This document shows positions 1 to 64,000 of a DNA stretch of 64,000 bases, piece by piece (within the stretch, counting starts at the first letter, position 1; every line of letters begins with the position of its first letter). A model generated the notes under the pieces. That model was given only the letters and a program-made list of their open reading frames with translations, did not search any database and was not told where the DNA came from. The position numbers were made by a program, and so were the translations under genes. This DNA is from an uncultured Bacillota bacterium (GTDB lineage: Bacteria > Bacillota > Clostridia > Christensenellales > Borkfalkiaceae). The stretch is taken from contig CASFTB010000008.1 of assembly GCA_949297575.1 (NCBI GenBank), positions 1 through 64,000 of the forward strand. The letters are read 5' to 3'.

Positions 1-66
1 AAGGGCTTGCGCCTGCGGCGCAAAGCTCGCTGCGCGAGCACGAACAGGCAAGGCTGCGCCTTGCCG

Positions 67-94
67 GCTCGAATCTTTGTTACGTCCCCGTCGC
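67..94 (+). other. degenerate tRNA 3'-end-like sequence
   Basis: Read on the + strand this stretch resembles the T-arm and acceptor 3' end of the tRNA-Val encoded just to the right on the other strand: TCGAATCTT, then ACGTCCCC, then the same terminator arm. It lacks a CCA and any matching 5' half, so it is not a tRNA. It may be the decayed mirror copy of an inverted duplication centred on the terminator loop near 113. Bases 47-65 just upstream form a separate 8-bp hairpin; otherwise I see nothing in 1-94. Confidence 0.35.
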
Positions 95-131
95 AAAAAG
101 CGGCAGGTACAAAAAGTACCTGCCGCTTTTT
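95..131. terminator. bidirectional intrinsic terminator of tRNA-Val
   Basis: Perfect 16-bp inverted repeat (AAAAAGCGGCAGGTAC at 95-110 and its complement at 116-131) around an AAAAA loop. It has A/T runs on both flanks, so it can stop transcription from either side; it starts 1 base after the tRNA-Val CCA. Confidence 0.85.
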
Positions 132-132
132 G

Positions 133-209
133 TGGTGGGGACGGTAAGACTCGAACTTATGACCTCATGCATGTCAAGCATGCGCTCTAACCAACTGAGC
201 TACGCCCCC
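133..209 (-). tRNA. tRNA-Val (GAC)
   Basis: Complete cloverleaf on the minus strand, 77 nt with encoded CCA. The acceptor GGGGGCG pairs with CGTCCCC (one G-T), the D-arm holds AGCTCAGTTGGTTAGAGC, the anticodon stem CATGC/GCATG closes the loop TTGACAT (anticodon GAC), and the T-loop is TTCGAGT. A promoter lies about 45 bp upstream and a strong terminator follows immediately, so it is probably transcribed alone. Confidence 0.96.
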
Positions 210-252
210 GTTTGTACGGGCGCCGGAGTGCTTCCGCAAATCCAGCTTATTT

Positions 253-282
253 ATCATACCATTTTCGGCGGCGCTTTGTCAA
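253..282 (-). promoter_or_regulatory. promoter for tRNA-Val
   Basis: Minus-strand TTGACA (282-277), 18-bp spacer, TATGAT (258-253), about 44 bp before the tRNA 5' end. Near-consensus sigma-A type promoter. Confidence 0.75.
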
Positions 283-431
283 TCAAAAATACCGCACTTT
301 CCGATTTTTTTGCCGAAAACAGCGGAATGCGCGTCGGAGGCCGCGCGCCCGCCGCCCGAAGACTGCGCCGTGGTATATACGCGGCGCGGGCAGAATACAA
401 TAGCGTGTACATTTTCTTTCAGAGGTCGGAC

Positions 432-3125
432 ATGCGCGCGTATCATGCAATGACGGCGGAAGAGACGCTCGCCGCGCTCGGCAGCGGTGAGTGCGGGATA
501 TCGGAAGGGGAGGCGCAGACGCGCCTGCGGCGCTGCGGCGAAAATGTCCTGCGCGGCAAAAAGAGGGGCGGCGCCCTTATGCTGTTCTTTGCCCAGTTCA
601 AGGACTTCATGACCGTCCTGCTCATCTGTGCCGCGGCGGTCTCGGGCGTCGTCGCCTATGTGACCGGAGACGTGCACGAGCTGGCGGATACGGGCATCCT
701 GCTCTTCATCATCCTCCTGAACAGCATTGTCGGTTTTATCCAGCAATACCGTGCGGACAACGCCGTAGAAAAGCTGAAAAAGCTCTCCGTCTGCCGCGTG
801 AAGGCGGTGCGGGAGGGGAAAGACATCCTCTTGGACAGCACCTCCCTCGTGCCCGGAGACGTGATCTACCTCGAAGAGGGGGACATGGTCCCCGCGGACT
901 GCCGCCTGCTCTCCTGCGAAGAGCTCCGCTGCGACGAATCCGCGCTGACGGGCGAATCGCGCGGGGTCGGAAAGAGCGTACAGCGCTGCCCCGAAAACGC
1001 GCCCGTCGGCGACAGGAGAGATATGCTCTTTTCTTCGACCTTCGTCGTGCGCGGGCAGGGGCGGGCGGTCGTCGTCGCCACGGGGCAGGATACGGAGATG
1101 GGCAAGATCGCCGACCTGCTGGCGGAAACGCATCCCGCAAAGACGCCGCTGGAAAAGGCGCTCGCCATCCTCGGCAGGGCGATCACCGCCTTCGTCGTCG
1201 CCGTCGCCGCCGTCATCTTCGTGTTCGGCATCTTTTTCAAGGACAGTTCGCTGGCGGGCAACTTCATGTCCTCCGTCGCCATCGCCGTGGCCGCCATCCC
1301 CGAGGGGATGCCCGCCATCGTCACCGTCATCATGGCGCTGGGCGTGCAGAAGATGAGCCGCGAGCGCGCCATCGTGCGCAAGCTGCACGCGGTGGAAACG
1401 CTGGGCGGGTGCAGCTGTATCTGTTCGGATAAGACGGGCACCCTCACGGAAAACCGCATGACGGTAGAGGCGGTATGCACCGATTTTTCCGCGCCGCCGC
1501 TGCGTGAGCTGCACGCCTTCGCCCCGCGGACGGGCGCAGAGCGCATGCTGCTCGCCTGCATGCGCGTCTGCAACACCGTGAAAGGAGAGGGCGCCAAGCG
1601 CATCGGGGATGCGACGGAGGTCGCGCTCGTGCACTTTGCGGACGCGTGCGGGTTTGCCTTTCCCTTCAAAAAGCTCGCCTCGCTGCCCTTCACCTCCGAG
1701 CGCAGGATGATGACCGTCTCCGCGCAGGCGGAAGAGGGGCGCTTCGACTTCGTGAAGGGCGCGGCGGACGTGCTGCTCGAAAAGTGCACGCGCATCCGCG
1801 AAGGGGAGACGGTGCGCCCCCTCACGGAGGCGGACAGGGCGGCCGTGCGCGCCTGTACGGAAAAGCTGGCGGGGGAGGCGCTGCGCGTGCTCGGCTTCGC
1901 CTATGGAGAATACGGCGGCACCCCGCGCGAGGAGGGGCTGATCTTCCTCGGCGTGTGCGGCATGATCGATCCGCCCCGCCGCGGCGTGAAAGAGGCCGTC
2001 GCCGCCTGCAAGGGCGCGGGCATCACCCCCGTCATGATCACGGGCGACCACCGCGAGACCGCCTTCGCCATCGCAAAGAGGCTGGGCATCGCCTCCTCGG
2101 GGGAGGAGGTGATGACGGGAGACGCCCTCGATTCTCTGCCCGAAGCGGAGCTCGGCCGCCGCGTGCCGCAGGCGCGCGTATTTGCCCGCGTCAGCCCCAA
2201 ACACAAGAGCATGATCGTCGAAAAGTTCCAAAATGCGGGCAACGTCGTCGCCATGACGGGCGACGGCATCAACGACGCGCCCGGCATCCGCAGGGCGGAT
2301 ATCGGCATCGCCATGGGTATTTCGGGCACGGACGTCACCAAGAGCGCCGCCGATATGGTCATCGCGGACGACAACTTCGCGACCATCGTCACCGCGGTGC
2401 GGGAGGGGCGGCACGTCTTTTCCAACATCAAAAAGACCATCCTCTTCTTCCTCGCCACAAACTTTGCGGAGGTGCTCTCCATCCTCATCGCCACCCTCGT
2501 ATTGTGGCGGCTGGACTTCCTCACCTCGACGCAGCTCCTGTGGATCAACCTCATCACGGACAGCCTGCCCGTGCTCTCTCTGGGCGCGGAGGCGGAGGAC
2601 GCAGACTGCATGCTCCGCCCGCCGCGGCGGGCGAACGACCTGTTTTCGCCCGAGTCGATCGCCTCCGTCGCTGTGTACGGGCTGATCCAGACGGCGCTGT
2701 GCGTGGGGGTGTTCGCCCGGAGCGCGGCGGCCTTCGGCAATGCAGCCGCCGTCACCATGACCTTTTTCGTGCTCTCCTTCCTCGAGCTGTTCCACTCCTT
2801 CAACATCCGTTCCGAGCGGCGCTCCGCCTTCGGGAAGGGCTTTTTCTCCAACAGGATGCTCTTTCTGACAGTCTTTATCGGCATTGCCGTGAACATGCTG
2901 CTGTGCGCCTTCGCCCCCCTGCGGGCGGCGTTCGGCATCGTGCCGCTCTCGGCTGCGCAGTGGGGCATCGTATTCGTTGCCTCCCTCGCTGTCATCCCCG
3001 CGGCGGAACTGTACAAGGCGGTCGTGCGGGCGGCCGTCCGCGCGAAGGGCAGGAAGAAGGGCGCCCGCGGCGCGAAAGGAGGGAAGGGAAAGACCTGTTC
3101 CGGGCGTGCAAATGCCGCGGCGTGA
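432..3125 (+). CDS. P2-type (Ca2+-type) cation-transporting ATPase
   Basis: 897-residue P-type ATPase, an ATP-driven membrane pump most like the SERCA/PMR1 group that exports Ca2+ (possibly Mn2+). In order: N-terminal cation-ATPase domain, two membrane segments (about residues 55-105), actuator loop with TGES at 173-176, membrane segment M4 with PEGMP at 290-294 (SERCA has PEGLP), phosphorylation motif D333-KTGT, nucleotide-binding KGA near K442, the TGDGINDAP hinge at 609-617, and four to six C-terminal membrane segments including NLITDSLP (M6). The tail is strongly basic. I start at the ATG at 432 with AGAGG six bases upstream; the open frame continues upstream but runs through the tRNA. 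Ion specificity is inferred from the M4/M6 motifs. Confidence 0.92.
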
Positions 3126-3175
3126 AGCAGCCCCCTGTACGATGCTTATATACCCGAAAAGGAGGACAAAAAGTG

Positions 3176-3202
3176 AGCCCGTCCCGAAGCTCGGGGCGGG
3201 CT
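3176..3202 (+). terminator. GC-rich hairpin after the P-ATPase gene
   Basis: 12-bp stem AGCCCGTCCCGA / TCGGGGCGGGCT (one G-T pair) with a 3-nt loop, 50 bp after the ATPase stop. There is no T-run behind it, so it may be a weak or factor-dependent terminator. A good ribosome site (AGGAGG, 3160-3165) and GTG at 3173 open a 29-codon frame across the hairpin; I do not call it a gene. Confidence 0.4.
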
Positions 3203-3277
3203 TACGCCGCATCGGCCGAGGCTGCCCCGTTGTCCGGTGGGCGGGGAAAGAGTCGGCGTTAAAAGTCGGCTTACCCC

Positions 3278-3306
3278 TTGCAAATGCGGGAAGCGTATGT
3301 TATAAT
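3278..3306 (+). promoter_or_regulatory. promoter of the first LytTR/GHKL operon
   Basis: TTGCAA (3278-3283), 17-bp spacer, perfect TATAAT (3301-3306), 79 bp before the response-regulator start. Confidence 0.8.
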
Positions 3307-3307
3307 A

Positions 3308-3339
3308 AAGAAAACAGGGGGGCTACCCTTTGTTTTCTT
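3308..3339 (+). promoter_or_regulatory. inverted repeat at the transcription start of the first two-component operon
   Basis: AAGAAAACA (3308-3316) and its exact complement (3331-3339), extended inside by GGG/CCC. It begins two bases after the -10 box, so it covers the predicted start point. It could be an operator or a 5' hairpin of the mRNA. Confidence 0.5.
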
Positions 3340-3384
3340 AAAAGAAAGCGGTTTTCGGCATTAAAAGTAAAGAAGGGAAGAAAG

Positions 3385-4107
3385 ATGATCAGAGTTGCAG
3401 TCGTGGAGGACAATATGCGGGATCAGGAAACGATCTCTGCTTTTCTGGATGAATATGCCGCAAAGGCGGGTATCCGGTTCGAGATCACCCGTTTCCACGA
3501 CGGGCTTGACTTTTTGGATAAATTCAGATCTTCCGTGTTTGACCTCATTCTTCTGGATGTACAGATGCCGAATATCGACGGTATGGCCGTCGCCGAGCGG
3601 CTGCGCGCGGTGGATACCTTCGTGCTCATTATTTTTATTACGAACATGGGGAGTTATGCCGTCAGGGGGTATGACGTGGGCGCTTCTGCCTTTATAAAAA
3701 AGCCCGTTCTTTACGCCGAGTTCGAGCAGAAGATCAAGAGAGCTCTGTTTACGATCGAGCAGAGAGACAACAAATATTTCTTTATTCCCAGCGGAGGGAG
3801 CCAGGTTCGCGTCATGGTGCGCGACCTCGTCTACGTCGATGTCATGGGGCACATCAGTACCTTTCACATGGTGGGAGGAAATACGTTCAACGCGCGCATC
3901 CCTCTCGGCGTACTTTCCGAACAACTTGCCGCCTATGATTTTATGGCGATCAGTAAAAATTGCCTGATCAATCCCGCCTATATTCGCCGTATCGACACTC
4001 AGAGTGTGGAATTGAACGGATGTACGCTGGATATCAGCAGGTTAAAAAAGAAGTCATTTTTGCTGCAATTCAGCGATTGGCTCGCGAAGGGCGGGAGGAG
4101 CGTGTAA
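3385..4107 (+). CDS. LytTR-family response regulator (AgrA/VirR-like)
   Basis: 240-residue cytoplasmic transcription regulator. The receiver domain occupies about residues 1-120 with acidic pair E8-D9, phosphoacceptor D58 in LILLDVQMP and the conserved KP pair near residue 111. A LytTR DNA-binding domain follows (about 135-235) with the typical ending motif ISKNCLINPAYI. LytTR regulators bind direct repeats about two helical turns apart. The gene is followed after 5 bp by its probable partner kinase, and then by a GH3 glycosidase gene whose promoter carries a 21-bp phased repeat array, the most likely target. The start has AAGAAGGGAAG upstream. Confidence 0.92.
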   Translation: MIRVAVVEDNMRDQETISAFLDEYAAKAGIRFEITRFHDGLDFLDKFRSSVFDLILLDVQMPNIDGMAVAERLRAVDTFVLIIFITNMGSYAVRGYDVGASAFIKKPVLYAEFEQKIKRALFTIEQRDNKYFFIPSGGSQVRVMVRDLVYVDVMGHISTFHMVGGNTFNARIPLGVLSEQLAAYDFMAISKNCLINPAYIRRIDTQSVELNGCTLDISRLKKKSFLLQFSDWLAKGGRSV

Positions 4108-4112
4108 GCTTT

Positions 4113-5453
4113 ATGGCGTTTCTCTTCTTTTATTTGTTCGGTTCGTGGGTCTTTGTCCTCACGCTGTCGATGGGGGAGTTTATTTTTTCTGTCTCCTACG
4201 CAAGGCGGGAGAAGTTTGTTCTGCGCTATCTGTTGTCGAGGGCGGCGGTGTTGGCACTGAGCAGCCTGCCGACGGCGCTGTATTACGTCGCCGACGTGAC
4301 GACGCAGAATGTCGTCGTCTCCAACCTCGCGGTGATCGTCGCCTATCTGATGATGTTCGCGATGGTCGTGCTCTCCATGATGTTCAGCTACCGCGAGCCT
4401 TTTTTGCGCTGCCTCGTTTCGGGGACGCTCGGCTTTCTGTGTCAGAATATTTTTTACGGCGCCTACTTCATCCTGGATGAGCTGACGGGGCTGAACATTC
4501 TCTTGTATTCCGCCCTTTCTTTTCCGGCGGCCTTTACGCTTGCCTTTTTTCTGCAATTGGTCATTGCCGCCGCTGTCCTGGCGGCGTGCTATTTTCTGTT
4601 TGCAGCGCGCGCCATGCGCTATGCCGTATATCCGATGAGCCCGTTGAGTTCTGTCACCATCGCCGCCGTCGCCCTCCTGTTTGTGCTCGTTTTCAACGCG
4701 CTCGGCAATATTTTCAATACCGACAGCACGATGGTCAACGTCTTTGTGCGGCTGCTGCTCATGACCTGCTGCATCGGCATTCTGACTCTCTATGTGATCC
4801 TCGTCAAAGATCAGTTTGTGGAGCGGGAGTCAGCCATCGTTTCTCAGCTGGATGACGAGGTGCGGCGGCACTATACACAGATGAAGGAGACGATGGAGCT
4901 GATCGATATCAAGTGCCATGACATCAAGCATTACATAGCGGCGGCCGGCGCGGGCAAGGGGATCGCCATGGACGAGCTGAAAGATCTCGTGACCATTTAC
5001 GACACTTCCGTCAAGACGGGCAACGATGTGATCGACACCCTCCTTGCGGAGCGCGCCCTGTATTGTTCCACGCACGGGATACGCCTCACAGTCATTGCAG
5101 ACGCGAGCTGCCTGTCCTTCATCTCCACAGGAGATATGTGCTCGCTGTTCGGCAATATGATCGAAAACGCCGTCGAAGCGGTCAGACAGGTGGAAGAGGA
5201 GGACAGGCGCCTGATAAACGTGAACATCCGCCCTGTGGCGGGGCAGGTGTTTTTCAGTGTGGAAAATACGTTCGTCGGCAAGCCCGTGCTGGAAGGCGGT
5301 CTTCCCAAGACGAGCAAACGGGGAGGCGGCTATCACGGATATGGGATGAAGAGCATCCGCATGATCGCCGAAAAATACGACGGCGTCTTTTCTTTCAGCG
5401 CGGAGGGCGGACTTTTCCGCGTTTCCATCCTCTTTCCGACCTCTGCGAAGTGA
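4113..5453 (+). CDS. membrane sensor histidine kinase, GHKL/AgrC type
   Basis: 446 residues. The N-terminal half (about 1-235) is a bundle of six or seven hydrophobic helices with almost no extracellular domain, as in peptide-sensing AgrC-like kinases. A cytoplasmic helix carries the phosphoacceptor H269 in KCHDIKHY, followed by a GHKL ATPase domain with N-box residues N348 and N352 (GNMIENAVEA) and a glycine-rich GYGMKSI box. It lies 5 bp after the LytTR regulator; the ribosome site GGGAGGAG is inside the preceding gene's end. No agrB or agrD-like peptide gene is visible nearby, so the ligand is unknown. I start at ATG 4113 because it gives a clean transmembrane N terminus. Confidence 0.9.
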   Translation: MAFLFFYLFGSWVFVLTLSMGEFIFSVSYARREKFVLRYLLSRAAVLALSSLPTALYYVADVTTQNVVVSNLAVIVAYLMMFAMVVLSMMFSYREPFLRCLVSGTLGFLCQNIFYGAYFILDELTGLNILLYSALSFPAAFTLAFFLQLVIAAAVLAACYFLFAARAMRYAVYPMSPLSSVTIAAVALLFVLVFNALGNIFNTDSTMVNVFVRLLLMTCCIGILTLYVILVKDQFVERESAIVSQLDDEVRRHYTQMKETMELIDIKCHDIKHYIAAAGAGKGIAMDELKDLVTIYDTSVKTGNDVIDTLLAERALYCSTHGIRLTVIADASCLSFISTGDMCSLFGNMIENAVEAVRQVEEEDRRLINVNIRPVAGQVFFSVENTFVGKPVLEGGLPKTSKRGGGYHGYGMKSIRMIAEKYDGVFSFSAEGGLFRVSILFPTSAK

Positions 5454-5489
5454 CCGCCGCCCTTGCGGGAAGGGACGGTCTGCGACGGA

Positions 5490-5562
5490 CAGGACAAAAA
5501 AACGACCATTCAGGACATCTGTGTTTACACGATGTCCTTTTTTTATTATACTCTGTCCTGTC
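5490..5562 (+). promoter_or_regulatory. 21-bp phased AGGACA/TGTCCT operator array
   Basis: Four identical hexamers lie at 5491, 5512, 5533 and 5554, exactly 21 bp apart. The first two read AGGACA on the + strand, the last two read TGTCCT (same motif, opposite strand). Sites 1 and 2 lie upstream of the -35 box, site 3 in the spacer, site 4 just after the -10 box. The outer pair extends to GACAGGACA/TGTCCTGTC and the inner pair to AGGACAT/ATGTCCT. Two direct repeats 21 bp apart is the known LytTR binding geometry, and CAGGACA partly matches the AgrA-type half site. The inner pair followed by a T7 run could also act as an intrinsic terminator of the two-component operon. Confidence 0.7.
5524..5552 (+). 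promoter_or_regulatory. promoter of the first GH3 gene
   Basis: TTTACA (5524-5529), 17-bp spacer, TATACT (5547-5552), placed at the centre of the phased operator array and 62 bp before the start codon. Confidence 0.65.
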
Positions 5563-5568
5563 GAACGG

Positions 5569-5583
5569 GACCGCGGCGCGGTC
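5569..5583 (+). other. 5' leader hairpin before the GH3 ribosome site
   Basis: GACCGC-GGC-GCGGTC, a tight 6-bp GC hairpin 20 bases upstream of the GGAGG site. It may stabilise or tune the leader; no riboswitch family is recognised. Confidence 0.4.
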
Positions 5584-5613
5584 TGTCCGCAAAAAAATTA
5601 TTTGGAGGTCATG

Positions 5614-8600
5614 ATGAAGGAAAAGCTTAGAATGCGCAACGGCATCGTGCTCGCCATTTGGATCCCCATCCTGGCAGTGCTGCTTGCCGTACTGATCGCG
5701 CTGAATGTGTTGGCCGGTATTTTCGGCGGCGTGCTGGATACTTCGCTCGGGCGGGGAGAGCGGCACACGATCAAGCCGGAAAACACCGAAACGTGGGACA
5801 CGGAGTATTATGAGGAGCGGTACGACACTCTGGAAGAGGCTGTCGCCGCGTCTCAGAAGGTGATGAAACAGGTAGACGACGAGGGCACTGTGCTGCTGAA
5901 AAACAACGGCGTCCTTCCCCTCAAGAGCAAGACCGTGACGCCTTTCGGCAGAGGGTATGCTCATCCCATCTACAACGGCATGCAGGAGGGAGGTTCTATC
6001 CTGTATACCCCGCCCGAAAAGGGCATCAGCCCCGAGCAGGCGCTCGAAGAGGGTGGCTTTACCATCATCAGCGCCGCTGCCGACAAACAGCCGGAGGATA
6101 TGGGGCTGACGACGGACGGCGGATTCGGCGGCTACATCCAGGACGACGACGGCTCTTGGATTCAGGTGTTCAAGTATGAAAATTACCCCGATGCGCCGCA
6201 GCGTGCCGAGGGGACCAGCCGCCACAATACCATGTCTTTCGGCGGAGACAATCAGATCCCCGAATTGAAGGTGGACGTCTATAATGACATCCCTTCTTCA
6301 GAACTGGAAAAGATGAAGGATTCCGTCGGGCTGGTGTTCGTCAGCCGCAGCGGCAGCGAGAGCCTGGACAAAAAGGCGGATGCCTATGACGACGGCACTC
6401 CGCACTTCCTTGCCCTCTCCAAAAACGAGAAGGACATGATCGCCTATGCAAAGAAAAACTGCGACAGCGTCATCCTCATCGTCAACTCCTCCAACCCCAT
6501 GGAGCTCATGCCCGTGATGCAGGGCGAGCTGGAGGTTGACGCCATCATCTGGGCGGGTCATCCCGGCGATCAGGGCTTCCGCTCTGTCGCGGATATCCTT
6601 GCGGGAAAGGTCAACCCCTCGGGCAGGCTGGTCGATCTCTTTGCGACCGACTTCACCAAGACCCCTTCCTATAACAACTGGGGCAAGTTCCGTTATACCA
6701 ATGCGGACAAATCTCCTTTCGTAGAATACCGCGAGGGCATGTACAACGGTTACCGCTACTATGAGACCGCGCACGACATCGGTGCAGAAGGGTTCGTGTA
6801 CGGCGAGCTGGACGACATGGGCGGCGTGAAGACGCCCGGAGAAGTGGCGTATCCCTTCGGCTACGGTCTTTCTTATACCACCTTCGAGCAGAAAATTTCC
6901 TCTTTCACTGCAGGGGATACGTTCACGGTGAAAGTGGATGTTACCAACACGGGCGATGTGGCGGGCAAAGAGGTCGTACAGCTATATTATAACCCTCCGT
7001 ACACGGATGTTGACAAGCAGATGAAGATCGAAAAGCCGACCGCGACCCTTATCGCCTTCGGCAAGACGGAGATCATCCAGCCGAAGGATACCAAAAGCGT
7101 CACGCTCTCCTTCGACAAGGACGAGCTCGCCTCCTATTGCTACACCCGCACCAACGGCGACGGTACGACGGGCTGCTACTTCCTTGAAGAGGGAGAATAT
7201 AGCTTCACGCTGCGTGCCAACAGCCATGACGTGATCGAGGAGAGGACATGGGAAAACGCCAATGACATCTGGTACGATAACGATAACCCCCGCCCCTCCG
7301 AGATCGAGATGCAAGCGGCGATGGCAGACGACGGCACCCTTCTCCCTTATCCCGAAAGGACGGCCGAGGATCCGGACGCGACCTTTATCGCCGCGACCAA
7401 CCTCTTCCCGTACATGAGCGAATATATGCAGGAAGAGAGCGAGATGCTGACCCGTGCAGACTGGAACGCCACCCTTCCGTCCACCCGCACACCCGATAAA
7501 GAGGTGAGCGAAAAGTTCTCGGCCATGTTCAATCTCGAGGATACCTTCGATTACAAGACGGATAAAAATCTCGGCAACGTCGAAGGGAGCGCCGTCTATC
7601 GTGATTCCATTGTCGAAAAGGCAGAGAAGACGCTCACCGTCCTTGACATGCGCGGCAAAGACTATTTTGACAAAGATTGGGACGTTCTCCTCGACCAGCT
7701 CGATTATGACGCCGATGCAGACGATATCCGCCAGATCCTCGTCGCGGAGTCCTACTTCACCAACGGCGTCGATTCCATCGGCCTGCCACCCAGCCGCCAC
7801 TGCGAGGGCGCCAACGGCGTCCGCCTCAACAACGGCAACGGCCTCGCTTCCGATGACCGCGATACCTCCGCGTGGTGCATGGCGCCCATGCTGGCATCCA
7901 CCTGGAACACCGAGCTCATCCGCCGGGCGGGCGAGGCGATGGGGCAGGAAGGCCTGCTCAGCGGTAGGCAGGGGCGCATGGCGCCGGCCTTCAACCTGCA
8001 CCGTTCTCCCTTCCAGGGCCGCGTGTTCGAGTATTACAGCGAAGACCCGCTGCTCTCCGGCAAGATGGCGGTCGCCATGGTCAACGGCACCTCTTCGATG
8101 GGCATGTTCGATTACATCAAGCACTTCGGCCTCAACGACCAGGAGACCTACCGCGACAAGCGCCTGAAGACGTGGGCGAACGAGCAGGTCATCCGCGAGC
8201 TGTATAACAGGCCCTTCGAGATCGCCATCCGCGAGGCGCGCAAGACCATCAAATACACGGCAGATCAAGAAGGCACGGTAAAGACCAAGGTGATGCGCGG
8301 CGTATCGGCAATGATGGGTGCACAGAACTGCTTCGGGCCCGTCACCGCCTTCGCCAACTACGACCTGATGACCAAGCTCGTGCGCGAAGAGTGGAACTTC
8401 AACGGCGTGATCATCACCGATATGTTCAGTGCAGGCAGCGATTCTTTCACAGAGCTCACCATCCGCGCGGGCACCGATACATGGCTGGTGTGGCAGGATA
8501 CGAACCCCGCTGTCCATACGGATACGGCGACGGGCAAGTCTCTCGCGCGCACCGCGCTGCACAGGCTCGCCTATACGGTCGCAAACTCTGCGGTCTTGCA

Positions 8601-8781
8601 GGACAGCCCTCCGGGAACGATCATCTACTATGACATGTCCCCCTGGCGCGTGGGCCTGCTGACAGGCACCATCGTCGGCGGCGTCGTGATCGGAGTGCTG
8701 GCCGTCCTGCTTGTACTGCGTACCGTACACAGCATCCGCCACCCCGAGCAGTACCGCACGAAAAAGAAAAAAGAGGCCTGA
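5614..8781 (+). CDS. membrane-anchored GH3 family beta-glycosidase, permuted domain order
   Basis: 1055-residue glycosidase predicted to sit outside the cell, held by a membrane helix at each end (about residues 10-32 and 1015-1038, followed by a basic tail). The GH3 domains are in reversed order: the alpha/beta sandwich comes first (GTVLLKNNGVLPL near residue 90), then a fibronectin-III-like domain starting after the PFGYGLSYTTF signature, and the TIM barrel last. The barrel carries the nucleophile D936 in GVIITDMFSAG. This swapped order is known from Butyrivibrio and Ruminococcus beta-glucosidases. The exact sugar cannot be read from sequence. It follows a LytTR/GHKL pair by 160 bp, across the phased operator array. 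ATG 5614 is chosen over 5611 for ribosome-site spacing. Confidence 0.88.
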   Translation: MKEKLRMRNGIVLAIWIPILAVLLAVLIALNVLAGIFGGVLDTSLGRGERHTIKPENTETWDTEYYEERYDTLEEAVAASQKVMKQVDDEGTVLLKNNGVLPLKSKTVTPFGRGYAHPIYNGMQEGGSILYTPPEKGISPEQALEEGGFTIISAAADKQPEDMGLTTDGGFGGYIQDDDGSWIQVFKYENYPDAPQRAEGTSRHNTMSFGGDNQIPELKVDVYNDIPSSELEKMKDSVGLVFVSRSGSESLDKKADAYDDGTPHFLALSKNEKDMIAYAKKNCDSVILIVNSSNPMELMPVMQGELEVDAIIWAGHPGDQGFRSVADILAGKVNPSGRLVDLFATDFTKTPSYNNWGKFRYTNADKSPFVEYREGMYNGYRYYETAHDIGAEGFVYGELDDMGGVKTPGEVAYPFGYGLSYTTFEQKISSFTAGDTFTVKVDVTNTGDVAGKEVVQLYYNPPYTDVDKQMKIEKPTATLIAFGKTEIIQPKDTKSVTLSFDKDELASYCYTRTNGDGTTGCYFLEEGEYSFTLRANSHDVIEERTWENANDIWYDNDNPRPSEIEMQAAMADDGTLLPYPERTAEDPDATFIAATNLFPYMSEYMQEESEMLTRADWNATLPSTRTPDKEVSEKFSAMFNLEDTFDYKTDKNLGNVEGSAVYRDSIVEKAEKTLTVLDMRGKDYFDKDWDVLLDQLDYDADADDIRQILVAESYFTNGVDSIGLPPSRHCEGANGVRLNNGNGLASDDRDTSAWCMAPMLASTWNTELIRRAGEAMGQEGLLSGRQGRMAPAFNLHRSPFQGRVFEYYSEDPLLSGKMAVAMVNGTSSMGMFDYIKHFGLNDQETYRDKRLKTWANEQVIRELYNRPFEIAIREARKTIKYTADQEGTVKTKVMRGVSAMMGAQNCFGPVTAFANYDLMTKLVREEWNFNGVIITDMFSAGSDSFTELTIRAGTDTWLVWQDTNPAVHTDTATGKSLARTALHRLAYTVANSAVLQDSPPGTIIYYDMSPWRVGLLTGTIVGGVVIGVLAVLLVLRTVHSIRHPEQYRTKKKKEA

Positions 8782-8799
8782 TCGCCTCTCAATAAAAGA

Positions 8800-8825
8800 G
8801 CGCCCTCCCCGAAAGGGGAGGGCGC
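8800..8825. terminator. bidirectional terminator between GH3 and rplI
   Basis: GCGCCCTCCCC-GAAA-GGGGAGGGCGC, an 11-bp stem with a GAAA tetraloop between convergent genes. The minus-strand side runs into TCTTTTATTG. Confidence 0.8.
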
Positions 8826-8846
8826 GATACATTTTCGGGGGACAGA

Positions 8847-9290
8847 TCATTCCGGCACGACGGAGACGAATATCTTCGCCGTCACGCCCTCCATCAGGCG
8901 CACGTCCACCGCATAGTCGCCGACGGTCTTGATGGGGTCTTTGAGGAGGATCTTTTTCTTATCCACGTCAAAGCCGAGGTCGGCGAGCTTGTCCGCGATC
9001 TCGCGGGAGGTCACGCTGCCGAACACCTTGCCGTTTTCGCCGCACTTGATGGAGACGGTCACTTTGCTCTTGTCCATCCGCTGTGCAAGTTCGCGGATGG
9101 CCTTGATCTCCTCGCGGCGGCGGCGCTCCTCTGCCTCCTTCTGAATTTTCAGACTGTTTACGGCGACGGCGGAAGCCGGTTCCGCCAGTCCCTTTTTGAG
9201 CAGAAAGTTTTTGGCGAACCCGTCGCTCACGTCCAGGATCTCGCCCTTTTTGCCCGTGCCCTTTACGTCCTGTCTGAGAATCACTTTCAT
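8847..9290 (-). CDS. rplI: 50S ribosomal protein L9
   Basis: 147 residues, the normal L9 length. The N-terminal rRNA-binding domain is clear (MKVILRQDVKGTGKKG, then VSDGFAKNFLLKKGLA), followed by the long charged connecting helix (about 45-75) and the C-terminal domain. L9 binds 23S rRNA near the L1 stalk and protrudes from the large subunit. It is encoded alone here, not with rpsF/rpsR/dnaB as in many Gram-positives, and has its own promoter and terminator. Ribosome site GAGGAAA precedes the ATG. Confidence 0.97.
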   Translation of the reverse strand: MKVILRQDVKGTGKKGEILDVSDGFAKNFLLKKGLAEPASAVAVNSLKIQKEAEERRRREEIKAIRELAQRMDKSKVTVSIKCGENGKVFGSVTSREIADKLADLGFDVDKKKILLKDPIKTVGDYAVDVRLMEGVTAKIFVSVVPE

Positions 9291-9323
9291 CGCTTTTTCC
9301 TCGCGTTTTTTATGTTTTTCAAT

Positions 9324-9352
9324 ATTGTACAATGAAACGGCGCAAAAGTCAA
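9324..9352 (-). promoter_or_regulatory. rplI promoter
   Basis: Minus-strand TTGACT (9352-9347), 17-bp spacer, TACAAT (9329-9324). The -10 lies inside the perfect 10-bp palindrome ATTGTACAAT. Confidence 0.8.
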
Positions 9353-9422
9353 CCCTTTGCCGCAGCAGGGGAGAATAATCGCCGCCTTCCGCGCACATAC
9401 TGCTGTAAGGAGGTCAACTGAC

Positions 9423-9578
9423 ATGGAAAAGATCAATCATTCGATCGGCTGCGAAGTTTCCGGCTGCATGTTCAACTGCGAAGGCAAAAACTGCACGCTC
9501 GATCACATCGTCGTCGGCAACACCTGCAACTGTGAAGACGGTGCCTGCACCTGCTGCGAAAATTATCGCAAGCGCTGA
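9423..9578 (+). CDS. small cysteine-rich protein, DUF1540-like
   Basis: 51 residues with nine cysteines, arranged like the DUF1540 family of short clostridial proteins (C-x3-C-x3-C near the start, a C-x4-C-type cluster at the end). The cysteines probably bind a metal or form a redox cluster; function of the family is unknown. A strong TAAGGAGGT ribosome site lies 9 bases before the ATG and a strong terminator follows, supporting a real single-gene unit. Confidence 0.8.
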   Translation: MEKINHSIGCEVSGCMFNCEGKNCTLDHIVVGNTCNCEDGACTCCENYRKR

Positions 9579-9587
9579 AGGCGGTAA

Positions 9588-9632
9588 AAAAGGGGCGCGC
9601 CCTCGCTCTGTAAGCGGCGGCGCGCCCCTTTT
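9588..9632. terminator. terminator between DUF1540-like and Nudix genes
   Basis: AAAAGGGGCGCGCC (9588-9601) pairs with GGCGCGCCCCTTTT (9619-9632). The A- and T-runs on both flanks allow termination in both directions between convergent genes. Confidence 0.85.
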
Positions 9633-9638
9633 GTCTGT

Positions 9639-10133
9639 TCAGATCTTTCCCTTTTTCAGCTCCGCCACGGCGCTTTTGAGGAAGTATTCCGCCGTCGAAT
9701 CGTGCAGCACGGCCTCGAGCGCCTCGTCGAAGCCGAGCCACTTCGCGTCCGTCAGCTCGTCGGCGTTGAGCCTGATCTCCCCCTCCGATACGACGACGAT
9801 GAAGCCCAGCATCAGAACGTTGCGCGGCTCGTGGTAGCGCGAGCTCATGTAGCGGTATTTGACGGTGTTCAGCCCCGTCTCCTCGCGGATCTCGCGCACG
9901 ATCGCCTTTTCGGCGGATTCCCCCTTCTTTACGTACCCCGCGAACAGCAGGTTGTTGCCGTTGGTGTGCTTGCCGATGAGTATCTTGTCCTGCGCCTTGT
10001 TCACGACCGTCATGCTGACCGCCGTTTTGAAGGGCGGGAACTTGAATTCCCCGCAGCTGTTGCAGTAGGGGACGAGACCTTCGTTGTCGCAGAATTTCAG
10101 GCTGAGCTTTGCTCCGCAGTCCTGGCAAAACAT
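9639..10133 (-). CDS. Nudix hydrolase with N-terminal zinc ribbon
   Basis: 164 residues. A small zinc ribbon comes first (C4-x2-C7 and C24-x2-C27), then a Nudix domain whose catalytic box is complete: G-x5-E-x7-REIREETGL in GYVKKGESAEKAIV onward. The layout recalls NADH pyrophosphatase (NudC) but the protein is shorter and lacks its N-terminal domain, so substrate is open (dinucleotide or nucleoside diphosphate derivatives). A good GGAGGG ribosome site precedes the ATG. Transcribed alone from a minus-strand promoter. Confidence 0.87.
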   Translation of the reverse strand: MFCQDCGAKLSLKFCDNEGLVPYCNSCGEFKFPPFKTAVSMTVVNKAQDKILIGKHTNGNNLLFAGYVKKGESAEKAIVREIREETGLNTVKYRYMSSRYHEPRNVLMLGFIVVVSEGEIRLNADELTDAKWLGFDEALEAVLHDSTAEYFLKSAVAELKKGKI

Positions 10134-10165
10134 AAACGTCCCTCCTTTTTCGATCTATTTTAAAT

Positions 10166-10194
10166 AGAATACTCCTTTTTTTCTGAAAAGTCAA
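10166..10194 (-). promoter_or_regulatory. promoter of the Nudix gene, with palindrome
   Basis: Minus-strand TTGACT (10194-10189), 17-bp spacer, TATTCT (10171-10166). The palindrome CTATTT-T-AAATAG (10155-10167) touches the -10 box and the likely start and could be an operator. The flank to about 10250 is AT-rich; 10250-10330 is GC-rich with no recognisable element. Confidence 0.65.
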
Positions 10195-10330
10195 TACTCT
10201 TTTGAAAAAATTCACCTAATTTTTTTATTATTTTACATTTTTATTGCAAATTGCACGCCGCTGTTGCAGGGCGGCGGCGCATTTTACAGCGCGGCGCGCA
10301 CATTTGCCCCGCGGCGCGGTGCGAGGAATG

Positions 10331-10359
10331 TTGACTTTTTTGCCCGAAAAGTGTATGAT
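10331..10359 (+). promoter_or_regulatory. promoter of the aminopeptidase pair
   Basis: TTGACT (10331-10336), 17-bp spacer, TATGAT (10354-10359), 66 bp before the start codon. Confidence 0.8.
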
Positions 10360-10424
10360 ATGTATAGTATTTCCATACAAAATGCGGTCCCGCGTGCGCG
10401 CGGGGAGGAGGGGTGGAACCGCCG

Positions 10425-11660
10425 ATGAAAAAAACGCTCATACGCAACTACGCAAAGCTGATCGCGCGCGTCGGCGCGAACGTACAGAAGGGGCAGCGCG
10501 TCGTCATCACGGCGCAGCTCGACCAGCCCGCCTTCGTCTGCATGCTCGCGGAAGAGTGCTACCGCGCGGGCGCCTCCGACGTCGCCGTCGAGTGGCAGGA
10601 TCAGCGGCTGGAAAAGCTTGCCTCCCGCTTCGAGACGGTCAAAGAGCTCGCATACGTTTCCCCGTGGGAGGAGGAAAAGCTGAAGGGCCGCGCGGAACGC
10701 CCGCCCGTCACCATCAGGCTTCTCTCGGCCGACCCCGACGGCATGAAGGGGGCGGACAGGGAAAAGATCACCCTCGCCTCTATGGCGCGCTCTGCCATCA
10801 CCAAGCCGTATGCGGACGCGATGACAAACCGCCACCAGTGGTGCGTGGCGGCCGTCCCTTCGGCGGGGTGGGCGAAGAAGATCTTCCCCGAAGAGCGCGT
10901 GGGCCGCGCCGTCGAGCGGCTGTGGGAACTGATTTTGCAGACCTCCCGCGCGGACGGCAAGGACCCGCTCACCGACTGGATGTGGCACAACCGCGCCCTG
11001 CGCGACAAGTGTGACAGGCTCAACGCCCTCGACCTCGTCTCCCTCGAATATTGGAGCTCAAACGGTACCCGCCTCAAAGTGGGGCTGCTGCGCGAGGCAC
11101 AGTTCATTTCGGGCAAAAAGAGCACGGTCGGCGGCGATTATTTCAATCCCAACATCCCCACGGAGGAGTGCTTTACCACCCCCAAGCGGGGGGAGGCGGA
11201 GGGCATCGTGTACGCCGTCAAGCCGCTCTCCTACGGCGGAGAACTCATCGAGGATTTCTGGCTGCGCTTCGAAGGGGGCAGAGTCGTCGCCTGCGGCGCA
11301 AAGAAGAACAAGGAACTGCTCGAAAAGATCGTCGCCATGGACGAGGGCGCTGCGTACCTCGGCGAGTGCGCGCTCGTGCCCTTCGATTCTCCCATCAACA
11401 GGACGGGCCTCCTCTTCTACAACACGCTGTTCGACGAAAACGCCTGCTGCCACCTCGCCCTCGGCAGGGGATACAGCAATACGGTCATCGGGTTCGAGAA
11501 GATGACCGCCTCCGACTTCGCCGCCCTCGGCGTCAACGATTCCATGATCCATGTCGACTTTATGATCGGCGCGGAGGATCTCGAGATCATCGGCGTCACG
11601 GCGGAGGGTGAGCGCGTCGCCATTTTCGAGGGCGGCAGCTGGAGCCGCGCACTGGCGTAA
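10425..11660 (+). CDS. M29 family aminopeptidase (copy 1)
   Basis: 411-residue cytoplasmic metallo-aminopeptidase of the AmpS/PepS (M29) family, which removes N-terminal residues from peptides using two metal ions. The five M29 metal ligands are all present at the expected spacing: E248, E314 (YLGEC), H343 (CHLALGRG), H376 and D378 (MIHVDFMIG). Length matches the family. A GTG at 10413 is possible but sits too close to the ribosome site AGGAGG, so ATG 10425 is used. A close paralogue follows after 12 bp, making a tandem duplication expressed from one promoter. Confidence 0.92.
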   Translation: MKKTLIRNYAKLIARVGANVQKGQRVVITAQLDQPAFVCMLAEECYRAGASDVAVEWQDQRLEKLASRFETVKELAYVSPWEEEKLKGRAERPPVTIRLLSADPDGMKGADREKITLASMARSAITKPYADAMTNRHQWCVAAVPSAGWAKKIFPEERVGRAVERLWELILQTSRADGKDPLTDWMWHNRALRDKCDRLNALDLVSLEYWSSNGTRLKVGLLREAQFISGKKSTVGGDYFNPNIPTEECFTTPKRGEAEGIVYAVKPLSYGGELIEDFWLRFEGGRVVACGAKKNKELLEKIVAMDEGAAYLGECALVPFDSPINRTGLLFYNTLFDENACCHLALGRGYSNTVIGFEKMTASDFAALGVNDSMIHVDFMIGAEDLEIIGVTAEGERVAIFEGGSWSRALA

Positions 11661-11672
11661 AGGAGGGCAAAG

Positions 11673-12905
11673 ATGCAGAAAACGATCCTGAAAAATTATG
11701 CGAAGCTGCTCGCGCGCGTCGGGCTCAACGTGCAGAAGGGGCAGGAAGTGATCATCGTCGCCGAACTCGACCAGCCGGAATTCGTGGCGTTCGCCGCGGA
11801 AGAGTGCTACCGTGCCGGGGCGTCGCGCGTGCGCGTAGAATGGACGCATCAGCCCCTCGCGCGCCTTTCCGCCGACTGGCGCACCGAGGAGGGGCTCTCC
11901 GAGGTGCTGCCCTGGCAGGAGGAAAAGCTGCGCTGCGAGGTGCGGGGACTGCCCGCGCGGCTGTATATCGAGAGCGAGGATCCCGACGGCATGAAGGGCG
12001 CCGATGCGGAAAAGCTCGCCCGCGCCCTGCAGGCGCGGCAGGCGGTCATCAAGCCCTATCGCGACAAGATGGAGAACAAATACCAGTGGTGCATCGCTGC
12101 GGTGCCGGGCAGGGCATGGGCAAAAAAGGTGTTTCCCAAAGACGCCCCCGCCGCCGCGGAGGAGAAGCTGTGGCGCGCCATCCTCTCCGCCTCCCGCTCG
12201 CTGGAGGGCAACCCCATGGCGAACTGGCGCGCGCACAACGCCGCGCTCGAAAAGCGCTGCGCCTACCTCAACGGCCTCGGGCTCGCCTCCCTCGAGTACC
12301 GCAGTTCCAACGGCACGGACCTGCGCGTCGGGCTGCTCAAAGACGGGCTGTTCATGGGCGGCGGAGAGCGTACCCTCTCCGGCATTTATTTCAACCCCAA
12401 TATCCCCTCGGAGGAATGCTTCACTTCCCCCAAGCGGGGGGAAGCGGAGGGCATCGTCTACTCTACGAAGCCGCTCTCTTACCGCGGCCAGCTCATCCGC
12501 AATTTTTCCGTCCGTTTTGAAGGGGGCAGGGCGGCCGAGGTGCACGCGGCGCAGGGCGAGGCGGCGCTCAGAAAGATGATCGCCATGGACGAGGGCGCTG
12601 CGTACCTCGGCGAGTGCGCGCTCGTGCCGTACCATTCTCCCATCAGCGATACCCGCGTGCTCTTCTACAACACGCTGTTCGACGAAAACGCCGCCTGCCA
12701 TCTGGCGCTCGGCAGGGGATTCACCAATTGCGTGCGCGGCTACGAGGGGCATACCGAGGAGCAGCTGCACGCCATGGGCGTCAACGATTCCATGATCCAT
12801 ACAGACTTCATGATCGGCAACGACGACCTTGAGATCGACGGCGTCACCGAGACGGGCGCGCGCGTCGCCCTCTTCCGCGAGGGGGACTGGGCGTTCGAGG
12901 TGTGA
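11673..12905 (+). CDS. M29 family aminopeptidase (copy 2)
   Basis: 410 residues, collinear with the preceding gene over its whole length (same KTILKNYAKLLARVG start, same YLGECALVP, CHLALGRGF and NDSMIHTDFMIG metal motifs). All five M29 metal ligands are kept, so both copies should be active. Divergence is spread evenly through the protein, which suggests an old duplication with possible change in peptide preference. AAGGAGGG lies just before the ATG; a strong terminator ends the operon. Confidence 0.92.
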   Translation: MQKTILKNYAKLLARVGLNVQKGQEVIIVAELDQPEFVAFAAEECYRAGASRVRVEWTHQPLARLSADWRTEEGLSEVLPWQEEKLRCEVRGLPARLYIESEDPDGMKGADAEKLARALQARQAVIKPYRDKMENKYQWCIAAVPGRAWAKKVFPKDAPAAAEEKLWRAILSASRSLEGNPMANWRAHNAALEKRCAYLNGLGLASLEYRSSNGTDLRVGLLKDGLFMGGGERTLSGIYFNPNIPSEECFTSPKRGEAEGIVYSTKPLSYRGQLIRNFSVRFEGGRAAEVHAAQGEAALRKMIAMDEGAAYLGECALVPYHSPISDTRVLFYNTLFDENAACHLALGRGFTNCVRGYEGHTEEQLHAMGVNDSMIHTDFMIGNDDLEIDGVTETGARVALFREGDWAFEV

Positions 12906-12916
12906 CCGCGCCGAAA

Positions 12917-12958
12917 AAAGAGGAGGGGGCGCTCCGCACGGAGCACCCCCTCCTCTTT
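12917..12958 (+). terminator. terminator of the aminopeptidase operon
   Basis: Perfect 13-bp stem AAAGAGGAGGGGG / CCCCCTCCTCTTT with an inner 5-bp stem GCTCC/GGAGC. The 118 bp between it and the convergent permease gene hold only a short GCCCC/GGGGC hairpin at 13011-13025. Confidence 0.85.
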
Positions 12959-13076
12959 CCGAAAAAACATCCCTGCGGGCGGCAGCCTCGCCGTCCCTCT
13001 CCCTCAAAGAGCCCCCGTGCGGGGCAGTTTCCGCAGGGGGCGGCGGGGCCTTGAAGAGAAGCGCCACGCGCAGGGA

Positions 13077-14651
13077 TCAGGCATACAGCCTGACCTTTCT
13101 GAAACCGATGTACAGGGCGATGCACGCTGCCAGGCACAGGGCGTCTATGACGAGCACCGGCCACGGCCCGACAAACGCGGAGAGAGCGATCGCCGCCGCG
13201 CCGAGCACCATGTTTCCGAATACCGTGATCAACATCGGAATGCTGTTTTTTACCGCCATCGTCTCGTTTTTCCAGTCGTATTTGGGGAATTTATAGTTCA
13301 GAAAGCTGCCGAAGAGGGCGGTAAATGCGGAGTACACGGGTACCGTCAGCAGCAGGCTGACCCAGATGACTGCGTCCGCCTCCATCCGCAGGCCGAAGAT
13401 GACGGCGAATACGATCCCTGCCGCGCAGTCGATGACGAAGGTGGGTACCGCCTTTGCCAGCAGGATCTGCCTGCCCGATACGGGCAGGGAAAAGAGCAGC
13501 CCGCGCGAGCTCCCTTCCAGAGAGAGTGCCGCGGCGGCGGGGCAGGACATGCCGATGAACACCATCATCACCCCGGCGCCCATCGGCGCAAAGACGCGTA
13601 TCGCCGTTTCGGCATCCGCCGCGGGGAGCCCGAGGGCGGCGGAAGGGTCGATGAACGCCAGCGCAATGCCGAAGAGGAGGAGCAGCAGCGCCCCGCAGAT
13701 CCCGTTCAAAAGATATCCCGAATGGGAAAACAGCCGCTTGAATTCCTTTTTTGCGAGCGCGACGAAGGCGGAAGAGCTCTTTACGTCCTTCGCCTTATAT
13801 CCCGCGCGCGCGGAGCGGCTCAGCAGCGCGGCGTTGATCCTTTCATAGAACTGCGCGACGACGGCCACGAACAGCGCCCCCGCCCCGAGGGAGATGCCCG
13901 CGAAGGCGAACACGCCCCAAGCAGCGCCGGAAAGGGTCATATCCACGAGCAGGGCAGGGGGATAGAGCTTGCCGACCAGCACGCCGAACAGGGCTGACAT
14001 GTCCGCCCCTCCCTCCGCGTTCGCGCTGAAGGAGAAGGAAAAGCTCGCGACCATCACGCCGACGAACAGCGCGATGCCCAAGATGCTTTGCAGCAGCGTC
14101 TTGAACCGCATGCGCGCCGTCAGGGCGGCGATGAGGGTGGAGAGCGCCGCTGCGACCGCCAGCGGCAGCAGGGGACAGGTGAGCACGGAGAGGAAGACGG
14201 TGCCGAGCGCGCCGAAAGAAAAGCCTTCAAAGACAAAGAACACGACGGTCACGGGCACCGCCACGGCGAGCGCGAATGCGAGTGCCACGATGTACGAGCA
14301 CAGCAGCCGCGCCAGCACGACCTGCCAGCGGGGGACGGGCAGGCTCATCACCATGTCGTGGTCCTTCGTCGCGAAGAGGATGGAACTGCCCTGGAAGAGC
14401 GTGAACGCGAAGATGATGACGGACGCGAGCGCCACGGTGAGCGCGGGCAGGTTTTTGCCGAGGCCCTGCAAGCAGAACCCGATGGCGAGCATGACGGCGT
14501 AAAAGAGCAGGATCGCGCCGAAGATCGCGAGGACGGCGATGCCGCCCGCGGCCTTGCGCCTCTCTTTCGGGTCGTTCGAATGCTTCGCGAGGGTGATGCC
14601 CGTCAGCCCTATCAGTTGTACCTTTAACAGGAGCGGCCATTTAGCGTGCAT
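13077..14651 (-). CDS. ABC-2 type exporter permease, large
   Basis: 524-residue integral membrane protein with about twelve hydrophobic segments in two halves (about 35-240 and 305-520) joined by a charged stretch near 270-300. The architecture fits the large ABC-2 type permeases of Gram-positive exporters (cation/drug or bacteriocin export); no substrate motif is visible. Its start overlaps the end of the ATPase gene by 11 bp, so the two are translationally coupled. They are divergent from an XRE regulator whose site probably controls them. Confidence 0.82.
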   Translation of the reverse strand: MHAKWPLLLKVQLIGLTGITLAKHSNDPKERRKAAGGIAVLAIFGAILLFYAVMLAIGFCLQGLGKNLPALTVALASVIIFAFTLFQGSSILFATKDHDMVMSLPVPRWQVVLARLLCSYIVALAFALAVAVPVTVVFFVFEGFSFGALGTVFLSVLTCPLLPLAVAAALSTLIAALTARMRFKTLLQSILGIALFVGVMVASFSFSFSANAEGGADMSALFGVLVGKLYPPALLVDMTLSGAAWGVFAFAGISLGAGALFVAVVAQFYERINAALLSRSARAGYKAKDVKSSSAFVALAKKEFKRLFSHSGYLLNGICGALLLLLFGIALAFIDPSAALGLPAADAETAIRVFAPMGAGVMMVFIGMSCPAAAALSLEGSSRGLLFSLPVSGRQILLAKAVPTFVIDCAAGIVFAVIFGLRMEADAVIWVSLLLTVPVYSAFTALFGSFLNYKFPKYDWKNETMAVKNSIPMLITVFGNMVLGAAAIALSAFVGPWPVLVIDALCLAACIALYIGFRKVRLYA

Positions 14652-15369
14652 CGTTTTCGAGTACCTCCATGAAGACCGATTCGAGACTCTCGTCGCCGCG
14701 CACGTCTTCGATGTTTCCGCTCGCGATCAGTTTGCCGCCCTTGATGATGGCGATCTTGTTGCACAGCTTTTCGGCCACGTCCAAAACGTGCGTGGAAAAG
14801 AAGATCGCGCTGCCCGCCGCGCACATGCTGCGGAACACCTCTTTGAGCTTGAACGCCGCCTCTGGGTCCAGCCCAACGAACGGCTCGTCCAGCACCATCA
14901 GTTTCGGCTCGTGCAGCAGCGCGCCGATGATGGCGAGCTTCTGCTTCATCCCGTGCGAGTAGGAGGAGACGAGCGAGCCCAGGTCTCCCGAAATGCGGAA
15001 CATGCCCGCATACGTCTCGATGCGCTCTCTGCGCATATCCTTGGGTACCTCGAACATGTCGCCCATAAAGTTGAGATATTGGATGCCCGTCAGGTATTCG
15101 TACAGGTCGGGGTTGTCGGGGATGTACGCCGTCATGCGCTTGCAGAGCACGGGCCTTTCGCGCACCGAGTTGCCGTCGATGAGGATGTCTCCGCCCTCGA
15201 AGGCGAGCACCCCCGTCACCGCGCGCAGCGTGGTCGTCTTGCCGGCGCCGTTCTGCCCGATAAAGCCGTAGATGTCCCCCGCACACACGTCGAGGGACAG
15301 ATCGTCCACGGCGAGCTTGTCGCCGTACCTCTTGGTCAGGCGGCGTATTTCAAGTACTTTTTCTTGCAT
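14641..15369 (-). CDS. ABC transporter ATP-binding protein
   Basis: 242-residue ATPase energising the permease encoded immediately downstream. Walker A is GQNGAGKTT (about residues 38-46), the signature is the degenerate SHGMKQKL, and Walker B is LMVLDEPFVGLDP, followed by the switch histidine in STHVLD. The SHGMKQ signature is typical of ABC-2 exporter ATPases. AAGGAGAG lies before the ATG. The gene is first in a two-gene operon read from the promoter at 15513-15541. Confidence 0.92.
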   Translation of the reverse strand: MQEKVLEIRRLTKRYGDKLAVDDLSLDVCAGDIYGFIGQNGAGKTTTLRAVTGVLAFEGGDILIDGNSVRERPVLCKRMTAYIPDNPDLYEYLTGIQYLNFMGDMFEVPKDMRRERIETYAGMFRISGDLGSLVSSYSHGMKQKLAIIGALLHEPKLMVLDEPFVGLDPEAAFKLKEVFRSMCAAGSAIFFSTHVLDVAEKLCNKIAIIKGGKLIASGNIEDVRGDESLESVFMEVLENDAR

Positions 15370-15488
15370 ATCTCTCCTTGCGGTGCCCTCTTTCGGGCGC
15401 CTTTCGTCCATGGTATCACATGCGGGCACGTTTGTCAAGCCGATGAACAAAACAGCCGCCTCTGCTCCCGTTTTTCCGGAAATTTTAG

Positions 15489-15509
15489 AATATCCCGAAA
15501 CGGGATATT
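15489..15509. promoter_or_regulatory. palindrome at the ABC operon start point
   Basis: AATATCCCG-AAA-CGGGATATT, a perfect 9-3-9 inverted repeat lying at the expected transcription start of the minus-strand ABC promoter. Candidate operator; as RNA it would be a hairpin followed by few Ts on either strand. Confidence 0.55.
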
Positions 15510-15512
15510 TTT

Positions 15513-15541
15513 ATTATACCATTTTGGTATAATAATGTCAA
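15513..15541 (-). promoter_or_regulatory. ABC operon promoter with overlapping 9-3-9 palindrome
   Basis: Minus-strand consensus TTGACA (15541-15536), 17-bp spacer, TATAAT (15518-15513). The spacer and -10 coincide with the perfect palindrome ATTATACCA-TTT-TGGTATAAT (15513-15533), whose other half offers TATAAT to the + strand. Binding here by the adjacent XRE protein would block the ABC operon and its own gene. Confidence 0.75.
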
Positions 15542-15560
15542 ATGTTCAGGCGGAAAAAGG

Positions 15561-15767
15561 ATGAGACTGAAAGAGATCAGGAAAGAGAGGGGAATATCGC
15601 AGCTGCGGCTGGCGATGGACCTGCATATGAACCAGAACAGCATCAGCCGCTATGAGAACGGCGAGCGGGAGGCCGACTACGCGACGCTGATCAAATTCGC
15701 CGATTACTTCGACGTGTCCGTCGATTACCTTTTGGAGCGCACGGACGACCCGCGCATGAACAGATAA
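15561..15767 (+). CDS. XRE-family helix-turn-helix regulator
   Basis: 68-residue single-domain DNA-binding protein of the Cro/C1 type: RLKEIRKERGISQLRLA forms the first helices, MNQNSISRYENGER the recognition helix region, and the C-terminal FADYFDVSVDYLLERTD is the conserved XRE ending. It is divergent from the ABC exporter operon, with two palindromes between them, so it is the obvious candidate local repressor. The only Shine-Dalgarno-like bases (AAAAAGG) touch the start codon; translation may be weak. A short GC run followed by seven Ts at 15792-15798 may end transcription. Confidence 0.85.
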   Translation: MRLKEIRKERGISQLRLAMDLHMNQNSISRYENGEREADYATLIKFADYFDVSVDYLLERTDDPRMNR

Positions 15768-15857
15768 GAGAGACGCCTGCCGCCGGCGCCCTTTTTTTGT
15801 ATCCGGAAAATTGCGGCGCCCCCGCAGCCGAAATTTTGCGAAAAGGGCGGCAAAGCG

Positions 15858-15886
15858 TTGCCTGCAATGAAAAAATGCGCTATAAT
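15858..15886 (+). promoter_or_regulatory. promoter of the aldo/keto reductase operon
   Basis: TTGCCT (15858-15863), 17-bp spacer, TATAAT (15881-15886), 53 bp before the start codon. Confidence 0.75.
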
Positions 15887-15939
15887 ATTTAAGAAAGCCG
15901 TCCCTTCGGGAGCGGAGACCTGAGAGAGGGGGGAAGAGT

Positions 15940-16854
15940 ATGAAGTACACGGAGGTCGGCGGCGTACGCCTGCCCGCGGTCGCGGTGGGATGTATGGGGC
16001 TGAACAGGCTGGACGTGCAGGGGGCGGGAGCCTTCCTCTCCGCCGCGCTGGATATGGGGCTGAACTTCTTCGACCATGCGGATATCTACGGGGGAGGGGC
16101 GTGCGAACAGCTGTTCGGCGACGCATGCGCCCGCTTCGGCATCTCCAGAGACGCGCTCTGCCTGCAATCGAAATGCGGCATCGTTCCCGGGAAGATGTAC
16201 GACCTGTCCGCCGTGCACATCGTGCGTTCGGTGGAAGGGTCGCTGCGCCGCCTGCGTACCGACAGGCTCGACTTTCTGCTTTTGCACCGCCCCGACCCGC
16301 TCATGCAGCCCGAAGAGGTCGCCTCCGCCTTCGATGCGCTCGCGCGCGGCGGAAAAGTGCTGCACTTCGGCGTCTCTAACATGCACCCTTATCAGATCGA
16401 GCTGCTCAGAAGCGCGGTGAAACAGCCGCTGTGCGTCGATCAGCTGCAATTTTCCCCCGTGCACGCGGGCATGGTCTCCTGCGGTACGGAGGTCAACATG
16501 GATACAGAAGGTGCGCCCGTGCGGGACGGGTACATCCTCGACTACTGCCGCCTGCACGGCATGGCGGTGCAGGCGTGGTCGCCCCTCCGCTACGGCTTTT
16601 TCGAGGGCGTCTTTTTGGACGACCCGAAATTTGAAGCGCTCAACGTGGTGCTCGCGGAGTTGGCGGAAAAATACGGCGTACAGAAGTCCGCCGTCGTCGC
16701 CGCGTGGATCCTGCGACACCCCGCGAAGATGCAGGTGGTCGCGGGCACGGCGAACGCCGCGCACCTCAAAGAGATCGCCGCGGGGGCGGATATCGGGCTC
16801 ACCCGCGAAGAGTGGTACGCGGTCTACATCGCGGCAGGACACATTTTACCGTAA
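15940..16854 (+). CDS. aldo/keto reductase, YdhF-like
   Basis: 304-residue NADPH-dependent oxidoreductase with an eight-stranded barrel. The catalytic tetrad is complete: D45 and Y50 in FDHADIYG, K78 in LQSKCG, H116 in LLLHRPDP. Overall sequence and the D-P-L-M-Q-P-E-E-V-A-A-F-like stretch resemble the E. coli YdhF subgroup; the natural substrate of that group is not settled. First gene of a probable three-gene operon with rdgB and a phosphodiesterase, the next gene starting 36 bp later. Confidence 0.9.
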   Translation: MKYTEVGGVRLPAVAVGCMGLNRLDVQGAGAFLSAALDMGLNFFDHADIYGGGACEQLFGDACARFGISRDALCLQSKCGIVPGKMYDLSAVHIVRSVEGSLRRLRTDRLDFLLLHRPDPLMQPEEVASAFDALARGGKVLHFGVSNMHPYQIELLRSAVKQPLCVDQLQFSPVHAGMVSCGTEVNMDTEGAPVRDGYILDYCRLHGMAVQAWSPLRYGFFEGVFLDDPKFEALNVVLAELAEKYGVQKSAVVAAWILRHPAKMQVVAGTANAAHLKEIAAGADIGLTREEWYAVYIAAGHILP

Positions 16855-16890
16855 ACGTATGCGGGATCTTTAAACACGGAGGAATGGGAC

Positions 16891-17475
16891 ATGCGCATCG
16901 TGGTGGCGAGCGGCAACAGGAACAAGCTGCGCGAGATCGCCGAGATCTTTGATAAATGCGAGGTCGTCTCCATGCAGGAGGCGGGCTTTTCCGGGGATAT
17001 AGAGGAGACGGGCGGGACCTTTGAGGAGAACGCCCTCATCAAGGCGCGCGCCGTATGCGCGGCGCTGGGGCTGCCCGCGCTGGCGGATGATTCGGGGCTG
17101 TGTGTAGAGGCGCTGGGCGGCGCGCCCGGCGTGCACAGCGCGCGCTTCTGCGGCCGCCACGGAGACGATGCCGCCAATAACGCCCTGCTGCTCGAAAAGC
17201 TGCGGGGCGTCCCCGCTGAAAAGCGCGGGGCATATTTTGAGAGCTGCGTCGCCCTCTGCTTCCCGGAGGGGAGGGAGATCGTCGCCTCGGGCAGGACGTA
17301 CGGCCGCATCCTGGCAGGGGCGGAAGGGGCAGGCGGCTTCGGCTACGACCCGCTCTTTTACAGCGACGACCTCGGCAAGAGCTTCGGCACCGCCGCGCCG
17401 GAGGAAAAGAATGCGGTCTCGCACCGCGCCCGCGCGCTCGCGGCATTGGCAAAAAAGTGGGAGGAAGAGGCATGA
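16891..17475 (+). CDS. rdgB: XTP/dITP diphosphatase (Ham1/RdgB family)
   Basis: 194 residues, usual family length. It hydrolyses non-canonical purine triphosphates (dITP, XTP) to the monophosphate and keeps them out of DNA and RNA. Diagnostic motifs: SGNRNKLREI at residues 7-16, FEENALIKA, the catalytic ADDSGLCVEAL, and GFGYDPLF followed by EKNAVSHRARAL. GGAGG precedes the ATG. Its stop codon overlaps the next start (ATGA), as these two genes are often linked in Firmicutes. Confidence 0.95.
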   Translation: MRIVVASGNRNKLREIAEIFDKCEVVSMQEAGFSGDIEETGGTFEENALIKARAVCAALGLPALADDSGLCVEALGGAPGVHSARFCGRHGDDAANNALLLEKLRGVPAEKRGAYFESCVALCFPEGREIVASGRTYGRILAGAEGAGGFGYDPLFYSDDLGKSFGTAAPEEKNAVSHRARALAALAKKWEEEA

Positions 17476-17939
17476 AGACCGTCGTCGTCCTGTCGGACAG
17501 TCACCGCAACACGGAGGCATTCGACAAACTGGATACCGTGCTCTCGGAGTGCGACTATATCATCCATTTGGGGGACCTCGTCTCCGACGCCAACCTTCTG
17601 GCGCGCAAATACCCGCAGAAGACCTACGTGATCGCGGGGAACAACGACTTTTGGGGAGGGGAAAGCGAGGTCGTCCTCGACATAGAGCAGCGCCGCATCT
17701 TCGCCTGCCACGGGCACCGCTACGGCGTGCGGCAGGGGACGGCGCGCCTGGTCGCCGCCGCCAAGGAAAAGCTGTGCGACATCGCGCTGTACGGCCACAC
17801 GCACGAGGCGGATATCCACGAGGAGGACGGCGTGCTGGTCGTCAACCCCGGCTGCCTCACCCGCTGGTCCCTCGAGAAGAGCTACTGTTATCTCGTCATT
17901 TCGGGCAAAAAGGCGGTGCCGACCGTCGTCAGGATATAG
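17472..17939 (+). CDS. MJ0936/YfcE-family metallophosphoesterase
   Basis: 155 residues, compact calcineurin-like phosphodiesterase fold. All metal motifs are present: SDSHRN, HLGDLVSD, GNND, CHGHRYG and GHTHEAD. Family members hydrolyse small phosphodiesters in vitro; physiological role uncertain. It overlaps rdgB by 4 bp (ATGA), so translation is coupled. About 90 bp after it the next promoter begins. Confidence 0.93.
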   Translation: MKTVVVLSDSHRNTEAFDKLDTVLSECDYIIHLGDLVSDANLLARKYPQKTYVIAGNNDFWGGESEVVLDIEQRRIFACHGHRYGVRQGTARLVAAAKEKLCDIALYGHTHEADIHEEDGVLVVNPGCLTRWSLEKSYCYLVISGKKAVPTVVRI

Positions 17940-18035
17940 AACGGCGGGCGGAGCGTGCGCGCGGCCGCACGGGCGGCCCCGCGGAAATTTTTGTCCGAAA
18001 GAGGGAAAATGGCGTAAAAAAGTGCGGAAAAACAG

Positions 18036-18064
18036 TTGACTTTTTTTTCGGGATATTATACAAT
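18036..18064 (+). promoter_or_regulatory. promoter of the tRNA cluster
   Basis: TTGACT (18036-18041), 17-bp spacer, TACAAT (18059-18064), 38 bp before the first tRNA. Confidence 0.8.
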
Positions 18065-18102
18065 AGACAAGCGTTGTGATTGAGGCAGCGCCCCGTATTC
18101 AA

Positions 18103-18179
18103 GGGCCTTTAGCTCAGTTGGTTAGAGCGGTCGGCTCATAACCGATTGGTCCGCGGTTCGAGTCCGTGAAGGCCCACCA
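18103..18179 (+). tRNA. tRNA with anticodon CAT, probably tRNA-Ile2
   Basis: 77 nt with encoded CCA. Acceptor GGGCCTT pairs with AAGGCCC, anticodon loop CTCATAA. The body (GGGCCTTTAGCTCAGTTGG, then GGCTCATAACCG) closely follows the Bacillus tRNA-Ile2 type, whose C34 becomes lysidine to read AUA; an elongator tRNA-Met is the alternative. Confidence 0.93.
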
Positions 18180-18191
18180 TTACCCGAATAC

Positions 18192-18268
18192 GGCCCGGTA
18201 GTTCAGTTGGTTAGAACGCCAGCCTGTCACGCTGGAGGTCGACGGTTCGAGACCGTTCCGGGTCGCCA
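18192..18268 (+). tRNA. tRNA-Asp (GTC)
   Basis: 77 nt with encoded CCA. Acceptor GGCCCGG/CCGGGTC, anticodon stem CCAGC/GCTGG around CTGTCAC, T-loop TTCGAGA, discriminator G73 as expected for Asp. Confidence 0.96.
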
Positions 18269-18280
18269 CTCTTCAATGAG

Positions 18281-18322
18281 AAAGCCTGTTTGATAGCATA
18301 TGTGGGCTGCCAAGCAGGCTTT
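18281..18322 (+). other. hairpin between tRNA-Asp and tRNA-Phe
   Basis: AAAGCCTG pairs with CAGGCTTT over a 26-nt loop. It may be a partial terminator or a processing signal inside the tRNA transcript. Confidence 0.4.
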
Positions 18323-18327
18323 AAAAT

Positions 18328-18403
18328 GCCTCGGTAGCTCAGTCGGTAGAGCAAGGGACTGAAAATCCCTGTGTCGGTGGTTCGATTCCGCCCCGAGGCA
18401 CCA
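18328..18403 (+). tRNA. tRNA-Phe (GAA)
   Basis: 76 nt with encoded CCA. Acceptor GCCTCGG/CCGAGGC, anticodon stem AGGGA/TCCCT around CTGAAAA, T-loop TTCGATT, A73. The CCA is joined directly to a broken tRNA-Thr. Confidence 0.96.
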
Positions 18404-18450
18404 GATTTGTAATCAGCAGGTTGTGGGTTCGATTCCAATCGCCGGCTCCA
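18404..18450 (+). pseudogene. 5'-truncated tRNA-Thr (TGT)
   Basis: Only the part from about position 30 onward is present: the anticodon loop TTTGTAA, variable loop, T-arm and acceptor 3' strand ending GCCGGCTCCA. The acceptor 5' strand and D-arm (about 29 nt) are missing, and the first base follows the tRNA-Phe CCA directly. The T-stem carries a G-A mismatch (GTGGG against CCAAT), which fits decay. Confidence 0.8.
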
Positions 18451-18484
18451 TCTGTCAAAACCGCCACGCGGCAACTGAATACAC

Positions 18485-18569
18485 GGGAAGATTCCAGAGC
18501 GGCCAAATGGATCAGACTGTAAATCTGACGTCACTGACTTCGGTAGTTCGAATCTACCTCTTCCCACCA
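18485..18569 (+). tRNA. tRNA-Tyr (GTA)
   Basis: 85 nt with encoded CCA and a long variable arm (class II), as expected for bacterial tRNA-Tyr. Acceptor GGGAAGA/TCTTCCC, anticodon stem TCAGA/TCTGA around CTGTAAA, T-loop TTCGAAT. Confidence 0.95.
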
Positions 18570-18616
18570 GCAAAAGGGATGCCCGACAGGGCATCCCTTT
18601 TGCTGGTGGGAAGAGG
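18557..18616. repeat. 28-bp perfect inverted repeat, tRNA-Tyr 3' end plus terminator
   Basis: Bases 18557-18584 are exactly complementary to 18589-18616 around a GACA loop. The inner 14 bp with CAAAAG/CTTTTG flanks act as the terminator of the tRNA cluster. The outer half copies the tRNA-Tyr acceptor and CCA in the opposite orientation. Beyond 18616 the minus strand keeps weak resemblance to a T-arm. The region 18652-18700 holds a further hairpin (GCATTGCGG/CCGCAATGC); no gene is seen between 18617 and 18897. Confidence 0.85.
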
Positions 18617-18802
18617 CAATTGAGATCGCCGATTTCGGGAGTTCGCACGAGCATTGCGGCATCGCCGCCGCGGAAGAGCCGTCTGCCCCGACCGCAATGC
18701 GTCGCTTTGGCGAGGGGCCCCGTTTGCGGGGGTTCGGCAAAATATACCTGCAAACCGTCGGAGAGGGGAGGGAGAAGGTCTCTTTTTCGGCGGGCGTGCC
18801 GC

Positions 18803-18831
18803 TTGACAGTTTTTTCCGTTTCCGCTATAAT
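18803..18831 (+). promoter_or_regulatory. promoter of the NYN/LOTUS gene
   Basis: Full consensus TTGACA (18803-18808), 17-bp spacer, TATAAT (18826-18831). Confidence 0.85.
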
Positions 18832-18897
18832 AATAAGGAAAGAAAGATCGCTGCGGCGGCGCGCTTGTCCCGTGCGCGGCGGAAAGAGAAGGTCGGT

Positions 18898-19662
18898 ATG
18901 GAAAAAATAAGCAATGTCGCCGTCTTCATCGACGCGGAAAACGTGCCCTCTGCGAGCGCGAAGCAGATCTTCGACGAGGCGTCCAACTACGGCAATATCC
19001 TCGTCAAGCGCATCTATGCGGACTGGTCCAAGGCCTCCGTCAAGGGATGGAAGGAGGAAGTCAACCGCTATTCGATGACCGCCGAACAGCAGTTCGAGGT
19101 GCAGGCGCGCAAGAACACGACGGACATCGCCCTCATTATCCAGGCGCTCATCATCCTCTTTGAAAAGGACGTCGACGTCTTTTTCATCGCCGCGGGAGAT
19201 TCCGACTATACCCGCCTCGTGCGCGAACTGCGCGAGCGCGGCAAAACGGTCATCGGTCTGGGCGGGCGCAACGTCAACCAGAGCTATGTGAACGCCTTCA
19301 ACGAATTTATCTATCTGGACGGAGAAGAACCCAGGCCCGCCCCCGCAAAGAAGGGCAAGGCGAAGGGCAAGCCGCAGCCCCAGCCCGTGCAGCCCGCGCC
19401 CCCGCAGGAGGAAGTGCTGGACAACAAGCGCAAGAGCGACCTGCACAACATCATCGACCGCCTGATCGACAACAGCGGCAAGGCGTTCTTCGCGCAGATC
19501 TCTTCGGAGATGAAGCAGAAGTATTCGGATTTCATCCCCAAAAACTTCGGGTGCAACTCCTTCAAAAAACTTATGGAAAAGCTGATGCCGTACCTCAAAA
19601 AGTACAGCATCGGCACCAATGCGGACGGCACGACCATGTACCTGTGCCGCAGGGAAAAGTAG
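18898..19662 (+). CDS. NYN-domain (LabA/DUF88) protein with OST-HTH/LOTUS domain
   Basis: 254 residues. The N-terminal half is a NYN/PIN-like putative RNase domain: VAVFIDAENVP near residue 10, a conserved NTTDIALIIQAL stretch, and AAGDSDYTRLVRELRERGK supply the expected acidic metal ligands. A Pro/Lys/Ala linker (about 148-172) follows, and the C-terminal 75 residues resemble the OST-HTH (LOTUS) domain, which binds RNA. A role in RNA cleavage or surveillance is inferred from the domains. It has its own consensus promoter; a 59-codon gene follows 13 bp later. Confidence 0.88.
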   Translation: MEKISNVAVFIDAENVPSASAKQIFDEASNYGNILVKRIYADWSKASVKGWKEEVNRYSMTAEQQFEVQARKNTTDIALIIQALIILFEKDVDVFFIAAGDSDYTRLVRELRERGKTVIGLGGRNVNQSYVNAFNEFIYLDGEEPRPAPAKKGKAKGKPQPQPVQPAPPQEEVLDNKRKSDLHNIIDRLIDNSGKAFFAQISSEMKQKYSDFIPKNFGCNSFKKLMEKLMPYLKKYSIGTNADGTTMYLCRREK

Positions 19663-19675
19663 GAGGGAGAGCGCC

Positions 19676-19855
19676 GTGTCCGAAGCCGACCTGTACAAGC
19701 TCTTTTCCTCCTATGACGGGGAGGCAGACCTCTCCGATTTTACGCCGGAAGAGCTGCAAGCGCTGCTGAAAGTGCAGAAAAAGGATTTTAAACAGAGCTA
19801 TTTCGAGTATTATGACGACGTCAAGAGCAGTTCGCTCAAAAAGCAGGACTGGTAG
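19676..19855 (+). CDS. small acidic protein of unknown function
   Basis: 59 residues starting at GTG 19676 with AGGAGGG eight bases upstream. I do not recognise the family. The sequence is acidic and aromatic-rich in the middle (SYFEYYDDVK) and ends in KKQDW. It starts 13 bp after the NYN/LOTUS stop and before a terminator, so it is cotranscribed and could be a partner of that protein. Confidence 0.6.
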   Translation: MSEADLYKLFSSYDGEADLSDFTPEELQALLKVQKKDFKQSYFEYYDDVKSSSLKKQDW

Positions 19856-19860
19856 AAGGG

Positions 19861-19884
19861 GGAGCGGAGAAGTCCGCTCCTTTT
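19861..19884 (+). terminator. terminator of the NYN operon
   Basis: GGAGCGGA-GAAG-TCCGCTCC followed by TTTT. Confidence 0.85.
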
Positions 19885-19968
19885 CCGTGACGGGCGCGTG
19901 TACTTTTGTTTCTGTTTTTGACAAAAATGATAATGGAGTGAAAAATGTCGCTTGCACACACAGAATAT

Positions 19969-19997
19969 TTGACTTTTGCGTAAAAAAGTATTATCAT
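19969..19997 (+). promoter_or_regulatory. promoter of the MarR-ABC operon
   Basis: TTGACT (19969-19974), 17-bp spacer, TATCAT (19992-19997). A 12-bp palindrome TTAAG-GG-CTTAA at 20007-20018 covers the start region and is a candidate MarR autoregulatory site. Confidence 0.65.
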
Positions 19998-20061
19998 GAT
20001 TCAAGTTTAAGGGCTTAACACAGAGTGCGTTTTGCGAATCGTTTTGTGAGAGGTAAAAAGA

Positions 20062-20547
20062 ATGGATACAGGCCTGATGCAGGAGATCTACCGCCTTTGC
20101 CGCAGGATGGACGAGATGCGCATCGTCCCGCGCGAAGTGCCCTTCAATAATACGGAAATGCAGCTGATGCGCGAGGTCGTCCTCGTCAATGAGCAGGGCG
20201 GCCGCATCATATCCAGCAAGCTGGCGAAGGTGCTCGGCATCACGCGCTCGGCCGTCTCGCAGATGGTCAACAAACTCGAGGCGAAGGACATCGTGCGCCG
20301 CGTTCCGGACGAGCGCGACAAAAAGATCGCCTACATCGAACTGTCGGAGTGCGCACGCACAAAATACGAAGAGGTCAAGGCGCGCATTTCCGCCTTTTTC
20401 GGGCGCGTCATCGGCAAACTCGGCGAGGCGCGGGTGAAGCGCTTCGTCGGCGAGGCGAACGAATTCATCGACGCTTTCGACGACGCCGCGGCAGAGGCCA
20501 TGCAGGAAGACAATAATGCGGGGGAAACCGTACCCCGGGAAAGATAG
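20062..20547 (+). CDS. MarR-family transcriptional regulator
   Basis: 161-residue winged-helix regulator. The helix-turn-helix is in the stretch SSKLAKVLGITRSAVSQMV and the wing carries the conserved DERDKK motif (residues about 87-92). MarR proteins usually repress an adjacent exporter and release on binding a small molecule. The ABC exporter gene begins 9 bp after its stop, in the same operon, and a palindrome lies just downstream of the promoter. Ribosome site AGAGG precedes the ATG. Confidence 0.92.
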   Translation: MDTGLMQEIYRLCRRMDEMRIVPREVPFNNTEMQLMREVVLVNEQGGRIISSKLAKVLGITRSAVSQMVNKLEAKDIVRRVPDERDKKIAYIELSECARTKYEEVKARISAFFGRVIGKLGEARVKRFVGEANEFIDAFDDAAAEAMQEDNNAGETVPRER

Positions 20548-20556
20548 GAGGATCAT

Positions 20557-23322
20557 ATGGCACAGGCAATTTTGAGGCTCGACTCCGTCACAAAAGATTA
20601 CAAAGTGGCGGATAACACCGTCCGCGCCCTGAAAGGAGTGTCCCTGAACTTCCGCAAGAAGGAGTTCGTATCCATCCTCGGCCATTCCGGCTGCGGAAAG
20701 ACGACCCTGCTGAACATCATCGGCGGGCTGGACCATTACACCTCGGGCGACCTCGTCATCAAGGGCGTCTCCACCAAAAACTTTAAAGACGGCGACTGGG
20801 ACGCCTACCGCAACCACAGCATCGGGTTCGTCTTCCAGTCCTACAACCTTATCCCGCACCAGACGGTGCTTGCCAACGTCGAGCTCGCGCTCACCCTCTC
20901 CGGCGTCTCCGCGCAGGAGCGGAAGGAGCGCGCCGAAAACGCCCTCCGCCGCGTCGGCCTGGGAGATGAACTCAATAAAAAGCCCAACCAGCTCTCGGGC
21001 GGGCAGATGCAGCGCGTCGCCATCGCGCGCGCCCTCGTCAACAATCCGGAGATCCTGCTTGCCGACGAGCCGACGGGAGCGCTGGATACGGAGACCAGCG
21101 TGCAGATCATGGAGCTCATCAAGGAGATCGCGGGGGAGCGCCTCGTCATCATGGTCACGCACAACCCCGAGCTCGCGCGCAGGTATTCCACCCGCATCGT
21201 CGAGCTGAAGGACGGCCTGATCGTGGGGGACTCCGATCCTTTCGTCCCCGACGACGCCGCCTACGACGAAGGGCGCGAAAACGGGGAGGACGTTCCCGCC
21301 GAAAAGGGGAAAAAGGGGAAGCGGAGCAAGACGAGCATGTCCTTCTGGACGGCTTTCCTTCTGAGCGGGCGCAACCTGCTCACCAAAAAGGGGAGGACGC
21401 TCATCACTTCCATCGCGGGCAGCATCGGCATCATCAGCGTCTGCCTCGTGCTCGCCCTCTCCAGCGGTTTTTCTGGCTACATCAACAAGACGGAAGAGGA
21501 TATGCTCTCCTACTACCCGCTGGAAATACAGGAGACCACCCTCGACCCCGCGGCGATCATGTCCGGGCTGCAGTCGGCGGGGGACATCCCCGATCTTTCC
21601 GAGCTGGAAAACAAGGTCTACGTCAACTCCTTCCTCACCCAGATCGCGCAGGGCCTGACTGTCGCCAATGAGATCGGGCAGGACGGCTATCTCGATTACG
21701 TCTACGACATGGACGAAGAGTGGTACTACGCCATCTCGCAGAGCACGGGCGCCTCGCTCGTCGACAACTTATTCACGACGGTCACGACGGGCGTTGGAGA
21801 GGATGCAAAGGACGAGATCCGCTCCCTCTCCTCCCTCAAACAGTACTTTATCAGTGTCCTCGAACAGCAGGACGAACAATACGCGCAGATGGCGTACCTC
21901 GTCGATTATCTCGGCTCGGTCGTCAACACCATGCCGGGCACTTCTACTTTTGACAGGGAGCGTGACGCCTACTCCGAATACGTGCTCTCGCAGTACGACA
22001 TCGTCAACGAGGGCGGTTACTTCCCGCAGGATACAGACGAGGCTGTGCTGGTCGTCGGCACGGGCAACGACCTGAACGACCTCCTCCTCGCGCAGCTGGG
22101 CTACATCACGGAGGATGACTTCCTCGGCCTGTTCGAGCTGGGCGGCGGCGACACGGAGGGATACGACCCCACGACGGACGTGAACGAGGGCGGCATGACC
22201 ATCCCCTTCGACGAGCTGACGGGCAAGCCCTTCACCCTCTATTATAACGACGCCGTGTACGAAAAGAACGCGAACTACGTGATGCCGGGCAGCGGCCACG
22301 CCTTTACATATGTGGGCGAGCGGAGCGACCTCGGCACGGAAGAAGGCGCCGCGGGGGTGGAGATAAAGGTCACCGCCGTCCTGCGCCTCAAAGAGGGGCT
22401 CACGTACGGCTGCCTCTCCCGCGGGCTCAACCTCACCGAGCAGCTCGTGGAGGAATACGTGGCGGCGAATATGCAATCTGAGATCGTGCAGTGGATGAAC
22501 ACCTCTGCGACCCTTACATCTCCCGCGGCGGGCGGCATCCTCTCTTTGGGTGAGAGCAAGCTCTATCTCTCGCCGGCCGCTCACCTCAACGGTACCTATT
22601 ACGCCCAGATCACCGACGCGCAGCGGGCGGAGATCGAGGCGGAGAACCCGGATCTCGGCCCGGTACTCGATTTCCTGCAGGAACTGTATATCTCCAACTC
22701 TATCGGCTTCGGGCAGGCGCTGCGTTCGCTGGGCGGGGAGGACGAACCCAATTCCGTCGCCATCTACCCCCGCAACTTCGAGGCAAAAGAGCACATCCTC
22801 GCCTACCTCGACGCCTGGAACGCCGATGCGGACGCGAATCCGGACGACGGAAAGACCTCCGTGCAGTACAGCGACACTGTGGGCATGCTGATGGGCATGG
22901 TGCAGACCATCCTCGATGCCATCACCTACGTGCTCGTCGCCTTTACGGGCATCTCGCTCGTCGTCTCCACCGTCATGATCGGCGTCATCACCTACGTTTC
23001 GGTGGTGGAGCGCACGAAAGAGATCGGCATCCTGCGCGCCATCGGCGCGAGGAAGAAGGACATCAAGCGCGTGTTCAACGCCGAGACCTTCATCATCGGC
23101 CTGTGCGCGGGGCTCATCGGCATCCTCGTGGCGTACCTGCTGCAGATCATCATCAACGTCATCCTCGTGGCGCTCACGGCCATCGCGGGGCTGTGCTCCC
23201 TGCAATGGTACAGCGCGCTCGCCATGGTCGTCATCAGCGTGGCGCTCACGCTCATCTCCGGCCTCGTGCCCGCCTCCGCCGCAGCCAAGCGCGACCCCGT
23301 CGTGGCACTGAGAAGCGAATGA
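20557..23322 (+). CDS. fused ABC transporter, LolD-type ATPase plus FtsX-type permease
   Basis: 921-residue MacB-like single-chain transporter. The N-terminal ATPase (about 1-235) has Walker [10 protein letters not shown], signature LSGGQ and Walker [11 protein letters not shown] charged linker (235-265) leads to the first membrane helix (about 280-305), a long extracellular region (about 305-770), and three C-terminal helices of the FtsX fold ending in the [16 protein letters not shown] motif. This family exports antimicrobial peptides or lipoproteins, or transmits force across the membrane, rather than pumping small solutes. It is controlled by the MarR protein encoded upstream. GGAGG precedes the ATG. 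Confidence 0.92.
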
Positions 23323-23348
23323 CGTAACCTTCATAACCGTAACATTCG

Positions 23349-23380
23349 GGGCGCTCCGCCATTCGGCGGGGCGCCCTTTT
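23349..23380 (+). terminator. terminator of the MarR-ABC operon
   Basis: 12-bp stem GGGCGCTCCGCC / GGCGGGGCGCCC (one T-G) with an ATTC loop, followed by TTTT. Confidence 0.85.
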
Positions 23381-23397
23381 GCGCGCAAAAAAAGGTA

Positions 23398-23426
23398 TTG
23401 CGCGGGCCCGCAAAGTGTGGTACAAT
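23398..23426 (+). promoter_or_regulatory. upstream promoter of the second LytTR/GHKL operon
   Basis: TTGCGC (23398-23403), 17-bp spacer, TACAAT (23421-23426) in GGTACAATAT. The palindrome GCGGGCCCGC (23402-23411) overlaps the -35. Confidence 0.65.
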
Positions 23427-23509
23427 ATCTTTGGGGGAATAAAATCGTCCGGCGTATCCCGGCAGCACCTCCACTTGTGCCGCAAAAATGCCCTGATGTG
23501 CCTTCAATC

Positions 23510-23539
23510 TTGCAATCCGTGCTTCCTTTGCGGTACAAT
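23510..23539 (+). promoter_or_regulatory. downstream promoter of the second LytTR/GHKL operon
   Basis: TTGCAA (23510-23515), 18-bp spacer, TACAAT (23534-23539), again inside GGTACAATAT. The 113 bp shift repeats the same ten bases, suggesting a duplicated promoter. Confidence 0.65.
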
Positions 23540-23595
23540 ATGGGCAGGATAGCCTGCGGCGTGAGCGGCAGGACTTTTACGAGCAGAGGACGAGA

Positions 23596-24330
23596 ATGTA
23601 TAAGGTTGCGATCATTGACGACGAAAAGGGCGTTGCGGCGGAGCTCGAGGCGCTGCTGCGGGAATACGGCGAAGAACAGAAAGTCGAATTCCAGGTCCGC
23701 AGATATGAGAGCGGAGACGCGTTTCTGCAGAGCGGAGACGCGGATCCGGATATCGTCTTGCTCGACATCAACATGCCGGGCAGCAACGGCATACAGGTCG
23801 CCAAGCGCATCCGCAGGGTGAACGGCGAGGCGATCATCATTTTCTGTACGAATTACGCGCAGTATGCGCTCAACGGCTACGAGGTCAACGCGCTCGGTTA
23901 TCTCATCAAGCCCATCAAAAAGGGCCCGTTCTGGCGCAACCTCGACCGCACCCTCAATGTTCTGCGCAGCAAGCGGAAGGACAAGCTGCTCGTCAAGACC
24001 AAGGACGGGCAGATCGTCGTCAACCCTGCGGACATCGTATATATCGAAGTGGAGCGGCACAACCTGTTTTTCCACATCGTGACGGACAAGGGGCTGGCAG
24101 AGCTGCGCACCCGCGGCACCATGCGCGAGATGTGCGACAGGCTGCAAAACCTGTCGTTCGCCCAGTGCAGCGCCTGCTACCTCGTCAACATGAACCGCAT
24201 CGCCTCCGTGCACAAGGGGGAGGTGATCTGCGAGGGCGGCGCCACGCTCTTTATCAGCCGCAAATTTCAGAAGGACTTCATGGCGCAGTTCATGAATTTT
24301 ATAGAGGAACAGGGCGGGATCAATGGCTGA
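23596..24330 (+). CDS. LytTR-family response regulator, second copy
   Basis: 244 residues. Receiver domain with D8-D9 and phosphoacceptor D57 in IVLLDINMPG, K near residue 109 (LIKPIKKG), then a LytTR domain (about 135-238) with the ending CYLVNMNRIASV. It is a paralogue of the regulator at 3385. It overlaps the kinase gene by 8 bp, so the pair is translationally coupled. It lies upstream of the surface polysaccharide locus, its likely target, though I found no phased repeat there comparable to the first system. Two promoters precede it. Confidence 0.92.
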   Translation: MYKVAIIDDEKGVAAELEALLREYGEEQKVEFQVRRYESGDAFLQSGDADPDIVLLDINMPGSNGIQVAKRIRRVNGEAIIIFCTNYAQYALNGYEVNALGYLIKPIKKGPFWRNLDRTLNVLRSKRKDKLLVKTKDGQIVVNPADIVYIEVERHNLFFHIVTDKGLAELRTRGTMREMCDRLQNLSFAQCSACYLVNMNRIASVHKGEVICEGGATLFISRKFQKDFMAQFMNFIEEQGGING

Positions 24331-25672
24331 GTTTTACAGTGCCGTGATGAAGATCTTTTCTTACCTCGGGGACGAGTTCGTCGTGCAGCTCGTCCTCGTC
24401 GGCCTGCTCTTTTTGGGCTTCCCCAAGCGCAGGCTGTTTTTGCTGCGCTACCTTCCCTGCATCGGCGTCATGATCCTGTCCGAATGGCTGTTCCTCCGCT
24501 ATGTGCCCCGCATCGTGCCGTGGAATTACCTCATACAGGCGGCGTTCCTTGTGGGGACGTGCGCGCTGTGTTACCGCACGGACGCGGTGCAGGCGCTCTT
24601 TCTGGCGGTCTGCATCTACTGCCTGCAGCACATCGTCAGCACTACTTCGTATGCGCTGATCTTTCTCCTCGTGGTCAACGGGTACAGCTTTTTCAGCTAT
24701 GCGGCCGTCATGCTCGTCGACCTCGCCCTCGTGATGGCAGCGGGCTACTTTCTCTGTGCCCGCCCCCTGGCGAAGGCGGGCTCCGTCCGCTTCAACTACC
24801 CCAACCTCATCTACGCGGTGGTCGTCTTCCTCGTCATCGCCGTCTTCCTGACCCATTACGGGCAGCAGGAAGCTTCGTTGGAGGCGCAGATCTACCTGCG
24901 CGGCATCTCCGCGCTGTACGCCGTCGCCACCCTCGTCATGTGCTCCATGAACATCCGCAAGCGCTCTTTGGAGCAGGAAAACAACATCCTGCAGCTTCTC
25001 CTGCATAAGGACGAGCAGCAGTACGAACAGGCGAAGCTCAACAACGAAAAGATCCAGATCAAGTATCACGACATCAAGCAGTGGGAGAACCAGGGCATCC
25101 TCGACTACGCCGTGCTCTCCGAATTGCAGGAGAGCAAACAGTTCATCAACTGCCTGTTCTTTACGGGCAACCGCGCGCTGGATATCATCCTCACCGAAAA
25201 GGCCATCCGCTGCGAGCACGCGGGCATCCGCTTCATCTGCACGGCAGACGGCAAGGCGGTGGACTTCATGAAGCCGCACCACATCTATTCCCTCATCGGC
25301 AACGCGCTGGAAAACGCCATCGAAAACTTGCAGAAGGGCCCGGAAGGGGAGAACCGCGAGCTCGTCGCCTCCGTCGTGCGGCAGAGGGACATGTGCGTGA
25401 TCAAGGTCAGCAACTATACCGAGGAGGACGTCGTATTCAGGAACGGCCTGCCGCACACGAGCAAGCAGGACGCCGAAAACCACGGTTACGGCGTCAAGAG
25501 CATGCAGAACGTCGTGCGCGCCTACGGCGGGGAGATCACGTTCGGGCTCAAAGAGCACATGTTTACCGTGCTCGCCTGCATCCCGCTGCCCGACGATGCG
25601 AACGAGGAGGGGAAGGTCACCCCCCCACCCCCCCCCCGAAAAATGAAGGGGATGCGCGTTAGGGCGAATTAG
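24323..25672 (+). CDS. membrane sensor histidine kinase, GHKL/AgrC type, second copy
   Basis: 449 residues. Six to seven N-terminal membrane helices (to about residue 215), a coiled segment, phosphoacceptor H249 in KYHDIKQWE, then the GHKL ATPase with N-box GNALENAIENL and GYGVKSMQNVV. Organisation matches the kinase at 4113 but the membrane half differs, so the ligands are probably different. The last residues are encoded across C7-A-C10 followed by GAAAAA, so the C terminus (PPPPPPRKMKGMRVRAN) could change by slippage. The start is ATG 24323, overlapping the regulator. Confidence 0.9.
   Translation: MAEFYSAVMKIFSYLGDEFVVQLVLVGLLFLGFPKRRLFLLRYLPCIGVMILSEWLFLRYVPRIVPWNYLIQAAFLVGTCALCYRTDAVQALFLAVCIYCLQHIVSTTSYALIFLLVVNGYSFFSYAAVMLVDLALVMAAGYFLCARPLAKAGSVRFNYPNLIYAVVVFLVIAVFLTHYGQQEASLEAQIYLRGISALYAVATLVMCSMNIRKRSLEQENNILQLLLHKDEQQYEQAKLNNEKIQIKYHDIKQWENQGILDYAVLSELQESKQFINCLFFTGNRALDIILTEKAIRCEHAGIRFICTADGKAVDFMKPHHIYSLIGNALENAIENLQKGPEGENRELVASVVRQRDMCVIKVSNYTEEDVVFRNGLPHTSKQDAENHGYGVKSMQNVVRAYGGEITFGLKEHMFTVLACIPLPDDANEEGKVTPPPPPRKMKGMRVRAN
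25620..25637 (+). repeat. poly-C tract (C7-A-C10) in the kinase gene
   Basis: Homopolymeric C run of ten at 25628-25637 after a run of seven at 25620-25626. Runs of this length slip during replication. The shift would change only the last dozen codons, after the ATPase domain. Confidence 0.85.
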
Positions 25673-25702
25673 ATCCATCTTGTATCCGTGCGGAAAGTTT
25701 GC

Positions 25703-25732
25703 GGAGCGGCAGCTATTGCCGCTCCTTTTTTT
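25703..25732 (+). terminator. terminator of the second two-component operon
   Basis: GGAGCGGCA-GCTAT-TGCCGCTCC followed by T7. Confidence 0.9.
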
Positions 25733-25832
25733 GCGCCCCTCATCCGTGCGGCGGGGGAGGGCGGCCGGGCCCTCTTTTTCTGCGCCGGCGTTGCATCATA
25801 TGCCGCGAATACAGCCCGCGGTGCCACGGGTA

Positions 25833-25871
25833 TTGACATTGCCGCAGATCGGTTATACAATCGGTTTGTAT
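25833..25871 (+). promoter_or_regulatory. promoter of the polysaccharide locus with operator-like palindrome
   Basis: TTGACA (25833-25838), 17-bp spacer, TACAAT (25856-25861). The inverted repeat ATACAA-N5-TTGTAT (25855-25871) covers the -10 and start point. This is the only obvious promoter before the four-gene glycan locus; 25740-25830 shows nothing else. Confidence 0.75.
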
Positions 25872-25917
25872 GGATGTATTGCCTGTGCATCCTATCAGAA
25901 ATTTATGGAGGTAAACC

Positions 25918-28900
25918 ATGAAGAAGAGGCTTACAGCAATCGTAGCCGTGCTTCTGGCACTCGCAATGTGCCTGGGGCTGGTTACAGCATGCGCTCCCGA
26001 CGAAGGCAAAGAGGGGACGACTTACACCGTCACCTTTGACGCCAACGGCGGCACCCTCAGCGGGAACGCGACAGTCGAAGTAGAGGAGGGGGAAAAGATC
26101 ACCGGTGCTCCTACGGCGAGCAAAGCCGGCTCCGACTTCGACGGCTGGTTTACGGCGGCGACCGCAGGCGATGAGATCGATCTTTCGACCTACACCGTGA
26201 CCGCGGACGTCACCCTCTATGCGCAGTATACGACGTCTTCCGTGACGCCGCCCCCTGCGCAAGAAGATGAGATAGAAGATCCCGTCACCATCACCTTTGA
26301 CGCGGGCGAGGGCACGCTTACCGGCGATGCCACCGTCGTCATCGAGCGGAACACGAGCGTCCCCGCCACGCCCACGGCGAGCAGGGAAGGCTACTGGTTC
26401 CTCGGTTGGTTCACGAAGGCGGAGGGCGGCAAGCGCGTCAACATGATGTACGCCACCTTCGCGGACGATACGACCGTCTTCGCGCAGTACACCGTGCGCC
26501 CCGAAGAATACCGCGTCACCTTCAATGTTCCCGAAGGCGTCGAGATGGACGGCGAACCCGCCCTCATGGTCAAGGAGGGCAGCCTCATTGAAGAAACCCC
26601 TTCCGTCCGCAAAGAGGAGGCGACCTTTATCGGCTGGTTCGATGCGGAGACGGGCGGCACGCAGATCAACTTTGCCACCTTCTCTCCCGAAGAGGACACC
26701 GCCCTGTATGCGCAGTTCCGCGATTGGGAAGCGAAGGCGCTGACCATCGAGGGCGAAGACGCTACGCTCGTCGGCGGTCGTGTTGGAACGGCTTCCAACG
26801 CCAGCGGCGGCGAATATGTGGGCGAGTTCAACACCGTAGGCAACACGATCAGCTTTGCTTTTGAAGCGACCAAAGCGGGAAAAGCAGATCTCGTATTCTA
26901 TATGTCCAGTGCAGATAATTCGCTCAGCATGACGAGCTGGACTTCCAATTATGTGGATCAGACGGTCTCACCCGACAAGTTCTCCTTGACCGTGAACGGT
27001 ACTGAGGTCGACTTTGACGAGCAGACCCTCCGCGGTAGCGGCACCGGTGTGGCGAATGTCTACTGGGATCCCGTCTCCATGGGACAGATCGACGTCAAGG
27101 AGGGCTCTAATACCATCGTCATCACCGTGAAAACGGTCGGCGAGCTGCTGTGGGGCTTCGCTCCTCAGAATGCCAATAAGATGCCGAACGTCGACCGCAT
27201 GGAACTGCGTTCTGACGACCTAGAAGGCGAATTGACGGCGACGGAAGCAGAGACCCCCGATCCCGGCACCGATCCCGATAAGCCTACATACGGCGAACCC
27301 GATATCAAGGTAGAGGCGGAAACCGGTAAGGTCACAGGCACCGTTGCCGGCGGAACTAACTTTATAGAGACGGGCATTGAGACGGCGAGCGGCAACAGCT
27401 GCCTCGGCAGCCTTGCAACGGCAGGCAATACCGTTGAATTGACATTTACGGCAGAAGAAGCGGGTACAGGCGAACTCGTGTTCTTCATGTCAAGCACGAA
27501 TATGAACTGGATGGCAGGCATGACCGTCGAAGATCAGACCGTTGATTCCAGCGTGATGAGCGTTTCTTTGAACGGCGAAGAGCTTACATTTGAAGCGCAG
27601 ACGATCCGCGGTTCCGGTCAGCAGTTGGTCTACAATATGTATTGGGATCCCGTCACCATGGGACAAGTCGATATTAAAGAAGGCTCCAATACCGTTTTGA
27701 TCACAGTGAAAGGGCAGATGCCTAACTTCGATTACATGGGCATTTATTACGGCGGCGCGTCCGTCGGCGGAGAGGTCCTCTACAAAGTCGAAGCGGAAAG
27801 CGGTAAATTTGAAGGTTCGCCTTCGTACAACGATTCCGTAATTGAGACGGGTGTAGCCACGGCGAGCGGCAACAGCTGCGTCGGCAGCCTTTCGGTGGCG
27901 GGCAACAAGCTCACGTACACCTTTGATGCGGATGAAGCGGTGACGGGCAACCTGATCCTCTATATGTCCAGCAACAACGGCACGTTCGATATGACTTCTT
28001 ACCAAATGGTCGTGTCTGACCATGTCGTCACGCCCGACCTGTTCACCGCCACGTTCAACAACGAAAAGCTCACCTTTACGCAGCAGACGGTGCGCGGCTC
28101 CGGCACGAGCGAGTACAATCTGTATTGGGATCCCGTTGACTTGGGCGAAGTGGACGTCGTTGCGGGCGAGAACACGCTCGTGATCGAGGTCACGGTCGCA
28201 CAGGGCCAGCAGATGCCCAACTTCGACTACTTCGTGATCACCACGGGCGGCGCCGTTGCGCCTACCCCCGACCCCGAACCCGTGGCGAACCCTTACGAAA
28301 AGGCAGTTACCTTCGACATGATCGTCGGCCCCTATGCAGGCGGCCCCGCCATCGAAAAGGCTGTGCTGCACTTTGAAGACGCCGTCGCGGCGACCGCTCT
28401 GGAGGATAACCTCTTCGCGATCAGCTATACCAGCCAGGGCTGGTACGGCCCGCAGACGGTGACGCTCGGCCAGGGCTCCGGCCAGACCGTCTACCTCTCC
28501 GACGCGGAGGGCAACAAGGTCGAAGCCGCCACGGCCAACTACGTCACCATCGAGTACACCGTCTCTTACGGGCAGTGGTCCTTCAACGGCAACCTCTCTC
28601 CGTTCACCTATCAGACGGTCAATACCTGGAATGACAGCAGCACCTACACCCTCGCCCTCGGCAGCGGAAAGACGCTGACCATCGGCGAAGAGGAGTACAC
28701 CGCTCTCGAAAACGTCACCGCTCCCGAAGAGTGGACGGTCCCCGACCTCGACGTATGGGATCTGACCGGCACCTACACCGACGTGGAATCCGAGATCACC
28801 CTCACCTACGGCTCTTACGGCACCGACGCCATGAAGAATGACGGGCAGAAGAACCCGCTCATCATCTGGCTGCACGGCGCGGGCGAGGGCGGCACCGATC

Positions 28901-29679
28901 CTTCCGTCGCCATCCTCGGCAACCAGGTCACCAACCTGGCGAAGGAAGGCATTCAGAAGTACTTCACCACCGATACCGTCAAGGGCGCGTACGTGCTCGC
29001 GGCGCAGACGCCCACCGCGTGGATGGATAAGGACGGCAGCGGCGAGTACGGCACCGAAGAAGCTTCGCAGTACTACGTCAAAGCCCTTAAAGGCCTCATC
29101 GACGCGTACATCGAAGAGAACGGCGACATCGATATGAACCGCATCTACATCGGCGGCTGCTCCAACGGCGGCTTCATGACGGTCAACATGATCATCAACT
29201 ATTCCGACTTCTTCGCGGCGGCTTACCCCGTCTGCGAGGCGTACGACGCGAAGTGGCTCACCGATGAAGCGGTAGAATCCATCAAAGATCTGCCCATCTG
29301 GTTCACCCATTCTGCAAACGACAATACCGTAAGCATCTATGACAAGGAAGGCGACGGTTGGACCACCCCCATGACCCCTACGACTCCGCAGGACGCCTAT
29401 ACCAACAACCTGTATATCCGCCTCATCAACGCGGGCGCGACCAACGTGCATTACTCCCTGTTTGAGACGGTCAACGTGGACGGCGTCAACTACGACGGTC
29501 ACTGGTCCTGGATCTATACCCTGCGCGACGAGTGCGTCAACGTCCAGCCCACCGAGGGCGCGGACGGCGACATGACGGTCGCCGATCTCGACCTCGACAG
29601 CACCCAAAAAGTGCAGATCGACGGCAAAGACGTCACGCTGTGGGGCTGGCTTGCCGCACAGGTGAAGGCAGCAGCGTAA
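25918..29679 (+). CDS. cell-surface lipoprotein esterase with InlB-type repeats and three CBM-like modules
   Basis: 1253 residues. Lipoprotein signal with lipobox Cys25 (LVTAC), then three InlB B-repeat/Flg_new-type repeats of about 75 residues (36-105, 120-190, 195-265; each has a FDGWF-like motif and ends LYAQY). Three related beta-sandwich modules follow (about 275-435, 461-610, 621-780), each starting with an I-E-x-E-x stretch and carrying RGSG...YWDPV...EGSNT; they look like CBM6/35-type carbohydrate-binding domains. The C-terminal 450 residues are an alpha/beta hydrolase of the PHB-depolymerase/feruloyl-esterase type: IIWLHGAGEGG oxyanion loop, nucleophile S1082 in GGCSNGGF, and a late HWSW histidine. 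It probably removes ester groups from a polysaccharide. First gene of the locus; GGAGG precedes the ATG. Confidence 0.82.
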   Translation: MKKRLTAIVAVLLALAMCLGLVTACAPDEGKEGTTYTVTFDANGGTLSGNATVEVEEGEKITGAPTASKAGSDFDGWFTAATAGDEIDLSTYTVTADVTLYAQYTTSSVTPPPAQEDEIEDPVTITFDAGEGTLTGDATVVIERNTSVPATPTASREGYWFLGWFTKAEGGKRVNMMYATFADDTTVFAQYTVRPEEYRVTFNVPEGVEMDGEPALMVKEGSLIEETPSVRKEEATFIGWFDAETGGTQINFATFSPEEDTALYAQFRDWEAKALTIEGEDATLVGGRVGTASNASGGEYVGEFNTVGNTISFAFEATKAGKADLVFYMSSADNSLSMTSWTSNYVDQTVSPDKFSLTVNGTEVDFDEQTLRGSGTGVANVYWDPVSMGQIDVKEGSNTIVITVKTVGELLWGFAPQNANKMPNVDRMELRSDDLEGELTATEAETPDPGTDPDKPTYGEPDIKVEAETGKVTGTVAGGTNFIETGIETASGNSCLGSLATAGNTVELTFTAEEAGTGELVFFMSSTNMNWMAGMTVEDQTVDSSVMSVSLNGEELTFEAQTIRGSGQQLVYNMYWDPVTMGQVDIKEGSNTVLITVKGQMPNFDYMGIYYGGASVGGEVLYKVEAESGKFEGSPSYNDSVIETGVATASGNSCVGSLSVAGNKLTYTFDADEAVTGNLILYMSSNNGTFDMTSYQMVVSDHVVTPDLFTATFNNEKLTFTQQTVRGSGTSEYNLYWDPVDLGEVDVVAGENTLVIEVTVAQGQQMPNFDYFVITTGGAVAPTPDPEPVANPYEKAVTFDMIVGPYAGGPAIEKAVLHFEDAVAATALEDNLFAISYTSQGWYGPQTVTLGQGSGQTVYLSDAEGNKVEAATANYVTIEYTVSYGQWSFNGNLSPFTYQTVNTWNDSSTYTLALGSGKTLTIGEEEYTALENVTAPEEWTVPDLDVWDLTGTYTDVESEITLTYGSYGTDAMKNDGQKNPLIIWLHGAGEGGTDPSVAILGNQVTNLAKEGIQKYFTTDTVKGAYVLAAQTPTAWMDKDGSGEYGTEEASQYYVKALKGLIDAYIEENGDIDMNRIYIGGCSNGGFMTVNMIINYSDFFAAAYPVCEAYDAKWLTDEAVESIKDLPIWFTHSANDNTVSIYDKEGDGWTTPMTPTTPQDAYTNNLYIRLINAGATNVHYSLFETVNVDGVNYDGHWSWIYTLRDECVNVQPTEGADGDMTVADLDLDSTQKVQIDGKDVTLWGWLAAQVKAAA

Positions 29680-29700
29680 GCGATTGCGCGGAAATTGAAT

Positions 29701-29758
29701 GCGGAGCGCGGCGAACGGGCCGCCTCCGCGGATGCGCCGCTCCCCTTCAAAAGGGGAG
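29701..29758 (+). other. two intercistronic hairpins
   Basis: GCGGAG/CTCCGC (29701-29729, with inner CGGC/GCCG) and CTCCCCTT/AAGGGGAG (29740-29758). Neither has a T-run; they may set mRNA stability between the esterase and GH3 genes. Confidence 0.5.
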
Positions 29759-29805
29759 GACGCAGGATACCGCGCACGGCGCGGACATAAAAACAGGAGG
29801 TTAGA

Positions 29806-32800
29806 ATGAAACACAGGATCTTGTCCAAAGCCGGATCGGCGTTTGTCGCCATCCTTCTGGCTGTTGCCCTCTGCCTTTCGCTTATCCCCTTGGGGTTTGC
29901 CTCTGCGGCAGAGACGCGGGACTATACCGATGACTATGCTTCGCAGTTCCGTTCGGAAGCGAGCAGCGCGGCGGACGCGCTGCAGCGCGCCAACGAACTC
30001 AACCAGCGCATCGTGGAAGAGGGCATCGTCCTCATGCAGAACGAGAACGACGCGCTCCCCCTGAAGGCGGGCGCCAAGATCTCCGTCTTCGGCAAAAACT
30101 CTACCGACATCATCTTCGGCGGCGGCGGCTCCGCTTCCGGCGCAGACGGTTCCGGTCAGGGCGGCGTGCGCTACTATGATCTGTACGACAGCCTGGAGAA
30201 CGCCGGCTTTGAGACCAACGCCGCGCTCAAGGCATTCTATGAAGATGATTCCCGCTCCGGCGGCGGCCGCGACGGCGGCTCGGGCACCGGTCAGGTCGCG
30301 ACCCTCACCGGCGAAACGCCCGTGGCAAGTTATGACAGCTCTCTGAAGAGCACGTTTACCGAGTACGACGACGCGGCGCTCATCGTTCTCTCCCGTGCGG
30401 GCGGCGAGGGCGCAGACCTCACGACCAATTACGGCGCGAACAGGACCGGCCGCAGCGATTACAACGAGACGGGCGATGCCGCGGACGGCGACCATTACCT
30501 CGAGTTGGACGACAACGAAGAGGACATGATCGAGATGGTCACCGCGGCGGGCTTCGAAAAGGTCATCGTCGTGCTCAACACGGGCACCTCGTTTGAAATG
30601 ACCGGCATCGTCGGCTACGAGGGCATCGACTCCATCCTCTGGATGGGCTTCCCCGGCGGCAGCGGCATCAACGCCCTCGGCAAGGTGCTCAGCGGCGAGG
30701 TCAACCCCTCCGGCAAGACGGTGGATATCTACGCCAAGGACTTCAAGGCGGATCCCACCTTCGCAAACTTTGCGACCAACTACACCAGCTCTTATACGGG
30801 CGCACAGGGCGTCAACTTCGTCGAGTATGACGAGGGCATCTACATCGGCTACCGTTACTATGAGACGCGCGGCTTCGAAGAGGGCGGCACCTGGTATGAC
30901 GACAACGTCGTCTATCCCTTCGGCTACGGCCTCTCCTATACCACCTTCGATTGGGACGTCGAGTTCCTCACCGAAACGCTGACCGAAGACGGCTCCGTCG
31001 ACGTCAACGTCACCGTCACCAACACGGGCGACGTCGCCGGTAAGGACACCGTGCAGCTGTACTACTCCGCGCCCTACGAGGACGGCGGCATCGAAAAGTC
31101 GCACGTCGTGCTCGGCGCGTTCGAGAAGACCGCGCTGCTGCGGCCCGGTCAGAGCCAGACGCTCACCCTCTCCATGACGGTGCGCACCATGGCTTCCTAT
31201 GACTACCTCAACCAGAGCTACGAAGTCGACGGCGGCGGCTACGTCGTCGAAGAAGGGGACTACGACATCTATGTCGGCTCCGATTCCCACGTCTGGGCGG
31301 ACGCGGATGCGGCCAAAAAGACGTACACCCTGGATGACACCTTCGCCTACACCGAGGACGAGACCTCCGGTTCGGACATCGAAAACCGCTTCAACTACAT
31401 GAGCGCGTACTTCTACTCCGAAGATGAGGCGGAAAGCTACTGGACGGACGAGGACGATATCCTCTTCGCGGGGCACTCTTCCCTCATGAGCCGCTCCGAT
31501 TTCGAGGGCACCTTCCCGCAGCCTCCCACGGCAGCGGAAGTCGCCATGAGCGGCCCCGAAGCGACGGCTCTGGACGAAGAGCATCAGAATGCAGACCCCG
31601 AGTTCGACGCAGGGCAGCCCTGGTACACGGATGAAATGCCCAACCAGTCCGAATATCTCATGACGGACATCAAGGCGACCGAGATGGTCGGCCTCGACTA
31701 CGACGATCCCAAGTGGGATGCCTTCATGGATCAGATCCCCGTAGACACGCTGCGCGACGTCATCATCAGCGGCTTCTTCTGGACCATCGAGATCCCCGGC
31801 ATCGACCTGCCCATGTCCATCACGCCCGACGGCCCCACCGGCTTCGTGCAGGGCTCCGGCCTCAACTGGGTCGGCAACACATGCTTCTATGCTTCTCCCA
31901 TCGTCGTCGCCTCCACGTGGAATAAGGAACTGAGCTATGCGCAGGGCCTTGCCATCGGCGAGGAAGGCATCTGGGGCGGCGAGCAGGGCATCCGCGGCGG
32001 TTACAACGGCTGGTATGCCCCCGGCAACAACATCCATCGCTCCCCGTTCTCCGGGCGTAACTTCGAGTACTATTCCGAAGACCCGCTGCTGGCGGGCATC
32101 CTCTGCGGAGAAGTCACCCGCGGCGCGCAGGAGAAGGGCGTGTTCGTCATGATGAAGCACTTCGCCCTCAACGACCAGGAGACCAACCGCGGCGACCTCG
32201 CGACCTGGGCGGACGAGCAGACCATGCGCGAGATCTACCTGAAGGCGTTTGAGATCTCCGTCAAAAACGGCAACGCCACCGGTTTGATGAGCGCGTTCAA
32301 CCGCTTCGGCCACGTCTGGGCGGGCGCCTGCTACGAGGTGCTCACCGAAGTGCTCCGCGGCGAGTGGGGCTTCCACGGCCTCGTCGTCACCGACTGGGTC
32401 AACGGCTTCATGAATGCTTCCAAGATGATCCGCGCAGGGAACGACCTGTGGCTCGCACAGGGCACGGCGTCCAACCTGAGCACGGATGAGAGCGTATGCA
32501 CGCCGACGCACGTCGCCGCGCTGCGCAGGGGCGCAAAGAATGTTATCTACACCGTCGTCAATTCCAACGCGATGAACCGCGTCGCGGATCGCTATTCCGA
32601 CGAGTTCTATGATTACAGCAAACAGCAGTACAGCAAAGACCTCGGCACCGTCGCCAAGGGCGGAGAAGTTTCCTTCGAAGCCGGCAGCAAGGTGTTCGAC
32701 AGCTACTACTATGAACTGGACGGCGCGCCCGAGGGCGTGACCATCGATGAAATGACGGGCGAGATCAGCGGCACCGTCGCCGCGAACGCTCCCGCCGGCA

Positions 32801-33588
32801 AGTACACCATGCACGTCTCGATGTACGACGAGGGCGGATTCATCGGCCAGAGCGCGACCTTCACGCTCACCGTTTCCGGCGGGCTGACCTTCACGGGCAG
32901 CAAGGCGGCAACGGTCGCGGCAGGGGAGTTCTTCTCCGTCGACGTCTCTGCAGCCTACGAGGGCGGTTCCGTTACATACGCGCTCGCATCGGGCAGCACC
33001 CTTCCCGACGGCGTGGCACTCACGGCAGACGGCCGCATCGTCGGCACTGCCGCCGAGGGCTCCATCAAGGCTTCCGTCGTCGCTTCCGCCGAAGACCAGC
33101 AGGATCTGACCACCGAGGTGACCATCACCGTCGGCAAGGCCGGCTCCCTGACCTTCGCGGGCAGCACCCTGACGGCAAAGGCAGGCAAGGAGTTCACGGC
33201 GAACGTCGGCACCGCTACCGGCGCAGACGAGGTCGTCTACACCGCCACCGGCCTGCCCGCAGGCCTGACCATGGCTGCGGACGGCACCATCACCGGTACC
33301 CCCGCAGAGGCCGGCACCTACACCGTCACGGTGTACGCGGGTGCGGCAGGCTGCGACCTCGCCGAGGCTGAGTTCACCCTCACCGTCGAGCAGGTTTCGA
33401 CTTCCACGCCCGATCCCGAGCCTACGCCCGATACCGACCCGGATCCCGACACCGATCCCGAGCCCAAGCCCGAAGAAGAGGGCGGCTGCGGCAGCTTCGT
33501 CGCAGGTACCTCCGCGCTCGTTGCGGCAGGCATGCTCGCGGCTGCGGCTGTCGTTCTGGCGGCTAAAAAGAGGACTGCGAACAAGTAA
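29806..33588 (+). CDS. secreted, surface-anchored GH3 beta-glycosidase with Ig-like repeats
   Basis: 1260 residues. Cleavable signal peptide (about 1-35), GH3 alpha/beta-sandwich first (EGIVLMQNENDALPL near 72), fibronectin-III-like domain after PFGYGLSYTTF, then the TIM barrel with nucleophile D863 in LVVTDWVNG: the permuted GH3 order. Three putative Ig (He_PIG-type) repeats follow (about 950-1205, with the LPAG/LPDG...GTI.GTP pattern), then a Pro/Asp/Glu wall linker and GGCGS, a hydrophobic helix and a KKRTANK tail. This ending resembles clostridial surface anchors and may be processed after GG. It is larger than the two membrane GH3s and is the only one of the three with a cleavable signal. 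Confidence 0.86.
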   Translation: MKHRILSKAGSAFVAILLAVALCLSLIPLGFASAAETRDYTDDYASQFRSEASSAADALQRANELNQRIVEEGIVLMQNENDALPLKAGAKISVFGKNSTDIIFGGGGSASGADGSGQGGVRYYDLYDSLENAGFETNAALKAFYEDDSRSGGGRDGGSGTGQVATLTGETPVASYDSSLKSTFTEYDDAALIVLSRAGGEGADLTTNYGANRTGRSDYNETGDAADGDHYLELDDNEEDMIEMVTAAGFEKVIVVLNTGTSFEMTGIVGYEGIDSILWMGFPGGSGINALGKVLSGEVNPSGKTVDIYAKDFKADPTFANFATNYTSSYTGAQGVNFVEYDEGIYIGYRYYETRGFEEGGTWYDDNVVYPFGYGLSYTTFDWDVEFLTETLTEDGSVDVNVTVTNTGDVAGKDTVQLYYSAPYEDGGIEKSHVVLGAFEKTALLRPGQSQTLTLSMTVRTMASYDYLNQSYEVDGGGYVVEEGDYDIYVGSDSHVWADADAAKKTYTLDDTFAYTEDETSGSDIENRFNYMSAYFYSEDEAESYWTDEDDILFAGHSSLMSRSDFEGTFPQPPTAAEVAMSGPEATALDEEHQNADPEFDAGQPWYTDEMPNQSEYLMTDIKATEMVGLDYDDPKWDAFMDQIPVDTLRDVIISGFFWTIEIPGIDLPMSITPDGPTGFVQGSGLNWVGNTCFYASPIVVASTWNKELSYAQGLAIGEEGIWGGEQGIRGGYNGWYAPGNNIHRSPFSGRNFEYYSEDPLLAGILCGEVTRGAQEKGVFVMMKHFALNDQETNRGDLATWADEQTMREIYLKAFEISVKNGNATGLMSAFNRFGHVWAGACYEVLTEVLRGEWGFHGLVVTDWVNGFMNASKMIRAGNDLWLAQGTASNLSTDESVCTPTHVAALRRGAKNVIYTVVNSNAMNRVADRYSDEFYDYSKQQYSKDLGTVAKGGEVSFEAGSKVFDSYYYELDGAPEGVTIDEMTGEISGTVAANAPAGKYTMHVSMYDEGGFIGQSATFTLTVSGGLTFTGSKAATVAAGEFFSVDVSAAYEGGSVTYALASGSTLPDGVALTADGRIVGTAAEGSIKASVVASAEDQQDLTTEVTITVGKAGSLTFAGSTLTAKAGKEFTANVGTATGADEVVYTATGLPAGLTMAADGTITGTPAEAGTYTVTVYAGAAGCDLAEAEFTLTVEQVSTSTPDPEPTPDTDPDPDTDPEPKPEEEGGCGSFVAGTSALVAAGMLAAAAVVLAAKKRTANK

Positions 33589-33614
33589 ACTGTTCAAGGT
33601 ACTATGATCCCGAC

Positions 33615-33720
33615 GTTTTGCGGGGACCGGACCCATGCGGGCGAGGTTCCCGCAAAACTGGATTTTACGGGCGTGTGCGCCCGCACAATCATCATTAAAA
33701 ATCGGCGGCACACCCGCCGA
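33615..33720 (+). other. three successive intercistronic hairpins
   Basis: 14-bp stem GTTTTGCGGGGACC/GGTTCCCGCAAAAC (33615-33658), CGGGCG-TGTG-CGCCCG (33668-33683), and TCGGCGG-CACAC-CCGCCGA (33702-33720) ending 3 bases before the next ribosome site. The first may be a partial terminator; the third could affect translation of the lipoprotein gene. Confidence 0.6.
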
Positions 33721-33733
33721 AACGGAGGTAAAC

Positions 33734-35605
33734 GTGAGTAAAAAAATCAAACTGTTCGGCGTTCTGCTCTCCTTCGTGCTCTGTTTTGCGCTGCTCATCG
33801 GCTGCGGCCCTTCGGAGAACGGCGGCAACGGCGGCAACGGCGGCAACCAGCAGCAGGAGCTGCAGCCCGGCACCATCACCTTTGAAGACGGCGACTGCGA
33901 GATCATCCGCGGCGTCGCCGATTCCGGCAAGCTCGACCTCGCGACCGCGTCCAACGGCGCGGCTGTCTCCTATGCGATGAGCGAGGAAGAGACCGCCAAA
34001 TTCAACAAAGCGTTCGACAACGCGCTCACCCTCTCCACGGACGGCACCATCAAGGGCACCGCGAGCAGGGTCACAGGCGTCAAGTGCGAGGTCACGGCGA
34101 GCGCCGAAAAGTGCGACCCCGTCACCGCAGAAGTCACCTTCGAGGTCATCTTCCCGTACCTGACCTTTGAGGGCGGCGTCCTCACCGATGCGAGACAGGG
34201 CGTCGCATACGCGGGCACCGTCGCTGCCTTCCTCACCGAGGCAGACGCCGGCGCCGAGTTCGAGATCACCGAGGGCGAGCTGCCCGCAGGCCTCGAGATG
34301 GACGAGTACGGCACCATCACCGGCACGCCGACCGCCACCGACAGGGGCAAGACCTTCACCGTCACCGCTTCCGCGCGCAACTATACCGAAACGTCCGCGG
34401 AATTCACCCTCTCCGTCATCATCAACAACGTCAGTGAGGCGAAGGGCGAGATCATCAACTTCGGCGGCGACGAGCCCACCACGCTCGAAAACGTGTACAA
34501 GGGCTCCTATTACGCCAACCAGAAGGGCGTCGCGGGCAACGCGGCTTCCACAAACAGCAACTACATCACCTACGCGCTCGCCGCGGGTTCCGAGCTGCCC
34601 GAAGGCATCACGCTCTATCCCAACGGCGCGCTGATCGGCTCCGTCGATCCCGACATGTCTCCCGAAGACATCGAGTTTGACGTCGTCGCCTCCGCGGAGG
34701 GCTGCGCAGACGTCACCGCGACGTTCGTGCTCCCCGTCAAGAACGCGCGCATCGTCTTCCCGACCGTCAACGGCCAGCTCACGAGGAGCGAGCCTGCCAG
34801 CTACAGCATCGCCCCCGCTGCCGAACTCAACCCCGGCGTCACCGACATCACCTTCAGCATGGAGGAGGACGACGCCGCCAAACTGAAAGCGGAGTACGGC
34901 CTCGAAGTCACCCCCGAGGGCTTGGTCACGGGCACGCCTACCAAGTCCGTCAAGAGCATGAACTTTGAAGTCACCGCCTCTTCCGACGATTCCACGCCGA
35001 CGACGGCGAGCATGTTCTTCCGCATCATCGAGCCTCTGCAGGCTGCGGATGGCAACAAATTCGAAGCGGAGTACACCAACCTCGACGGCAAGCAGGGCAC
35101 CGGCTATTCGGGCTCTCCTTCCAACGAGTCCCTCATCCAGCGCGAAGAAAACCTGAACATCAGCAATGGCGGCCTGTTTGTCAGCTATCTGCATAACACC
35201 GGCATCACGCTCGAGTTCGTCATCTATGCCGCCGCGGATACCGACGCGAACCTGTCCCTCAGCCTCGGCTCCGAGCTGACGAACATCGCGCTCACGCCTT
35301 CCGCCTTCGGCATTACCGTCTACAACGGCACGCAGGAGCCTTCGGGCAGCGGCACCGAGCTGCAGTACGGCAGCGTCACCGTCACCGGCGGCGGCGCGAT
35401 GTGGACGTATGCGGCGTTCGCGGAATACAGCTTCGGCTCCGTGCACCTTACCAAAGGGTACAACGTCATCCAGCTGCAGATCCGCTCCAATTCGTTCAGA
35501 GACGGCGCGACCGGCGGCCCGGGCGTAGACTACCTCAGGTTGGATACGTCCACGGCGCTCACCTGGAGCCCCTGTCTGTACAACCTCGACCTTATCAGCG
35601 TATAA
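33734..35605 (+). CDS. lipoprotein with Ig-like repeats and C-terminal CBM-like domain
   Basis: 623 residues from a GTG start five bases after GGAGG. Lipoprotein signal with Cys24 (LLIGC), then an NGGNGGNGG linker coded by a 9-bp tandem repeat. Four or five putative Ig (He_PIG-like) domains follow, each with the L-P-x-G-L/I ... G-T-I/L-x-G-T-P pattern. The last 150 residues (KFEAEYTNLDG... VDYLRLDTS) resemble the CBM-like modules of the esterase. There is no catalytic domain, so it is likely a surface glycan-binding or scaffold protein. It is separated by 19 bp from the next GH3 gene, so the two are cotranscribed. Confidence 0.78.
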   Translation: MSKKIKLFGVLLSFVLCFALLIGCGPSENGGNGGNGGNQQQELQPGTITFEDGDCEIIRGVADSGKLDLATASNGAAVSYAMSEEETAKFNKAFDNALTLSTDGTIKGTASRVTGVKCEVTASAEKCDPVTAEVTFEVIFPYLTFEGGVLTDARQGVAYAGTVAAFLTEADAGAEFEITEGELPAGLEMDEYGTITGTPTATDRGKTFTVTASARNYTETSAEFTLSVIINNVSEAKGEIINFGGDEPTTLENVYKGSYYANQKGVAGNAASTNSNYITYALAAGSELPEGITLYPNGALIGSVDPDMSPEDIEFDVVASAEGCADVTATFVLPVKNARIVFPTVNGQLTRSEPASYSIAPAAELNPGVTDITFSMEEDDAAKLKAEYGLEVTPEGLVTGTPTKSVKSMNFEVTASSDDSTPTTASMFFRIIEPLQAADGNKFEAEYTNLDGKQGTGYSGSPSNESLIQREENLNISNGGLFVSYLHNTGITLEFVIYAAADTDANLSLSLGSELTNIALTPSAFGITVYNGTQEPSGSGTELQYGSVTVTGGGAMWTYAAFAEYSFGSVHLTKGYNVIQLQIRSNSFRDGATGGPGVDYLRLDTSTALTWSPCLYNLDLISV

Positions 35606-35624
35606 TTTAGGAGGAAACGAGTAA

Positions 35625-38600
35625 ATGCCAGTTTTGAATGCGCTTAAATTCGTATGGAAATATACGCGCGTATGGCTGCTCGTCACCGTCATCGTGCTCG
35701 CCGTGGTTTTCTCGGCGAGCATGGTGGCGACCCAAAACAGCTTCCTTTCCGGTACCATCGATACCGTCATGGGCGGGGAAGGGCGCAAGCTCGTTTCGGG
35801 CGACCCCGAGCCGTACTACCGCTATAAAAAGACGACCGACACTTTCAAACAGTTTGAGACCGACCTCACCCTCGGCGACAACGTCATCCCGACGCGCGCG
35901 GAGAAGCAGGCGGTGTATGAAGCGGCCAACCTTCTCAACGAGGAGATCGCCGGCGAGGGCTTTGTCCTCCTCAAAAACGAGGGGAACGCCCTGCCTATTT
36001 CCACCTCCGAGGGCAGCAAGGCCAAGATCAGCGTCTTCGGCAAGAACTCCGCGAACATCGTGTTCGGCGGCTCCGGCTCCGGCGCCGGCAAATCGGACAG
36101 CTTCATTTCCCTGTACGAGGGCCTGGAAAACGCGAACTTCGAGCTCAACCCCGAGCTTGTAGATTTCTACGAAGGCAGCGCTTCCGGCAGCGGCAGGCCG
36201 GGCAACCCCGCCATCGGCACGCCGGACGTCACCGGGTTCGCGACGGGCGAAACGCCGCAGAGCGCGTACGACGAGCAGCTCAAAAACAGCTATGCCGAGT
36301 ACGACGACGCGGCCGTCATCGTCATCTCCCGCATCGGCGGCGAGGGCTTTGACCTGCCCCGCACGATGGTGGAGTCCTACGGCGGCGCGGCCACAGAGGG
36401 CGCGAAGGAGGGCCAGCACTACCTCGAACTGGATCAGAACGAAGAAGATCTGATCAACGCCGTCATCGACAGCGGCAAGTTCGAAAAAGTCGTCCTGCTC
36501 ATCAACTGCGCCACCTCCATGGAGCTCGGCTTCATCGACGAGATGGAGGGCATCGACGCGGCGCTGTGGATCGGCTTCCCCGGCGGCAGCGGCGCCAACG
36601 CTGTGGGAAAGGTGCTCAACGGCACCGTGACCCCCTCGGGCAGGCTCACCGATACCTATGTGCGCGATTTCACGCAGGATCCTACCTGGCAGAACTTCGG
36701 CGACAACCTGAAAAAGAACGGCAACGCTTATCTGCAGGGCGGCTCCAATTCCGGATATTTCTATGTCGAGTACGAGGAGGGCATCTACCTCGGTTATCGC
36801 TACTATGAGACGCGCTCGTATGAGGAGGCCTCGCGCTTCGGCGACGACGGCGGCTGGTACGACGAAAGCGTCGTCTACCCCTTCGGCTACGGCCTCGGCT
36901 ATGCCGATTTCGAGTGGACGCTCGTCGAGGCGGAGACTACCGCGAACGGTTCCGCCCTCGGCAAGGATACCAACAACCAGATCAAAGTCACCGTCAACGT
37001 CAAAAATATAAGCGAGACGTATGCGGGCAAAGACGTCATCCAGCTCTACTACTCCGCGCCGTATGTTACCAACGGCATCGAAAAGGCGCACGTCGTGTTG
37101 GGCGGCTACGTCAAGACCGACCTGCTCGCCCCCGGCGAAGATAAGAACTACACGCTCACGCTGGACATCGAGGACATGGCTTCCTACGACTACTCCGACG
37201 CGAACGGCAACGGCTTTTACGGCTACGAGCTCGACCCCGGCACCTACGATATCTATGTGGGGCGGAATGCGCATGACTGCTGGAGCGGCGACGACGCCAT
37301 CAGCCTGATGTATTTCCTCAACGAGGAGATCACCTACGGCATGGACGTCGACGGCACCGGAGACGGCAACGACAACCAGTTCCAGTACATGAGCGACTAT
37401 ATGGACGGCAAGGTCATGTCCCGCGGCAGCTTCTCGAGCACGATGCCGACCATGCCCACGGATGCCGAGCGCGAAGTGAGCGCGGATCTGATCAACTCCA
37501 TGAAGTTCGTCTACGACGACACCAACGGAGAGTATGTGACCCGCCTCAACAGTGCGGATGTCTCCAACCAGGGCAAGGGCGAAGCCGTGCAGCTGTATGA
37601 GCTCGTCGGCCTCCCTTACGACGACCCGAAGTGGGACGACCTGCTCGACTGCCTCACCGTGGAAGAGATGGTCACCCTCATCGGCCAGGGCAACTTCCAT
37701 ACCGAGGCGATCGAAAAGATCGGCAAACCGCGCACCATCGACCCCGACGGCCCTTCCGGCTTCACCAACTTCATGGGCGACCCGTCCGTGCACGAGACGT
37801 GCTTCTATGCGGCGGAGGCGGTCATCGGCGCCACCTGGAACAAAGACCTCGCCTACGATATGGGCGTCATGGTCGGCCTGGAGAGCCTCGTGGGCTACAC
37901 GAACGGCGACGGCAGGCCGTACAGCGGCTGGTATGCCCCCGCGGTCAATATCCACCGCAGCCCGTTCAGCGGCCGTAACTGGGAATATTACAGCGAAGAT
38001 CCTTACATCTCCGGCATGATGGGCGCGAACGTCGTCGCGGGTGCGCGCAGCAAGGGCGTGCTCACGTACGCAAAGCACTTCGTGCTCAACGACCAGGAGA
38101 CCAACCGCGACACCGAGGGCCTCGTGACCTGGGCGGACGAGCAGACCTTCCGTGAGATCTATCTCAAGCCGTTTGAGCTCATCGTCAAGGAAGGCGGCAC
38201 GCTCGGCATCATGACTTCCTTCAACCGCATCGGCAACGTCTGGGCGGGCGGCAGCTATCCGCTGCTCACCAACGTGTTGCGCAGCGAGTGGGGCTTTGAG
38301 GGCGTGGTCATCACCGACTACAGCGTCAGCAATCCCTACATGCCGCCCGATCAGATGATCCGCGTCGGCGGCGATCTGTACCTCTCGCAGTCCTATCCGC
38401 CTTCGGCGACGGGCGCGCAGACGGGTACGACGGACGATATGCAGGTCAAGGCACTGCGCCTGTCCTCCAAGAACATCCTCTTCGCCGTGGCGAATTCCAA
38501 CGCCATGAACGGCTACGGCGAGGGCGTCGTATGGGGCACCTCGATGGCGGGCTGGAAGGTCATGCTCATCTGGGTCAACATCGGCCTGGTCGTCGTGTTC

Positions 38601-38702
38601 GCGGTCTGGGGCTTCTTCGCCATCCGCCATGCGATCAAGAAGAACAAGGCAAACGCTCCCGCGGAGGAAGACGCCGCAGCGGGCGCGGAAGACAAGCAGT
38701 AA
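35625..38702 (+). CDS. membrane-anchored GH3 family beta-glycosidase, permuted domain order
   Basis: 1025 residues. N-terminal membrane helix (about 14-36) and C-terminal helix (about 975-1000) with a cytosolic acidic tail place the enzyme outside, held at both ends like the 5614 protein. Domain order is permuted: sandwich (EGFVLLKNEGNALP near 113), fibronectin-III-like domain after PFGYGLGYADF, TIM barrel with nucleophile D898 in VVITDYSVS. Sequence is closer to the 29806 enzyme than to the 5614 enzyme in the sandwich loops (GKNSANIVFGGSGSG). Last gene of the locus; a strong terminator follows. Confidence 0.87.
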   Translation: MPVLNALKFVWKYTRVWLLVTVIVLAVVFSASMVATQNSFLSGTIDTVMGGEGRKLVSGDPEPYYRYKKTTDTFKQFETDLTLGDNVIPTRAEKQAVYEAANLLNEEIAGEGFVLLKNEGNALPISTSEGSKAKISVFGKNSANIVFGGSGSGAGKSDSFISLYEGLENANFELNPELVDFYEGSASGSGRPGNPAIGTPDVTGFATGETPQSAYDEQLKNSYAEYDDAAVIVISRIGGEGFDLPRTMVESYGGAATEGAKEGQHYLELDQNEEDLINAVIDSGKFEKVVLLINCATSMELGFIDEMEGIDAALWIGFPGGSGANAVGKVLNGTVTPSGRLTDTYVRDFTQDPTWQNFGDNLKKNGNAYLQGGSNSGYFYVEYEEGIYLGYRYYETRSYEEASRFGDDGGWYDESVVYPFGYGLGYADFEWTLVEAETTANGSALGKDTNNQIKVTVNVKNISETYAGKDVIQLYYSAPYVTNGIEKAHVVLGGYVKTDLLAPGEDKNYTLTLDIEDMASYDYSDANGNGFYGYELDPGTYDIYVGRNAHDCWSGDDAISLMYFLNEEITYGMDVDGTGDGNDNQFQYMSDYMDGKVMSRGSFSSTMPTMPTDAEREVSADLINSMKFVYDDTNGEYVTRLNSADVSNQGKGEAVQLYELVGLPYDDPKWDDLLDCLTVEEMVTLIGQGNFHTEAIEKIGKPRTIDPDGPSGFTNFMGDPSVHETCFYAAEAVIGATWNKDLAYDMGVMVGLESLVGYTNGDGRPYSGWYAPAVNIHRSPFSGRNWEYYSEDPYISGMMGANVVAGARSKGVLTYAKHFVLNDQETNRDTEGLVTWADEQTFREIYLKPFELIVKEGGTLGIMTSFNRIGNVWAGGSYPLLTNVLRSEWGFEGVVITDYSVSNPYMPPDQMIRVGGDLYLSQSYPPSATGAQTGTTDDMQVKALRLSSKNILFAVANSNAMNGYGEGVVWGTSMAGWKVMLIWVNIGLVVVFAVWGFFAIRHAIKKNKANAPAEEDAAAGAEDKQ

Positions 38703-38728
38703 TTTCTGCACAGTGATGTGAAAAACGC

Positions 38729-38754
38729 CGGGCGGGCCGCAAGGCCCGCCCGGT
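38729..38754 (+). terminator. terminator of the polysaccharide locus
   Basis: CCGGGCGGGCC-GCAA-GGCCCGCCCGG, 11-bp perfect stem; only a weak TAACTTT tail follows. Confidence 0.7.
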
Positions 38755-38774
38755 AACTTTATGGAGAGAAAAAT

Positions 38775-38826
38775 GCCCGCAGTGCATCCGCGGGCGAAAA
38801 AGCGCCGCGCCCGGAAGGGCGCGGCG
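38775..38826 (-). terminator. two terminators after the WYL gene
   Basis: On the minus strand CGCCGCGCCC-TTCC-GGGCGCGGCG (38826-38803) runs into CTTTTT, and GCCCGC/GCGGGC (38795-38775) runs into ATTTTTC. A tandem pair facing the + strand locus. Confidence 0.8.
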
Positions 38827-38898
38827 TCCGTTCCTGTTTCGGGAAGATGCGCCCGCGAAGGCACAGGCGGGCAGGGGGAGGCGCAAAAATGCCTCCCT

Positions 38899-39867
38899 TT
38901 ATTGCTCGCCCTTTCCGGCTTTGGCATCGCCGCCCGTTCCGTCCTGCGCGTATTGTCGCAGCATGCCGCGGGCGCGCTCCTGCAGATCCGCCGCGAGGGA
39001 CGCCGGACCGAGCACGCGCACGCGCCCGCCGAACCCGAGCAGTTTGGAGAGGAGGATCTCTCCGCCCGGCAGGTCTGCCTCCGCGCGTATCCCTTCCTCC
39101 GATATCTGCACGCTGTCCATGCCCAGCCACTCCTCGATGTCGGGCAGGGCGCTCCGCTCCACGGCGAGGCGCAGGTGCACCAGCTCCGCGTTTTCGAAGT
39201 TGAATTTGAGGGGAAGGTTGGCCCGGTCCACGGGGCGGCGCTCGAACCGCTCGCCTGTATCCCGCGCGCTGCGGATGCGCCCCACGCGGAAGAGGCGGAA
39301 ATCGCCGCGCGTGCGGCACCAGGCGTATAGATACCAAATATTTTGTTTATAAATGAGCAGGTGCGGCTCCACCGTCCGCCTGCTCTCCGCGCCGTTCCTG
39401 TCGATGTAGGAGAGGTCGAGGCAGGCGCGCCGCTCCGTCGCGTCCTCCATGCATTTGAGCTTGTCCGAAAAGTCGTATGCGTCACCCCAGGTGCCGCTGT
39501 CCACGAGGATATTGCCGGAGAGCGCGAGGTCTCGGCTGTCCGCCTTCTCCTGCCGCAGCAGCTTTTCCAGCGCTTCTTTCGTCGCCTCGTCTCCCGTCTG
39601 CTCATACAGCGCGGAGAGGGCGTTGACCGCCGCTGCGAACTCTTCCCGCGTGAAGAAGTTGGAGGGCAGGCGGAATGTGTCGGGCAGGCATATCCCGCCC
39701 TTGCGGCCGCGTATAATATCGATGGGCACGCCCCCGATGCTCAGTTCTTCCGCATAGCGGTAGATGCTCCGCTCCGAAACACCGAAGTCCTTCGCCATGC
39801 GCGCCGCGCTCTCTTTGCGCTTCTTCAGCAGGCGGAAAAGGATCTGCAGCATGACCTGAAATTTCAT
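38899..39867 (-). CDS. HTH-11/WYL-domain transcriptional regulator
   Basis: 322 residues. An N-terminal helix-turn-helix of the HTH-11 type (AARMAKDFGVSERSIYRYAEEL, here split at residues about 22-43) is followed by a WYL domain (about 140-215) with the NIWYLYAWCRTRGDFRLFRVGRI signature read as WYL plus the conserved FR.GRI. A C-terminal WCX extension ends the protein. WYL domains sense ligands, often nucleotides or nucleic acids. The gene faces the polysaccharide locus and has repeats at its own promoter, suggesting autoregulation. GGAGG precedes the ATG. Confidence 0.9.
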   Translation of the reverse strand: MKFQVMLQILFRLLKKRKESAARMAKDFGVSERSIYRYAEELSIGGVPIDIIRGRKGGICLPDTFRLPSNFFTREEFAAAVNALSALYEQTGDEATKEALEKLLRQEKADSRDLALSGNILVDSGTWGDAYDFSDKLKCMEDATERRACLDLSYIDRNGAESRRTVEPHLLIYKQNIWYLYAWCRTRGDFRLFRVGRIRSARDTGERFERRPVDRANLPLKFNFENAELVHLRLAVERSALPDIEEWLGMDSVQISEEGIRAEADLPGGEILLSKLLGFGGRVRVLGPASLAADLQERARGMLRQYAQDGTGGDAKAGKGEQ

Positions 39868-39894
39868 GCTTTACCTCCGAAAAAAGTTTAAATA

Positions 39895-39934
39895 TCCTGA
39901 AAATATTATAATAATCCTGACAATATCTGTCAAG
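39895..39934 (-). promoter_or_regulatory. WYL promoter with 21-bp spaced direct repeats
   Basis: Minus-strand TTGACA (39934-39929), 17-bp spacer, TATAAT (39911-39906). The 12-bp repeats TCCTGAAAATAT (39895-39906) and TCCTGACAATAT (39916-39927) are 21 bp apart and flank the -10; TGACA-N5-TGTCA (39919-39933) overlaps the -35. Confidence 0.75.
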
Positions 39935-39980
39935 TTTTTTGTGCTATAATGGGGCCGTAAACAGAAAGGAGGACAAAGAC

Positions 39981-40400
39981 ATGTTATTCCGTAAAAGACA
40001 GGAGACCGTATTTCTCCCCGCGGAGAACAGGGAGGGCAGCGTCCGCCGCAAGGACAGGGCGTTCGCCACCGCCCGCGCTGCGGAGAACAGGCTTTCTGCT
40101 TCGGCACGCCGCCGTACGGAGGCGTGCCGTACAGAGGAGCGCCGCGCGCGGCAGGCAGAGGCGCTGTTCGCCGTCGTCCGCTTTGCATCGCGCCGCATGC
40201 CCGCGCAGCGGGCGGAGAGAGGGGAGGCAGGCCATGCGGGCGGGAGCGCCTGCGGCGGCATCCGCACCCTCCGTGCCCGCCTCGAAGGGGGATGCGCATA
40301 CCCGCACGGACAGACATCCCGCGGGGGAGACTGCCTCGACGAGGCCATCTCCGCCCTCTCCCGCCTGCGCGGACTGAACAGGGAGGAGAGAGGGGAATAG
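39981..40400 (+). CDS. uncharacterised Arg/Ala-rich protein
   Basis: 139 residues, very rich in Arg, Ala and Glu, with no recognised domain, signal peptide or membrane segment. Support for it being a gene: a textbook AAAGGAGG ribosome site at good spacing, a TATAAT at 39946-39951, and the absence of any other candidate in the interval between the WYL gene and gdhA. Against: biased composition of the kind random GC-rich frames show, and open frames on the other strand as well. Could be a lineage-specific gene divergent from and controlled by the WYL protein. Confidence 0.4.
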   Translation: MLFRKRQETVFLPAENREGSVRRKDRAFATARAAENRLSASARRRTEACRTEERRARQAEALFAVVRFASRRMPAQRAERGEAGHAGGSACGGIRTLRARLEGGCAYPHGQTSRGGDCLDEAISALSRLRGLNREERGE

Positions 40401-40469
40401 CGCCCTGCTTCCGCGTTCTTTTTATAGTAAGTATAAAAAATATTAATAGTTTAAATCGCGCGGCGTTCG

Positions 40470-40498
40470 TTGCAAATTGTGCCGATTCATGGTAAAAT
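40470..40498 (+). promoter_or_regulatory. gdhA promoter
   Basis: TTGCAA (40470-40475), 17-bp spacer, TAAAAT (40493-40498), in an AT-rich stretch 36 bp before the start. Confidence 0.75.
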
Positions 40499-40500
40499 AA

Positions 40501-41868
<1,368 letters not shown>

Positions 41869-41910
41869 TCGGCCTTTAAAACGGGAAGATCTCACGGCAT
41901 TGCAGAAAAA

Positions 41911-41947
41911 GGGCAGGGCGGTAAACCGTCCTGCCCGAATTTTTTTA
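41911..41947 (+). terminator. gdhA terminator
   Basis: GGGCAGGGCGG-TAAA-CCGTCCTGCCC (one G-T) followed by GAAT7. It also stands before the convergent membrane-protein gene. Confidence 0.9.
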
Positions 41948-41995
41948 TTTGAGCGAGTCTCCTCGCGGGGCGCGCTTTTCGCTGCCCGTACGCTG

Positions 41996-43234
41996 TCATG
42001 CCTCCCTTGCGGGGGCCGGCCCTCCCCCTTGTTCCGCCTCTGCCCGCTCTGCCTCGCGCTTTGCGGAGAGGGGGTCGCCCTCCGCGCTCTTTTTCTTGTG
42101 TACGGAGGGATATTTGCGCGGTTTTTTGCCGAAGAGGTTGTAGAAGAGGGATCCCATATTGACGAGGCTCATGCACACGGAGAGGAAGGTGCTCAGCTCG
42201 TGTTCCCTGTACCCAGCATAGAACATCGCAAAGAAGATGAGCACCATCGCGTAGATGCGCGAGGCGGCCTTGGCGATCTTCATGGCGCGCAGGCGCTGGT
42301 TGAGTTCGCCGCGGCGGAACAGGCGGTATTCGTAGATGTAGACCGCCGCCATGAGCGCAAAGGCGGAGACGAGCGCGAGGAGGATGGCGTACCCCCAGAA
42401 GCCGAGTTTGCTGAACACGTAGGACGCATATGCCAGGTAGCCGGCATACACCGCCAGCCATAGGATGCGCGCGAGGAAGAATTTCGCCTTCGCGCTGCGG
42501 AAGAGCTTGCGGTAGTCCGTCTTGTCCCGCGTGATATTTTCGATGACGGCGACCTGCGTCCTGTTGCGGCTCTCCTCCGCGGAGCGCTTTGCCTCCTCCG
42601 CATTGCGGAAGCTGTGGATGCGGAAATTCTGCCCGCTGCGCGAACGCACCGTAAAGAAGGCGAAGAGGCAGAACAGCGCGCTTCCGCCCTGGAAGTAGGA
42701 GGCCTGCGTGAGGTAATAGGCGATCTCCGGGCTCTCGTCCCGCACGGCGGCTACGGCGTACATCAGCACGGCGGCGATCAGGATGAGCAGGGCAGAACCG
42801 ACAAAGGAGAGCAGGGCTGCCGGCCACACTTTCGTCCGCTTTTTCTGTATGACCGCGCGGTGGTCGAAGAGGGAGTAGAGCACGGAAAAGATCGCCATCG
42901 CCAGCACAAAGCCGCCCACGGCGGGCAGGGCCTCCGCGGCGATGGCCAGCTGCGGCACCAGCGAGCACCCGTAAAAGAGCAGCATGAAGGCGCACAGGCT
43001 GATCTCGATCAGCGGCGGGATGTAGAGGCGGAACCTCTTCTGGATGATGACGGGCGCGCTGATCAGCGCGAGGGAGCAGGCGGTGAGCACCGCCTGCCCG
43101 ATGAGGGTGTACAGGTCATAGGTATCTATCAGCAGGTAGGAGACTGCCGCACCCCCGAAAGAGATCAGCAGCACCGCGGCGCAGACGATATAGACGACCC
43201 CCGTCGATTTTTTCCCAAAAATTTTTTCAAGCAT
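41996..43234 (-). CDS. multi-pass membrane protein of unknown function
   Basis: 412 residues. About ten hydrophobic segments in two groups (12-185 and 255-365) around a basic cytoplasmic loop (about 195-245, with FRIHSFRNAEEAKRSAEESRNRT), and a charged C-terminal tail rich in Lys, Glu and Ala. I do not recognise the family. No transport or catalytic motif is evident. Its start has GGAGG about 12 bases upstream, further than usual. It is transcribed alone and convergent with gdhA. Confidence 0.75.
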   Translation of the reverse strand: MLEKIFGKKSTGVVYIVCAAVLLISFGGAAVSYLLIDTYDLYTLIGQAVLTACSLALISAPVIIQKRFRLYIPPLIEISLCAFMLLFYGCSLVPQLAIAAEALPAVGGFVLAMAIFSVLYSLFDHRAVIQKKRTKVWPAALLSFVGSALLILIAAVLMYAVAAVRDESPEIAYYLTQASYFQGGSALFCLFAFFTVRSRSGQNFRIHSFRNAEEAKRSAEESRNRTQVAVIENITRDKTDYRKLFRSAKAKFFLARILWLAVYAGYLAYASYVFSKLGFWGYAILLALVSAFALMAAVYIYEYRLFRRGELNQRLRAMKIAKAASRIYAMVLIFFAMFYAGYREHELSTFLSVCMSLVNMGSLFYNLFGKKPRKYPSVHKKKSAEGDPLSAKREAERAEAEQGGGPAPAREA

Positions 43235-43310
43235 TTTTTTGTTCGATCCTCCGGGCCGGGCAGATGGTCGGCCTTGACGCCGAAAAGGCGGGCAAGAAGT
43301 CCGTATCTAT

Positions 43311-43339
43311 ATTATATCAAAATTCTGCACGGAAGTCCA
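43311..43339 (-). promoter_or_regulatory. promoter of the membrane-protein gene
   Basis: Minus-strand TGGACT (43339-43334), 17-bp spacer, TATAAT (43316-43311). I see no clear promoter for the divergent uppP gene in 43340-43490. Confidence 0.6.
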
Positions 43340-43490
43340 GATAATACAAAGATTTGGTACCATATGCGTCGGCAGCGGCGAGAAGCGTCCCTTTGCCTGT
43401 GGGGCGGCTCTGCTTTTCGGATGTCGGTGCCGTTCTGTTTCCCTCCTTCGCCGCATAGGATAGAGGGAGAACGATCGTATCGGAGGGGAT

Positions 43491-44276
43491 ATGGAAGTTT
43501 GGAAGGCCGCCGTTTTGGGCGTGGTGCAGGGGCTGACGGAGTTTTTGCCCGTCTCTTCCAGCGGGCATCTGCTGCTCTTTGAGCGCATCCTCGGGGCGGA
43601 CACGGAGGGAGCAGATCTCTTCCTCGGCGTCATGCTGCACGCGGGCACGCTGCTCGCGGCGCTCGTCGCCCTCGGCCCGCGCATCCTCTTCCTTCTCCGT
43701 TCCGACCGCCGCCGTGTCCTCCTGCTGCTGGCGGCGACCATCCCTGCGGGCGTCGTCGGCATCTTTTTGGGGGACATCGTGGACGATGTTTTTTTCGGCG
43801 GGGAATGGCTGTGGGCGGCATTCCTTGCGACGGCGCTCCTGCTGTTGCTGAGTGCACGGCGCACGGGGAGGGGAGGCATGCTCCGCCCCCTGAACGCAAA
43901 GAGCGCCCTCGCCGTGGGCGGGGCGCAGGCGCTGGCCGTCATCCCCGGGCTCTCGCGCAGCGGCACCACCTTTGCGGCCGGCGTGCTGTGCGGCATGCCG
44001 CGTGCGGAGGCGGCGGAATTTTCCCTCCTGCTCGGCATCCCCGTCGTCGCGGGGGCGGTGCTCGCGGAGTGCTGCAAGGCGGCCGCGGGCGCCGTCAATA
44101 TGTCTGCCGTGTCCTGGCAGTGCCTTGCGGCGGGCGGCCTGTGCGCGGCGATCACGGGCTTTGTTTCCCTACGCCTTACGCTGCGTGCGGCGGCCTCCGG
44201 CAAGGTGTACCTGTTCGCCTTCTATCTCATCGCCCTGTCTGCGGCCCTTCTCGCCTTTCGTTTTTTTTCCTTCTGA
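43491..44276 (+). CDS. uppP: undecaprenyl-diphosphatase (UppP/BacA family)
   Basis: 261-residue integral membrane enzyme that converts undecaprenyl diphosphate to the monophosphate, recycling the lipid carrier for peptidoglycan and other wall polymers. Both family signatures are intact: QGLTEFLPVSSSGHL (about 14-28) with catalytic E and S/H residues, and PGLSRSGTT (about 151-159). Eight hydrophobic segments; length as usual. High-level expression of this family gives bacitracin tolerance. GGAGGGG precedes the ATG. Confidence 0.95.
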   Translation: MEVWKAAVLGVVQGLTEFLPVSSSGHLLLFERILGADTEGADLFLGVMLHAGTLLAALVALGPRILFLLRSDRRRVLLLLAATIPAGVVGIFLGDIVDDVFFGGEWLWAAFLATALLLLLSARRTGRGGMLRPLNAKSALAVGGAQALAVIPGLSRSGTTFAAGVLCGMPRAEAAEFSLLLGIPVVAGAVLAECCKAAAGAVNMSAVSWQCLAAGGLCAAITGFVSLRLTLRAAASGKVYLFAFYLIALSAALLAFRFFSF

Positions 44277-44347
44277 GCCGTTTCGCGCGCATAAAAGTAG
44301 GCGCGCCGCGACATACTGGAAGTATCTTGAACGGGAGGTATCGTGCA

Positions 44348-44497
44348 ATGAGGCTCAATTCCGGTGATACGGCGCCCGCGTCGGCAAACTACAAAGTGAT
44401 CGGCCCGGACGGGCAGGTCGTCGGCAGCGTGTATATGCGCGAGGGAGAGACGCTCCCTCCCACGCAGATGTCCGGGTGCCATTACGAGATGGAATAG
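44348..44497 (+). CDS. small YjzC-like protein
   Basis: 49 residues (NSGDTAPASANYKVIGPDGQ start, then EGETLPPTQMSG). The pattern of a G-x-x-A-P start, Y-K-V-x-G/D-P-D-G and E-G-x-x-x-P-P-T matches the short YjzC-like family of Firmicutes, of unknown function. GGGAGG lies 11 bases before the ATG, and a terminator follows within 15 bp. It may be cotranscribed with uppP (72 bp gap). Confidence 0.75.
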   Translation: MRLNSGDTAPASANYKVIGPDGQVVGSVYMREGETLPPTQMSGCHYEME

Positions 44498-44511
44498 ACC
44501 GAAAAGAGAAA

Positions 44512-44537
44512 GCGGCGGCTCGATGACGGGCCGCCGC
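44512..44537. terminator. hairpin between convergent small genes
   Basis: GCGGCGGC (44512-44519) pairs with GCCGCCGC (44530-44537); GTACTTTTC follows on the + strand and GCTTTCTCTTTTC on the minus strand. Confidence 0.7.
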
Positions 44538-44554
44538 CGTACTTTTCAGTGCGG

Positions 44555-45061
44555 TCATCCGCCGAACGGATGCCCGCAATTGTCGCAGAATTTCGCGTCC
44601 GGGTCGTTTTGCGTTCCGCACGCGGGGCATGTTTTTTGCAGGGCGGCGCCGCAGTTCTTGCAGAACTTGGCGTCCGCTTCGTTTTTCTCCCCGCAGGCAG
44701 GGCAGCCGATCCCTCCAGCAGTGCTCTCCTTCAACCCGTCGCGGGCAGCCTCGGCGATCGCCCGTACGCCCGGCTGCGATTCGCGGGCGGCCTCGTTGAA
44801 CACGGGCACGGATTCGTTTTTGGAATAGGTATCGATCTCCCGTTTGTACGCAAAGCGGAGCATGGCCGTGCCGACGGCCAGCGCCGGGAAGCCGATGAAG
44901 CAGCAGAAGAAGAGCGAGGGGAAGCCCCCGCCCGACATGGAGAAGAAAAAGCTCCCCAAACCGACGGCTGAGAGGATGACGCCCGCCGCCGTGATGGCGA
45001 TGCCCCCGATCTGAAGCGCGCGCTTTATGCGCCGATGTCTGTCATTTCTGTCCTTGTTCAT
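44555..45061 (-). CDS. membrane protein with double zinc ribbon
   Basis: 168 residues. Two membrane helices (about 18-40 and 48-70), a cytoplasmic helix, then two zinc ribbons at the C terminus: CPACGEKNEADAKFCKNCG (about 120-138) and a second CPACGTQNDPDAKFCDNCG. The tandem ribbon is common in Firmicute membrane proteins of unknown role, probably for protein or nucleic-acid contacts. The ribosome site before the ATG is poor. It is followed on the minus strand by nothing but the shared terminator. Confidence 0.8.
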   Translation of the reverse strand: MNKDRNDRHRRIKRALQIGGIAITAAGVILSAVGLGSFFFSMSGGGFPSLFFCCFIGFPALAVGTAMLRFAYKREIDTYSKNESVPVFNEAARESQPGVRAIAEAARDGLKESTAGGIGCPACGEKNEADAKFCKNCGAALQKTCPACGTQNDPDAKFCDNCGHPFGG

Positions 45062-45097
45062 GGTATCATGTCCGTTTATAAATACAGGGGACCGCCG

Positions 45098-45919
45098 TCA
45101 GCGGATATGGATCGCCGTACAGCGCGCCTTGCCTTCCATCACTTCGCGGATGGAATACTTCGCGTTGGCGATGAGCACCCGCGTGCCCTGGGCGGCGGCT
45201 TCCTTGATGTATTCAAGCTTTGCCTTTGCCCCGTTCGCGCCCTTGCGCGAGGCGCCGGAGCAATATTTTTTGTAGCTTTCTATGTTCTCCACGAGCTCGT
45301 AGGCGTCCTTGCCGGCGATCTCCTCGATGAGGGTAGAGGGGTCGGAAGGATCCGTATAGATGCCGTCCACGCCCGTGAAGATGAGCAGCGTCTCCGCCTT
45401 GACGAGGCAGGCGACGAGCGAAGCCGTCTCGTCGTTGTCGATGCATTCGTGTACGACCGCCTGCGATCTTGCGAGGGCGGAGATCTCCATGCGCCTGTTT
45501 TCGGATTGAGACACGGCGTCGTTGTAGTTGATGATGGGGATGGCGTTCTGCGCGCGGCAGCGCAGCAGCAGGGCGCGGATGTGCGCGCTCTTGACGGGGT
45601 CGTTGAAGTGATGGTGCTCGACGAGGATCTGCCGCACAGAGTACTTGCTGTCTACATACTGCCTGTACGTCTGCATGAGGATGGCCTGCCCCTGCGCGGC
45701 GTAATCCGCCTTGGATTCTTCGGTATCGGGCAACTCCTTTCCCGCGCGCATCATGTAGTCGAGGCGGCCGATCTCCGTTGCGCCGCTGGAGACCCAGATG
45801 TACCCGGGTTTGAGCTCGCGCGAGAGCCGCGCCACCCGCGTGTAGTCGATCATGTTGTCCTTTTTGTCGATGAGCGCCATCGAGCCGATCTTTCCGACCA
45901 GTTCCGTATCGAATTTCAT
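45098..45919 (-). CDS. amino-acid kinase, glutamate 5-kinase-like
   Basis: 273 residues, amino-acid-kinase fold. It shows the glutamate 5-kinase pattern: VGKIGSMALID at the start, VSSGATEIG, GQAILMQTYRQY, IPIINYNDAVS, DNDETASLVAC and a glycine-poor ASRKGANGAKAKLEY in place of the usual GTGGM-T-K. The first step of proline synthesis is the likely reaction. Odd points: no C-terminal PUA domain, no proA next to it, and the changed GTGGM-type motif, so another acyl-phosphate-forming kinase activity is possible. AGGAG precedes the ATG; transcribed alone. Confidence 0.75.
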   Translation of the reverse strand: MKFDTELVGKIGSMALIDKKDNMIDYTRVARLSRELKPGYIWVSSGATEIGRLDYMMRAGKELPDTEESKADYAAQGQAILMQTYRQYVDSKYSVRQILVEHHHFNDPVKSAHIRALLLRCRAQNAIPIINYNDAVSQSENRRMEISALARSQAVVHECIDNDETASLVACLVKAETLLIFTGVDGIYTDPSDPSTLIEEIAGKDAYELVENIESYKKYCSGASRKGANGAKAKLEYIKEAAAQGTRVLIANAKYSIREVMEGKARCTAIHIR

Positions 45920-45978
45920 AATTCTCCTGCATGAAAGGGCAGGGGCGGCACATACTGCCTGTGCGGCCCTTTTCTATC

Positions 45979-46007
45979 ATTATAAACTTTTTGGCCGCAA
46001 AAAGCAA
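45979..46007 (-). promoter_or_regulatory. promoter of the glutamate 5-kinase-like gene
   Basis: Minus-strand TTGCTT (46007-46002), 17-bp spacer, TATAAT (45984-45979), 59 bp before the start codon. Confidence 0.75.
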
Positions 46008-46019
46008 TTAAAATCGACC

Positions 46020-46442
46020 ATGAAAAGATCCACCCTGTTGCGGGCCGCCTGCGCCCTCTCTCTTTTGCTCGCGCTCCTGCCGCTGTGCTGCGGCTGCAGC
46101 GTCTCTGCGCTCTCTTCCCTGCGCGCCTTCGCAAAGCCGTATGAAGGGGAGTACGCCTGCGAATACGCCGCCTACGGCGGGCAGGACCTGCTCAGAGACT
46201 ACCGCGAGATCGTCCTGACCCTCGAAAACGGCACCTTCACGCTCACCGCCGTCCCGCACCGCGGCAAAGTGCGGCGTGCCCGCGGCAGGTACGAATACGA
46301 CGGCGAGGGGGAGACGATCGCTTTCCGCGCCGAGATCTTCGGAAAGGAGCGCCGCAGAGACCTTCCCTTCCGGAACGGGAAAATTTTCCTGGAGCAGAGC
46401 TTTGCGGGCAAAAAGCTGGTCATGCGCTTCGCGATGAAATAG
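46020..46442 (+). CDS. small secreted or lipid-anchored protein of unknown function
   Basis: 140 residues. The N terminus is a signal peptide (KRSTLLRAACALSLLLALL, then PLCCGCS) with a possible lipid-modified Cys near 24-26. The rest is a small beta-rich domain (EGEYACEYAAYGG ... LTLENGTFTLTAV ... GRYEYDGEGETIAF), resembling the lipocalin-like small domains found in clostridial lipoproteins. No ribosome site is evident and the gene is divergent from the kinase, whose promoter overlaps its leader. I do not recognise a named family. Confidence 0.6.
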   Translation: MKRSTLLRAACALSLLLALLPLCCGCSVSALSSLRAFAKPYEGEYACEYAAYGGQDLLRDYREIVLTLENGTFTLTAVPHRGKVRRARGRYEYDGEGETIAFRAEIFGKERRRDLPFRNGKIFLEQSFAGKKLVMRFAMK

Positions 46443-46462
46443 CGCCTCCGCGCACGAAAAAT

Positions 46463-46488
46463 GGCCCCGCGCCTGTAAGCGCGGGGCC
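46463..46488 (-). terminator. terminator after transketolase (also facing + strand)
   Basis: GGCCCCGCGC/GCGCGGGGCC, 10-bp stem; on the minus strand it runs into ATTTTTCG. Confidence 0.85.
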
Positions 46489-46504
46489 CGTGTATGTCCT
46501 TGCA

Positions 46505-48484
46505 TTATACTTTGTTGAGGGAACGGAAGGCCTTTTCGACCACGTTTTCCGCGGTGAAGCCGAACATCTCGAACAGTTTGTTCGCGGGGCCGGAGGCGCC
46601 GAATGTCGTCATGCCGATGATCTCGCCGCAGTCGCCCGCGTACTTGTACCAGGAGTAGGGGGATGCCGCTTCCACGCACACGCGCGCCTTCACTTCGGGA
46701 GGGAGCACTTCATCCCTGTATGCCTGCGGCTGCTTTTCGAATTCTTCGATGCAGGGCATGGAAACGACGCGCGCATCTACGCCCTTGCCTTTGAGCAGCT
46801 CCTTTGCCTGCATGCACTGTTCCACCTCGGAACCGCTGGCGATGAGCAGCACGTCGGGGGTCTCCTTGTCGCTGTCGGCGAGGATGTAGCCGCCCTTGAG
46901 CGCGTCGAGACCGGAGTTTTCGTATTGCGGCAGGTTCTGCCTCGTCAGCACGAGGCAGGTGGGGGCGGAACCCGTCAGCGCGGAGATCCACGCTGCCGCC
47001 GTCTCCTTGCCGTCCGCCGGGCGGAAAACCTTCATGCCGGGGATGGAGCGCAGCGCGATGAGCTGTTCTACGGGCTCGTGCGTGGGGCCGTCCTCGCCGA
47101 CGCCGATGGAGTCGTGGGTGAGGATATAGGTGACGGGCAGGTGCATGAGCGCGGAGAGGCGCATCGCATGCTTCATATAGTCGGAGAAGATGAAAAAGGT
47201 TGCGCAGTATGCCCGCAACCCGCCGTGCAGCTGCATGCCGTTTGTGATGGCGGCCATCGCGTGCTCGCGGATGCCGAAGTGCATATTCGAGCCGCTCTTG
47301 TCCGCGGCGCTGAAATCACCGCGCTTTTTCATGTTGGACTTGTTGGAAGGCGCGAGGTCTGCCGAGCCGCCGATGAGGTTGGGGAGCATGTCGGCGAGCT
47401 TGTTGAGCACGGCAAAGCTCGTGTTGCGCGTTGCGTCCGGCTTGGCAAATTCAAACAGAGACGCGTTGTTTTTGAGGTCGGGCAGCTCGCCGCTCATGTA
47501 CTGCCTGTACTGCGCCGCAAGGTCGGGGTATGCCGCCTCATATTCCTTGAACAGCCTCTTCCATTTGCCCTGGCGCGCGGCACCCTTGCGGGCGATGGCG
47601 CCGCAGTGCTCCGCGACCTCCGCAGGGATCTCGAAGGGCTCGCAGGTCCAGCCGAGGTTTTCCTTGAGCTTTTTGAGGTTCTCAACGCCGAGAGGGGCGC
47701 CGTGGCACTCGTGCGAACCGGCGAGGGGAGAGCCGTAGCCGATGACCGTCTTGCAGATGATGAGGGAGGGGCGCTCTGTGTCCGCCTTCGCCTTGCGCAC
47801 GGTGCGGCGCAGCAGATCGAGGTCGTTCGCGTCGTCCACTTTGAGCACCTGCCAGCCCTGCGCCTTGAAGCGCATGGCGACGTCCTCTTTGAAGGTGATG
47901 TCCGTATCGCCCTCGATGGTGATGTCGTTGTCGTCATAGAAGAGGATGAGCTTGCCCAGTTTGTGTGTACCCGCAAAGGAGCACGCCTCGTAGGAGATGC
48001 CCTCTTCGAGGCAGCCGTCGCCGCACAGCGCGTAGGTGTAGTGGTCGACGATGGGGAAGCCCTCGCGGTTGAAGGTGGCGGCGAGGTGCGCCTCCGCGAC
48101 CGCCATGCCGACGGCGTTGGCGATGCCCTGGCCGAGGGGGCCGGTCGTCGTCTCTATGCCGGGGGTGTGGCCGTATTCGGGGTGGCCGGGCGTCTTGTAT
48201 CCCAGCTGGCGAAAGTTCATCAGATCCTCTTTGGAGATATCGTATCCGAAGAGATAGAGCAGGGAATAGTTGAGCATGGAGCCGTGCCCTGCGGAGAGCA
48301 CGAACCTGTCTCTGTCATCCCACTTGGGATCCTTGGGGTTGAATTTGAGGAAGTCGGCGAAGATGGTGTACCCGATGGGGGCGCTGCCGAGGGGGAGCCC
48401 CGGGTGGCCGGAGTTCGCCTTCTGGATCGCCTCCGCGGAAAGCACGCGGATCGCATTTACTGTCTGTTCACGCACGTCGTTCAT
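46505..48484 (-). CDS. tkt: transketolase
   Basis: 659-residue thiamine-diphosphate enzyme moving two-carbon ketol units in the non-oxidative pentose phosphate pathway. Landmarks: NSGHPGLPLG, AGHGSMLNYSLLYL, GPLGQGIANAVGMA, the ThDP motif GDGCLEEGISYEA with the ending DDNDITIEG, and HDSIGVGEDGPTHEPVEQ in the second half. Full length with all three domains. It follows the phosphohexomutase by 39 bp in one operon, placing hexose and pentose phosphate interconversion together. AGGAG precedes the ATG. Confidence 0.96.
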   Translation of the reverse strand: MNDVREQTVNAIRVLSAEAIQKANSGHPGLPLGSAPIGYTIFADFLKFNPKDPKWDDRDRFVLSAGHGSMLNYSLLYLFGYDISKEDLMNFRQLGYKTPGHPEYGHTPGIETTTGPLGQGIANAVGMAVAEAHLAATFNREGFPIVDHYTYALCGDGCLEEGISYEACSFAGTHKLGKLILFYDDNDITIEGDTDITFKEDVAMRFKAQGWQVLKVDDANDLDLLRRTVRKAKADTERPSLIICKTVIGYGSPLAGSHECHGAPLGVENLKKLKENLGWTCEPFEIPAEVAEHCGAIARKGAARQGKWKRLFKEYEAAYPDLAAQYRQYMSGELPDLKNNASLFEFAKPDATRNTSFAVLNKLADMLPNLIGGSADLAPSNKSNMKKRGDFSAADKSGSNMHFGIREHAMAAITNGMQLHGGLRAYCATFFIFSDYMKHAMRLSALMHLPVTYILTHDSIGVGEDGPTHEPVEQLIALRSIPGMKVFRPADGKETAAAWISALTGSAPTCLVLTRQNLPQYENSGLDALKGGYILADSDKETPDVLLIASGSEVEQCMQAKELLKGKGVDARVVSMPCIEEFEKQPQAYRDEVLPPEVKARVCVEAASPYSWYKYAGDCGEIIGMTTFGASGPANKLFEMFGFTAENVVEKAFRSLNKV

Positions 48485-48523
48485 TTCGGTTTTCTCCTTT
48501 ATTATATAAAGATAGATATCTTT

Positions 48524-50059
48524 TTATTTTTCATTGCCGGTCGCCTCCGCGCGGGCGCGCAGCGGGGCGAGGTCTATCTTGTCTGCGTAGGGGGAGAGCA
48601 GCCGCAAGAGCTCCGCAGCGATGGTGCGGCAGCCGCCTTCCCGGTCGCTCTCGAAGTTTACGGGCACGATGGGCTCGTGCAGGCTCATGCGGATGAGCGC
48701 CCACCCGCTGCCGTGCGCGCCGTCGAAGTTGAGGCGCACGCCTTCATAGTTCTGCGGCGCAGGGGAAATCCCTTTCTCGTTCGCGACGGCAGCGCTCACG
48801 CCCTCGATGGCGACCTTTCCGCAGGCACGGAAATCTTTTTTGCCCTCTGCCGTGAAGGAGAGGCGCACTTCGACGGCCTCGCGCGGCTCGGGCAGATCGT
48901 CGATCAGGGCGGAAACATCTTTGCCCTCTTGCGCCAGCTGCGCGACGGAGACGAGGATGCGCGTCACCAGATAGGCGCCGTCGTCCAGAAAGTAATTCTC
49001 TTTGAGCGCCGCATGTCCGCTCGTCTCGATGGCGAGGGGCGCATATTCGCCCGCTTCGTTGAGCTCGACGGCCTTGTCGATGACGTTCCTGTAACCGCGC
49101 TTATAGCGGCAGTGCGTGCCGCCGCGGCTCTCGATGAACTTTGTCAGACCGTCCGAGGTGACGGAGTCCGTCACGATGGTGCCGGGCCGCTCGCGCAGGA
49201 GGATGGCGGAGATGAGCGCGATGAGGCGGTTGCGGTTGATCTCCTCGCCCTTCCCGTCCACGCAGCCCGCGCGGTCTACGTCCGTGTCGAAGATGATGCC
49301 GAAATCTGCGCCCGTCTCGCGCACGCGGTCGGAGATGCTCTTCATCGCTTTTTTGTCTTCGGGGTTGGGGATATGGTTGGGGAACCTGCCGTCCGGCTCG
49401 AGGAACTGGCTGCCCGAAACGTCCGCGCCCAGCGGCACGAGCACTTGCTCGGCATAGAAGCCGCCCGCGCCGTTGCCGGCGTCCACGACGATTTTCTTCC
49501 CTTCCAGAGGGCGCTCTTTGCCCGTCTTTTCGCGCACGAAGCGCACCAGCCCCGCGCTGTAGCGGCCTATGTAGCTCTCATCCCTGCGCGCACCGCTGCC
49601 CGTGCGCGCCCTGCCTTCGGCGGCGAGGGCGAGCAGGTCGTCGATGTCTTTGCCTTCCAGACCGCCCGCGGGGGTAAAGAATTTCAGTCCGTTTTTATTG
49701 TAGGGTAGGTGGCTGGCCGTGATCATGACGGACGCATCCGCCCCGATGTCCGCATCCTGCAGCAGCATGAACATGGAGGGAGTGGAGGACAGCCCCGTAA
49801 ACAGTACGTCGCACCCGCTTTCGAGCGCCGTACGGATGCAGCATTCCGAGATGCGCTGCGCGGACAGCCGCGAATCGTGCCCGACGGCGAGGGTCGGCCT
49901 CTCCTTGCCCGTCCGCTCCGCGAGGCGGAGGCAGAACGCCTTGATGATGCCGGCGACGGCCTCGTCCGTGAGGTTGACGGGTTCGCCCTGTACGCCTTCG
50001 AGGGCGACGCCGCGCACGTCCGTGCCGCTTTTGAGCTCTTTCCAGTCCCGCAGTTCCAT
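48524..50059 (-). CDS. phosphomannomutase/phosphoglucomutase family enzyme
   Basis: 511-residue alpha-D-phosphohexomutase. Catalytic phosphoserine S116 in TASHLPYNKNG, metal ligands D258, D260 and D262 in DTDVDR, sugar-binding loop near ETSGHAAL and the phosphate-binding RMSLHEPI at the C terminus. ETSGHAA differs from the ExSGE/H motif only slightly and suits glucose or mannose substrates. It supplies sugar 1-phosphates for wall polymers and glycogen. First gene of the operon with tkt. Confidence 0.9.
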   Translation of the reverse strand: MELRDWKELKSGTDVRGVALEGVQGEPVNLTDEAVAGIIKAFCLRLAERTGKERPTLAVGHDSRLSAQRISECCIRTALESGCDVLFTGLSSTPSMFMLLQDADIGADASVMITASHLPYNKNGLKFFTPAGGLEGKDIDDLLALAAEGRARTGSGARRDESYIGRYSAGLVRFVREKTGKERPLEGKKIVVDAGNGAGGFYAEQVLVPLGADVSGSQFLEPDGRFPNHIPNPEDKKAMKSISDRVRETGADFGIIFDTDVDRAGCVDGKGEEINRNRLIALISAILLRERPGTIVTDSVTSDGLTKFIESRGGTHCRYKRGYRNVIDKAVELNEAGEYAPLAIETSGHAALKENYFLDDGAYLVTRILVSVAQLAQEGKDVSALIDDLPEPREAVEVRLSFTAEGKKDFRACGKVAIEGVSAAVANEKGISPAPQNYEGVRLNFDGAHGSGWALIRMSLHEPIVPVNFESDREGGCRTIAAELLRLLSPYADKIDLAPLRARAEATGNEK

Positions 50060-50088
50060 GCGATCCTCCCAAGTATTGCTTTTCTCCC

Positions 50089-50117
50089 ATTATAACGCAA
50101 AACGGGCTTTTTTTCAA
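50089..50117 (-). promoter_or_regulatory. promoter of the hexomutase-transketolase operon
   Basis: Minus-strand TTGAAA (50117-50112), 17-bp spacer, TATAAT (50094-50089), 30 bp before the start codon. Confidence 0.7.
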
Positions 50118-50219
50118 GTCAATTGTGTAAGCATTATTTTCTTTTTTTTGTCTGAATGTTCAGCAGAAATGTTTCCGTACGGACATTTCCTAAAAAAGAT
50201 GCCGCGATTGTACATTGAG

Positions 50220-50248
50220 TTTACAAAACAGCGGGAATATGATATAAT
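50220..50248 (+). promoter_or_regulatory. promoter of the DegV pair
   Basis: TTTACA (50220-50225), 17-bp spacer, TATAAT (50243-50248), 46 bp before the start codon. Confidence 0.75.
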
Positions 50249-50294
50249 ACAACAGAGCGTACGAGGCGCTCAATTTCCGATAACAGAGGACGAT

Positions 50295-51185
50295 ATGAAC
50301 AAATTCATCGTGTCGACCGACTCCACGGCCGACCTCTATGCGGATTATATCCGCGCGCACGATGTCCGGCTCGCGCCGCTCACCTTCACCATCGAGAAGG
50401 ACGGCGCCGTGACCGAATATCAGGACAACTTTACCGAATACGCGCAGTACGTCGATTTCTTCGCGCAGCTGCGCAGGAAGGCGACCGCGCATACCTCCAT
50501 GCTCAACTACGACGCCCATTACAGCCACTTTCTGAAGATGGCGGAGGAGGGCGCGGGAGACGTGCTGCACTTTACCATTTCCAGCGGCCTCGCTTCCACC
50601 ATCAACGTGGCAAGGCAGGCGGCGGCGGACGTCAGAAAGCTGTACCCCGCCTTCAACCTCCGCGTCGTCGACTCGCTCGCGGCGACCATCGGGCAGGGCG
50701 AGCTCGTATATGAGGCGGTGCGCCTGCGCGACGCGGGGAAGACGCTTGACGAGGCCTACGACGCCGTCAGCGCGCTGCCCCTGCATATCCAGTACGTGAT
50801 CGCCGCGAACGACCTGTTTTATCTGCAAAGGGGCGGCAGGGTCTCCGCCGCGGCGGCGCTGGTCGGCTCCGCGCTCGGCGTCAAGCCTATCCTTTCCTTT
50901 ACGCAGGACGGAAAGCTCTCCGTCATCGACAAGGTGCGCGGCATGAAGAAGGTCTTTGCCTACGCCCTCGAAAAGATGGAAAAATTCAACCCCGTCGAGG
51001 AGGGGCGCGTCATCCACATCGTGCATACGGATGCGGAAAAGGACGCCGCAGAGCTCGCCGAAAAGATAGAAGAGCGCTGGCACTTCCGTCCCGAAGTCAC
51101 CATTATGGGGCCCGTCATCGGGACGCACGTGGGGCCGGGCGCCGTCGCCGTCATCTGGAAGACGGCGGAGACCAGGCAGGACTGA
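50295..51185 (+). CDS. DegV family fatty-acid-binding protein (copy 1)
   Basis: 296 residues, full DegV length. DegV (FakB-like) proteins hold a fatty acid for phosphorylation by FakA-type kinase or carry acyl chains. Signatures: STDSTADL near residue 7 and the loop with HTSMLNYDAHYS, ISSGLASTINVA (serine that touches the carboxylate), VDSLAATIGQG, and the C-terminal TIMGPVIGTHVGPGAVAV. No fakA is in view. ATG 50295 follows AGAGGACG; a tandem paralogue begins 10 bp after the stop. Confidence 0.93.
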   Translation: MNKFIVSTDSTADLYADYIRAHDVRLAPLTFTIEKDGAVTEYQDNFTEYAQYVDFFAQLRRKATAHTSMLNYDAHYSHFLKMAEEGAGDVLHFTISSGLASTINVARQAAADVRKLYPAFNLRVVDSLAATIGQGELVYEAVRLRDAGKTLDEAYDAVSALPLHIQYVIAANDLFYLQRGGRVSAAAALVGSALGVKPILSFTQDGKLSVIDKVRGMKKVFAYALEKMEKFNPVEEGRVIHIVHTDAEKDAAELAEKIEERWHFRPEVTIMGPVIGTHVGPGAVAVIWKTAETRQD

Positions 51186-51195
51186 GGAGGTACAC

Positions 51196-52089
51196 ATGAA
51201 AGAGTTTATCATCTCCTCCGATTCCACCTGTGACCTGTACAGCGACTACATCGCGGAGCACGACCTTCGCGTCGTGCCGCTGCACTATACCATGGAAGAG
51301 AACGGCGTCCTCACCGAAGGCGTCGACGCGTTCACCGAATACGGGCAGTACATCGACTTCTACAAAAAGCTGCGCGCTGGCGGCTTTTCCCGCACGTCCA
51401 TGCTCAATTATGACGCGCATTACAGGCATTTTGAAGCACTGGCAAAGGAAGGGGCGGAGGAAGTGATCCACGTCTCCCTCTCGGGCGGGCTTTCGCCTAC
51501 GGCGAACGTGGCTGCGCAGGCGGCGAAGGACATCGGCGAAAAGTACCCTTCCTGCAAGATCTATCCCGTCGATTCGCTCGCGGCGACCATCGGGCAGGGC
51601 GCGCTCGTGCGCGAGGCGGTGCGCCTGCGCGGGGAGGGCAAGGGCGCGGCGGAGACCGCGCGCGCCATCGCGGACATGCCCCTGCATATCCAATACGCCA
51701 TCATCGCCAACGACCTGTACTATCTCAAGCGGGGCGGCAGGGTCTCCGCCGTCGCCGCGGCGGCGGGCACGCTGCTCGGCATCAAGCCCGTGCTCTCCTT
51801 CACGCGGGAGGGTAAGCTCACCGTCCTGAATAAGTGCAGGGGGATCAAGAAGGCCTTTGCCGGCGCCCTCGCCAAGATGGAGAAGATCAACCCCGTCGAA
51901 GAGGGCCGCATGATCCGCATCGTGCATACCGACAACGAGAAGGACGCCACAGAACTCGCAGACATGGTAGAGGCGCGCTGGCATTTCCGTCCCGAGATCT
52001 CCGTCATGGGGCCGGTCATCGGCTCGCACGTGGGGCCGGGCGCCGTCGCCGTCATCTGGCTGACGAAGGAGCTGCGCAGCGACGGCTGA
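51196..52089 (+). CDS. DegV family fatty-acid-binding protein (copy 2)
   Basis: 297 residues, collinear with the previous gene and sharing long identical stretches (VDSLAATIGQG, MPLHIQYAIIANDLYYL, GPVIGSHVGPGAVAVIW). The lipid-carboxylate serine region reads SLSGGLSPTANVA instead of ISSGLASTINVA, so the bound acyl chain may differ. TGAGGAGG precedes the ATG. Cotranscribed with copy 1. Confidence 0.93.
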   Translation: MKEFIISSDSTCDLYSDYIAEHDLRVVPLHYTMEENGVLTEGVDAFTEYGQYIDFYKKLRAGGFSRTSMLNYDAHYRHFEALAKEGAEEVIHVSLSGGLSPTANVAAQAAKDIGEKYPSCKIYPVDSLAATIGQGALVREAVRLRGEGKGAAETARAIADMPLHIQYAIIANDLYYLKRGGRVSAVAAAAGTLLGIKPVLSFTREGKLTVLNKCRGIKKAFAGALAKMEKINPVEEGRMIRIVHTDNEKDATELADMVEARWHFRPEISVMGPVIGSHVGPGAVAVIWLTKELRSDG

Positions 52090-52116
52090 AAAAAACGTAA
52101 AAGGGCGCAAAATATA

Positions 52117-52167
52117 TTGTCTTAATCGCAAAAATATGGTATACTTTCAGGAGGTACCATATTTTTG
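52117..52167 (+). promoter_or_regulatory. proS promoter inside a 13-bp inverted repeat
   Basis: TTGTCT (52117-52122), 17-bp spacer, TATACT (52140-52145). The perfect repeat CAAAAATATGGTA (52129-52141) and its complement (52155-52167) flanks the -10, and the loop contains AGGAGG. It may be an operator; if read through from the DegV genes it would form a terminator-like hairpin. No T-box motif was found. Confidence 0.65.
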
Positions 52168-52214
52168 TTTTATCGTGCGTAAGCCGCCGCAGGGCGCCGC
52201 ACGCAGGAGGGGTC

Positions 52215-53648
52215 ATGGCAAAAGAAAAGGATCAGTTCGTCAACCAGATCGCGGATATCGAGACCGATTTCCCGCGGTGGTACACGGACGTCGTCATCAA
52301 GACGAAGCTCGTCGATTACGGCCCGGTCAAGGGCACGATGGTCATCCGCCCGTACGGGTATGCGATCTGGGAAAACATCCAGCACGAGCTGGATAAGCGC
52401 TTCAAGGCGACGGGGCATCAGAACGCCTATTTCCCGCTGCTCATCCCGTACAGCTTCATGACGCGCGAAGCGGAGCACGTCGAAGGGTTTGCGCCCGAAG
52501 TCGCGGTCGTCACCGTCGGCGGCGGCGAGACGCTTGCCGAGCCCCTCGTCATTCGCCCCACGAGCGAGACCGTCTTCGGAGAAATGTATTCCAAGTGGCT
52601 GCAATCGTACCGCGATCTGCCCATCCTCATCAACCAGTGGGCAAACGTCGTGCGGTGGGAAAAGACCACGCGCCCCTTCCTGCGCACCAGCGAGTTTTTA
52701 TGGCAGGAGGGGCACACCGCCCACGCCACCGAGGAAGAGGCGATGGAGGAGACCATGAAGATGCTCGGCGTCTACAAAGAGTTCGCCGAGACCTGCCTCG
52801 CCATCCCCGTGTTTACGGGCAGGAAGACGGAGAAGGAAAAATTTGCGGGCGCCGTGGCGACCTTCGGCATGGAGGCGATGATGCACGACGGCAAGAGCCT
52901 GCAGGCGGGCACTTCGCATTATCTGGGGCAAAACTTCGCAAAGGCGTTCAATATTCAGTTCCTCGACAAAGACGGCACGCACAAGTATGCCTACACTTCC
53001 TCCTGGGGGGTGTCTACGCGCCTCATCGGTGCGCTCATCATGTCGCACGGCGACGCGCGCGGGCTGATCCTGCCGCCCGTCGTGGCGCCCGTACAGGCGA
53101 TCCTCGTGCCCATCGCGGCGAAAAAGGAGGGCGTCCTCGACGCCGTCGCCGCGCTGAAGAGCAAGCTCGTCGCCGCGGGGATCCGCGCCGAGTCCGATCT
53201 CACAGACAACAGCCCCGGATGGAAGTTCAACGAGTGGGAGATGAAGGGCGTGCCCCTGCGCATCGAGCTCGGCCCGCGCGACATCGAGGCCGGCAAGATG
53301 GTGCTCGTCCGCCGCGATACGCATGAAAAGGTGGAAGCGCCCCTCGAGAACGCCGCCGAAACGGTGCAAAAGCTGCTCGCGGAGATCCAGTCCGATTTGC
53401 TGGAAACGGCGAAAAAGCGCAAGGAAGCGCGCGTCGTGACCGCAGAGAGCGTGGAAGAGCTGCTCAAAGGCGTCGAGGGCGGGAATTTCGTCAAGGCGGG
53501 CTGGTGCGGCTGCCGTGAATGCGAAGACAAGATCAAGGAACAGACGGCAGCCAGCGCGCGCGTGATCGTCGAGGACGAACACGCCGAAAAATGCGCCTGC
53601 TGCGGCAGGCCCGCAAAGCACGTCGTGCTCTTTGCAAGGGCCTATTGA
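52215..53648 (+). CDS. proS: prolyl-tRNA synthetase, type 3 (archaeal/eukaryote-like)
   Basis: 477 residues. Class II synthetase with motif 2 in FLRTSEFLWQEGHTAH and motif 3 in LIMSHGDARGLILPP, an anticodon-binding domain (about 285-400), and the C-terminal zinc-binding domain unique to type 3 enzymes, with Cys pairs CGCREC and CACCGRPAKH and the final tyrosine. It lacks the editing domain of the bacterial type. Type 3 ProRS is common in Clostridia and Bacteroidetes. AGGAGGGG precedes the ATG. Confidence 0.96.
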   Translation: MAKEKDQFVNQIADIETDFPRWYTDVVIKTKLVDYGPVKGTMVIRPYGYAIWENIQHELDKRFKATGHQNAYFPLLIPYSFMTREAEHVEGFAPEVAVVTVGGGETLAEPLVIRPTSETVFGEMYSKWLQSYRDLPILINQWANVVRWEKTTRPFLRTSEFLWQEGHTAHATEEEAMEETMKMLGVYKEFAETCLAIPVFTGRKTEKEKFAGAVATFGMEAMMHDGKSLQAGTSHYLGQNFAKAFNIQFLDKDGTHKYAYTSSWGVSTRLIGALIMSHGDARGLILPPVVAPVQAILVPIAAKKEGVLDAVAALKSKLVAAGIRAESDLTDNSPGWKFNEWEMKGVPLRIELGPRDIEAGKMVLVRRDTHEKVEAPLENAAETVQKLLAEIQSDLLETAKKRKEARVVTAESVEELLKGVEGGNFVKAGWCGCRECEDKIKEQTAASARVIVEDEHAEKCACCGRPAKHVVLFARAY

Positions 53649-53718
53649 TGCAGCGCGATCGTGCTATAAAGACCGCCGCGGGATCGCCGTGAGCAGAGCG
53701 GAACTTCTTCGCGACGGA

Positions 53719-53763
53719 AAAAAGACCCGACGTTCGCCGGATGGCGCTGCGCCGGGTCTTTTT
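53719..53763. terminator. proS terminator
   Basis: AAAAAGACCCG (53719-53729) pairs with CGGGTCTTTTT (53753-53763) around an inner CGCC/GGCG hairpin. 53764-53885 shows no gene or recognisable element. Confidence 0.85.
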
Positions 53764-53885
53764 CTGCCCTGCCGCCCGACGTCCTCTTGAAGGAGGCTGC
53801 AGAGGGCCTGTGCATCTTACGAAAAGAGGAGCGCGCAGGCAGAGCCGCTCCGCGAAGAGGCGAAATTGATTTCGGCAAAAAAATT

Positions 53886-53910
53886 GCCCCGCAGGATATT
53901 CCTGCGGGGC
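53886..53910 (-). terminator. terminator of the acidic lipoprotein gene
   Basis: GCCCCGCAGG-ATATT-CCTGCGGGGC, running into AATTTTTTT on the minus strand. Confidence 0.85.
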
Positions 53911-53930
53911 TTTCTCCGTATCACGGAGGT

Positions 53931-56900
53931 TTACTTGTTTTCTTCGAAGCTATCGTCGCTCGCCTCGGTGCTTTCGGGGGCTGCGTCCTCCTGTGCTTCG
54001 GCAGGGGAGGCTTCCTCCGCCTTCTCCTCGGCGGGTTCCTCTTCTACTTTGTAGATGTCCTCTTCGGAGATCTCGTCTTCTTCGGGGAGAACGTCGTCCG
54101 AGTTTTCGTCGCGTTCCGCTTCTTCGAGGCGGAGCTTGCGGATATAGCGCTTGCGCTTGTTGTCGTAGGTCGGCTTGACGGCGGCAGGCTTTTTGCTGCG
54201 CAGGTTGGCGACCAGCGTCCTGACGAGGAGCGCGAGCAGCGTGAGGATGAGCACGACCGCGAGCACGATGGAGGAGGCGAGCAGCGCCACGTTGTACGTG
54301 CTGCCGGACTCGTCTTCGTCCTCATCGCTGTCACTGCTCGTGCCGGCGGAGGCGACGGACTTTTCGCTGACGCCGAAGTTTACGACCGTATCATAATAAA
54401 TGCGTCCGGTGGTCTCGGCGTTGTCGTTGTTGAACAGCATGTAGGTGATCTCGTTCTCGTACGTGCTGCCGTCGTAGTCCGCGTAAGGGTCGGTCACGTC
54501 TTCGTCCGCATTGTCCTTGTCGAAGGGGACATAATCGTTGTCGTCATAGAGGGAGTAGCGGTAGAGGATGAGCTTGCGGCCGTCGCTGCCTGCCATGAAG
54601 GAGGAGGGATCTTCCTCGTATGCCTCGATCATCGCATCCGCGTCGGCGTAACCGGCTGCCAGCGCATAATCTTCCGTCTTTTCGTCGACGATGCTGCCGA
54701 AGGTGGTCGCATCGAGGCTGCCGTAGTTGACGATGTCGAAGGCGACGAAGGTGTTCGCTGCGTTGGTCGTCTCGCCGTCGCGGCTGCCCGACCAGACTTC
54801 CAGGCGGTAATTCTTGTTCTCGTTGCCCGTCGCGATGAAGAAGCGCACGTAGACCGTCTTGACGGAATTCGTATCGTTCGTCACCGTCTGGGAGAGCGCC
54901 TGCTCTTCGGAAGCCTGCTGCAGCACCGCGCCCTCGAGGTCGACGCCGGCTGCGGTGAAGTCTTTGACTTCGACCGAATATTCATCGGCGTCTTCGTCAT
55001 AGTTCCTGAAGTAGCTGTCGTTGTGGAAGTAGTAGACGATCTCGCCGTCAGAATCGATGTAGTTCTTGTCGTCGTCCTGCTCGTAGTTGGCGAGGTTCGC
55101 GTAGTAAGCGCCGTCCTCATGCTGCCGCGTCGTCGACCACAGGCCGTTGTCCTGCAAATAGAACAGGATGTTCGCGCGGGGGCTGAACGCGGTGTCTTCG
55201 GGGTCCATGTTGACGACGTTGCCGTCCTCGTCATAGCGGTAGGAGACGCCCGTGCCGTAGTAGAGGGGATCGGTGTAGTTCTTTTCGCCGAAGTCTGCGG
55301 CGGCCGTGTCGATGAGGTACACGTTAGCCGTGGCTTTCGGGCTGAGGATGACGCGCACCGCCACGACGGTGTAGGCGGAGGAAGCGATGGTGCTGCCGCT
55401 CTCCGAGAAGAAGCCGTATGCCTGCTCGACGGTGTTGGCGATGAGCAGCGGCTGCGTGCAGGCAGAACCGAAGATCTCCGTCCAGAGCTCGTCTGTGAGG
55501 ACAGTCGCCGTAGGAGCGATGACTTTTACCCACGCGAGGTCATCGGTATAATTGTCGATATGATCTCTGTTGAGCAGGCCTGCGGTCTTGACCTGGTTGA
55601 TGCCGTTTCTGTCGATGCCGTTCGCGGTGTCCGCTTCGCTGTTTTCCAGCATCTGGCCGCCGACATAGGTGCTGCCGCCGAAGGCGCCCGTATAGCTGCG
55701 CAGATCGGCAAGGTCGGTTTCGATCTTGTCCTGATCCATGTAGCCGGGCTCGTCGAAGGCGCTGGTCACCTCGTCCTCGCCGCCGGTCAGGGATACTTCC
55801 ACCGCATAGGTGCCCGTCGTCTTGACGGAGAAATCTTCCTCGCTCACTTTCGAATAGCCGAAGCCCGTGAAGGCCGCATAGCCGGGAGCATAGGAGGAGA
55901 GGGTCGTGCCGCTGATGGTGGTGGGCCCGAAGGAGAATTCGAGGGAGAAGCTCAGATCGTCCGTCTCCGTCGTGTTGGAAACGAAGAAGTAGCAGCGCTG
56001 CCAGCCGTCGAAGATGTCCGCATAGTTGTCGGAATCGATCTTCTTGCTATCGTCCACGAGGTCGGTGGTCGCCAGCGTCGAGGTGTCGATCGCGCCGATG
56101 ACCGTCTCGTTCTCGCCTTCGATGAGCGTCACGGTCGCGCCCGTGCCGCCCTGCAGGTCAGAGGTCTTCATCCAGAAGGAGAAGAACATGTACTCGCCCG
56201 CGTCGAGGGTGAAGATATCCTTGCCGTCGGCCGCTTCCATCTTTGCGGTGTAGGGGGCGCCGAGGGAGCTGTAGAGCACGAGCACGTCGCCGCCCGCGAA
56301 GGGGAGGGGATAGGTGCTCTCTTCCGTGCCGAGGAATTTGGCGAAGCCGTCCAGGAACGCCTGCGTGTAGTCGTTTGCCTCCGTCAGGTAAGACGCGCTC
56401 TTCATGCCCGACCTTCTGATGTCGCTGTCCTTGTTGGCGGTGAGGGTGCTGCCGTCGGAGAGGTAGCTCTCGACGGTGTTGCCGCGGGAGTCCACCGTGT
56501 CGGCGGGGGCGGATACGGTGACGTCGCTCCCGACGTTCAGGCCGGTCAGCGCGGCGCCGTTGAGGTCAAGCGCATAGGTGTCGCCGTTGGAGGCGTCCAC
56601 CTTCATCCAGTCGCTGCCGTAGGAGAGGTCGAGGCTGTACTTGTTGCCGACGTTTGCGGTCTGCGTGTCGTACTCCGCGCTCGTCATGACCTCATATTCG
56701 AGGTCGTCGAAGAAGGCATAGCCCTGTACATATTCATAGTAGCTGGTGGAGTTGCCCTCCGTCTGCATGCCCAGGCCGAGCACGACGGAGAAGGTCGTGG
56801 ACGCATATTCGGATGCGCGCACGAAGAAGGTGTACTGCTGCCAGCCGTTGTTGTCGGTGACGTCTTTGGTATCGATGTTGCGCACGATCAGGGGATCCTG

Positions 56901-57689
56901 TTCGCTGCCGCCCACCGTGTTCGTGATGCGGATAAAGGCGCCGCGGTTGCCGTCTACGGCGTTGCCGTCGTTGAAGGTGAGGTTCGCGGTCTTGACCCAC
57001 ACGGAGACCTTGGCGGCCGTGCCGGCCGCGAGGGTGATGGTCTGCGAGGTGTAGCGCGCCGCCGTACCCATATTGCTGGTGCGGTAGTTGTGCAGCATGA
57101 TCACGTGCGTGCCGTTCTCCTCGTCGAGCTCCGTAACATTGTCCGCGCCCGACCAATGGGTGCCGGGGTTGAGGGCCTCGGAGGCTTCCTTTACGGCTTC
57201 GTCCGCGGGGTCGTCATCCTCGTTTTCGACGGCAGCTTTGGCGATGTCCCAACCGGGCACGTCGTACTCGTCGTCCATGTCGGTGTAGTACTCGGCGTCT
57301 TCGGGGATGTCCTCGTCTTCCATCTCGTCGTATTCGACGAACTCCTGATAGTCGTCCCAAAGTTCGCTCCAGTTGAAGGAGGTGTCCACGATGCCGGACC
57401 GCGCGACGGAGGAGCTGGCGGATACGCCGCTCGCATTGCTGTCGGCAGAGCTCGTCCAGCTTTCGGCGGTCGCGATGCGGTAAGAACCGTCGTTGTCGTC
57501 GAAGTATTCGAAATCGCCGTTCGCAAATGTCTGCGTGTCCGTTCTCGTGGTCGTGGAATCCGAATCGTCGTCATCGTCGTCGCCGCCGGAGCACGCCGTC
57601 AGCAGGAATGCCGAAGACGCGATCAGCATGACGAACGCGAGCAGCCAGGTCACGAACCTCAGTTTTTTCGTTTGCTTCATTTTAGCCAT
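53931..57689 (-). CDS. large acidic surface lipoprotein with C-terminal membrane helix
   Basis: 1252 residues of unknown family. Lipoprotein signal with Cys33 (LLTAC), directly followed by SGG and a run of six Asp. The body is very acidic and Tyr/Thr/Ser-rich and seems to contain at least two beta-sandwich modules that recur (AFFDDLEYEVMTSAEYD near residue 320 and AAFTGFGYSKVSEEDF near 605; each preceded by a ...GWQQYTFFV / GWQRCYFFV strand), reminiscent of carbohydrate-binding modules. Near the C terminus a membrane helix (about 1130-1155) leads into a basic stop-transfer stretch (KRKRYIRKLRLEE) and a Glu-rich 70-residue cytosolic tail. Being lipidated outside and having a helix with a long inner tail is unusual. 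ATG 57689 follows AAAGGTG; a GTG nine bases upstream is possible. Confidence 0.75.
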   Translation of the reverse strand: MAKMKQTKKLRFVTWLLAFVMLIASSAFLLTACSGGDDDDDDSDSTTTRTDTQTFANGDFEYFDDNDGSYRIATAESWTSSADSNASGVSASSSVARSGIVDTSFNWSELWDDYQEFVEYDEMEDEDIPEDAEYYTDMDDEYDVPGWDIAKAAVENEDDDPADEAVKEASEALNPGTHWSGADNVTELDEENGTHVIMLHNYRTSNMGTAARYTSQTITLAAGTAAKVSVWVKTANLTFNDGNAVDGNRGAFIRITNTVGGSEQDPLIVRNIDTKDVTDNNGWQQYTFFVRASEYASTTFSVVLGLGMQTEGNSTSYYEYVQGYAFFDDLEYEVMTSAEYDTQTANVGNKYSLDLSYGSDWMKVDASNGDTYALDLNGAALTGLNVGSDVTVSAPADTVDSRGNTVESYLSDGSTLTANKDSDIRRSGMKSASYLTEANDYTQAFLDGFAKFLGTEESTYPLPFAGGDVLVLYSSLGAPYTAKMEAADGKDIFTLDAGEYMFFSFWMKTSDLQGGTGATVTLIEGENETVIGAIDTSTLATTDLVDDSKKIDSDNYADIFDGWQRCYFFVSNTTETDDLSFSLEFSFGPTTISGTTLSSYAPGYAAFTGFGYSKVSEEDFSVKTTGTYAVEVSLTGGEDEVTSAFDEPGYMDQDKIETDLADLRSYTGAFGGSTYVGGQMLENSEADTANGIDRNGINQVKTAGLLNRDHIDNYTDDLAWVKVIAPTATVLTDELWTEIFGSACTQPLLIANTVEQAYGFFSESGSTIASSAYTVVAVRVILSPKATANVYLIDTAAADFGEKNYTDPLYYGTGVSYRYDEDGNVVNMDPEDTAFSPRANILFYLQDNGLWSTTRQHEDGAYYANLANYEQDDDKNYIDSDGEIVYYFHNDSYFRNYDEDADEYSVEVKDFTAAGVDLEGAVLQQASEEQALSQTVTNDTNSVKTVYVRFFIATGNENKNYRLEVWSGSRDGETTNAANTFVAFDIVNYGSLDATTFGSIVDEKTEDYALAAGYADADAMIEAYEEDPSSFMAGSDGRKLILYRYSLYDDNDYVPFDKDNADEDVTDPYADYDGSTYENEITYMLFNNDNAETTGRIYYDTVVNFGVSEKSVASAGTSSDSDEDEDESGSTYNVALLASSIVLAVVLILTLLALLVRTLVANLRSKKPAAVKPTYDNKRKRYIRKLRLEEAERDENSDDVLPEEDEISEEDIYKVEEEPAEEKAEEASPAEAQEDAAPESTEASDDSFEENK

Positions 57690-57704
57690 AGAAAACACCT
57701 TTTG

Positions 57705-57720
57705 ACTGCAACATTGCAGT
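57705..57720. promoter_or_regulatory. 16-bp perfect palindrome before the acidic lipoprotein
   Basis: ACTGCAA-CA-TTGCAGT, in the 5' leader of the minus-strand gene, 16 bp before its start. Candidate operator or leader hairpin. Confidence 0.5.
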
Positions 57721-57748
57721 TTGTAAAATTTTGAAATCGTACTATCCT

Positions 57749-57777
57749 ATTTTAATATAAATAGCCTTGAAAAGCAA
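57749..57777 (-). promoter_or_regulatory. promoter of the acidic lipoprotein gene
   Basis: Minus-strand TTGCTT (57777-57772), 17-bp spacer, TAAAAT (57754-57749), in an AT-rich stretch. The interval 57780-57998 also holds T-runs but no other clear element. Confidence 0.65.
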
Positions 57778-57998
57778 GCAATAACAATAAAAAAAAGGTG
57801 AAAATTCGCGATTAATTTTTCCCGCTCCCGCTTTTTTGCGCGCCAGCCGCAAAATGAGCGGCGGGCTCTCCCGCAGAAAGAGGCTTTTTTCGGCCGCCGT
57901 GCAAAAAAATTTCCCGCGTGCCGATTATATTTTTCCCCTCGGCGCAAACTTTTATTATAAAAATGGAAGGGCCGCCGCGGCGGCTCGGGGAGGACGCG

Positions 57999-58358
57999 AT
58001 GAAGGGGAAGGAGAGGGCGAAGCTCGCCGCCGCGGGCTGCGCGGTGGGTGCCGTCAACGGCATTTTCGGCGGGGGCGGGGGGATGATCGTCGTGCCGCTG
58101 CTTGCGGGCACGGCGAAAAAGCCGCCCCTCGTCGCCCACGCGACGGCCATCCTCGTCATCCTGCCTGTCTGCCTGGCGAGTGCCGCCGTCTATCTCGCCG
58201 GGGGCTGGTTCGACGCCGAGCTGTTTATAGCGGTGAGCCTGGGTATGCTCGCGGGCGGTGCGGCGGGCGCAAAATTGCTGAACGCCATCTCGCCCAAGGC
58301 GGCGACGGTCGCCTTTGCCGCCGTCATGTTCGCCGCGGGCATCCGCATGATCTTTTAG
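57999..58358 (+). CDS. TauE/SafE-type permease, N-terminal half
   Basis: 119 residues with four membrane helices, corresponding to the first half of a TauE/SafE (DUF81) permease: GAVNGIFGGGGGMIVVPLL is the first copy of the family's glycine-rich motif. Normal family members are about 250 residues with eight helices. Here the second half is a separate gene 9 bp downstream, so the functional unit is presumably a heterodimer. These proteins export sulfite, sulfoacetate or related anions. GGGGAGG lies before ATG 57999; an in-frame ATG at 57963 is less likely. Confidence 0.85.
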   Translation: MKGKERAKLAAAGCAVGAVNGIFGGGGGMIVVPLLAGTAKKPPLVAHATAILVILPVCLASAAVYLAGGWFDAELFIAVSLGMLAGGAAGAKLLNAISPKAATVAFAAVMFAAGIRMIF

Positions 58359-58367
58359 GAGGGACGC

Positions 58368-58763
58368 ATGCGCTTTTTAGTCTATCTCGCGGCGGGGGCC
58401 GCGGGCGGCCTGCTCGGGGGCATGGGGATGGGTGGCGGCACCGTCCTCATCCCCATCCTCACCGTGCTGTGCGGTGTGCCGCAGCACATGGCGCAGTCCG
58501 TCAATCTCTTCTCCTTTTTGCCCATGGCGCTCTTTTCCCTGCGCATCCACGCGAAAAACGGCCTGTTGGACGCGCGCGGGACGCCGTGGATGATCGTGCC
58601 CGCGTCGGCGCTCTCCGTGCTCTTCGGTATCCTCGTGCAGGAGGTCGCCCCCGCGGTGCTGCGGACCTGTTTCGGCGTCTTCCTCTGCGCGCTCGCCGTG
58701 TATCAGGTATTCGGCGCACTGCGCGCCGCGCCCGCACAAAAAAAGCAGGCAAAATCAAATTAG
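58368..58763 (+). CDS. TauE/SafE-type permease, C-terminal half
   Basis: 131 residues, four membrane helices, with the second copy of the motif (GAAGGLLGGMGMGGGTVLIPIL) and the QSVNLFSFLPMALFSL stretch typical of TauE second halves. It has its own AGGAGGG ribosome site, so this is a two-gene arrangement and not a frameshift of one gene. The C-terminal tail is short and basic. Confidence 0.85.
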   Translation: MRFLVYLAAGAAGGLLGGMGMGGGTVLIPILTVLCGVPQHMAQSVNLFSFLPMALFSLRIHAKNGLLDARGTPWMIVPASALSVLFGILVQEVAPAVLRTCFGVFLCALAVYQVFGALRAAPAQKKQAKSN

Positions 58764-58788
58764 TTGCGGAGAAGTTGCCTTCCGCCCC

Positions 58789-58817
58789 TTTACAGCGGCG
58801 GAAAAATATGGTAAAAT
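58789..58817 (+). promoter_or_regulatory. rnf operon promoter
   Basis: TTTACA (58789-58794), 17-bp spacer, TAAAAT (58812-58817), 88 bp before rnfC. Confidence 0.65.
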
Positions 58818-58856
58818 GGACGATATAGAAGGATAGTTACGCGAGGTCGCAACGGT

Positions 58857-58881
58857 GCGCCGCCCCCTGAAAGGGCGGCGC
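58857..58881 (+). other. rnf leader hairpin
   Basis: GCGCCGCCC/GGGCGGCGC, 9-bp stem with a 7-nt loop in the 5' leader, ending 11 bases before the ribosome site. No T-run, so not a normal terminator. Confidence 0.5.
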
Positions 58882-58904
58882 GGTATCTATAACGGAGGGA
58901 TCGC

Positions 58905-60194
58905 TTGTCACTGTTTGTTTCGGGAGTACATCCCCGCGGGCGCAAGGAGCGCACGTCAAAAGTTCCCATCACAGCCCTTCCCGCCCCGGGGAAGCTCTGG
59001 GTGCCCCTTTCCCGTCACATCGGCGCGCCCGCCCTGCCCGTCGTCTCGGCGGGGGAGCGCGTCCTGCGCGGCCAGCTCATCGCGCATGCCGACGGGAAGG
59101 TCTCGGCAAACGTCTATTCCCCTGTCTCCGGTACGGTAGGGGGCGTCGTCGGGCATATCCTGCCCACGGGTAAAAAGGGAGACCATATCCTCATCGAAAA
59201 CGACTTCGAAGGCGAGACGGCGCTCCTGCCCCCCCTCGCCGGGCGCACGCCCGAAAGCGTGCTCGCGCGCATCGCCGAGGCGGGCATCGTCGGCATGGGC
59301 GGGGCGGGCTTCCCGACGGCAGCCAAGCTTGACGTGCGCGGCCGGGCGGAAGTGCTCGTCGTCAACGGCGCGGAGTGCGAGCCGTATATCACCTGCGACG
59401 AGCGCATCATGCTCGAATACGCCGACGAGCTGTTGCAGGGCGTCCGCCTCGCCATGCTCGCATGCGGCGCGGCGCGCGCCGTCATCGGCATCGAAAAGAA
59501 CAAGCCCGAGGCGATCTCTCTCCTCTCGCAAAAATGCGGCAGGGGAGGGGAGATCTCGGTGAAGGCGCTGCGCACCCGCTACCCGCAGGGGGCGGAAAAG
59601 CAGCTCATCCTCGGCTGCACGGGGCGCACCGTGCCGGAGGGCGGCCTTCCCGTCGATGCGGGCGCCGTCGTCGTCAACGTGCATACCGCCCTTGCGATCT
59701 ATCGGGCGGTCGAGGAAAATATGCCCTGCTTCGAGCGCGTCATCACGGTGTCCGGCGGCGCGGTCGAGGAACCGCGGAACCTGTGGGTCGCCAACGGTAC
59801 GCCGCTGCAGGCGCTCGCGGATGCGTGCGGCGCGGATGCTGACTGCGCCCGCATCGTCAGCGGCGGGCCGATGATGGGAGAGGCCGTGTTCTCCCTGAAG
59901 GTGTGCACGGCGAGCACGACTTCGGCGCTGCTCTTCCTGACGGAAGAGGAGTGCTCGGCGAGGGTGTCTTCCACCTGCATCGGGTGCGGCAGGTGCGTAC
60001 AGGCGTGCCCCATGGGGCTGATGCCCGTCTACATCGAGTCTGCCCTGCTCGCCAAAAACTACGGGGAGGCGAAGCGCTTCGGCGCGCCCTCCTGTATCGG
60101 CTGCGGGTGCTGTTCGTATGTCTGCCCCGCAAAGCGTTACCTTGCGCAGAGCGTGAAGCTCGCAAAAAAAATCATAAAGGAGAGGGGTATCTGA
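58905..60194 (+). CDS. rnfC: Rnf complex subunit RnfC
   Basis: 429 residues from a TTG start seven bases after GGAGG. RnfC is the peripheral subunit that takes electrons from NADH or passes them to it. Nucleotide/flavin-binding region GIVGMGGAGFPTAAKL (about 126-141) and VNGAECEPYITCDE, then two ferredoxin clusters: C358-IGCGRCVQACP and C397-IGCGCCSYVCP. Length is normal. First gene of the operon; its stop overlaps rnfD by 4 bp (ATGA pattern). In anaerobes the complex couples ferredoxin:NAD+ oxidoreduction to Na+ or H+ export. Confidence 0.95.
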   Translation: MSLFVSGVHPRGRKERTSKVPITALPAPGKLWVPLSRHIGAPALPVVSAGERVLRGQLIAHADGKVSANVYSPVSGTVGGVVGHILPTGKKGDHILIENDFEGETALLPPLAGRTPESVLARIAEAGIVGMGGAGFPTAAKLDVRGRAEVLVVNGAECEPYITCDERIMLEYADELLQGVRLAMLACGAARAVIGIEKNKPEAISLLSQKCGRGGEISVKALRTRYPQGAEKQLILGCTGRTVPEGGLPVDAGAVVVNVHTALAIYRAVEENMPCFERVITVSGGAVEEPRNLWVANGTPLQALADACGADADCARIVSGGPMMGEAVFSLKVCTASTTSALLFLTEEECSARVSSTCIGCGRCVQACPMGLMPVYIESALLAKNYGEAKRFGAPSCIGCGCCSYVCPAKRYLAQSVKLAKKIIKERGI

Positions 60195-62023
60195 TGGCAC
60201 AGATCGACGCATACAAGGCCGCCGCCTCCCCGCACGAGGCGAGCGGCGCGGACACGCGGCGCATCATGCTGGACGTGCTCATCGCACTCCTGCCCTGCAT
60301 CGTCTGCGGCACCGTGTTTTTCGGGCTGTATTCGCTCATGCTCGTCGCCGTCTGCACGGCGGTCTGCTTCCTGTCCGAACAGCTCTTCAACCTGGCGCGG
60401 AAAAAGCCGCTCACCTTTGACCTCTCCGCCCTGGTCACCGGCGTCATCCTCGGGCTCAATCTCCCGCCGCGCGCCCCTTGGTATATCCCGGTCATCGGCG
60501 GCGTGTTTGCCATCGTCGTCGTCAAGATGCTCTTCGGCGGGCTGGGCAAAAATTTCGCGAATCCCGCCGCCACGGCGCGCGTCTTCCTTCTGCTCGCATA
60601 CAGCACCCTCATGTCGCAGTACATCGGCGCGGATATTTCGGGCAACGCCCTCTCCGCGGACGTCTCGACGGGCGCGACCTACCTCACCGGCGGCACCGCC
60701 GCCCTCGCCGATTCCTTCTGGGGCGTGTGCGGCTATTGGGGGTACGTCCTGCAGTTGTTTTTCGGCGCGGTCGGGGGCAGCGTGGGCGAGACCTGCAAGG
60801 CCGCCGTCCTCGTGGGCGGGGCATATTTGCTCGCCCGCCGCGTCATCGACTGGCGCATCCCCGCCGTCTACCTGCTCACCGCTGCGGCGATGGCGCTCGC
60901 CCTGTGGGGGAGCGCCTCCGAGATGCTGCTCCAGCTACTTTCGGGCGGCCTGCTGTTCGGCGCATTCTTTATGGCGACGGACTATGCCACTTCTCCCAAG
61001 TGGCGGTACAACCGCGTTCTGTATGCGGTCGGGCTGGGCGTCCTCACCATGCTCATCCGCAGGTACGGCGCGTATCCGGAGGGCACATCCCTTGCCGTGC
61101 TCGTCATGAACCTCTTCGTGCCGATCATGGACAAGTATCTCCTTCCCGTGCGCTTCGGGCAGAGGACGAAGGGCGGCAGGCCTTACCCGCAGGTCATGAA
61201 GTGGTCGATGCGCGGCATCTGCGCACTTCTCGCGCTCGCCCTCCTCGTCGCCGTGCCCCTCGTGAGCTATACCGAAGTCGGCCTGTATGCGGGCACGTAT
61301 ACCTATATCAAGGGCGTGCGCCGAAACTTCGGCGGCGGATATGAATTCACCGTGCAGGGAGAGGCAGACCTGTCTGTGCCCGGCCAATACGAATATTTTC
61401 AGCCGCTCGAATTTGTTGTCGTGCTGGACGGCGCGGGCGAGCGCGTGACGGAGATCGTCCCCGTGACGCAGAGCACGATGGGCTACACGGCGGAGCTCTC
61501 CTATTTCGTGGGACACAGCTACGAGGAGATCGCCGCGCGCACCGATTGGAGCGCGGCGGATACGGAGACGAGCGCGACGCGCACGAACGTCAAACTCAAG
61601 GACATGGTGATCGAGTGCTTCACCGCCTATCACTACGAGCTGACCGACTACGAGGCGCTGCCGTACGCGGAGGGGAACATCCTCCGCGCGGAGAGGAAGG
61701 ACAGCCTGTACCGCTTTACGGTGCGCGGCACGGCAGATCTGTCCGTGCAGGGTAAATACGAATATTATCAGAAATTGGAGTACGCCGTCACCATAGACGC
61801 GGAGACGTGTACGGTGAAATACATCGCCACCATCCGCGAGAGCACGATGGGGTACAGCGTCGACCGAGATATATTCCTCGGAAAGACGGCGGAGGAGATC
61901 GCCGGGATGTCTGACGAACAGATCGGGGCGGACATCGATACCGGCGCGACCGTCACGGCCGTCTCCGTGCGCGGGATGATCGGCGAGTGCTTTGCGGCGC
62001 TCGCGGAGGTGAACCATGGATAA
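60194..62023 (+). CDS. rnfD: RnfD with C-terminal tandem FMN-binding-like extension
   Basis: 609 residues, almost twice the usual RnfD (about 320). Residues 1-325 are a normal RnfD: many membrane helices and the covalent-FMN motif STGAT at 158-162 (T162). A further membrane helix (341-360) follows, then two homologous extracytoplasmic domains of about 100 residues (380-478 and 503-603). Each starts with a F-T-V-x-G-x-A-D-L-S-V-x-G-x-Y-E-Y pattern and contains S-T-M-G-Y. The second ends with DTGATVT (582-588), a match to the RnfG/NqrC flavinylation motif; in the first it is TSATRT (459-464), degenerate. The extension thus looks like extra FMN carriers. It overlaps rnfG by 8 bp and rnfC by 1-3 bp. 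Confidence 0.88.
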   Translation: MAQIDAYKAAASPHEASGADTRRIMLDVLIALLPCIVCGTVFFGLYSLMLVAVCTAVCFLSEQLFNLARKKPLTFDLSALVTGVILGLNLPPRAPWYIPVIGGVFAIVVVKMLFGGLGKNFANPAATARVFLLLAYSTLMSQYIGADISGNALSADVSTGATYLTGGTAALADSFWGVCGYWGYVLQLFFGAVGGSVGETCKAAVLVGGAYLLARRVIDWRIPAVYLLTAAAMALALWGSASEMLLQLLSGGLLFGAFFMATDYATSPKWRYNRVLYAVGLGVLTMLIRRYGAYPEGTSLAVLVMNLFVPIMDKYLLPVRFGQRTKGGRPYPQVMKWSMRGICALLALALLVAVPLVSYTEVGLYAGTYTYIKGVRRNFGGGYEFTVQGEADLSVPGQYEYFQPLEFVVVLDGAGERVTEIVPVTQSTMGYTAELSYFVGHSYEEIAARTDWSAADTETSATRTNVKLKDMVIECFTAYHYELTDYEALPYAEGNILRAERKDSLYRFTVRGTADLSVQGKYEYYQKLEYAVTIDAETCTVKYIATIRESTMGYSVDRDIFLGKTAEEIAGMSDEQIGADIDTGATVTAVSVRGMIGECFAALAEVNHG

Positions 62024-62564
62024 GGCAAAGGTCATGCCCCTCCTGAAAGGGGTGCTCGTTCTGGCGGCCATCGCGCTGTGCAGCGGGCTGCTGCTCGGCT
62101 TCTTCAACGTCCTCACCTATGTCGACCCGCTGCAAGCCACCTTTGAGCGGTTCGGGGAGGATACGGGCGCCGCGTTCAGCGAGATGACGGACGAAGAGGG
62201 CGCCTCTTACGGGAACGGCTCGGTCATCTATTATGCGAAGTCAGACGACGGTCGCGTGCACGCCTTCCTCGCGCAGGGCAGCGGCGGCTACGGGGGCAGC
62301 GTGCAGCTGTACGTTTATGTGACGGACGGGAAGATCGGCAAGATCGCCATCGGCGAACATTCGGAGACCTTCCTCTCCAACCTCGAGGCGGCGGGTTTTT
62401 ATGACCGCTTCGTCGGGCAGGAGGTCGCCTCCTTCGACGCCTCCTCCGTAGACGCCGTTTCGGGCGCGACGAAGAGTTCTACCGCGGTAAAGAACGGCGT
62501 CGGCGCCGTCGTGCGCTACTATAACGAAAAAATCGCGGGAGGTGAAGGCAATGGACAGGCGTAA
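62016..62564 (+). CDS. rnfG: Rnf complex subunit RnfG
   Basis: 182 residues. One N-terminal membrane helix (about 9-31) then an FMN-binding domain outside, with the flavinylation motif SGATKSS at 149-155 (T152 carries FMN in characterised RnfG). It is an ordinary RnfG, so the two FMN-like repeats in the preceding rnfD product are additional, not a replacement. It overlaps rnfD by 8 bp and its end overlaps rnfE. Confidence 0.94.
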   Translation: MDKAKVMPLLKGVLVLAAIALCSGLLLGFFNVLTYVDPLQATFERFGEDTGAAFSEMTDEEGASYGNGSVIYYAKSDDGRVHAFLAQGSGGYGGSVQLYVYVTDGKIGKIAIGEHSETFLSNLEAAGFYDRFVGQEVASFDASSVDAVSGATKSSTAVKNGVGAVVRYYNEKIAGGEGNGQA

Positions 62565-63243
62565 AGCCAAAGAGACCCTTCTCGGCGGGATCGTCCGCAA
62601 CAACCCGACCTTCGTGCTGGTGCTCGGCACCTGCCCGACCATCGCCATGACGACGACGCTCTTCCAGGCGTTCGCGATGGGCGTGGCCACGACGTTCGTG
62701 CTCATCTTCTCCAACCTGTTCGTCAGTCTGCTGCGCAAGGCCATCCCCGACAAGGTGCGCATCCCGTGCTACATCGTCATCATTTCCACCTTCGTCACCA
62801 TCGTGCAGATGGTCATGCGGCGGTATATGCCGGAACTGTATTCGACCATGCAGGCGTTCATCGCCCTCATCGTCGTCAACTGCATCATCCTCGCGCGCGC
62901 GGAGAGCTTCGCCTCCTGCAACCCGCCGCTGTATTCCATGCTGGACGGCTTTTCGATGGGGATCGGGTTTACGGGCGCGCTCTGCCTCATCGGCATCGTG
63001 CGCGAATTCTTCGCGAACGGCTCCTTTGCGGGCTTCGCCATCCCCGGCTTCCCGACCATGAGCGGCGTGGGCGCGAGCGCCTTCGGGTTCATCGCGTTTG
63101 GGTGCATGATGGCGCTGTTTAACTTCGTCATCCGGAAGGCGGAAGAGCGCAAGGAAAGGCTGAAGGCGGCGGTGCTCCCCCTCGCTTCGGGGGAGGTGAA
63201 GCCGCTCGATGAGGGCGGTTCCCCCGGGGAGGTGACGAAATGA
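62551..63243 (+). CDS. rnfE: Rnf complex subunit RnfE
   Basis: 230 residues, six membrane helices, member of the RnfA/RnfE/NqrD/NqrE family. Conserved NPTFVLVLGTCPTIAMT near residue 18 and NCIILARAESFAS near 103 contain the cysteines that bind the intramembrane iron centre. The C-terminal 30 residues are a cytosolic charged tail. GGGAGGTG precedes ATG 62551, inside the end of rnfG. Confidence 0.95.
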   Translation: MDRRKAKETLLGGIVRNNPTFVLVLGTCPTIAMTTTLFQAFAMGVATTFVLIFSNLFVSLLRKAIPDKVRIPCYIVIISTFVTIVQMVMRRYMPELYSTMQAFIALIVVNCIILARAESFASCNPPLYSMLDGFSMGIGFTGALCLIGIVREFFANGSFAGFAIPGFPTMSGVGASAFGFIAFGCMMALFNFVIRKAEERKERLKAAVLPLASGEVKPLDEGGSPGEVTK

Positions 63244-63830
63244 CGCTCACCGTTCTCTCCGTCATGTTCACGGCGGTCATCTCGCAGAATATCGTGCTCT
63301 CGCAGTACCAGGGGATCTGCCCGTTTTTGGGCGTTTCCAAAAAGATGTCGAGCGCGGCGGGCATGGGCTTTGCGGTCATCTTCGTGATGGCGATCTCCTC
63401 GGTATTCTGCTGGCTGCTCTACAATTATATCCTCATCCCTTTGGGGATAGAGTATCTCTCGACGATGGCATTCATCCTCGTCATCGCCTCCCTCGTGCAG
63501 CTGCTCGAAATGCTGCTCAAGCGCTTTTCGCCCACGCTGTACAGCGCTCTCGGCGTCTATCTGCCCCTCATCACCACCAACTGCGCCATTCTCGGCACGG
63601 CGAACAGCACCATCGTCTTCTCTTCCTACGAGAGCTTCGGGCTGGTCTTCGCCGCGTCGGTGGCGACGGGCGTCGGCTTTTTGCTCGCCATCTGTCTGCT
63701 GGCGGGCGTTCGGCTCAAGACGGACGGCGCGGACATCCCCGCATGTTTCAAGGGCTTTCCCATCACGCTGGTAACGGCGGCGATCATGGCCCTGGCGTTT
63801 GCGGGGTTCACGGGCATGCTTGCGGGGTGA
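63240..63830 (+). CDS. rnfA: Rnf complex subunit RnfA
   Basis: 196 residues, six membrane helices, paralogue of RnfE in inverted topology. Signatures: AVISQNIVLSQYQGICPFLGVSKK (split, residues about 12-35) and TTNCAILGTA near 113 with the iron-centre cysteines. It overlaps rnfE by 4 bp (ATGA). Confidence 0.96.
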   Translation: MTLTVLSVMFTAVISQNIVLSQYQGICPFLGVSKKMSSAAGMGFAVIFVMAISSVFCWLLYNYILIPLGIEYLSTMAFILVIASLVQLLEMLLKRFSPTLYSALGVYLPLITTNCAILGTANSTIVFSSYESFGLVFAASVATGVGFLLAICLLAGVRLKTDGADIPACFKGFPITLVTAAIMALAFAGFTGMLAG

Positions 63831-63836
63831 CGTAGT

Positions 63837-64000
63837 ATGGAATATGTGATTTCTGTCCTCATCGCGGGCGGCGTCATGCTCGCCATCGCGGTCATCTTCG
63901 GAACCATCCTCGTCGTCTGCTCGCACCTCCTCGCCGTGCGCAGAGACGAGCGCATCGACGCGGTGGAAAACCTGCTTGCGAAGTCCAATTGCGGCGGCTG
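63837..64000 (+). CDS. rnfB: Rnf complex subunit RnfB, 5' part
   Basis: The frame starts at ATG 63837, six bases after the rnfA stop, and runs off the window after 54 codons. It shows the N-terminal membrane helix (about 4-30) and the first bases of the cysteine motif, SNCGGC, of the NqrB-type [4Fe-4S] domain. The rest (ferredoxin domains) lies outside. Confidence 0.85.
   Translation, partial: MEYVISVLIAGGVMLAIAVIFGTILVVCSHLLAVRRDERIDAVENLLAKSNCGG

Follow-up and report, generated by a model that had tools for sequence, protein, structure and literature searches.

What does a two-component system of the kind usually interpreted as peptide quorum sensing do beside the gene of a surface glycosidase, and which signal does it read? 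In the window analysed here (64,000 nucleotides of one contig from an uncultured Bacillota bacterium), a response regulator, an AgrC-like histidine kinase and a membrane-anchored GH3 glycosidase follow one another compactly on the forward strand, with gaps of 5 bp and 160 bp, exactly as the preliminary description had given them, and the same pairing proves to be a widespread class tied to one enzyme subfamily. The reading favoured here, at a probability of roughly 60%, is that of a self-contained cassette in which the kinase and the LytTR regulator control the promoter of the adjacent membrane GH3 in response to a glycan-type signal.

The regulator (3385 to 4107) combines a receiver with a LytTR DNA-binding domain (Pfam PF00072, 6e-18, and PF04397, 2.2e-8), and a sigma-A promoter of the regulator-kinase operon is predicted at 3278 to 3306 on the forward strand (TTGCAA-17-TATAAT, from a consensus scan only). 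The kinase (4113 to 5453) harbors an HDIKH box and a GHKL-type ATPase domain (PF14501, HATPase_c_5, 6e-20), with about 6-7 transmembrane helices and no ectodomain. The best PDB match of its structure model (pLDDT 87.7; Foldseek) is the S. aureus AgrC kinase 6e95, and His269, Asn352 and Gly409/411 are invariant across 28 relatives. Conservation is uneven along the protein, the mean identity of the membrane half being 21% vs 37% for the catalytic half, which makes the membrane half its fastest-diverging part.

The third gene (5614 to 8781) encodes a predicted glycosidase anchored by N- and C-terminal transmembrane helices, and its Pfam domains stand in the order GH3_C (residues 93-381), Fn3-like (454-537) and GH3_N (760-959, all numbered from 5611), the order of the known permuted-domain, GlyA1-like subfamily to which the GH3s of these loci belong. 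The preliminary description had missed this permutation. By alignment, the nucleophile is Asp936 and the acid/base Glu249 (numbered from 5614); the catalytic Asp and Glu are kept in nearly all of 59 aligned GH3 sequences, the pair being altered solely in the copy of one cassette (C14, L072), so that pseudoenzymes can be rejected for nearly all of them. The residue following the nucleophile varies widely. The fold matches that of solved permuted GH3s over its full length (5k6l-o, E about 1e-50, TMt 0.74-0.76, 959-977 columns; also 5wug), and transmembrane helices are found at both ends in 50 of 57 enzymes.

Does the GH3 gene merely close an operon begun by the regulator and the kinase? Between kinase and GH3 lie a hairpin followed by a T-run (5512 to 5538), terminator-like or a palindromic operator and not listed by the terminator scan, and a separate GH3 promoter predicted by promoter scan (TTTACA-17-TATACT, 5524 to 5552), and a single regulator-kinase-GH3 operon is therefore not favoured. 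Just upstream of the -35 element, a direct repeat AGGACA/AGGACA with a 21-bp period (5491 to 5517) constitutes a candidate LytTR operator, and an inverted partner, TGTCCT/TGTCCT with the same period (5533 to 5559; z -4.6), covers the -10 side, the two pairs forming nested inverted repeats. All of these elements were read on the forward strand. A relative (G001) has an equivalent GH3 promoter (TTGACG-17-TATACT), likewise with an AGGAC pair, at a lag of 20.

The arrangement is repeated further along the window in a second, longer cassette (23596 to 38702, forward strand). Its LytTR regulator (23596 to 24330) and GHKL kinase (24323 to 25672, with a start at 24323 or 24347) are followed by a secreted lipoprotein with Flg_new repeats and an esterase-like domain (25918 to 29679), a long permuted GH3 with a signal peptide and a C-terminal transmembrane helix (29806 to 33588), a lipoprotein with a cassette-specific C-terminal domain (33734 to 35605), and a short permuted GH3 with transmembrane helices at both ends (35625 to 38702), as assigned by Pfam and, for the GH3s, transmembrane prediction. 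The cassette-specific lipoprotein domain, 10 of whose 11 strong copies lie in cassettes, has no significant match in a Pfam or PDB profile search; by eye only, its EAE start looks CBM6/35-like.

Across the whole genome (a 1.67 Mb MAG, about 92% complete, with genes called by codon usage), each of the 15 LytTR genes has a GH3 gene no farther than 8 kb away, and 24 of the 28 GH3 genes have a same-strand LytTR gene within 12 kb (5.4 expected). About 14 cassettes were recognized in this small, gut-type genome, and nearly all of its 27 permuted GH3s, predicted surface enzymes, adjoin a regulator-kinase pair. The order of regulator, kinase, optional lipoprotein and GH3 is shared by relatives and by a different family within the same taxonomic order, and it recurs in Firmicutes and Actinobacteria: among 80 permuted-GH3 loci from named genomes of these groups, the flanks contain a LytTR gene in 40 and a GHKL kinase gene in 41. 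A survey of 18 whole named genomes placed a LytTR gene no more than 8 kb away from 38 of 55 permuted GH3s, where 2.5 would be expected, vs 3 of 35 ordinary (isolated classical) GH3s. LytTR and GH3 numbers have moreover expanded together, in parallel in several lineages (rho 0.89, 21 genomes). Chance adjacency can thus be rejected, as the preliminary description had argued from the second copy, and the neighbour order extends well beyond this genome.

If the regulator controls the GH3 gene, what does it bind? LytTR sites consist of 9-bp direct repeats 10-13 bp apart (PMC11347149). Genus-wide, direct repeats with a 21-bp period occur at the first gene after the two-component system in 13 of 53 regions (1.4 expected; at most 3 at other lags), a peak with which the lag of the AGGACA pair coincides, and across other genera they occur in 14 of 46 GH3 regions (1.2 expected). 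On the other side, a strong 21-bp repeat is present in no more than about a quarter of cassettes. The signal at the regulator's own promoter is weaker and noisier than at the GH3 promoter, and in the first cassette of the window the AGGAC motif is not clearly present there (rank 31). Some cassettes nevertheless have one repeat at both promoters (TTTTTGCCA, AACACGAAT, AAGTGCGAC-like, TAAGTTCGT), a sharing that is carried by four or five cassettes and gives a permutation p of 0.009 over 32. From these computed repeats we infer binding and activation: the phosphorylated regulator would recognize direct repeats paired at a distance of two helical turns, which lie immediately upstream of the GH3 promoter and, for several cassettes, at the regulator's own promoter too. 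The repeat is also seen at 10 of 40 permuted GH3s that have no two-component system nearby, which suggests that some regulators act remotely, or that the repeat has other readers.

Gene neighbourhood could also exist without regulation, the two-component system and the GH3 travelling together on mobile or duplicated segments while the GH3 is expressed independently. The predicted GH3 promoter and the hairpin behind the kinase would fit, as would the comparison of the window cassette with its G001 counterpart, in which the flanking genes differ and the breakpoints of a GH3 gene exchange fall at the ends of the coding sequence. Such co-travel is nevertheless very improbable in view of the LytTR-spaced repeats at GH3 promoters, common to the regulator promoter in some cassettes, the recurrence in distant phyla, and the rarity of this linkage among classical GH3s.

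The nature of the signal is the more delicate point; the preliminary description had suggested glycan fragments or a peptide coming from neighbours. The resemblance of these kinases to peptide receptors speaks against the glycan reading, and AgrC-like kinases may instead detect peptides from the cell itself or its neighbours, placing surface glycosidases under quorum or competition sensing with glycans playing no signalling part. The AgrC-like fold of the catalytic half, the sensor of 6-7 helices without ectodomain, the LytTR regulators, and a membrane half that diverges fastest, as in pheromone receptors, are all consistent with this. However, neither AgrB (PF04647), whose absence the preliminary description had already remarked, nor the C39-peptidase exporter (PF03412) could be matched in this genome of about 92% completeness, and no conserved small peptide ORF was found in 64 cassette intergenic regions. 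LytTR domains by themselves are no proof of peptides, since the E. coli LytTR regulators YpdB and BtsR serve nutrient sensing. Peptide signalling is thus considered unlikely, though it is the most serious of the competing explanations; the best candidate for the signal is a glycan or glycoside of plant or host origin, or a product of its breakdown.

Could the enzyme itself be part of the sensor? A membrane-anchored GH3, or the lipoprotein, might contact the kinase and report substrate occupancy, and the helices at both GH3 ends, a kinase devoid of ectodomain and a lipoprotein domain nearly confined to cassettes would all suit such a trigger enzyme. The GH3 and kinase trees are however weakly congruent (Mantel r 0.13-0.19, vs 0.64 for regulator and kinase), no strong kinase-GH3 co-diversification having been found, and a near-identical GH3 (91% identity) adjoins two kinases that are only 40% identical to each other, making a sensory role of the enzyme improbable. 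The same weak co-variation also counts against the glycan-sensing cassette, since kinases that each respond to what their partner enzyme releases would hardly be expected to vary so independently of that enzyme. The direct coupling announced in the preliminary description is supported in its regulatory sense, given the conserved order and the LytTR-type repeats at GH3 promoters, and disfavoured as a tight coupling of sensor and enzyme, given the GH3's own predicted promoter and the low Mantel values.

Taken together, the favoured cassette would comprise an AgrC-like membrane kinase and a LytTR regulator controlling the promoter of a neighbouring permuted GH3, predicted to be a beta-glycosidase, to which a lipoprotein and a second GH3 are often added, and a signal read within the membrane would determine whether a single set of surface glycosidases is made. 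As both the kinase membrane halves and the operator words have diverged among the cassettes of the genome, these are probably parallel, insulated switches. More tentatively, and at somewhat less than even odds, ectodomain-less AgrC-like kinases may make up one large receptor family for glycans or glycosides, in which every member controls a surface glycosidase of its own. Their mix-and-match cassettes would then have multiplied in parallel in several gut lineages with small genomes, as a Gram-positive counterpart of the one-sensor-per-polysaccharide strategy of Bacteroides. If true, Gram-positive gut bacteria would possess modular sensor-per-enzyme regulation, the presence of up to 22 LytTR systems in some genomes of 1.7-1.8 Mb would be explained, and a route to the substrates of permuted GH3 enzymes would open. 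The arrangement being found in many unrelated Gram-positive bacteria, its candidate operators make the sensor input a testable question.

How does the cassette compare with known systems? It shares with agr (AgrCA) the GHKL kinase fold and an AgrA-like LytTR regulator, but differs in its neighbouring target, a glycosidase, and in having neither AgrB nor a detectable precursor peptide in the intergenic regions searched; membership in agr is rejected on the absence of AgrB, and the genome differs from ComDE or bacteriocin-type systems in lacking a match to the C39-peptidase ABC exporter. The enzymes resemble GlyA1 (PDB 5k6l; Ramirez-Escudero et al. 2016, PMC5104943) in domain order, catalytic Asp and Glu, and fold, whereas most of them have transmembrane helices at both ends and a variable post-nucleophile residue; the words "two-component" and "transmembrane" are absent from that paper. 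Gram-positive polysaccharide utilization loci (gpPULs) are defined by a polysaccharide-degrading enzyme, a transcriptional regulator and a transport system at one locus, and one of them, Ros-7, has a LytTR regulator and a kinase (Sheridan et al. 2016, PMC5320581). The cassette likewise has a regulator adjoining a carbohydrate-degrading enzyme, but no transporter is evident among the genes called inside cassettes, the flanking genes having been profiled in part, and with a glycan-type signal it would resemble a minimal Gram-positive PUL without its own transporter. A close precedent exists in Butyrivibrio proteoclasticus B316, in which, according to the sections consulted of Kelly et al. 2010 (PMC2914790), PUL7, 21 and 33 encode a LytTR regulator near a secreted GH3 that has a C-terminal transmembrane helix, as here, and a common function was proposed. 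Those sections report three copies, vs 15 LytTR genes and 27 permuted GH3s in 1.67 Mb here, and do not describe operators, the permuted fold, the breadth of the arrangement or module shuffling. The LytTR-GH3 neighbourhood was thus already noted in 2010, while its scale, its operators and the shuffling of its modules appear to be new.

The first cassette of the window comprises, as the preliminary description had claimed, a LytTR response regulator (3385-4107), a GHKL kinase (4113-5453) and a GH3 gene (5614-8781), and the repetition of this pattern reported for 23596-38702 is genuine, this second cassette holding two GH3s and two lipoproteins, one of them esterase-like (genes on fetched stretches were called with a purpose-made ORF caller). 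The whole genome (1.67 Mb, 92% complete) contains 15 LytTR, 14 GHKL and 28 GH3 genes. All 15 LytTR genes have a GH3 within 8 kb, and 24 of the 28 GH3s have a same-strand LytTR gene within 12 kb, for 5.4 expected (expected values, here and below, come from simple Poisson or shuffle models, uncorrected for kinship among loci). Of the four GH3s lying more than 12 kb away, one (contig C3) has classical length, two (C14, C30) sit close to the end of a contig, and the fourth closes the second cassette of the window. The usual order is regulator, kinase, (lipoprotein), long GH3, lipoprotein, short GH3. One cassette regulator (L063:1352-2095, G000:C9) has a Pfam LytTR match, no receiver match and no adjoining kinase, and is possibly degenerate or orphan.

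Within the genus, 24 further genomes were compared, and the expansion recurs in no more than three (12, 10 and 16 LytTR; 19, 18 and 25 GH3 genes), the others having 0-1 LytTR and few GH3s; the lone LytTR gene of G017, G023 and G002 (the last judged from coordinates) adjoins a GH3. Another family of the order shows this layout too, its genomes having as many as 22 LytTR genes and 66 GH3 candidates. The extreme is G182 (loci L194, L195), a 1.8-Mb genome of that other family, its 66 candidates being first-look GH3-profile matches. LytTR and GH3-candidate counts are correlated (rho 0.89) across 21 genomes picked to span low and high counts, the GH3 counts being unscored first-look candidates that may include classical GH3s. 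Among 80 permuted-GH3 loci of named genomes, a non-random sample retained by query similarity and not selected for LytTR, flanks contain LytTR in 40 and a GHKL kinase in 41, linked loci including Lachnospiraceae, Oscillospiraceae, Coriobacteria, Alloscardovia, Cellulomonas, Streptococcus and Fusibacter. A count over 18 whole genomes places LytTR within 8 kb of 38 of 55 permuted GH3s, where 2.5 would be expected; for isolated classical GH3s the figure is 3 of 35, where 1.2 would be expected.

Pfam domains of the cassette GH3s run in reversed order (GH3_C, Fn3-like, GH3_N), which places them in the GlyA1-defined permuted subfamily (PMC5104943), and the structure predicted for the window GH3 (pLDDT 83, pTM 0.87) is matched over its whole length by the solved structures 5k6l-o (GlyA1) and 5wug. 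These enzymes look catalytically active, because the nucleophile Asp and acid/base Glu are kept almost throughout an alignment of 59 sequences, while wide variation of the residue directly after the nucleophile suggests that substrates have diversified. A hydropathy count gives TM segments at both ends in 50 of 57 GH3s. The GH3 at L072:11499-14822 (G000:C14), near a contig end and without an upstream two-component system, is the sole permuted one of the set whose acid/base loop has altered residues, the Glu position differing, and is a possible pseudoenzyme.

Cassette lipoproteins share a C-terminal domain of roughly 180 aa (alignment A4), found at L075:10350-11042, at nine other cassette loci and at 35042-35599 of the window; it has no significant match in Pfam or PDB, and its FEAE start looks CBM6/35-like by eye. 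Ten of the genome's 11 strong copies lie within GH3 cassettes, the remaining one on C29. The first gene after the two-component system of the second cassette (25918-29679) encodes a lipoprotein in which Flg_new repeats occur together with an esterase-like domain and three weak A4-domain copies. A predicted lipoprotein of 1252 aa at 53931-57689, on the minus strand, lacks an NCBIfam match.

If the regulator acts on its neighbour, an operator is expected at that gene. LytTR proteins bind direct repeats of 9 bp, 10-13 bp apart (PMC11347149), and AgrA sites lie upstream of promoters (PMC4227749). Before the first gene following the two-component system, one spacing of 9-mer direct repeats stands out, a lag of precisely 21 bp, seen in 13 of 53 regions for 1.4 expected from dinucleotide shuffles, every other lag reaching at most 3. 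Unrelated intergenic stretches from the same loci have an elevated repeat background (9 of 100 at lag 21, versus 2.8), with similar values of 7-8 at lags 19, 25 and 30, and no single lag dominates. An independent set of sequences, taken from other genera, shows the 21-bp peak again (14 of 46, versus 1.2). The same repeat word occurs at the promoters of the regulator and of the GH3 (or first target) in L083 (TTTTTGCCA), L102 (AACACGAAT), L077 and L062, matched pairs outscoring mismatched ones (permutation p 0.009). Words vary from cassette to cassette, as expected of insulated switches. In the window, an AGGACA at 5491 is followed at lag 21 by another at 5512, immediately upstream of the -35 element of TTTACA-17-TATACT, and inverted copies at 5533 and 5554 form with this pair a nested palindrome whose folding is much more stable than that of shuffled sequences (z -4.6). 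By eye, the relative G001 shows at this place AGGAC repeated at lag 20, together with an inverted repeat and the motif TTGACG-17-TATACT. Taken together, these repeats, palindrome and promoter motifs make it probable that the window GH3 is transcribed from a promoter of its own under control of the adjoining regulator; the hairpin may also end transcription from the kinase.

The kinase model (pLDDT 87.7) has 6-7 membrane helices and no ectodomain; AgrC is the closest match of the cytoplasmic half, and conservation is lowest in the membrane half (21% mean identity versus 37% for the catalytic half). Classical signalling through a self-produced peptide is unlikely, because AgrB, whose absence the preliminary description had noted and which is missing genome-wide, and C39 peptidase are both lacking from this 92% complete genome, and cassette intergenic regions contain no shared small ORF. 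Recognition by each kinase of its own particular GH3 protein is argued against by module shuffling. Regulator and kinase distances are correlated as in cognate pairs (Mantel 0.64), those of GH3s with either only weakly (0.13-0.19, borderline). One G001 GH3 is 91% identical to that of the window, while its adjoining regulator and kinase are just 35-40% identical, and DNA similarity sets in ~10 bp ahead of the GH3 start codon, so that GH3 genes appear to have been swapped between regulators. Between window 5604-8762 and L080 4559-7714, breakpoints fall at the GH3 coding ends and regulators and flanks differ, the gene having apparently been exchanged between two species. In near relatives of the cassette elsewhere, all three genes are mostly kept. 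The target genes point most simply to an input that would derive from a glycan or glycoside.

The permuted GH3 fold is already known, and the 2010 genome paper on Butyrivibrio proteoclasticus describes that organism's three LytTR regulators as each being near a secreted GH3, these GH3s bearing a C-terminal TM helix (PMC2914790). A literature search among open-licence papers found no description of the scale, operators, parallel expansions or shuffling. The cassettes are not filed as agr systems. Since the definition of a strict gpPUL requires a transporter, and no transport system stands out among the genes called within them, they are not classed as such either, and are filed, on computational evidence, as putative Gram-positive carbohydrate loci under an AgrC/LytTR-type pair.
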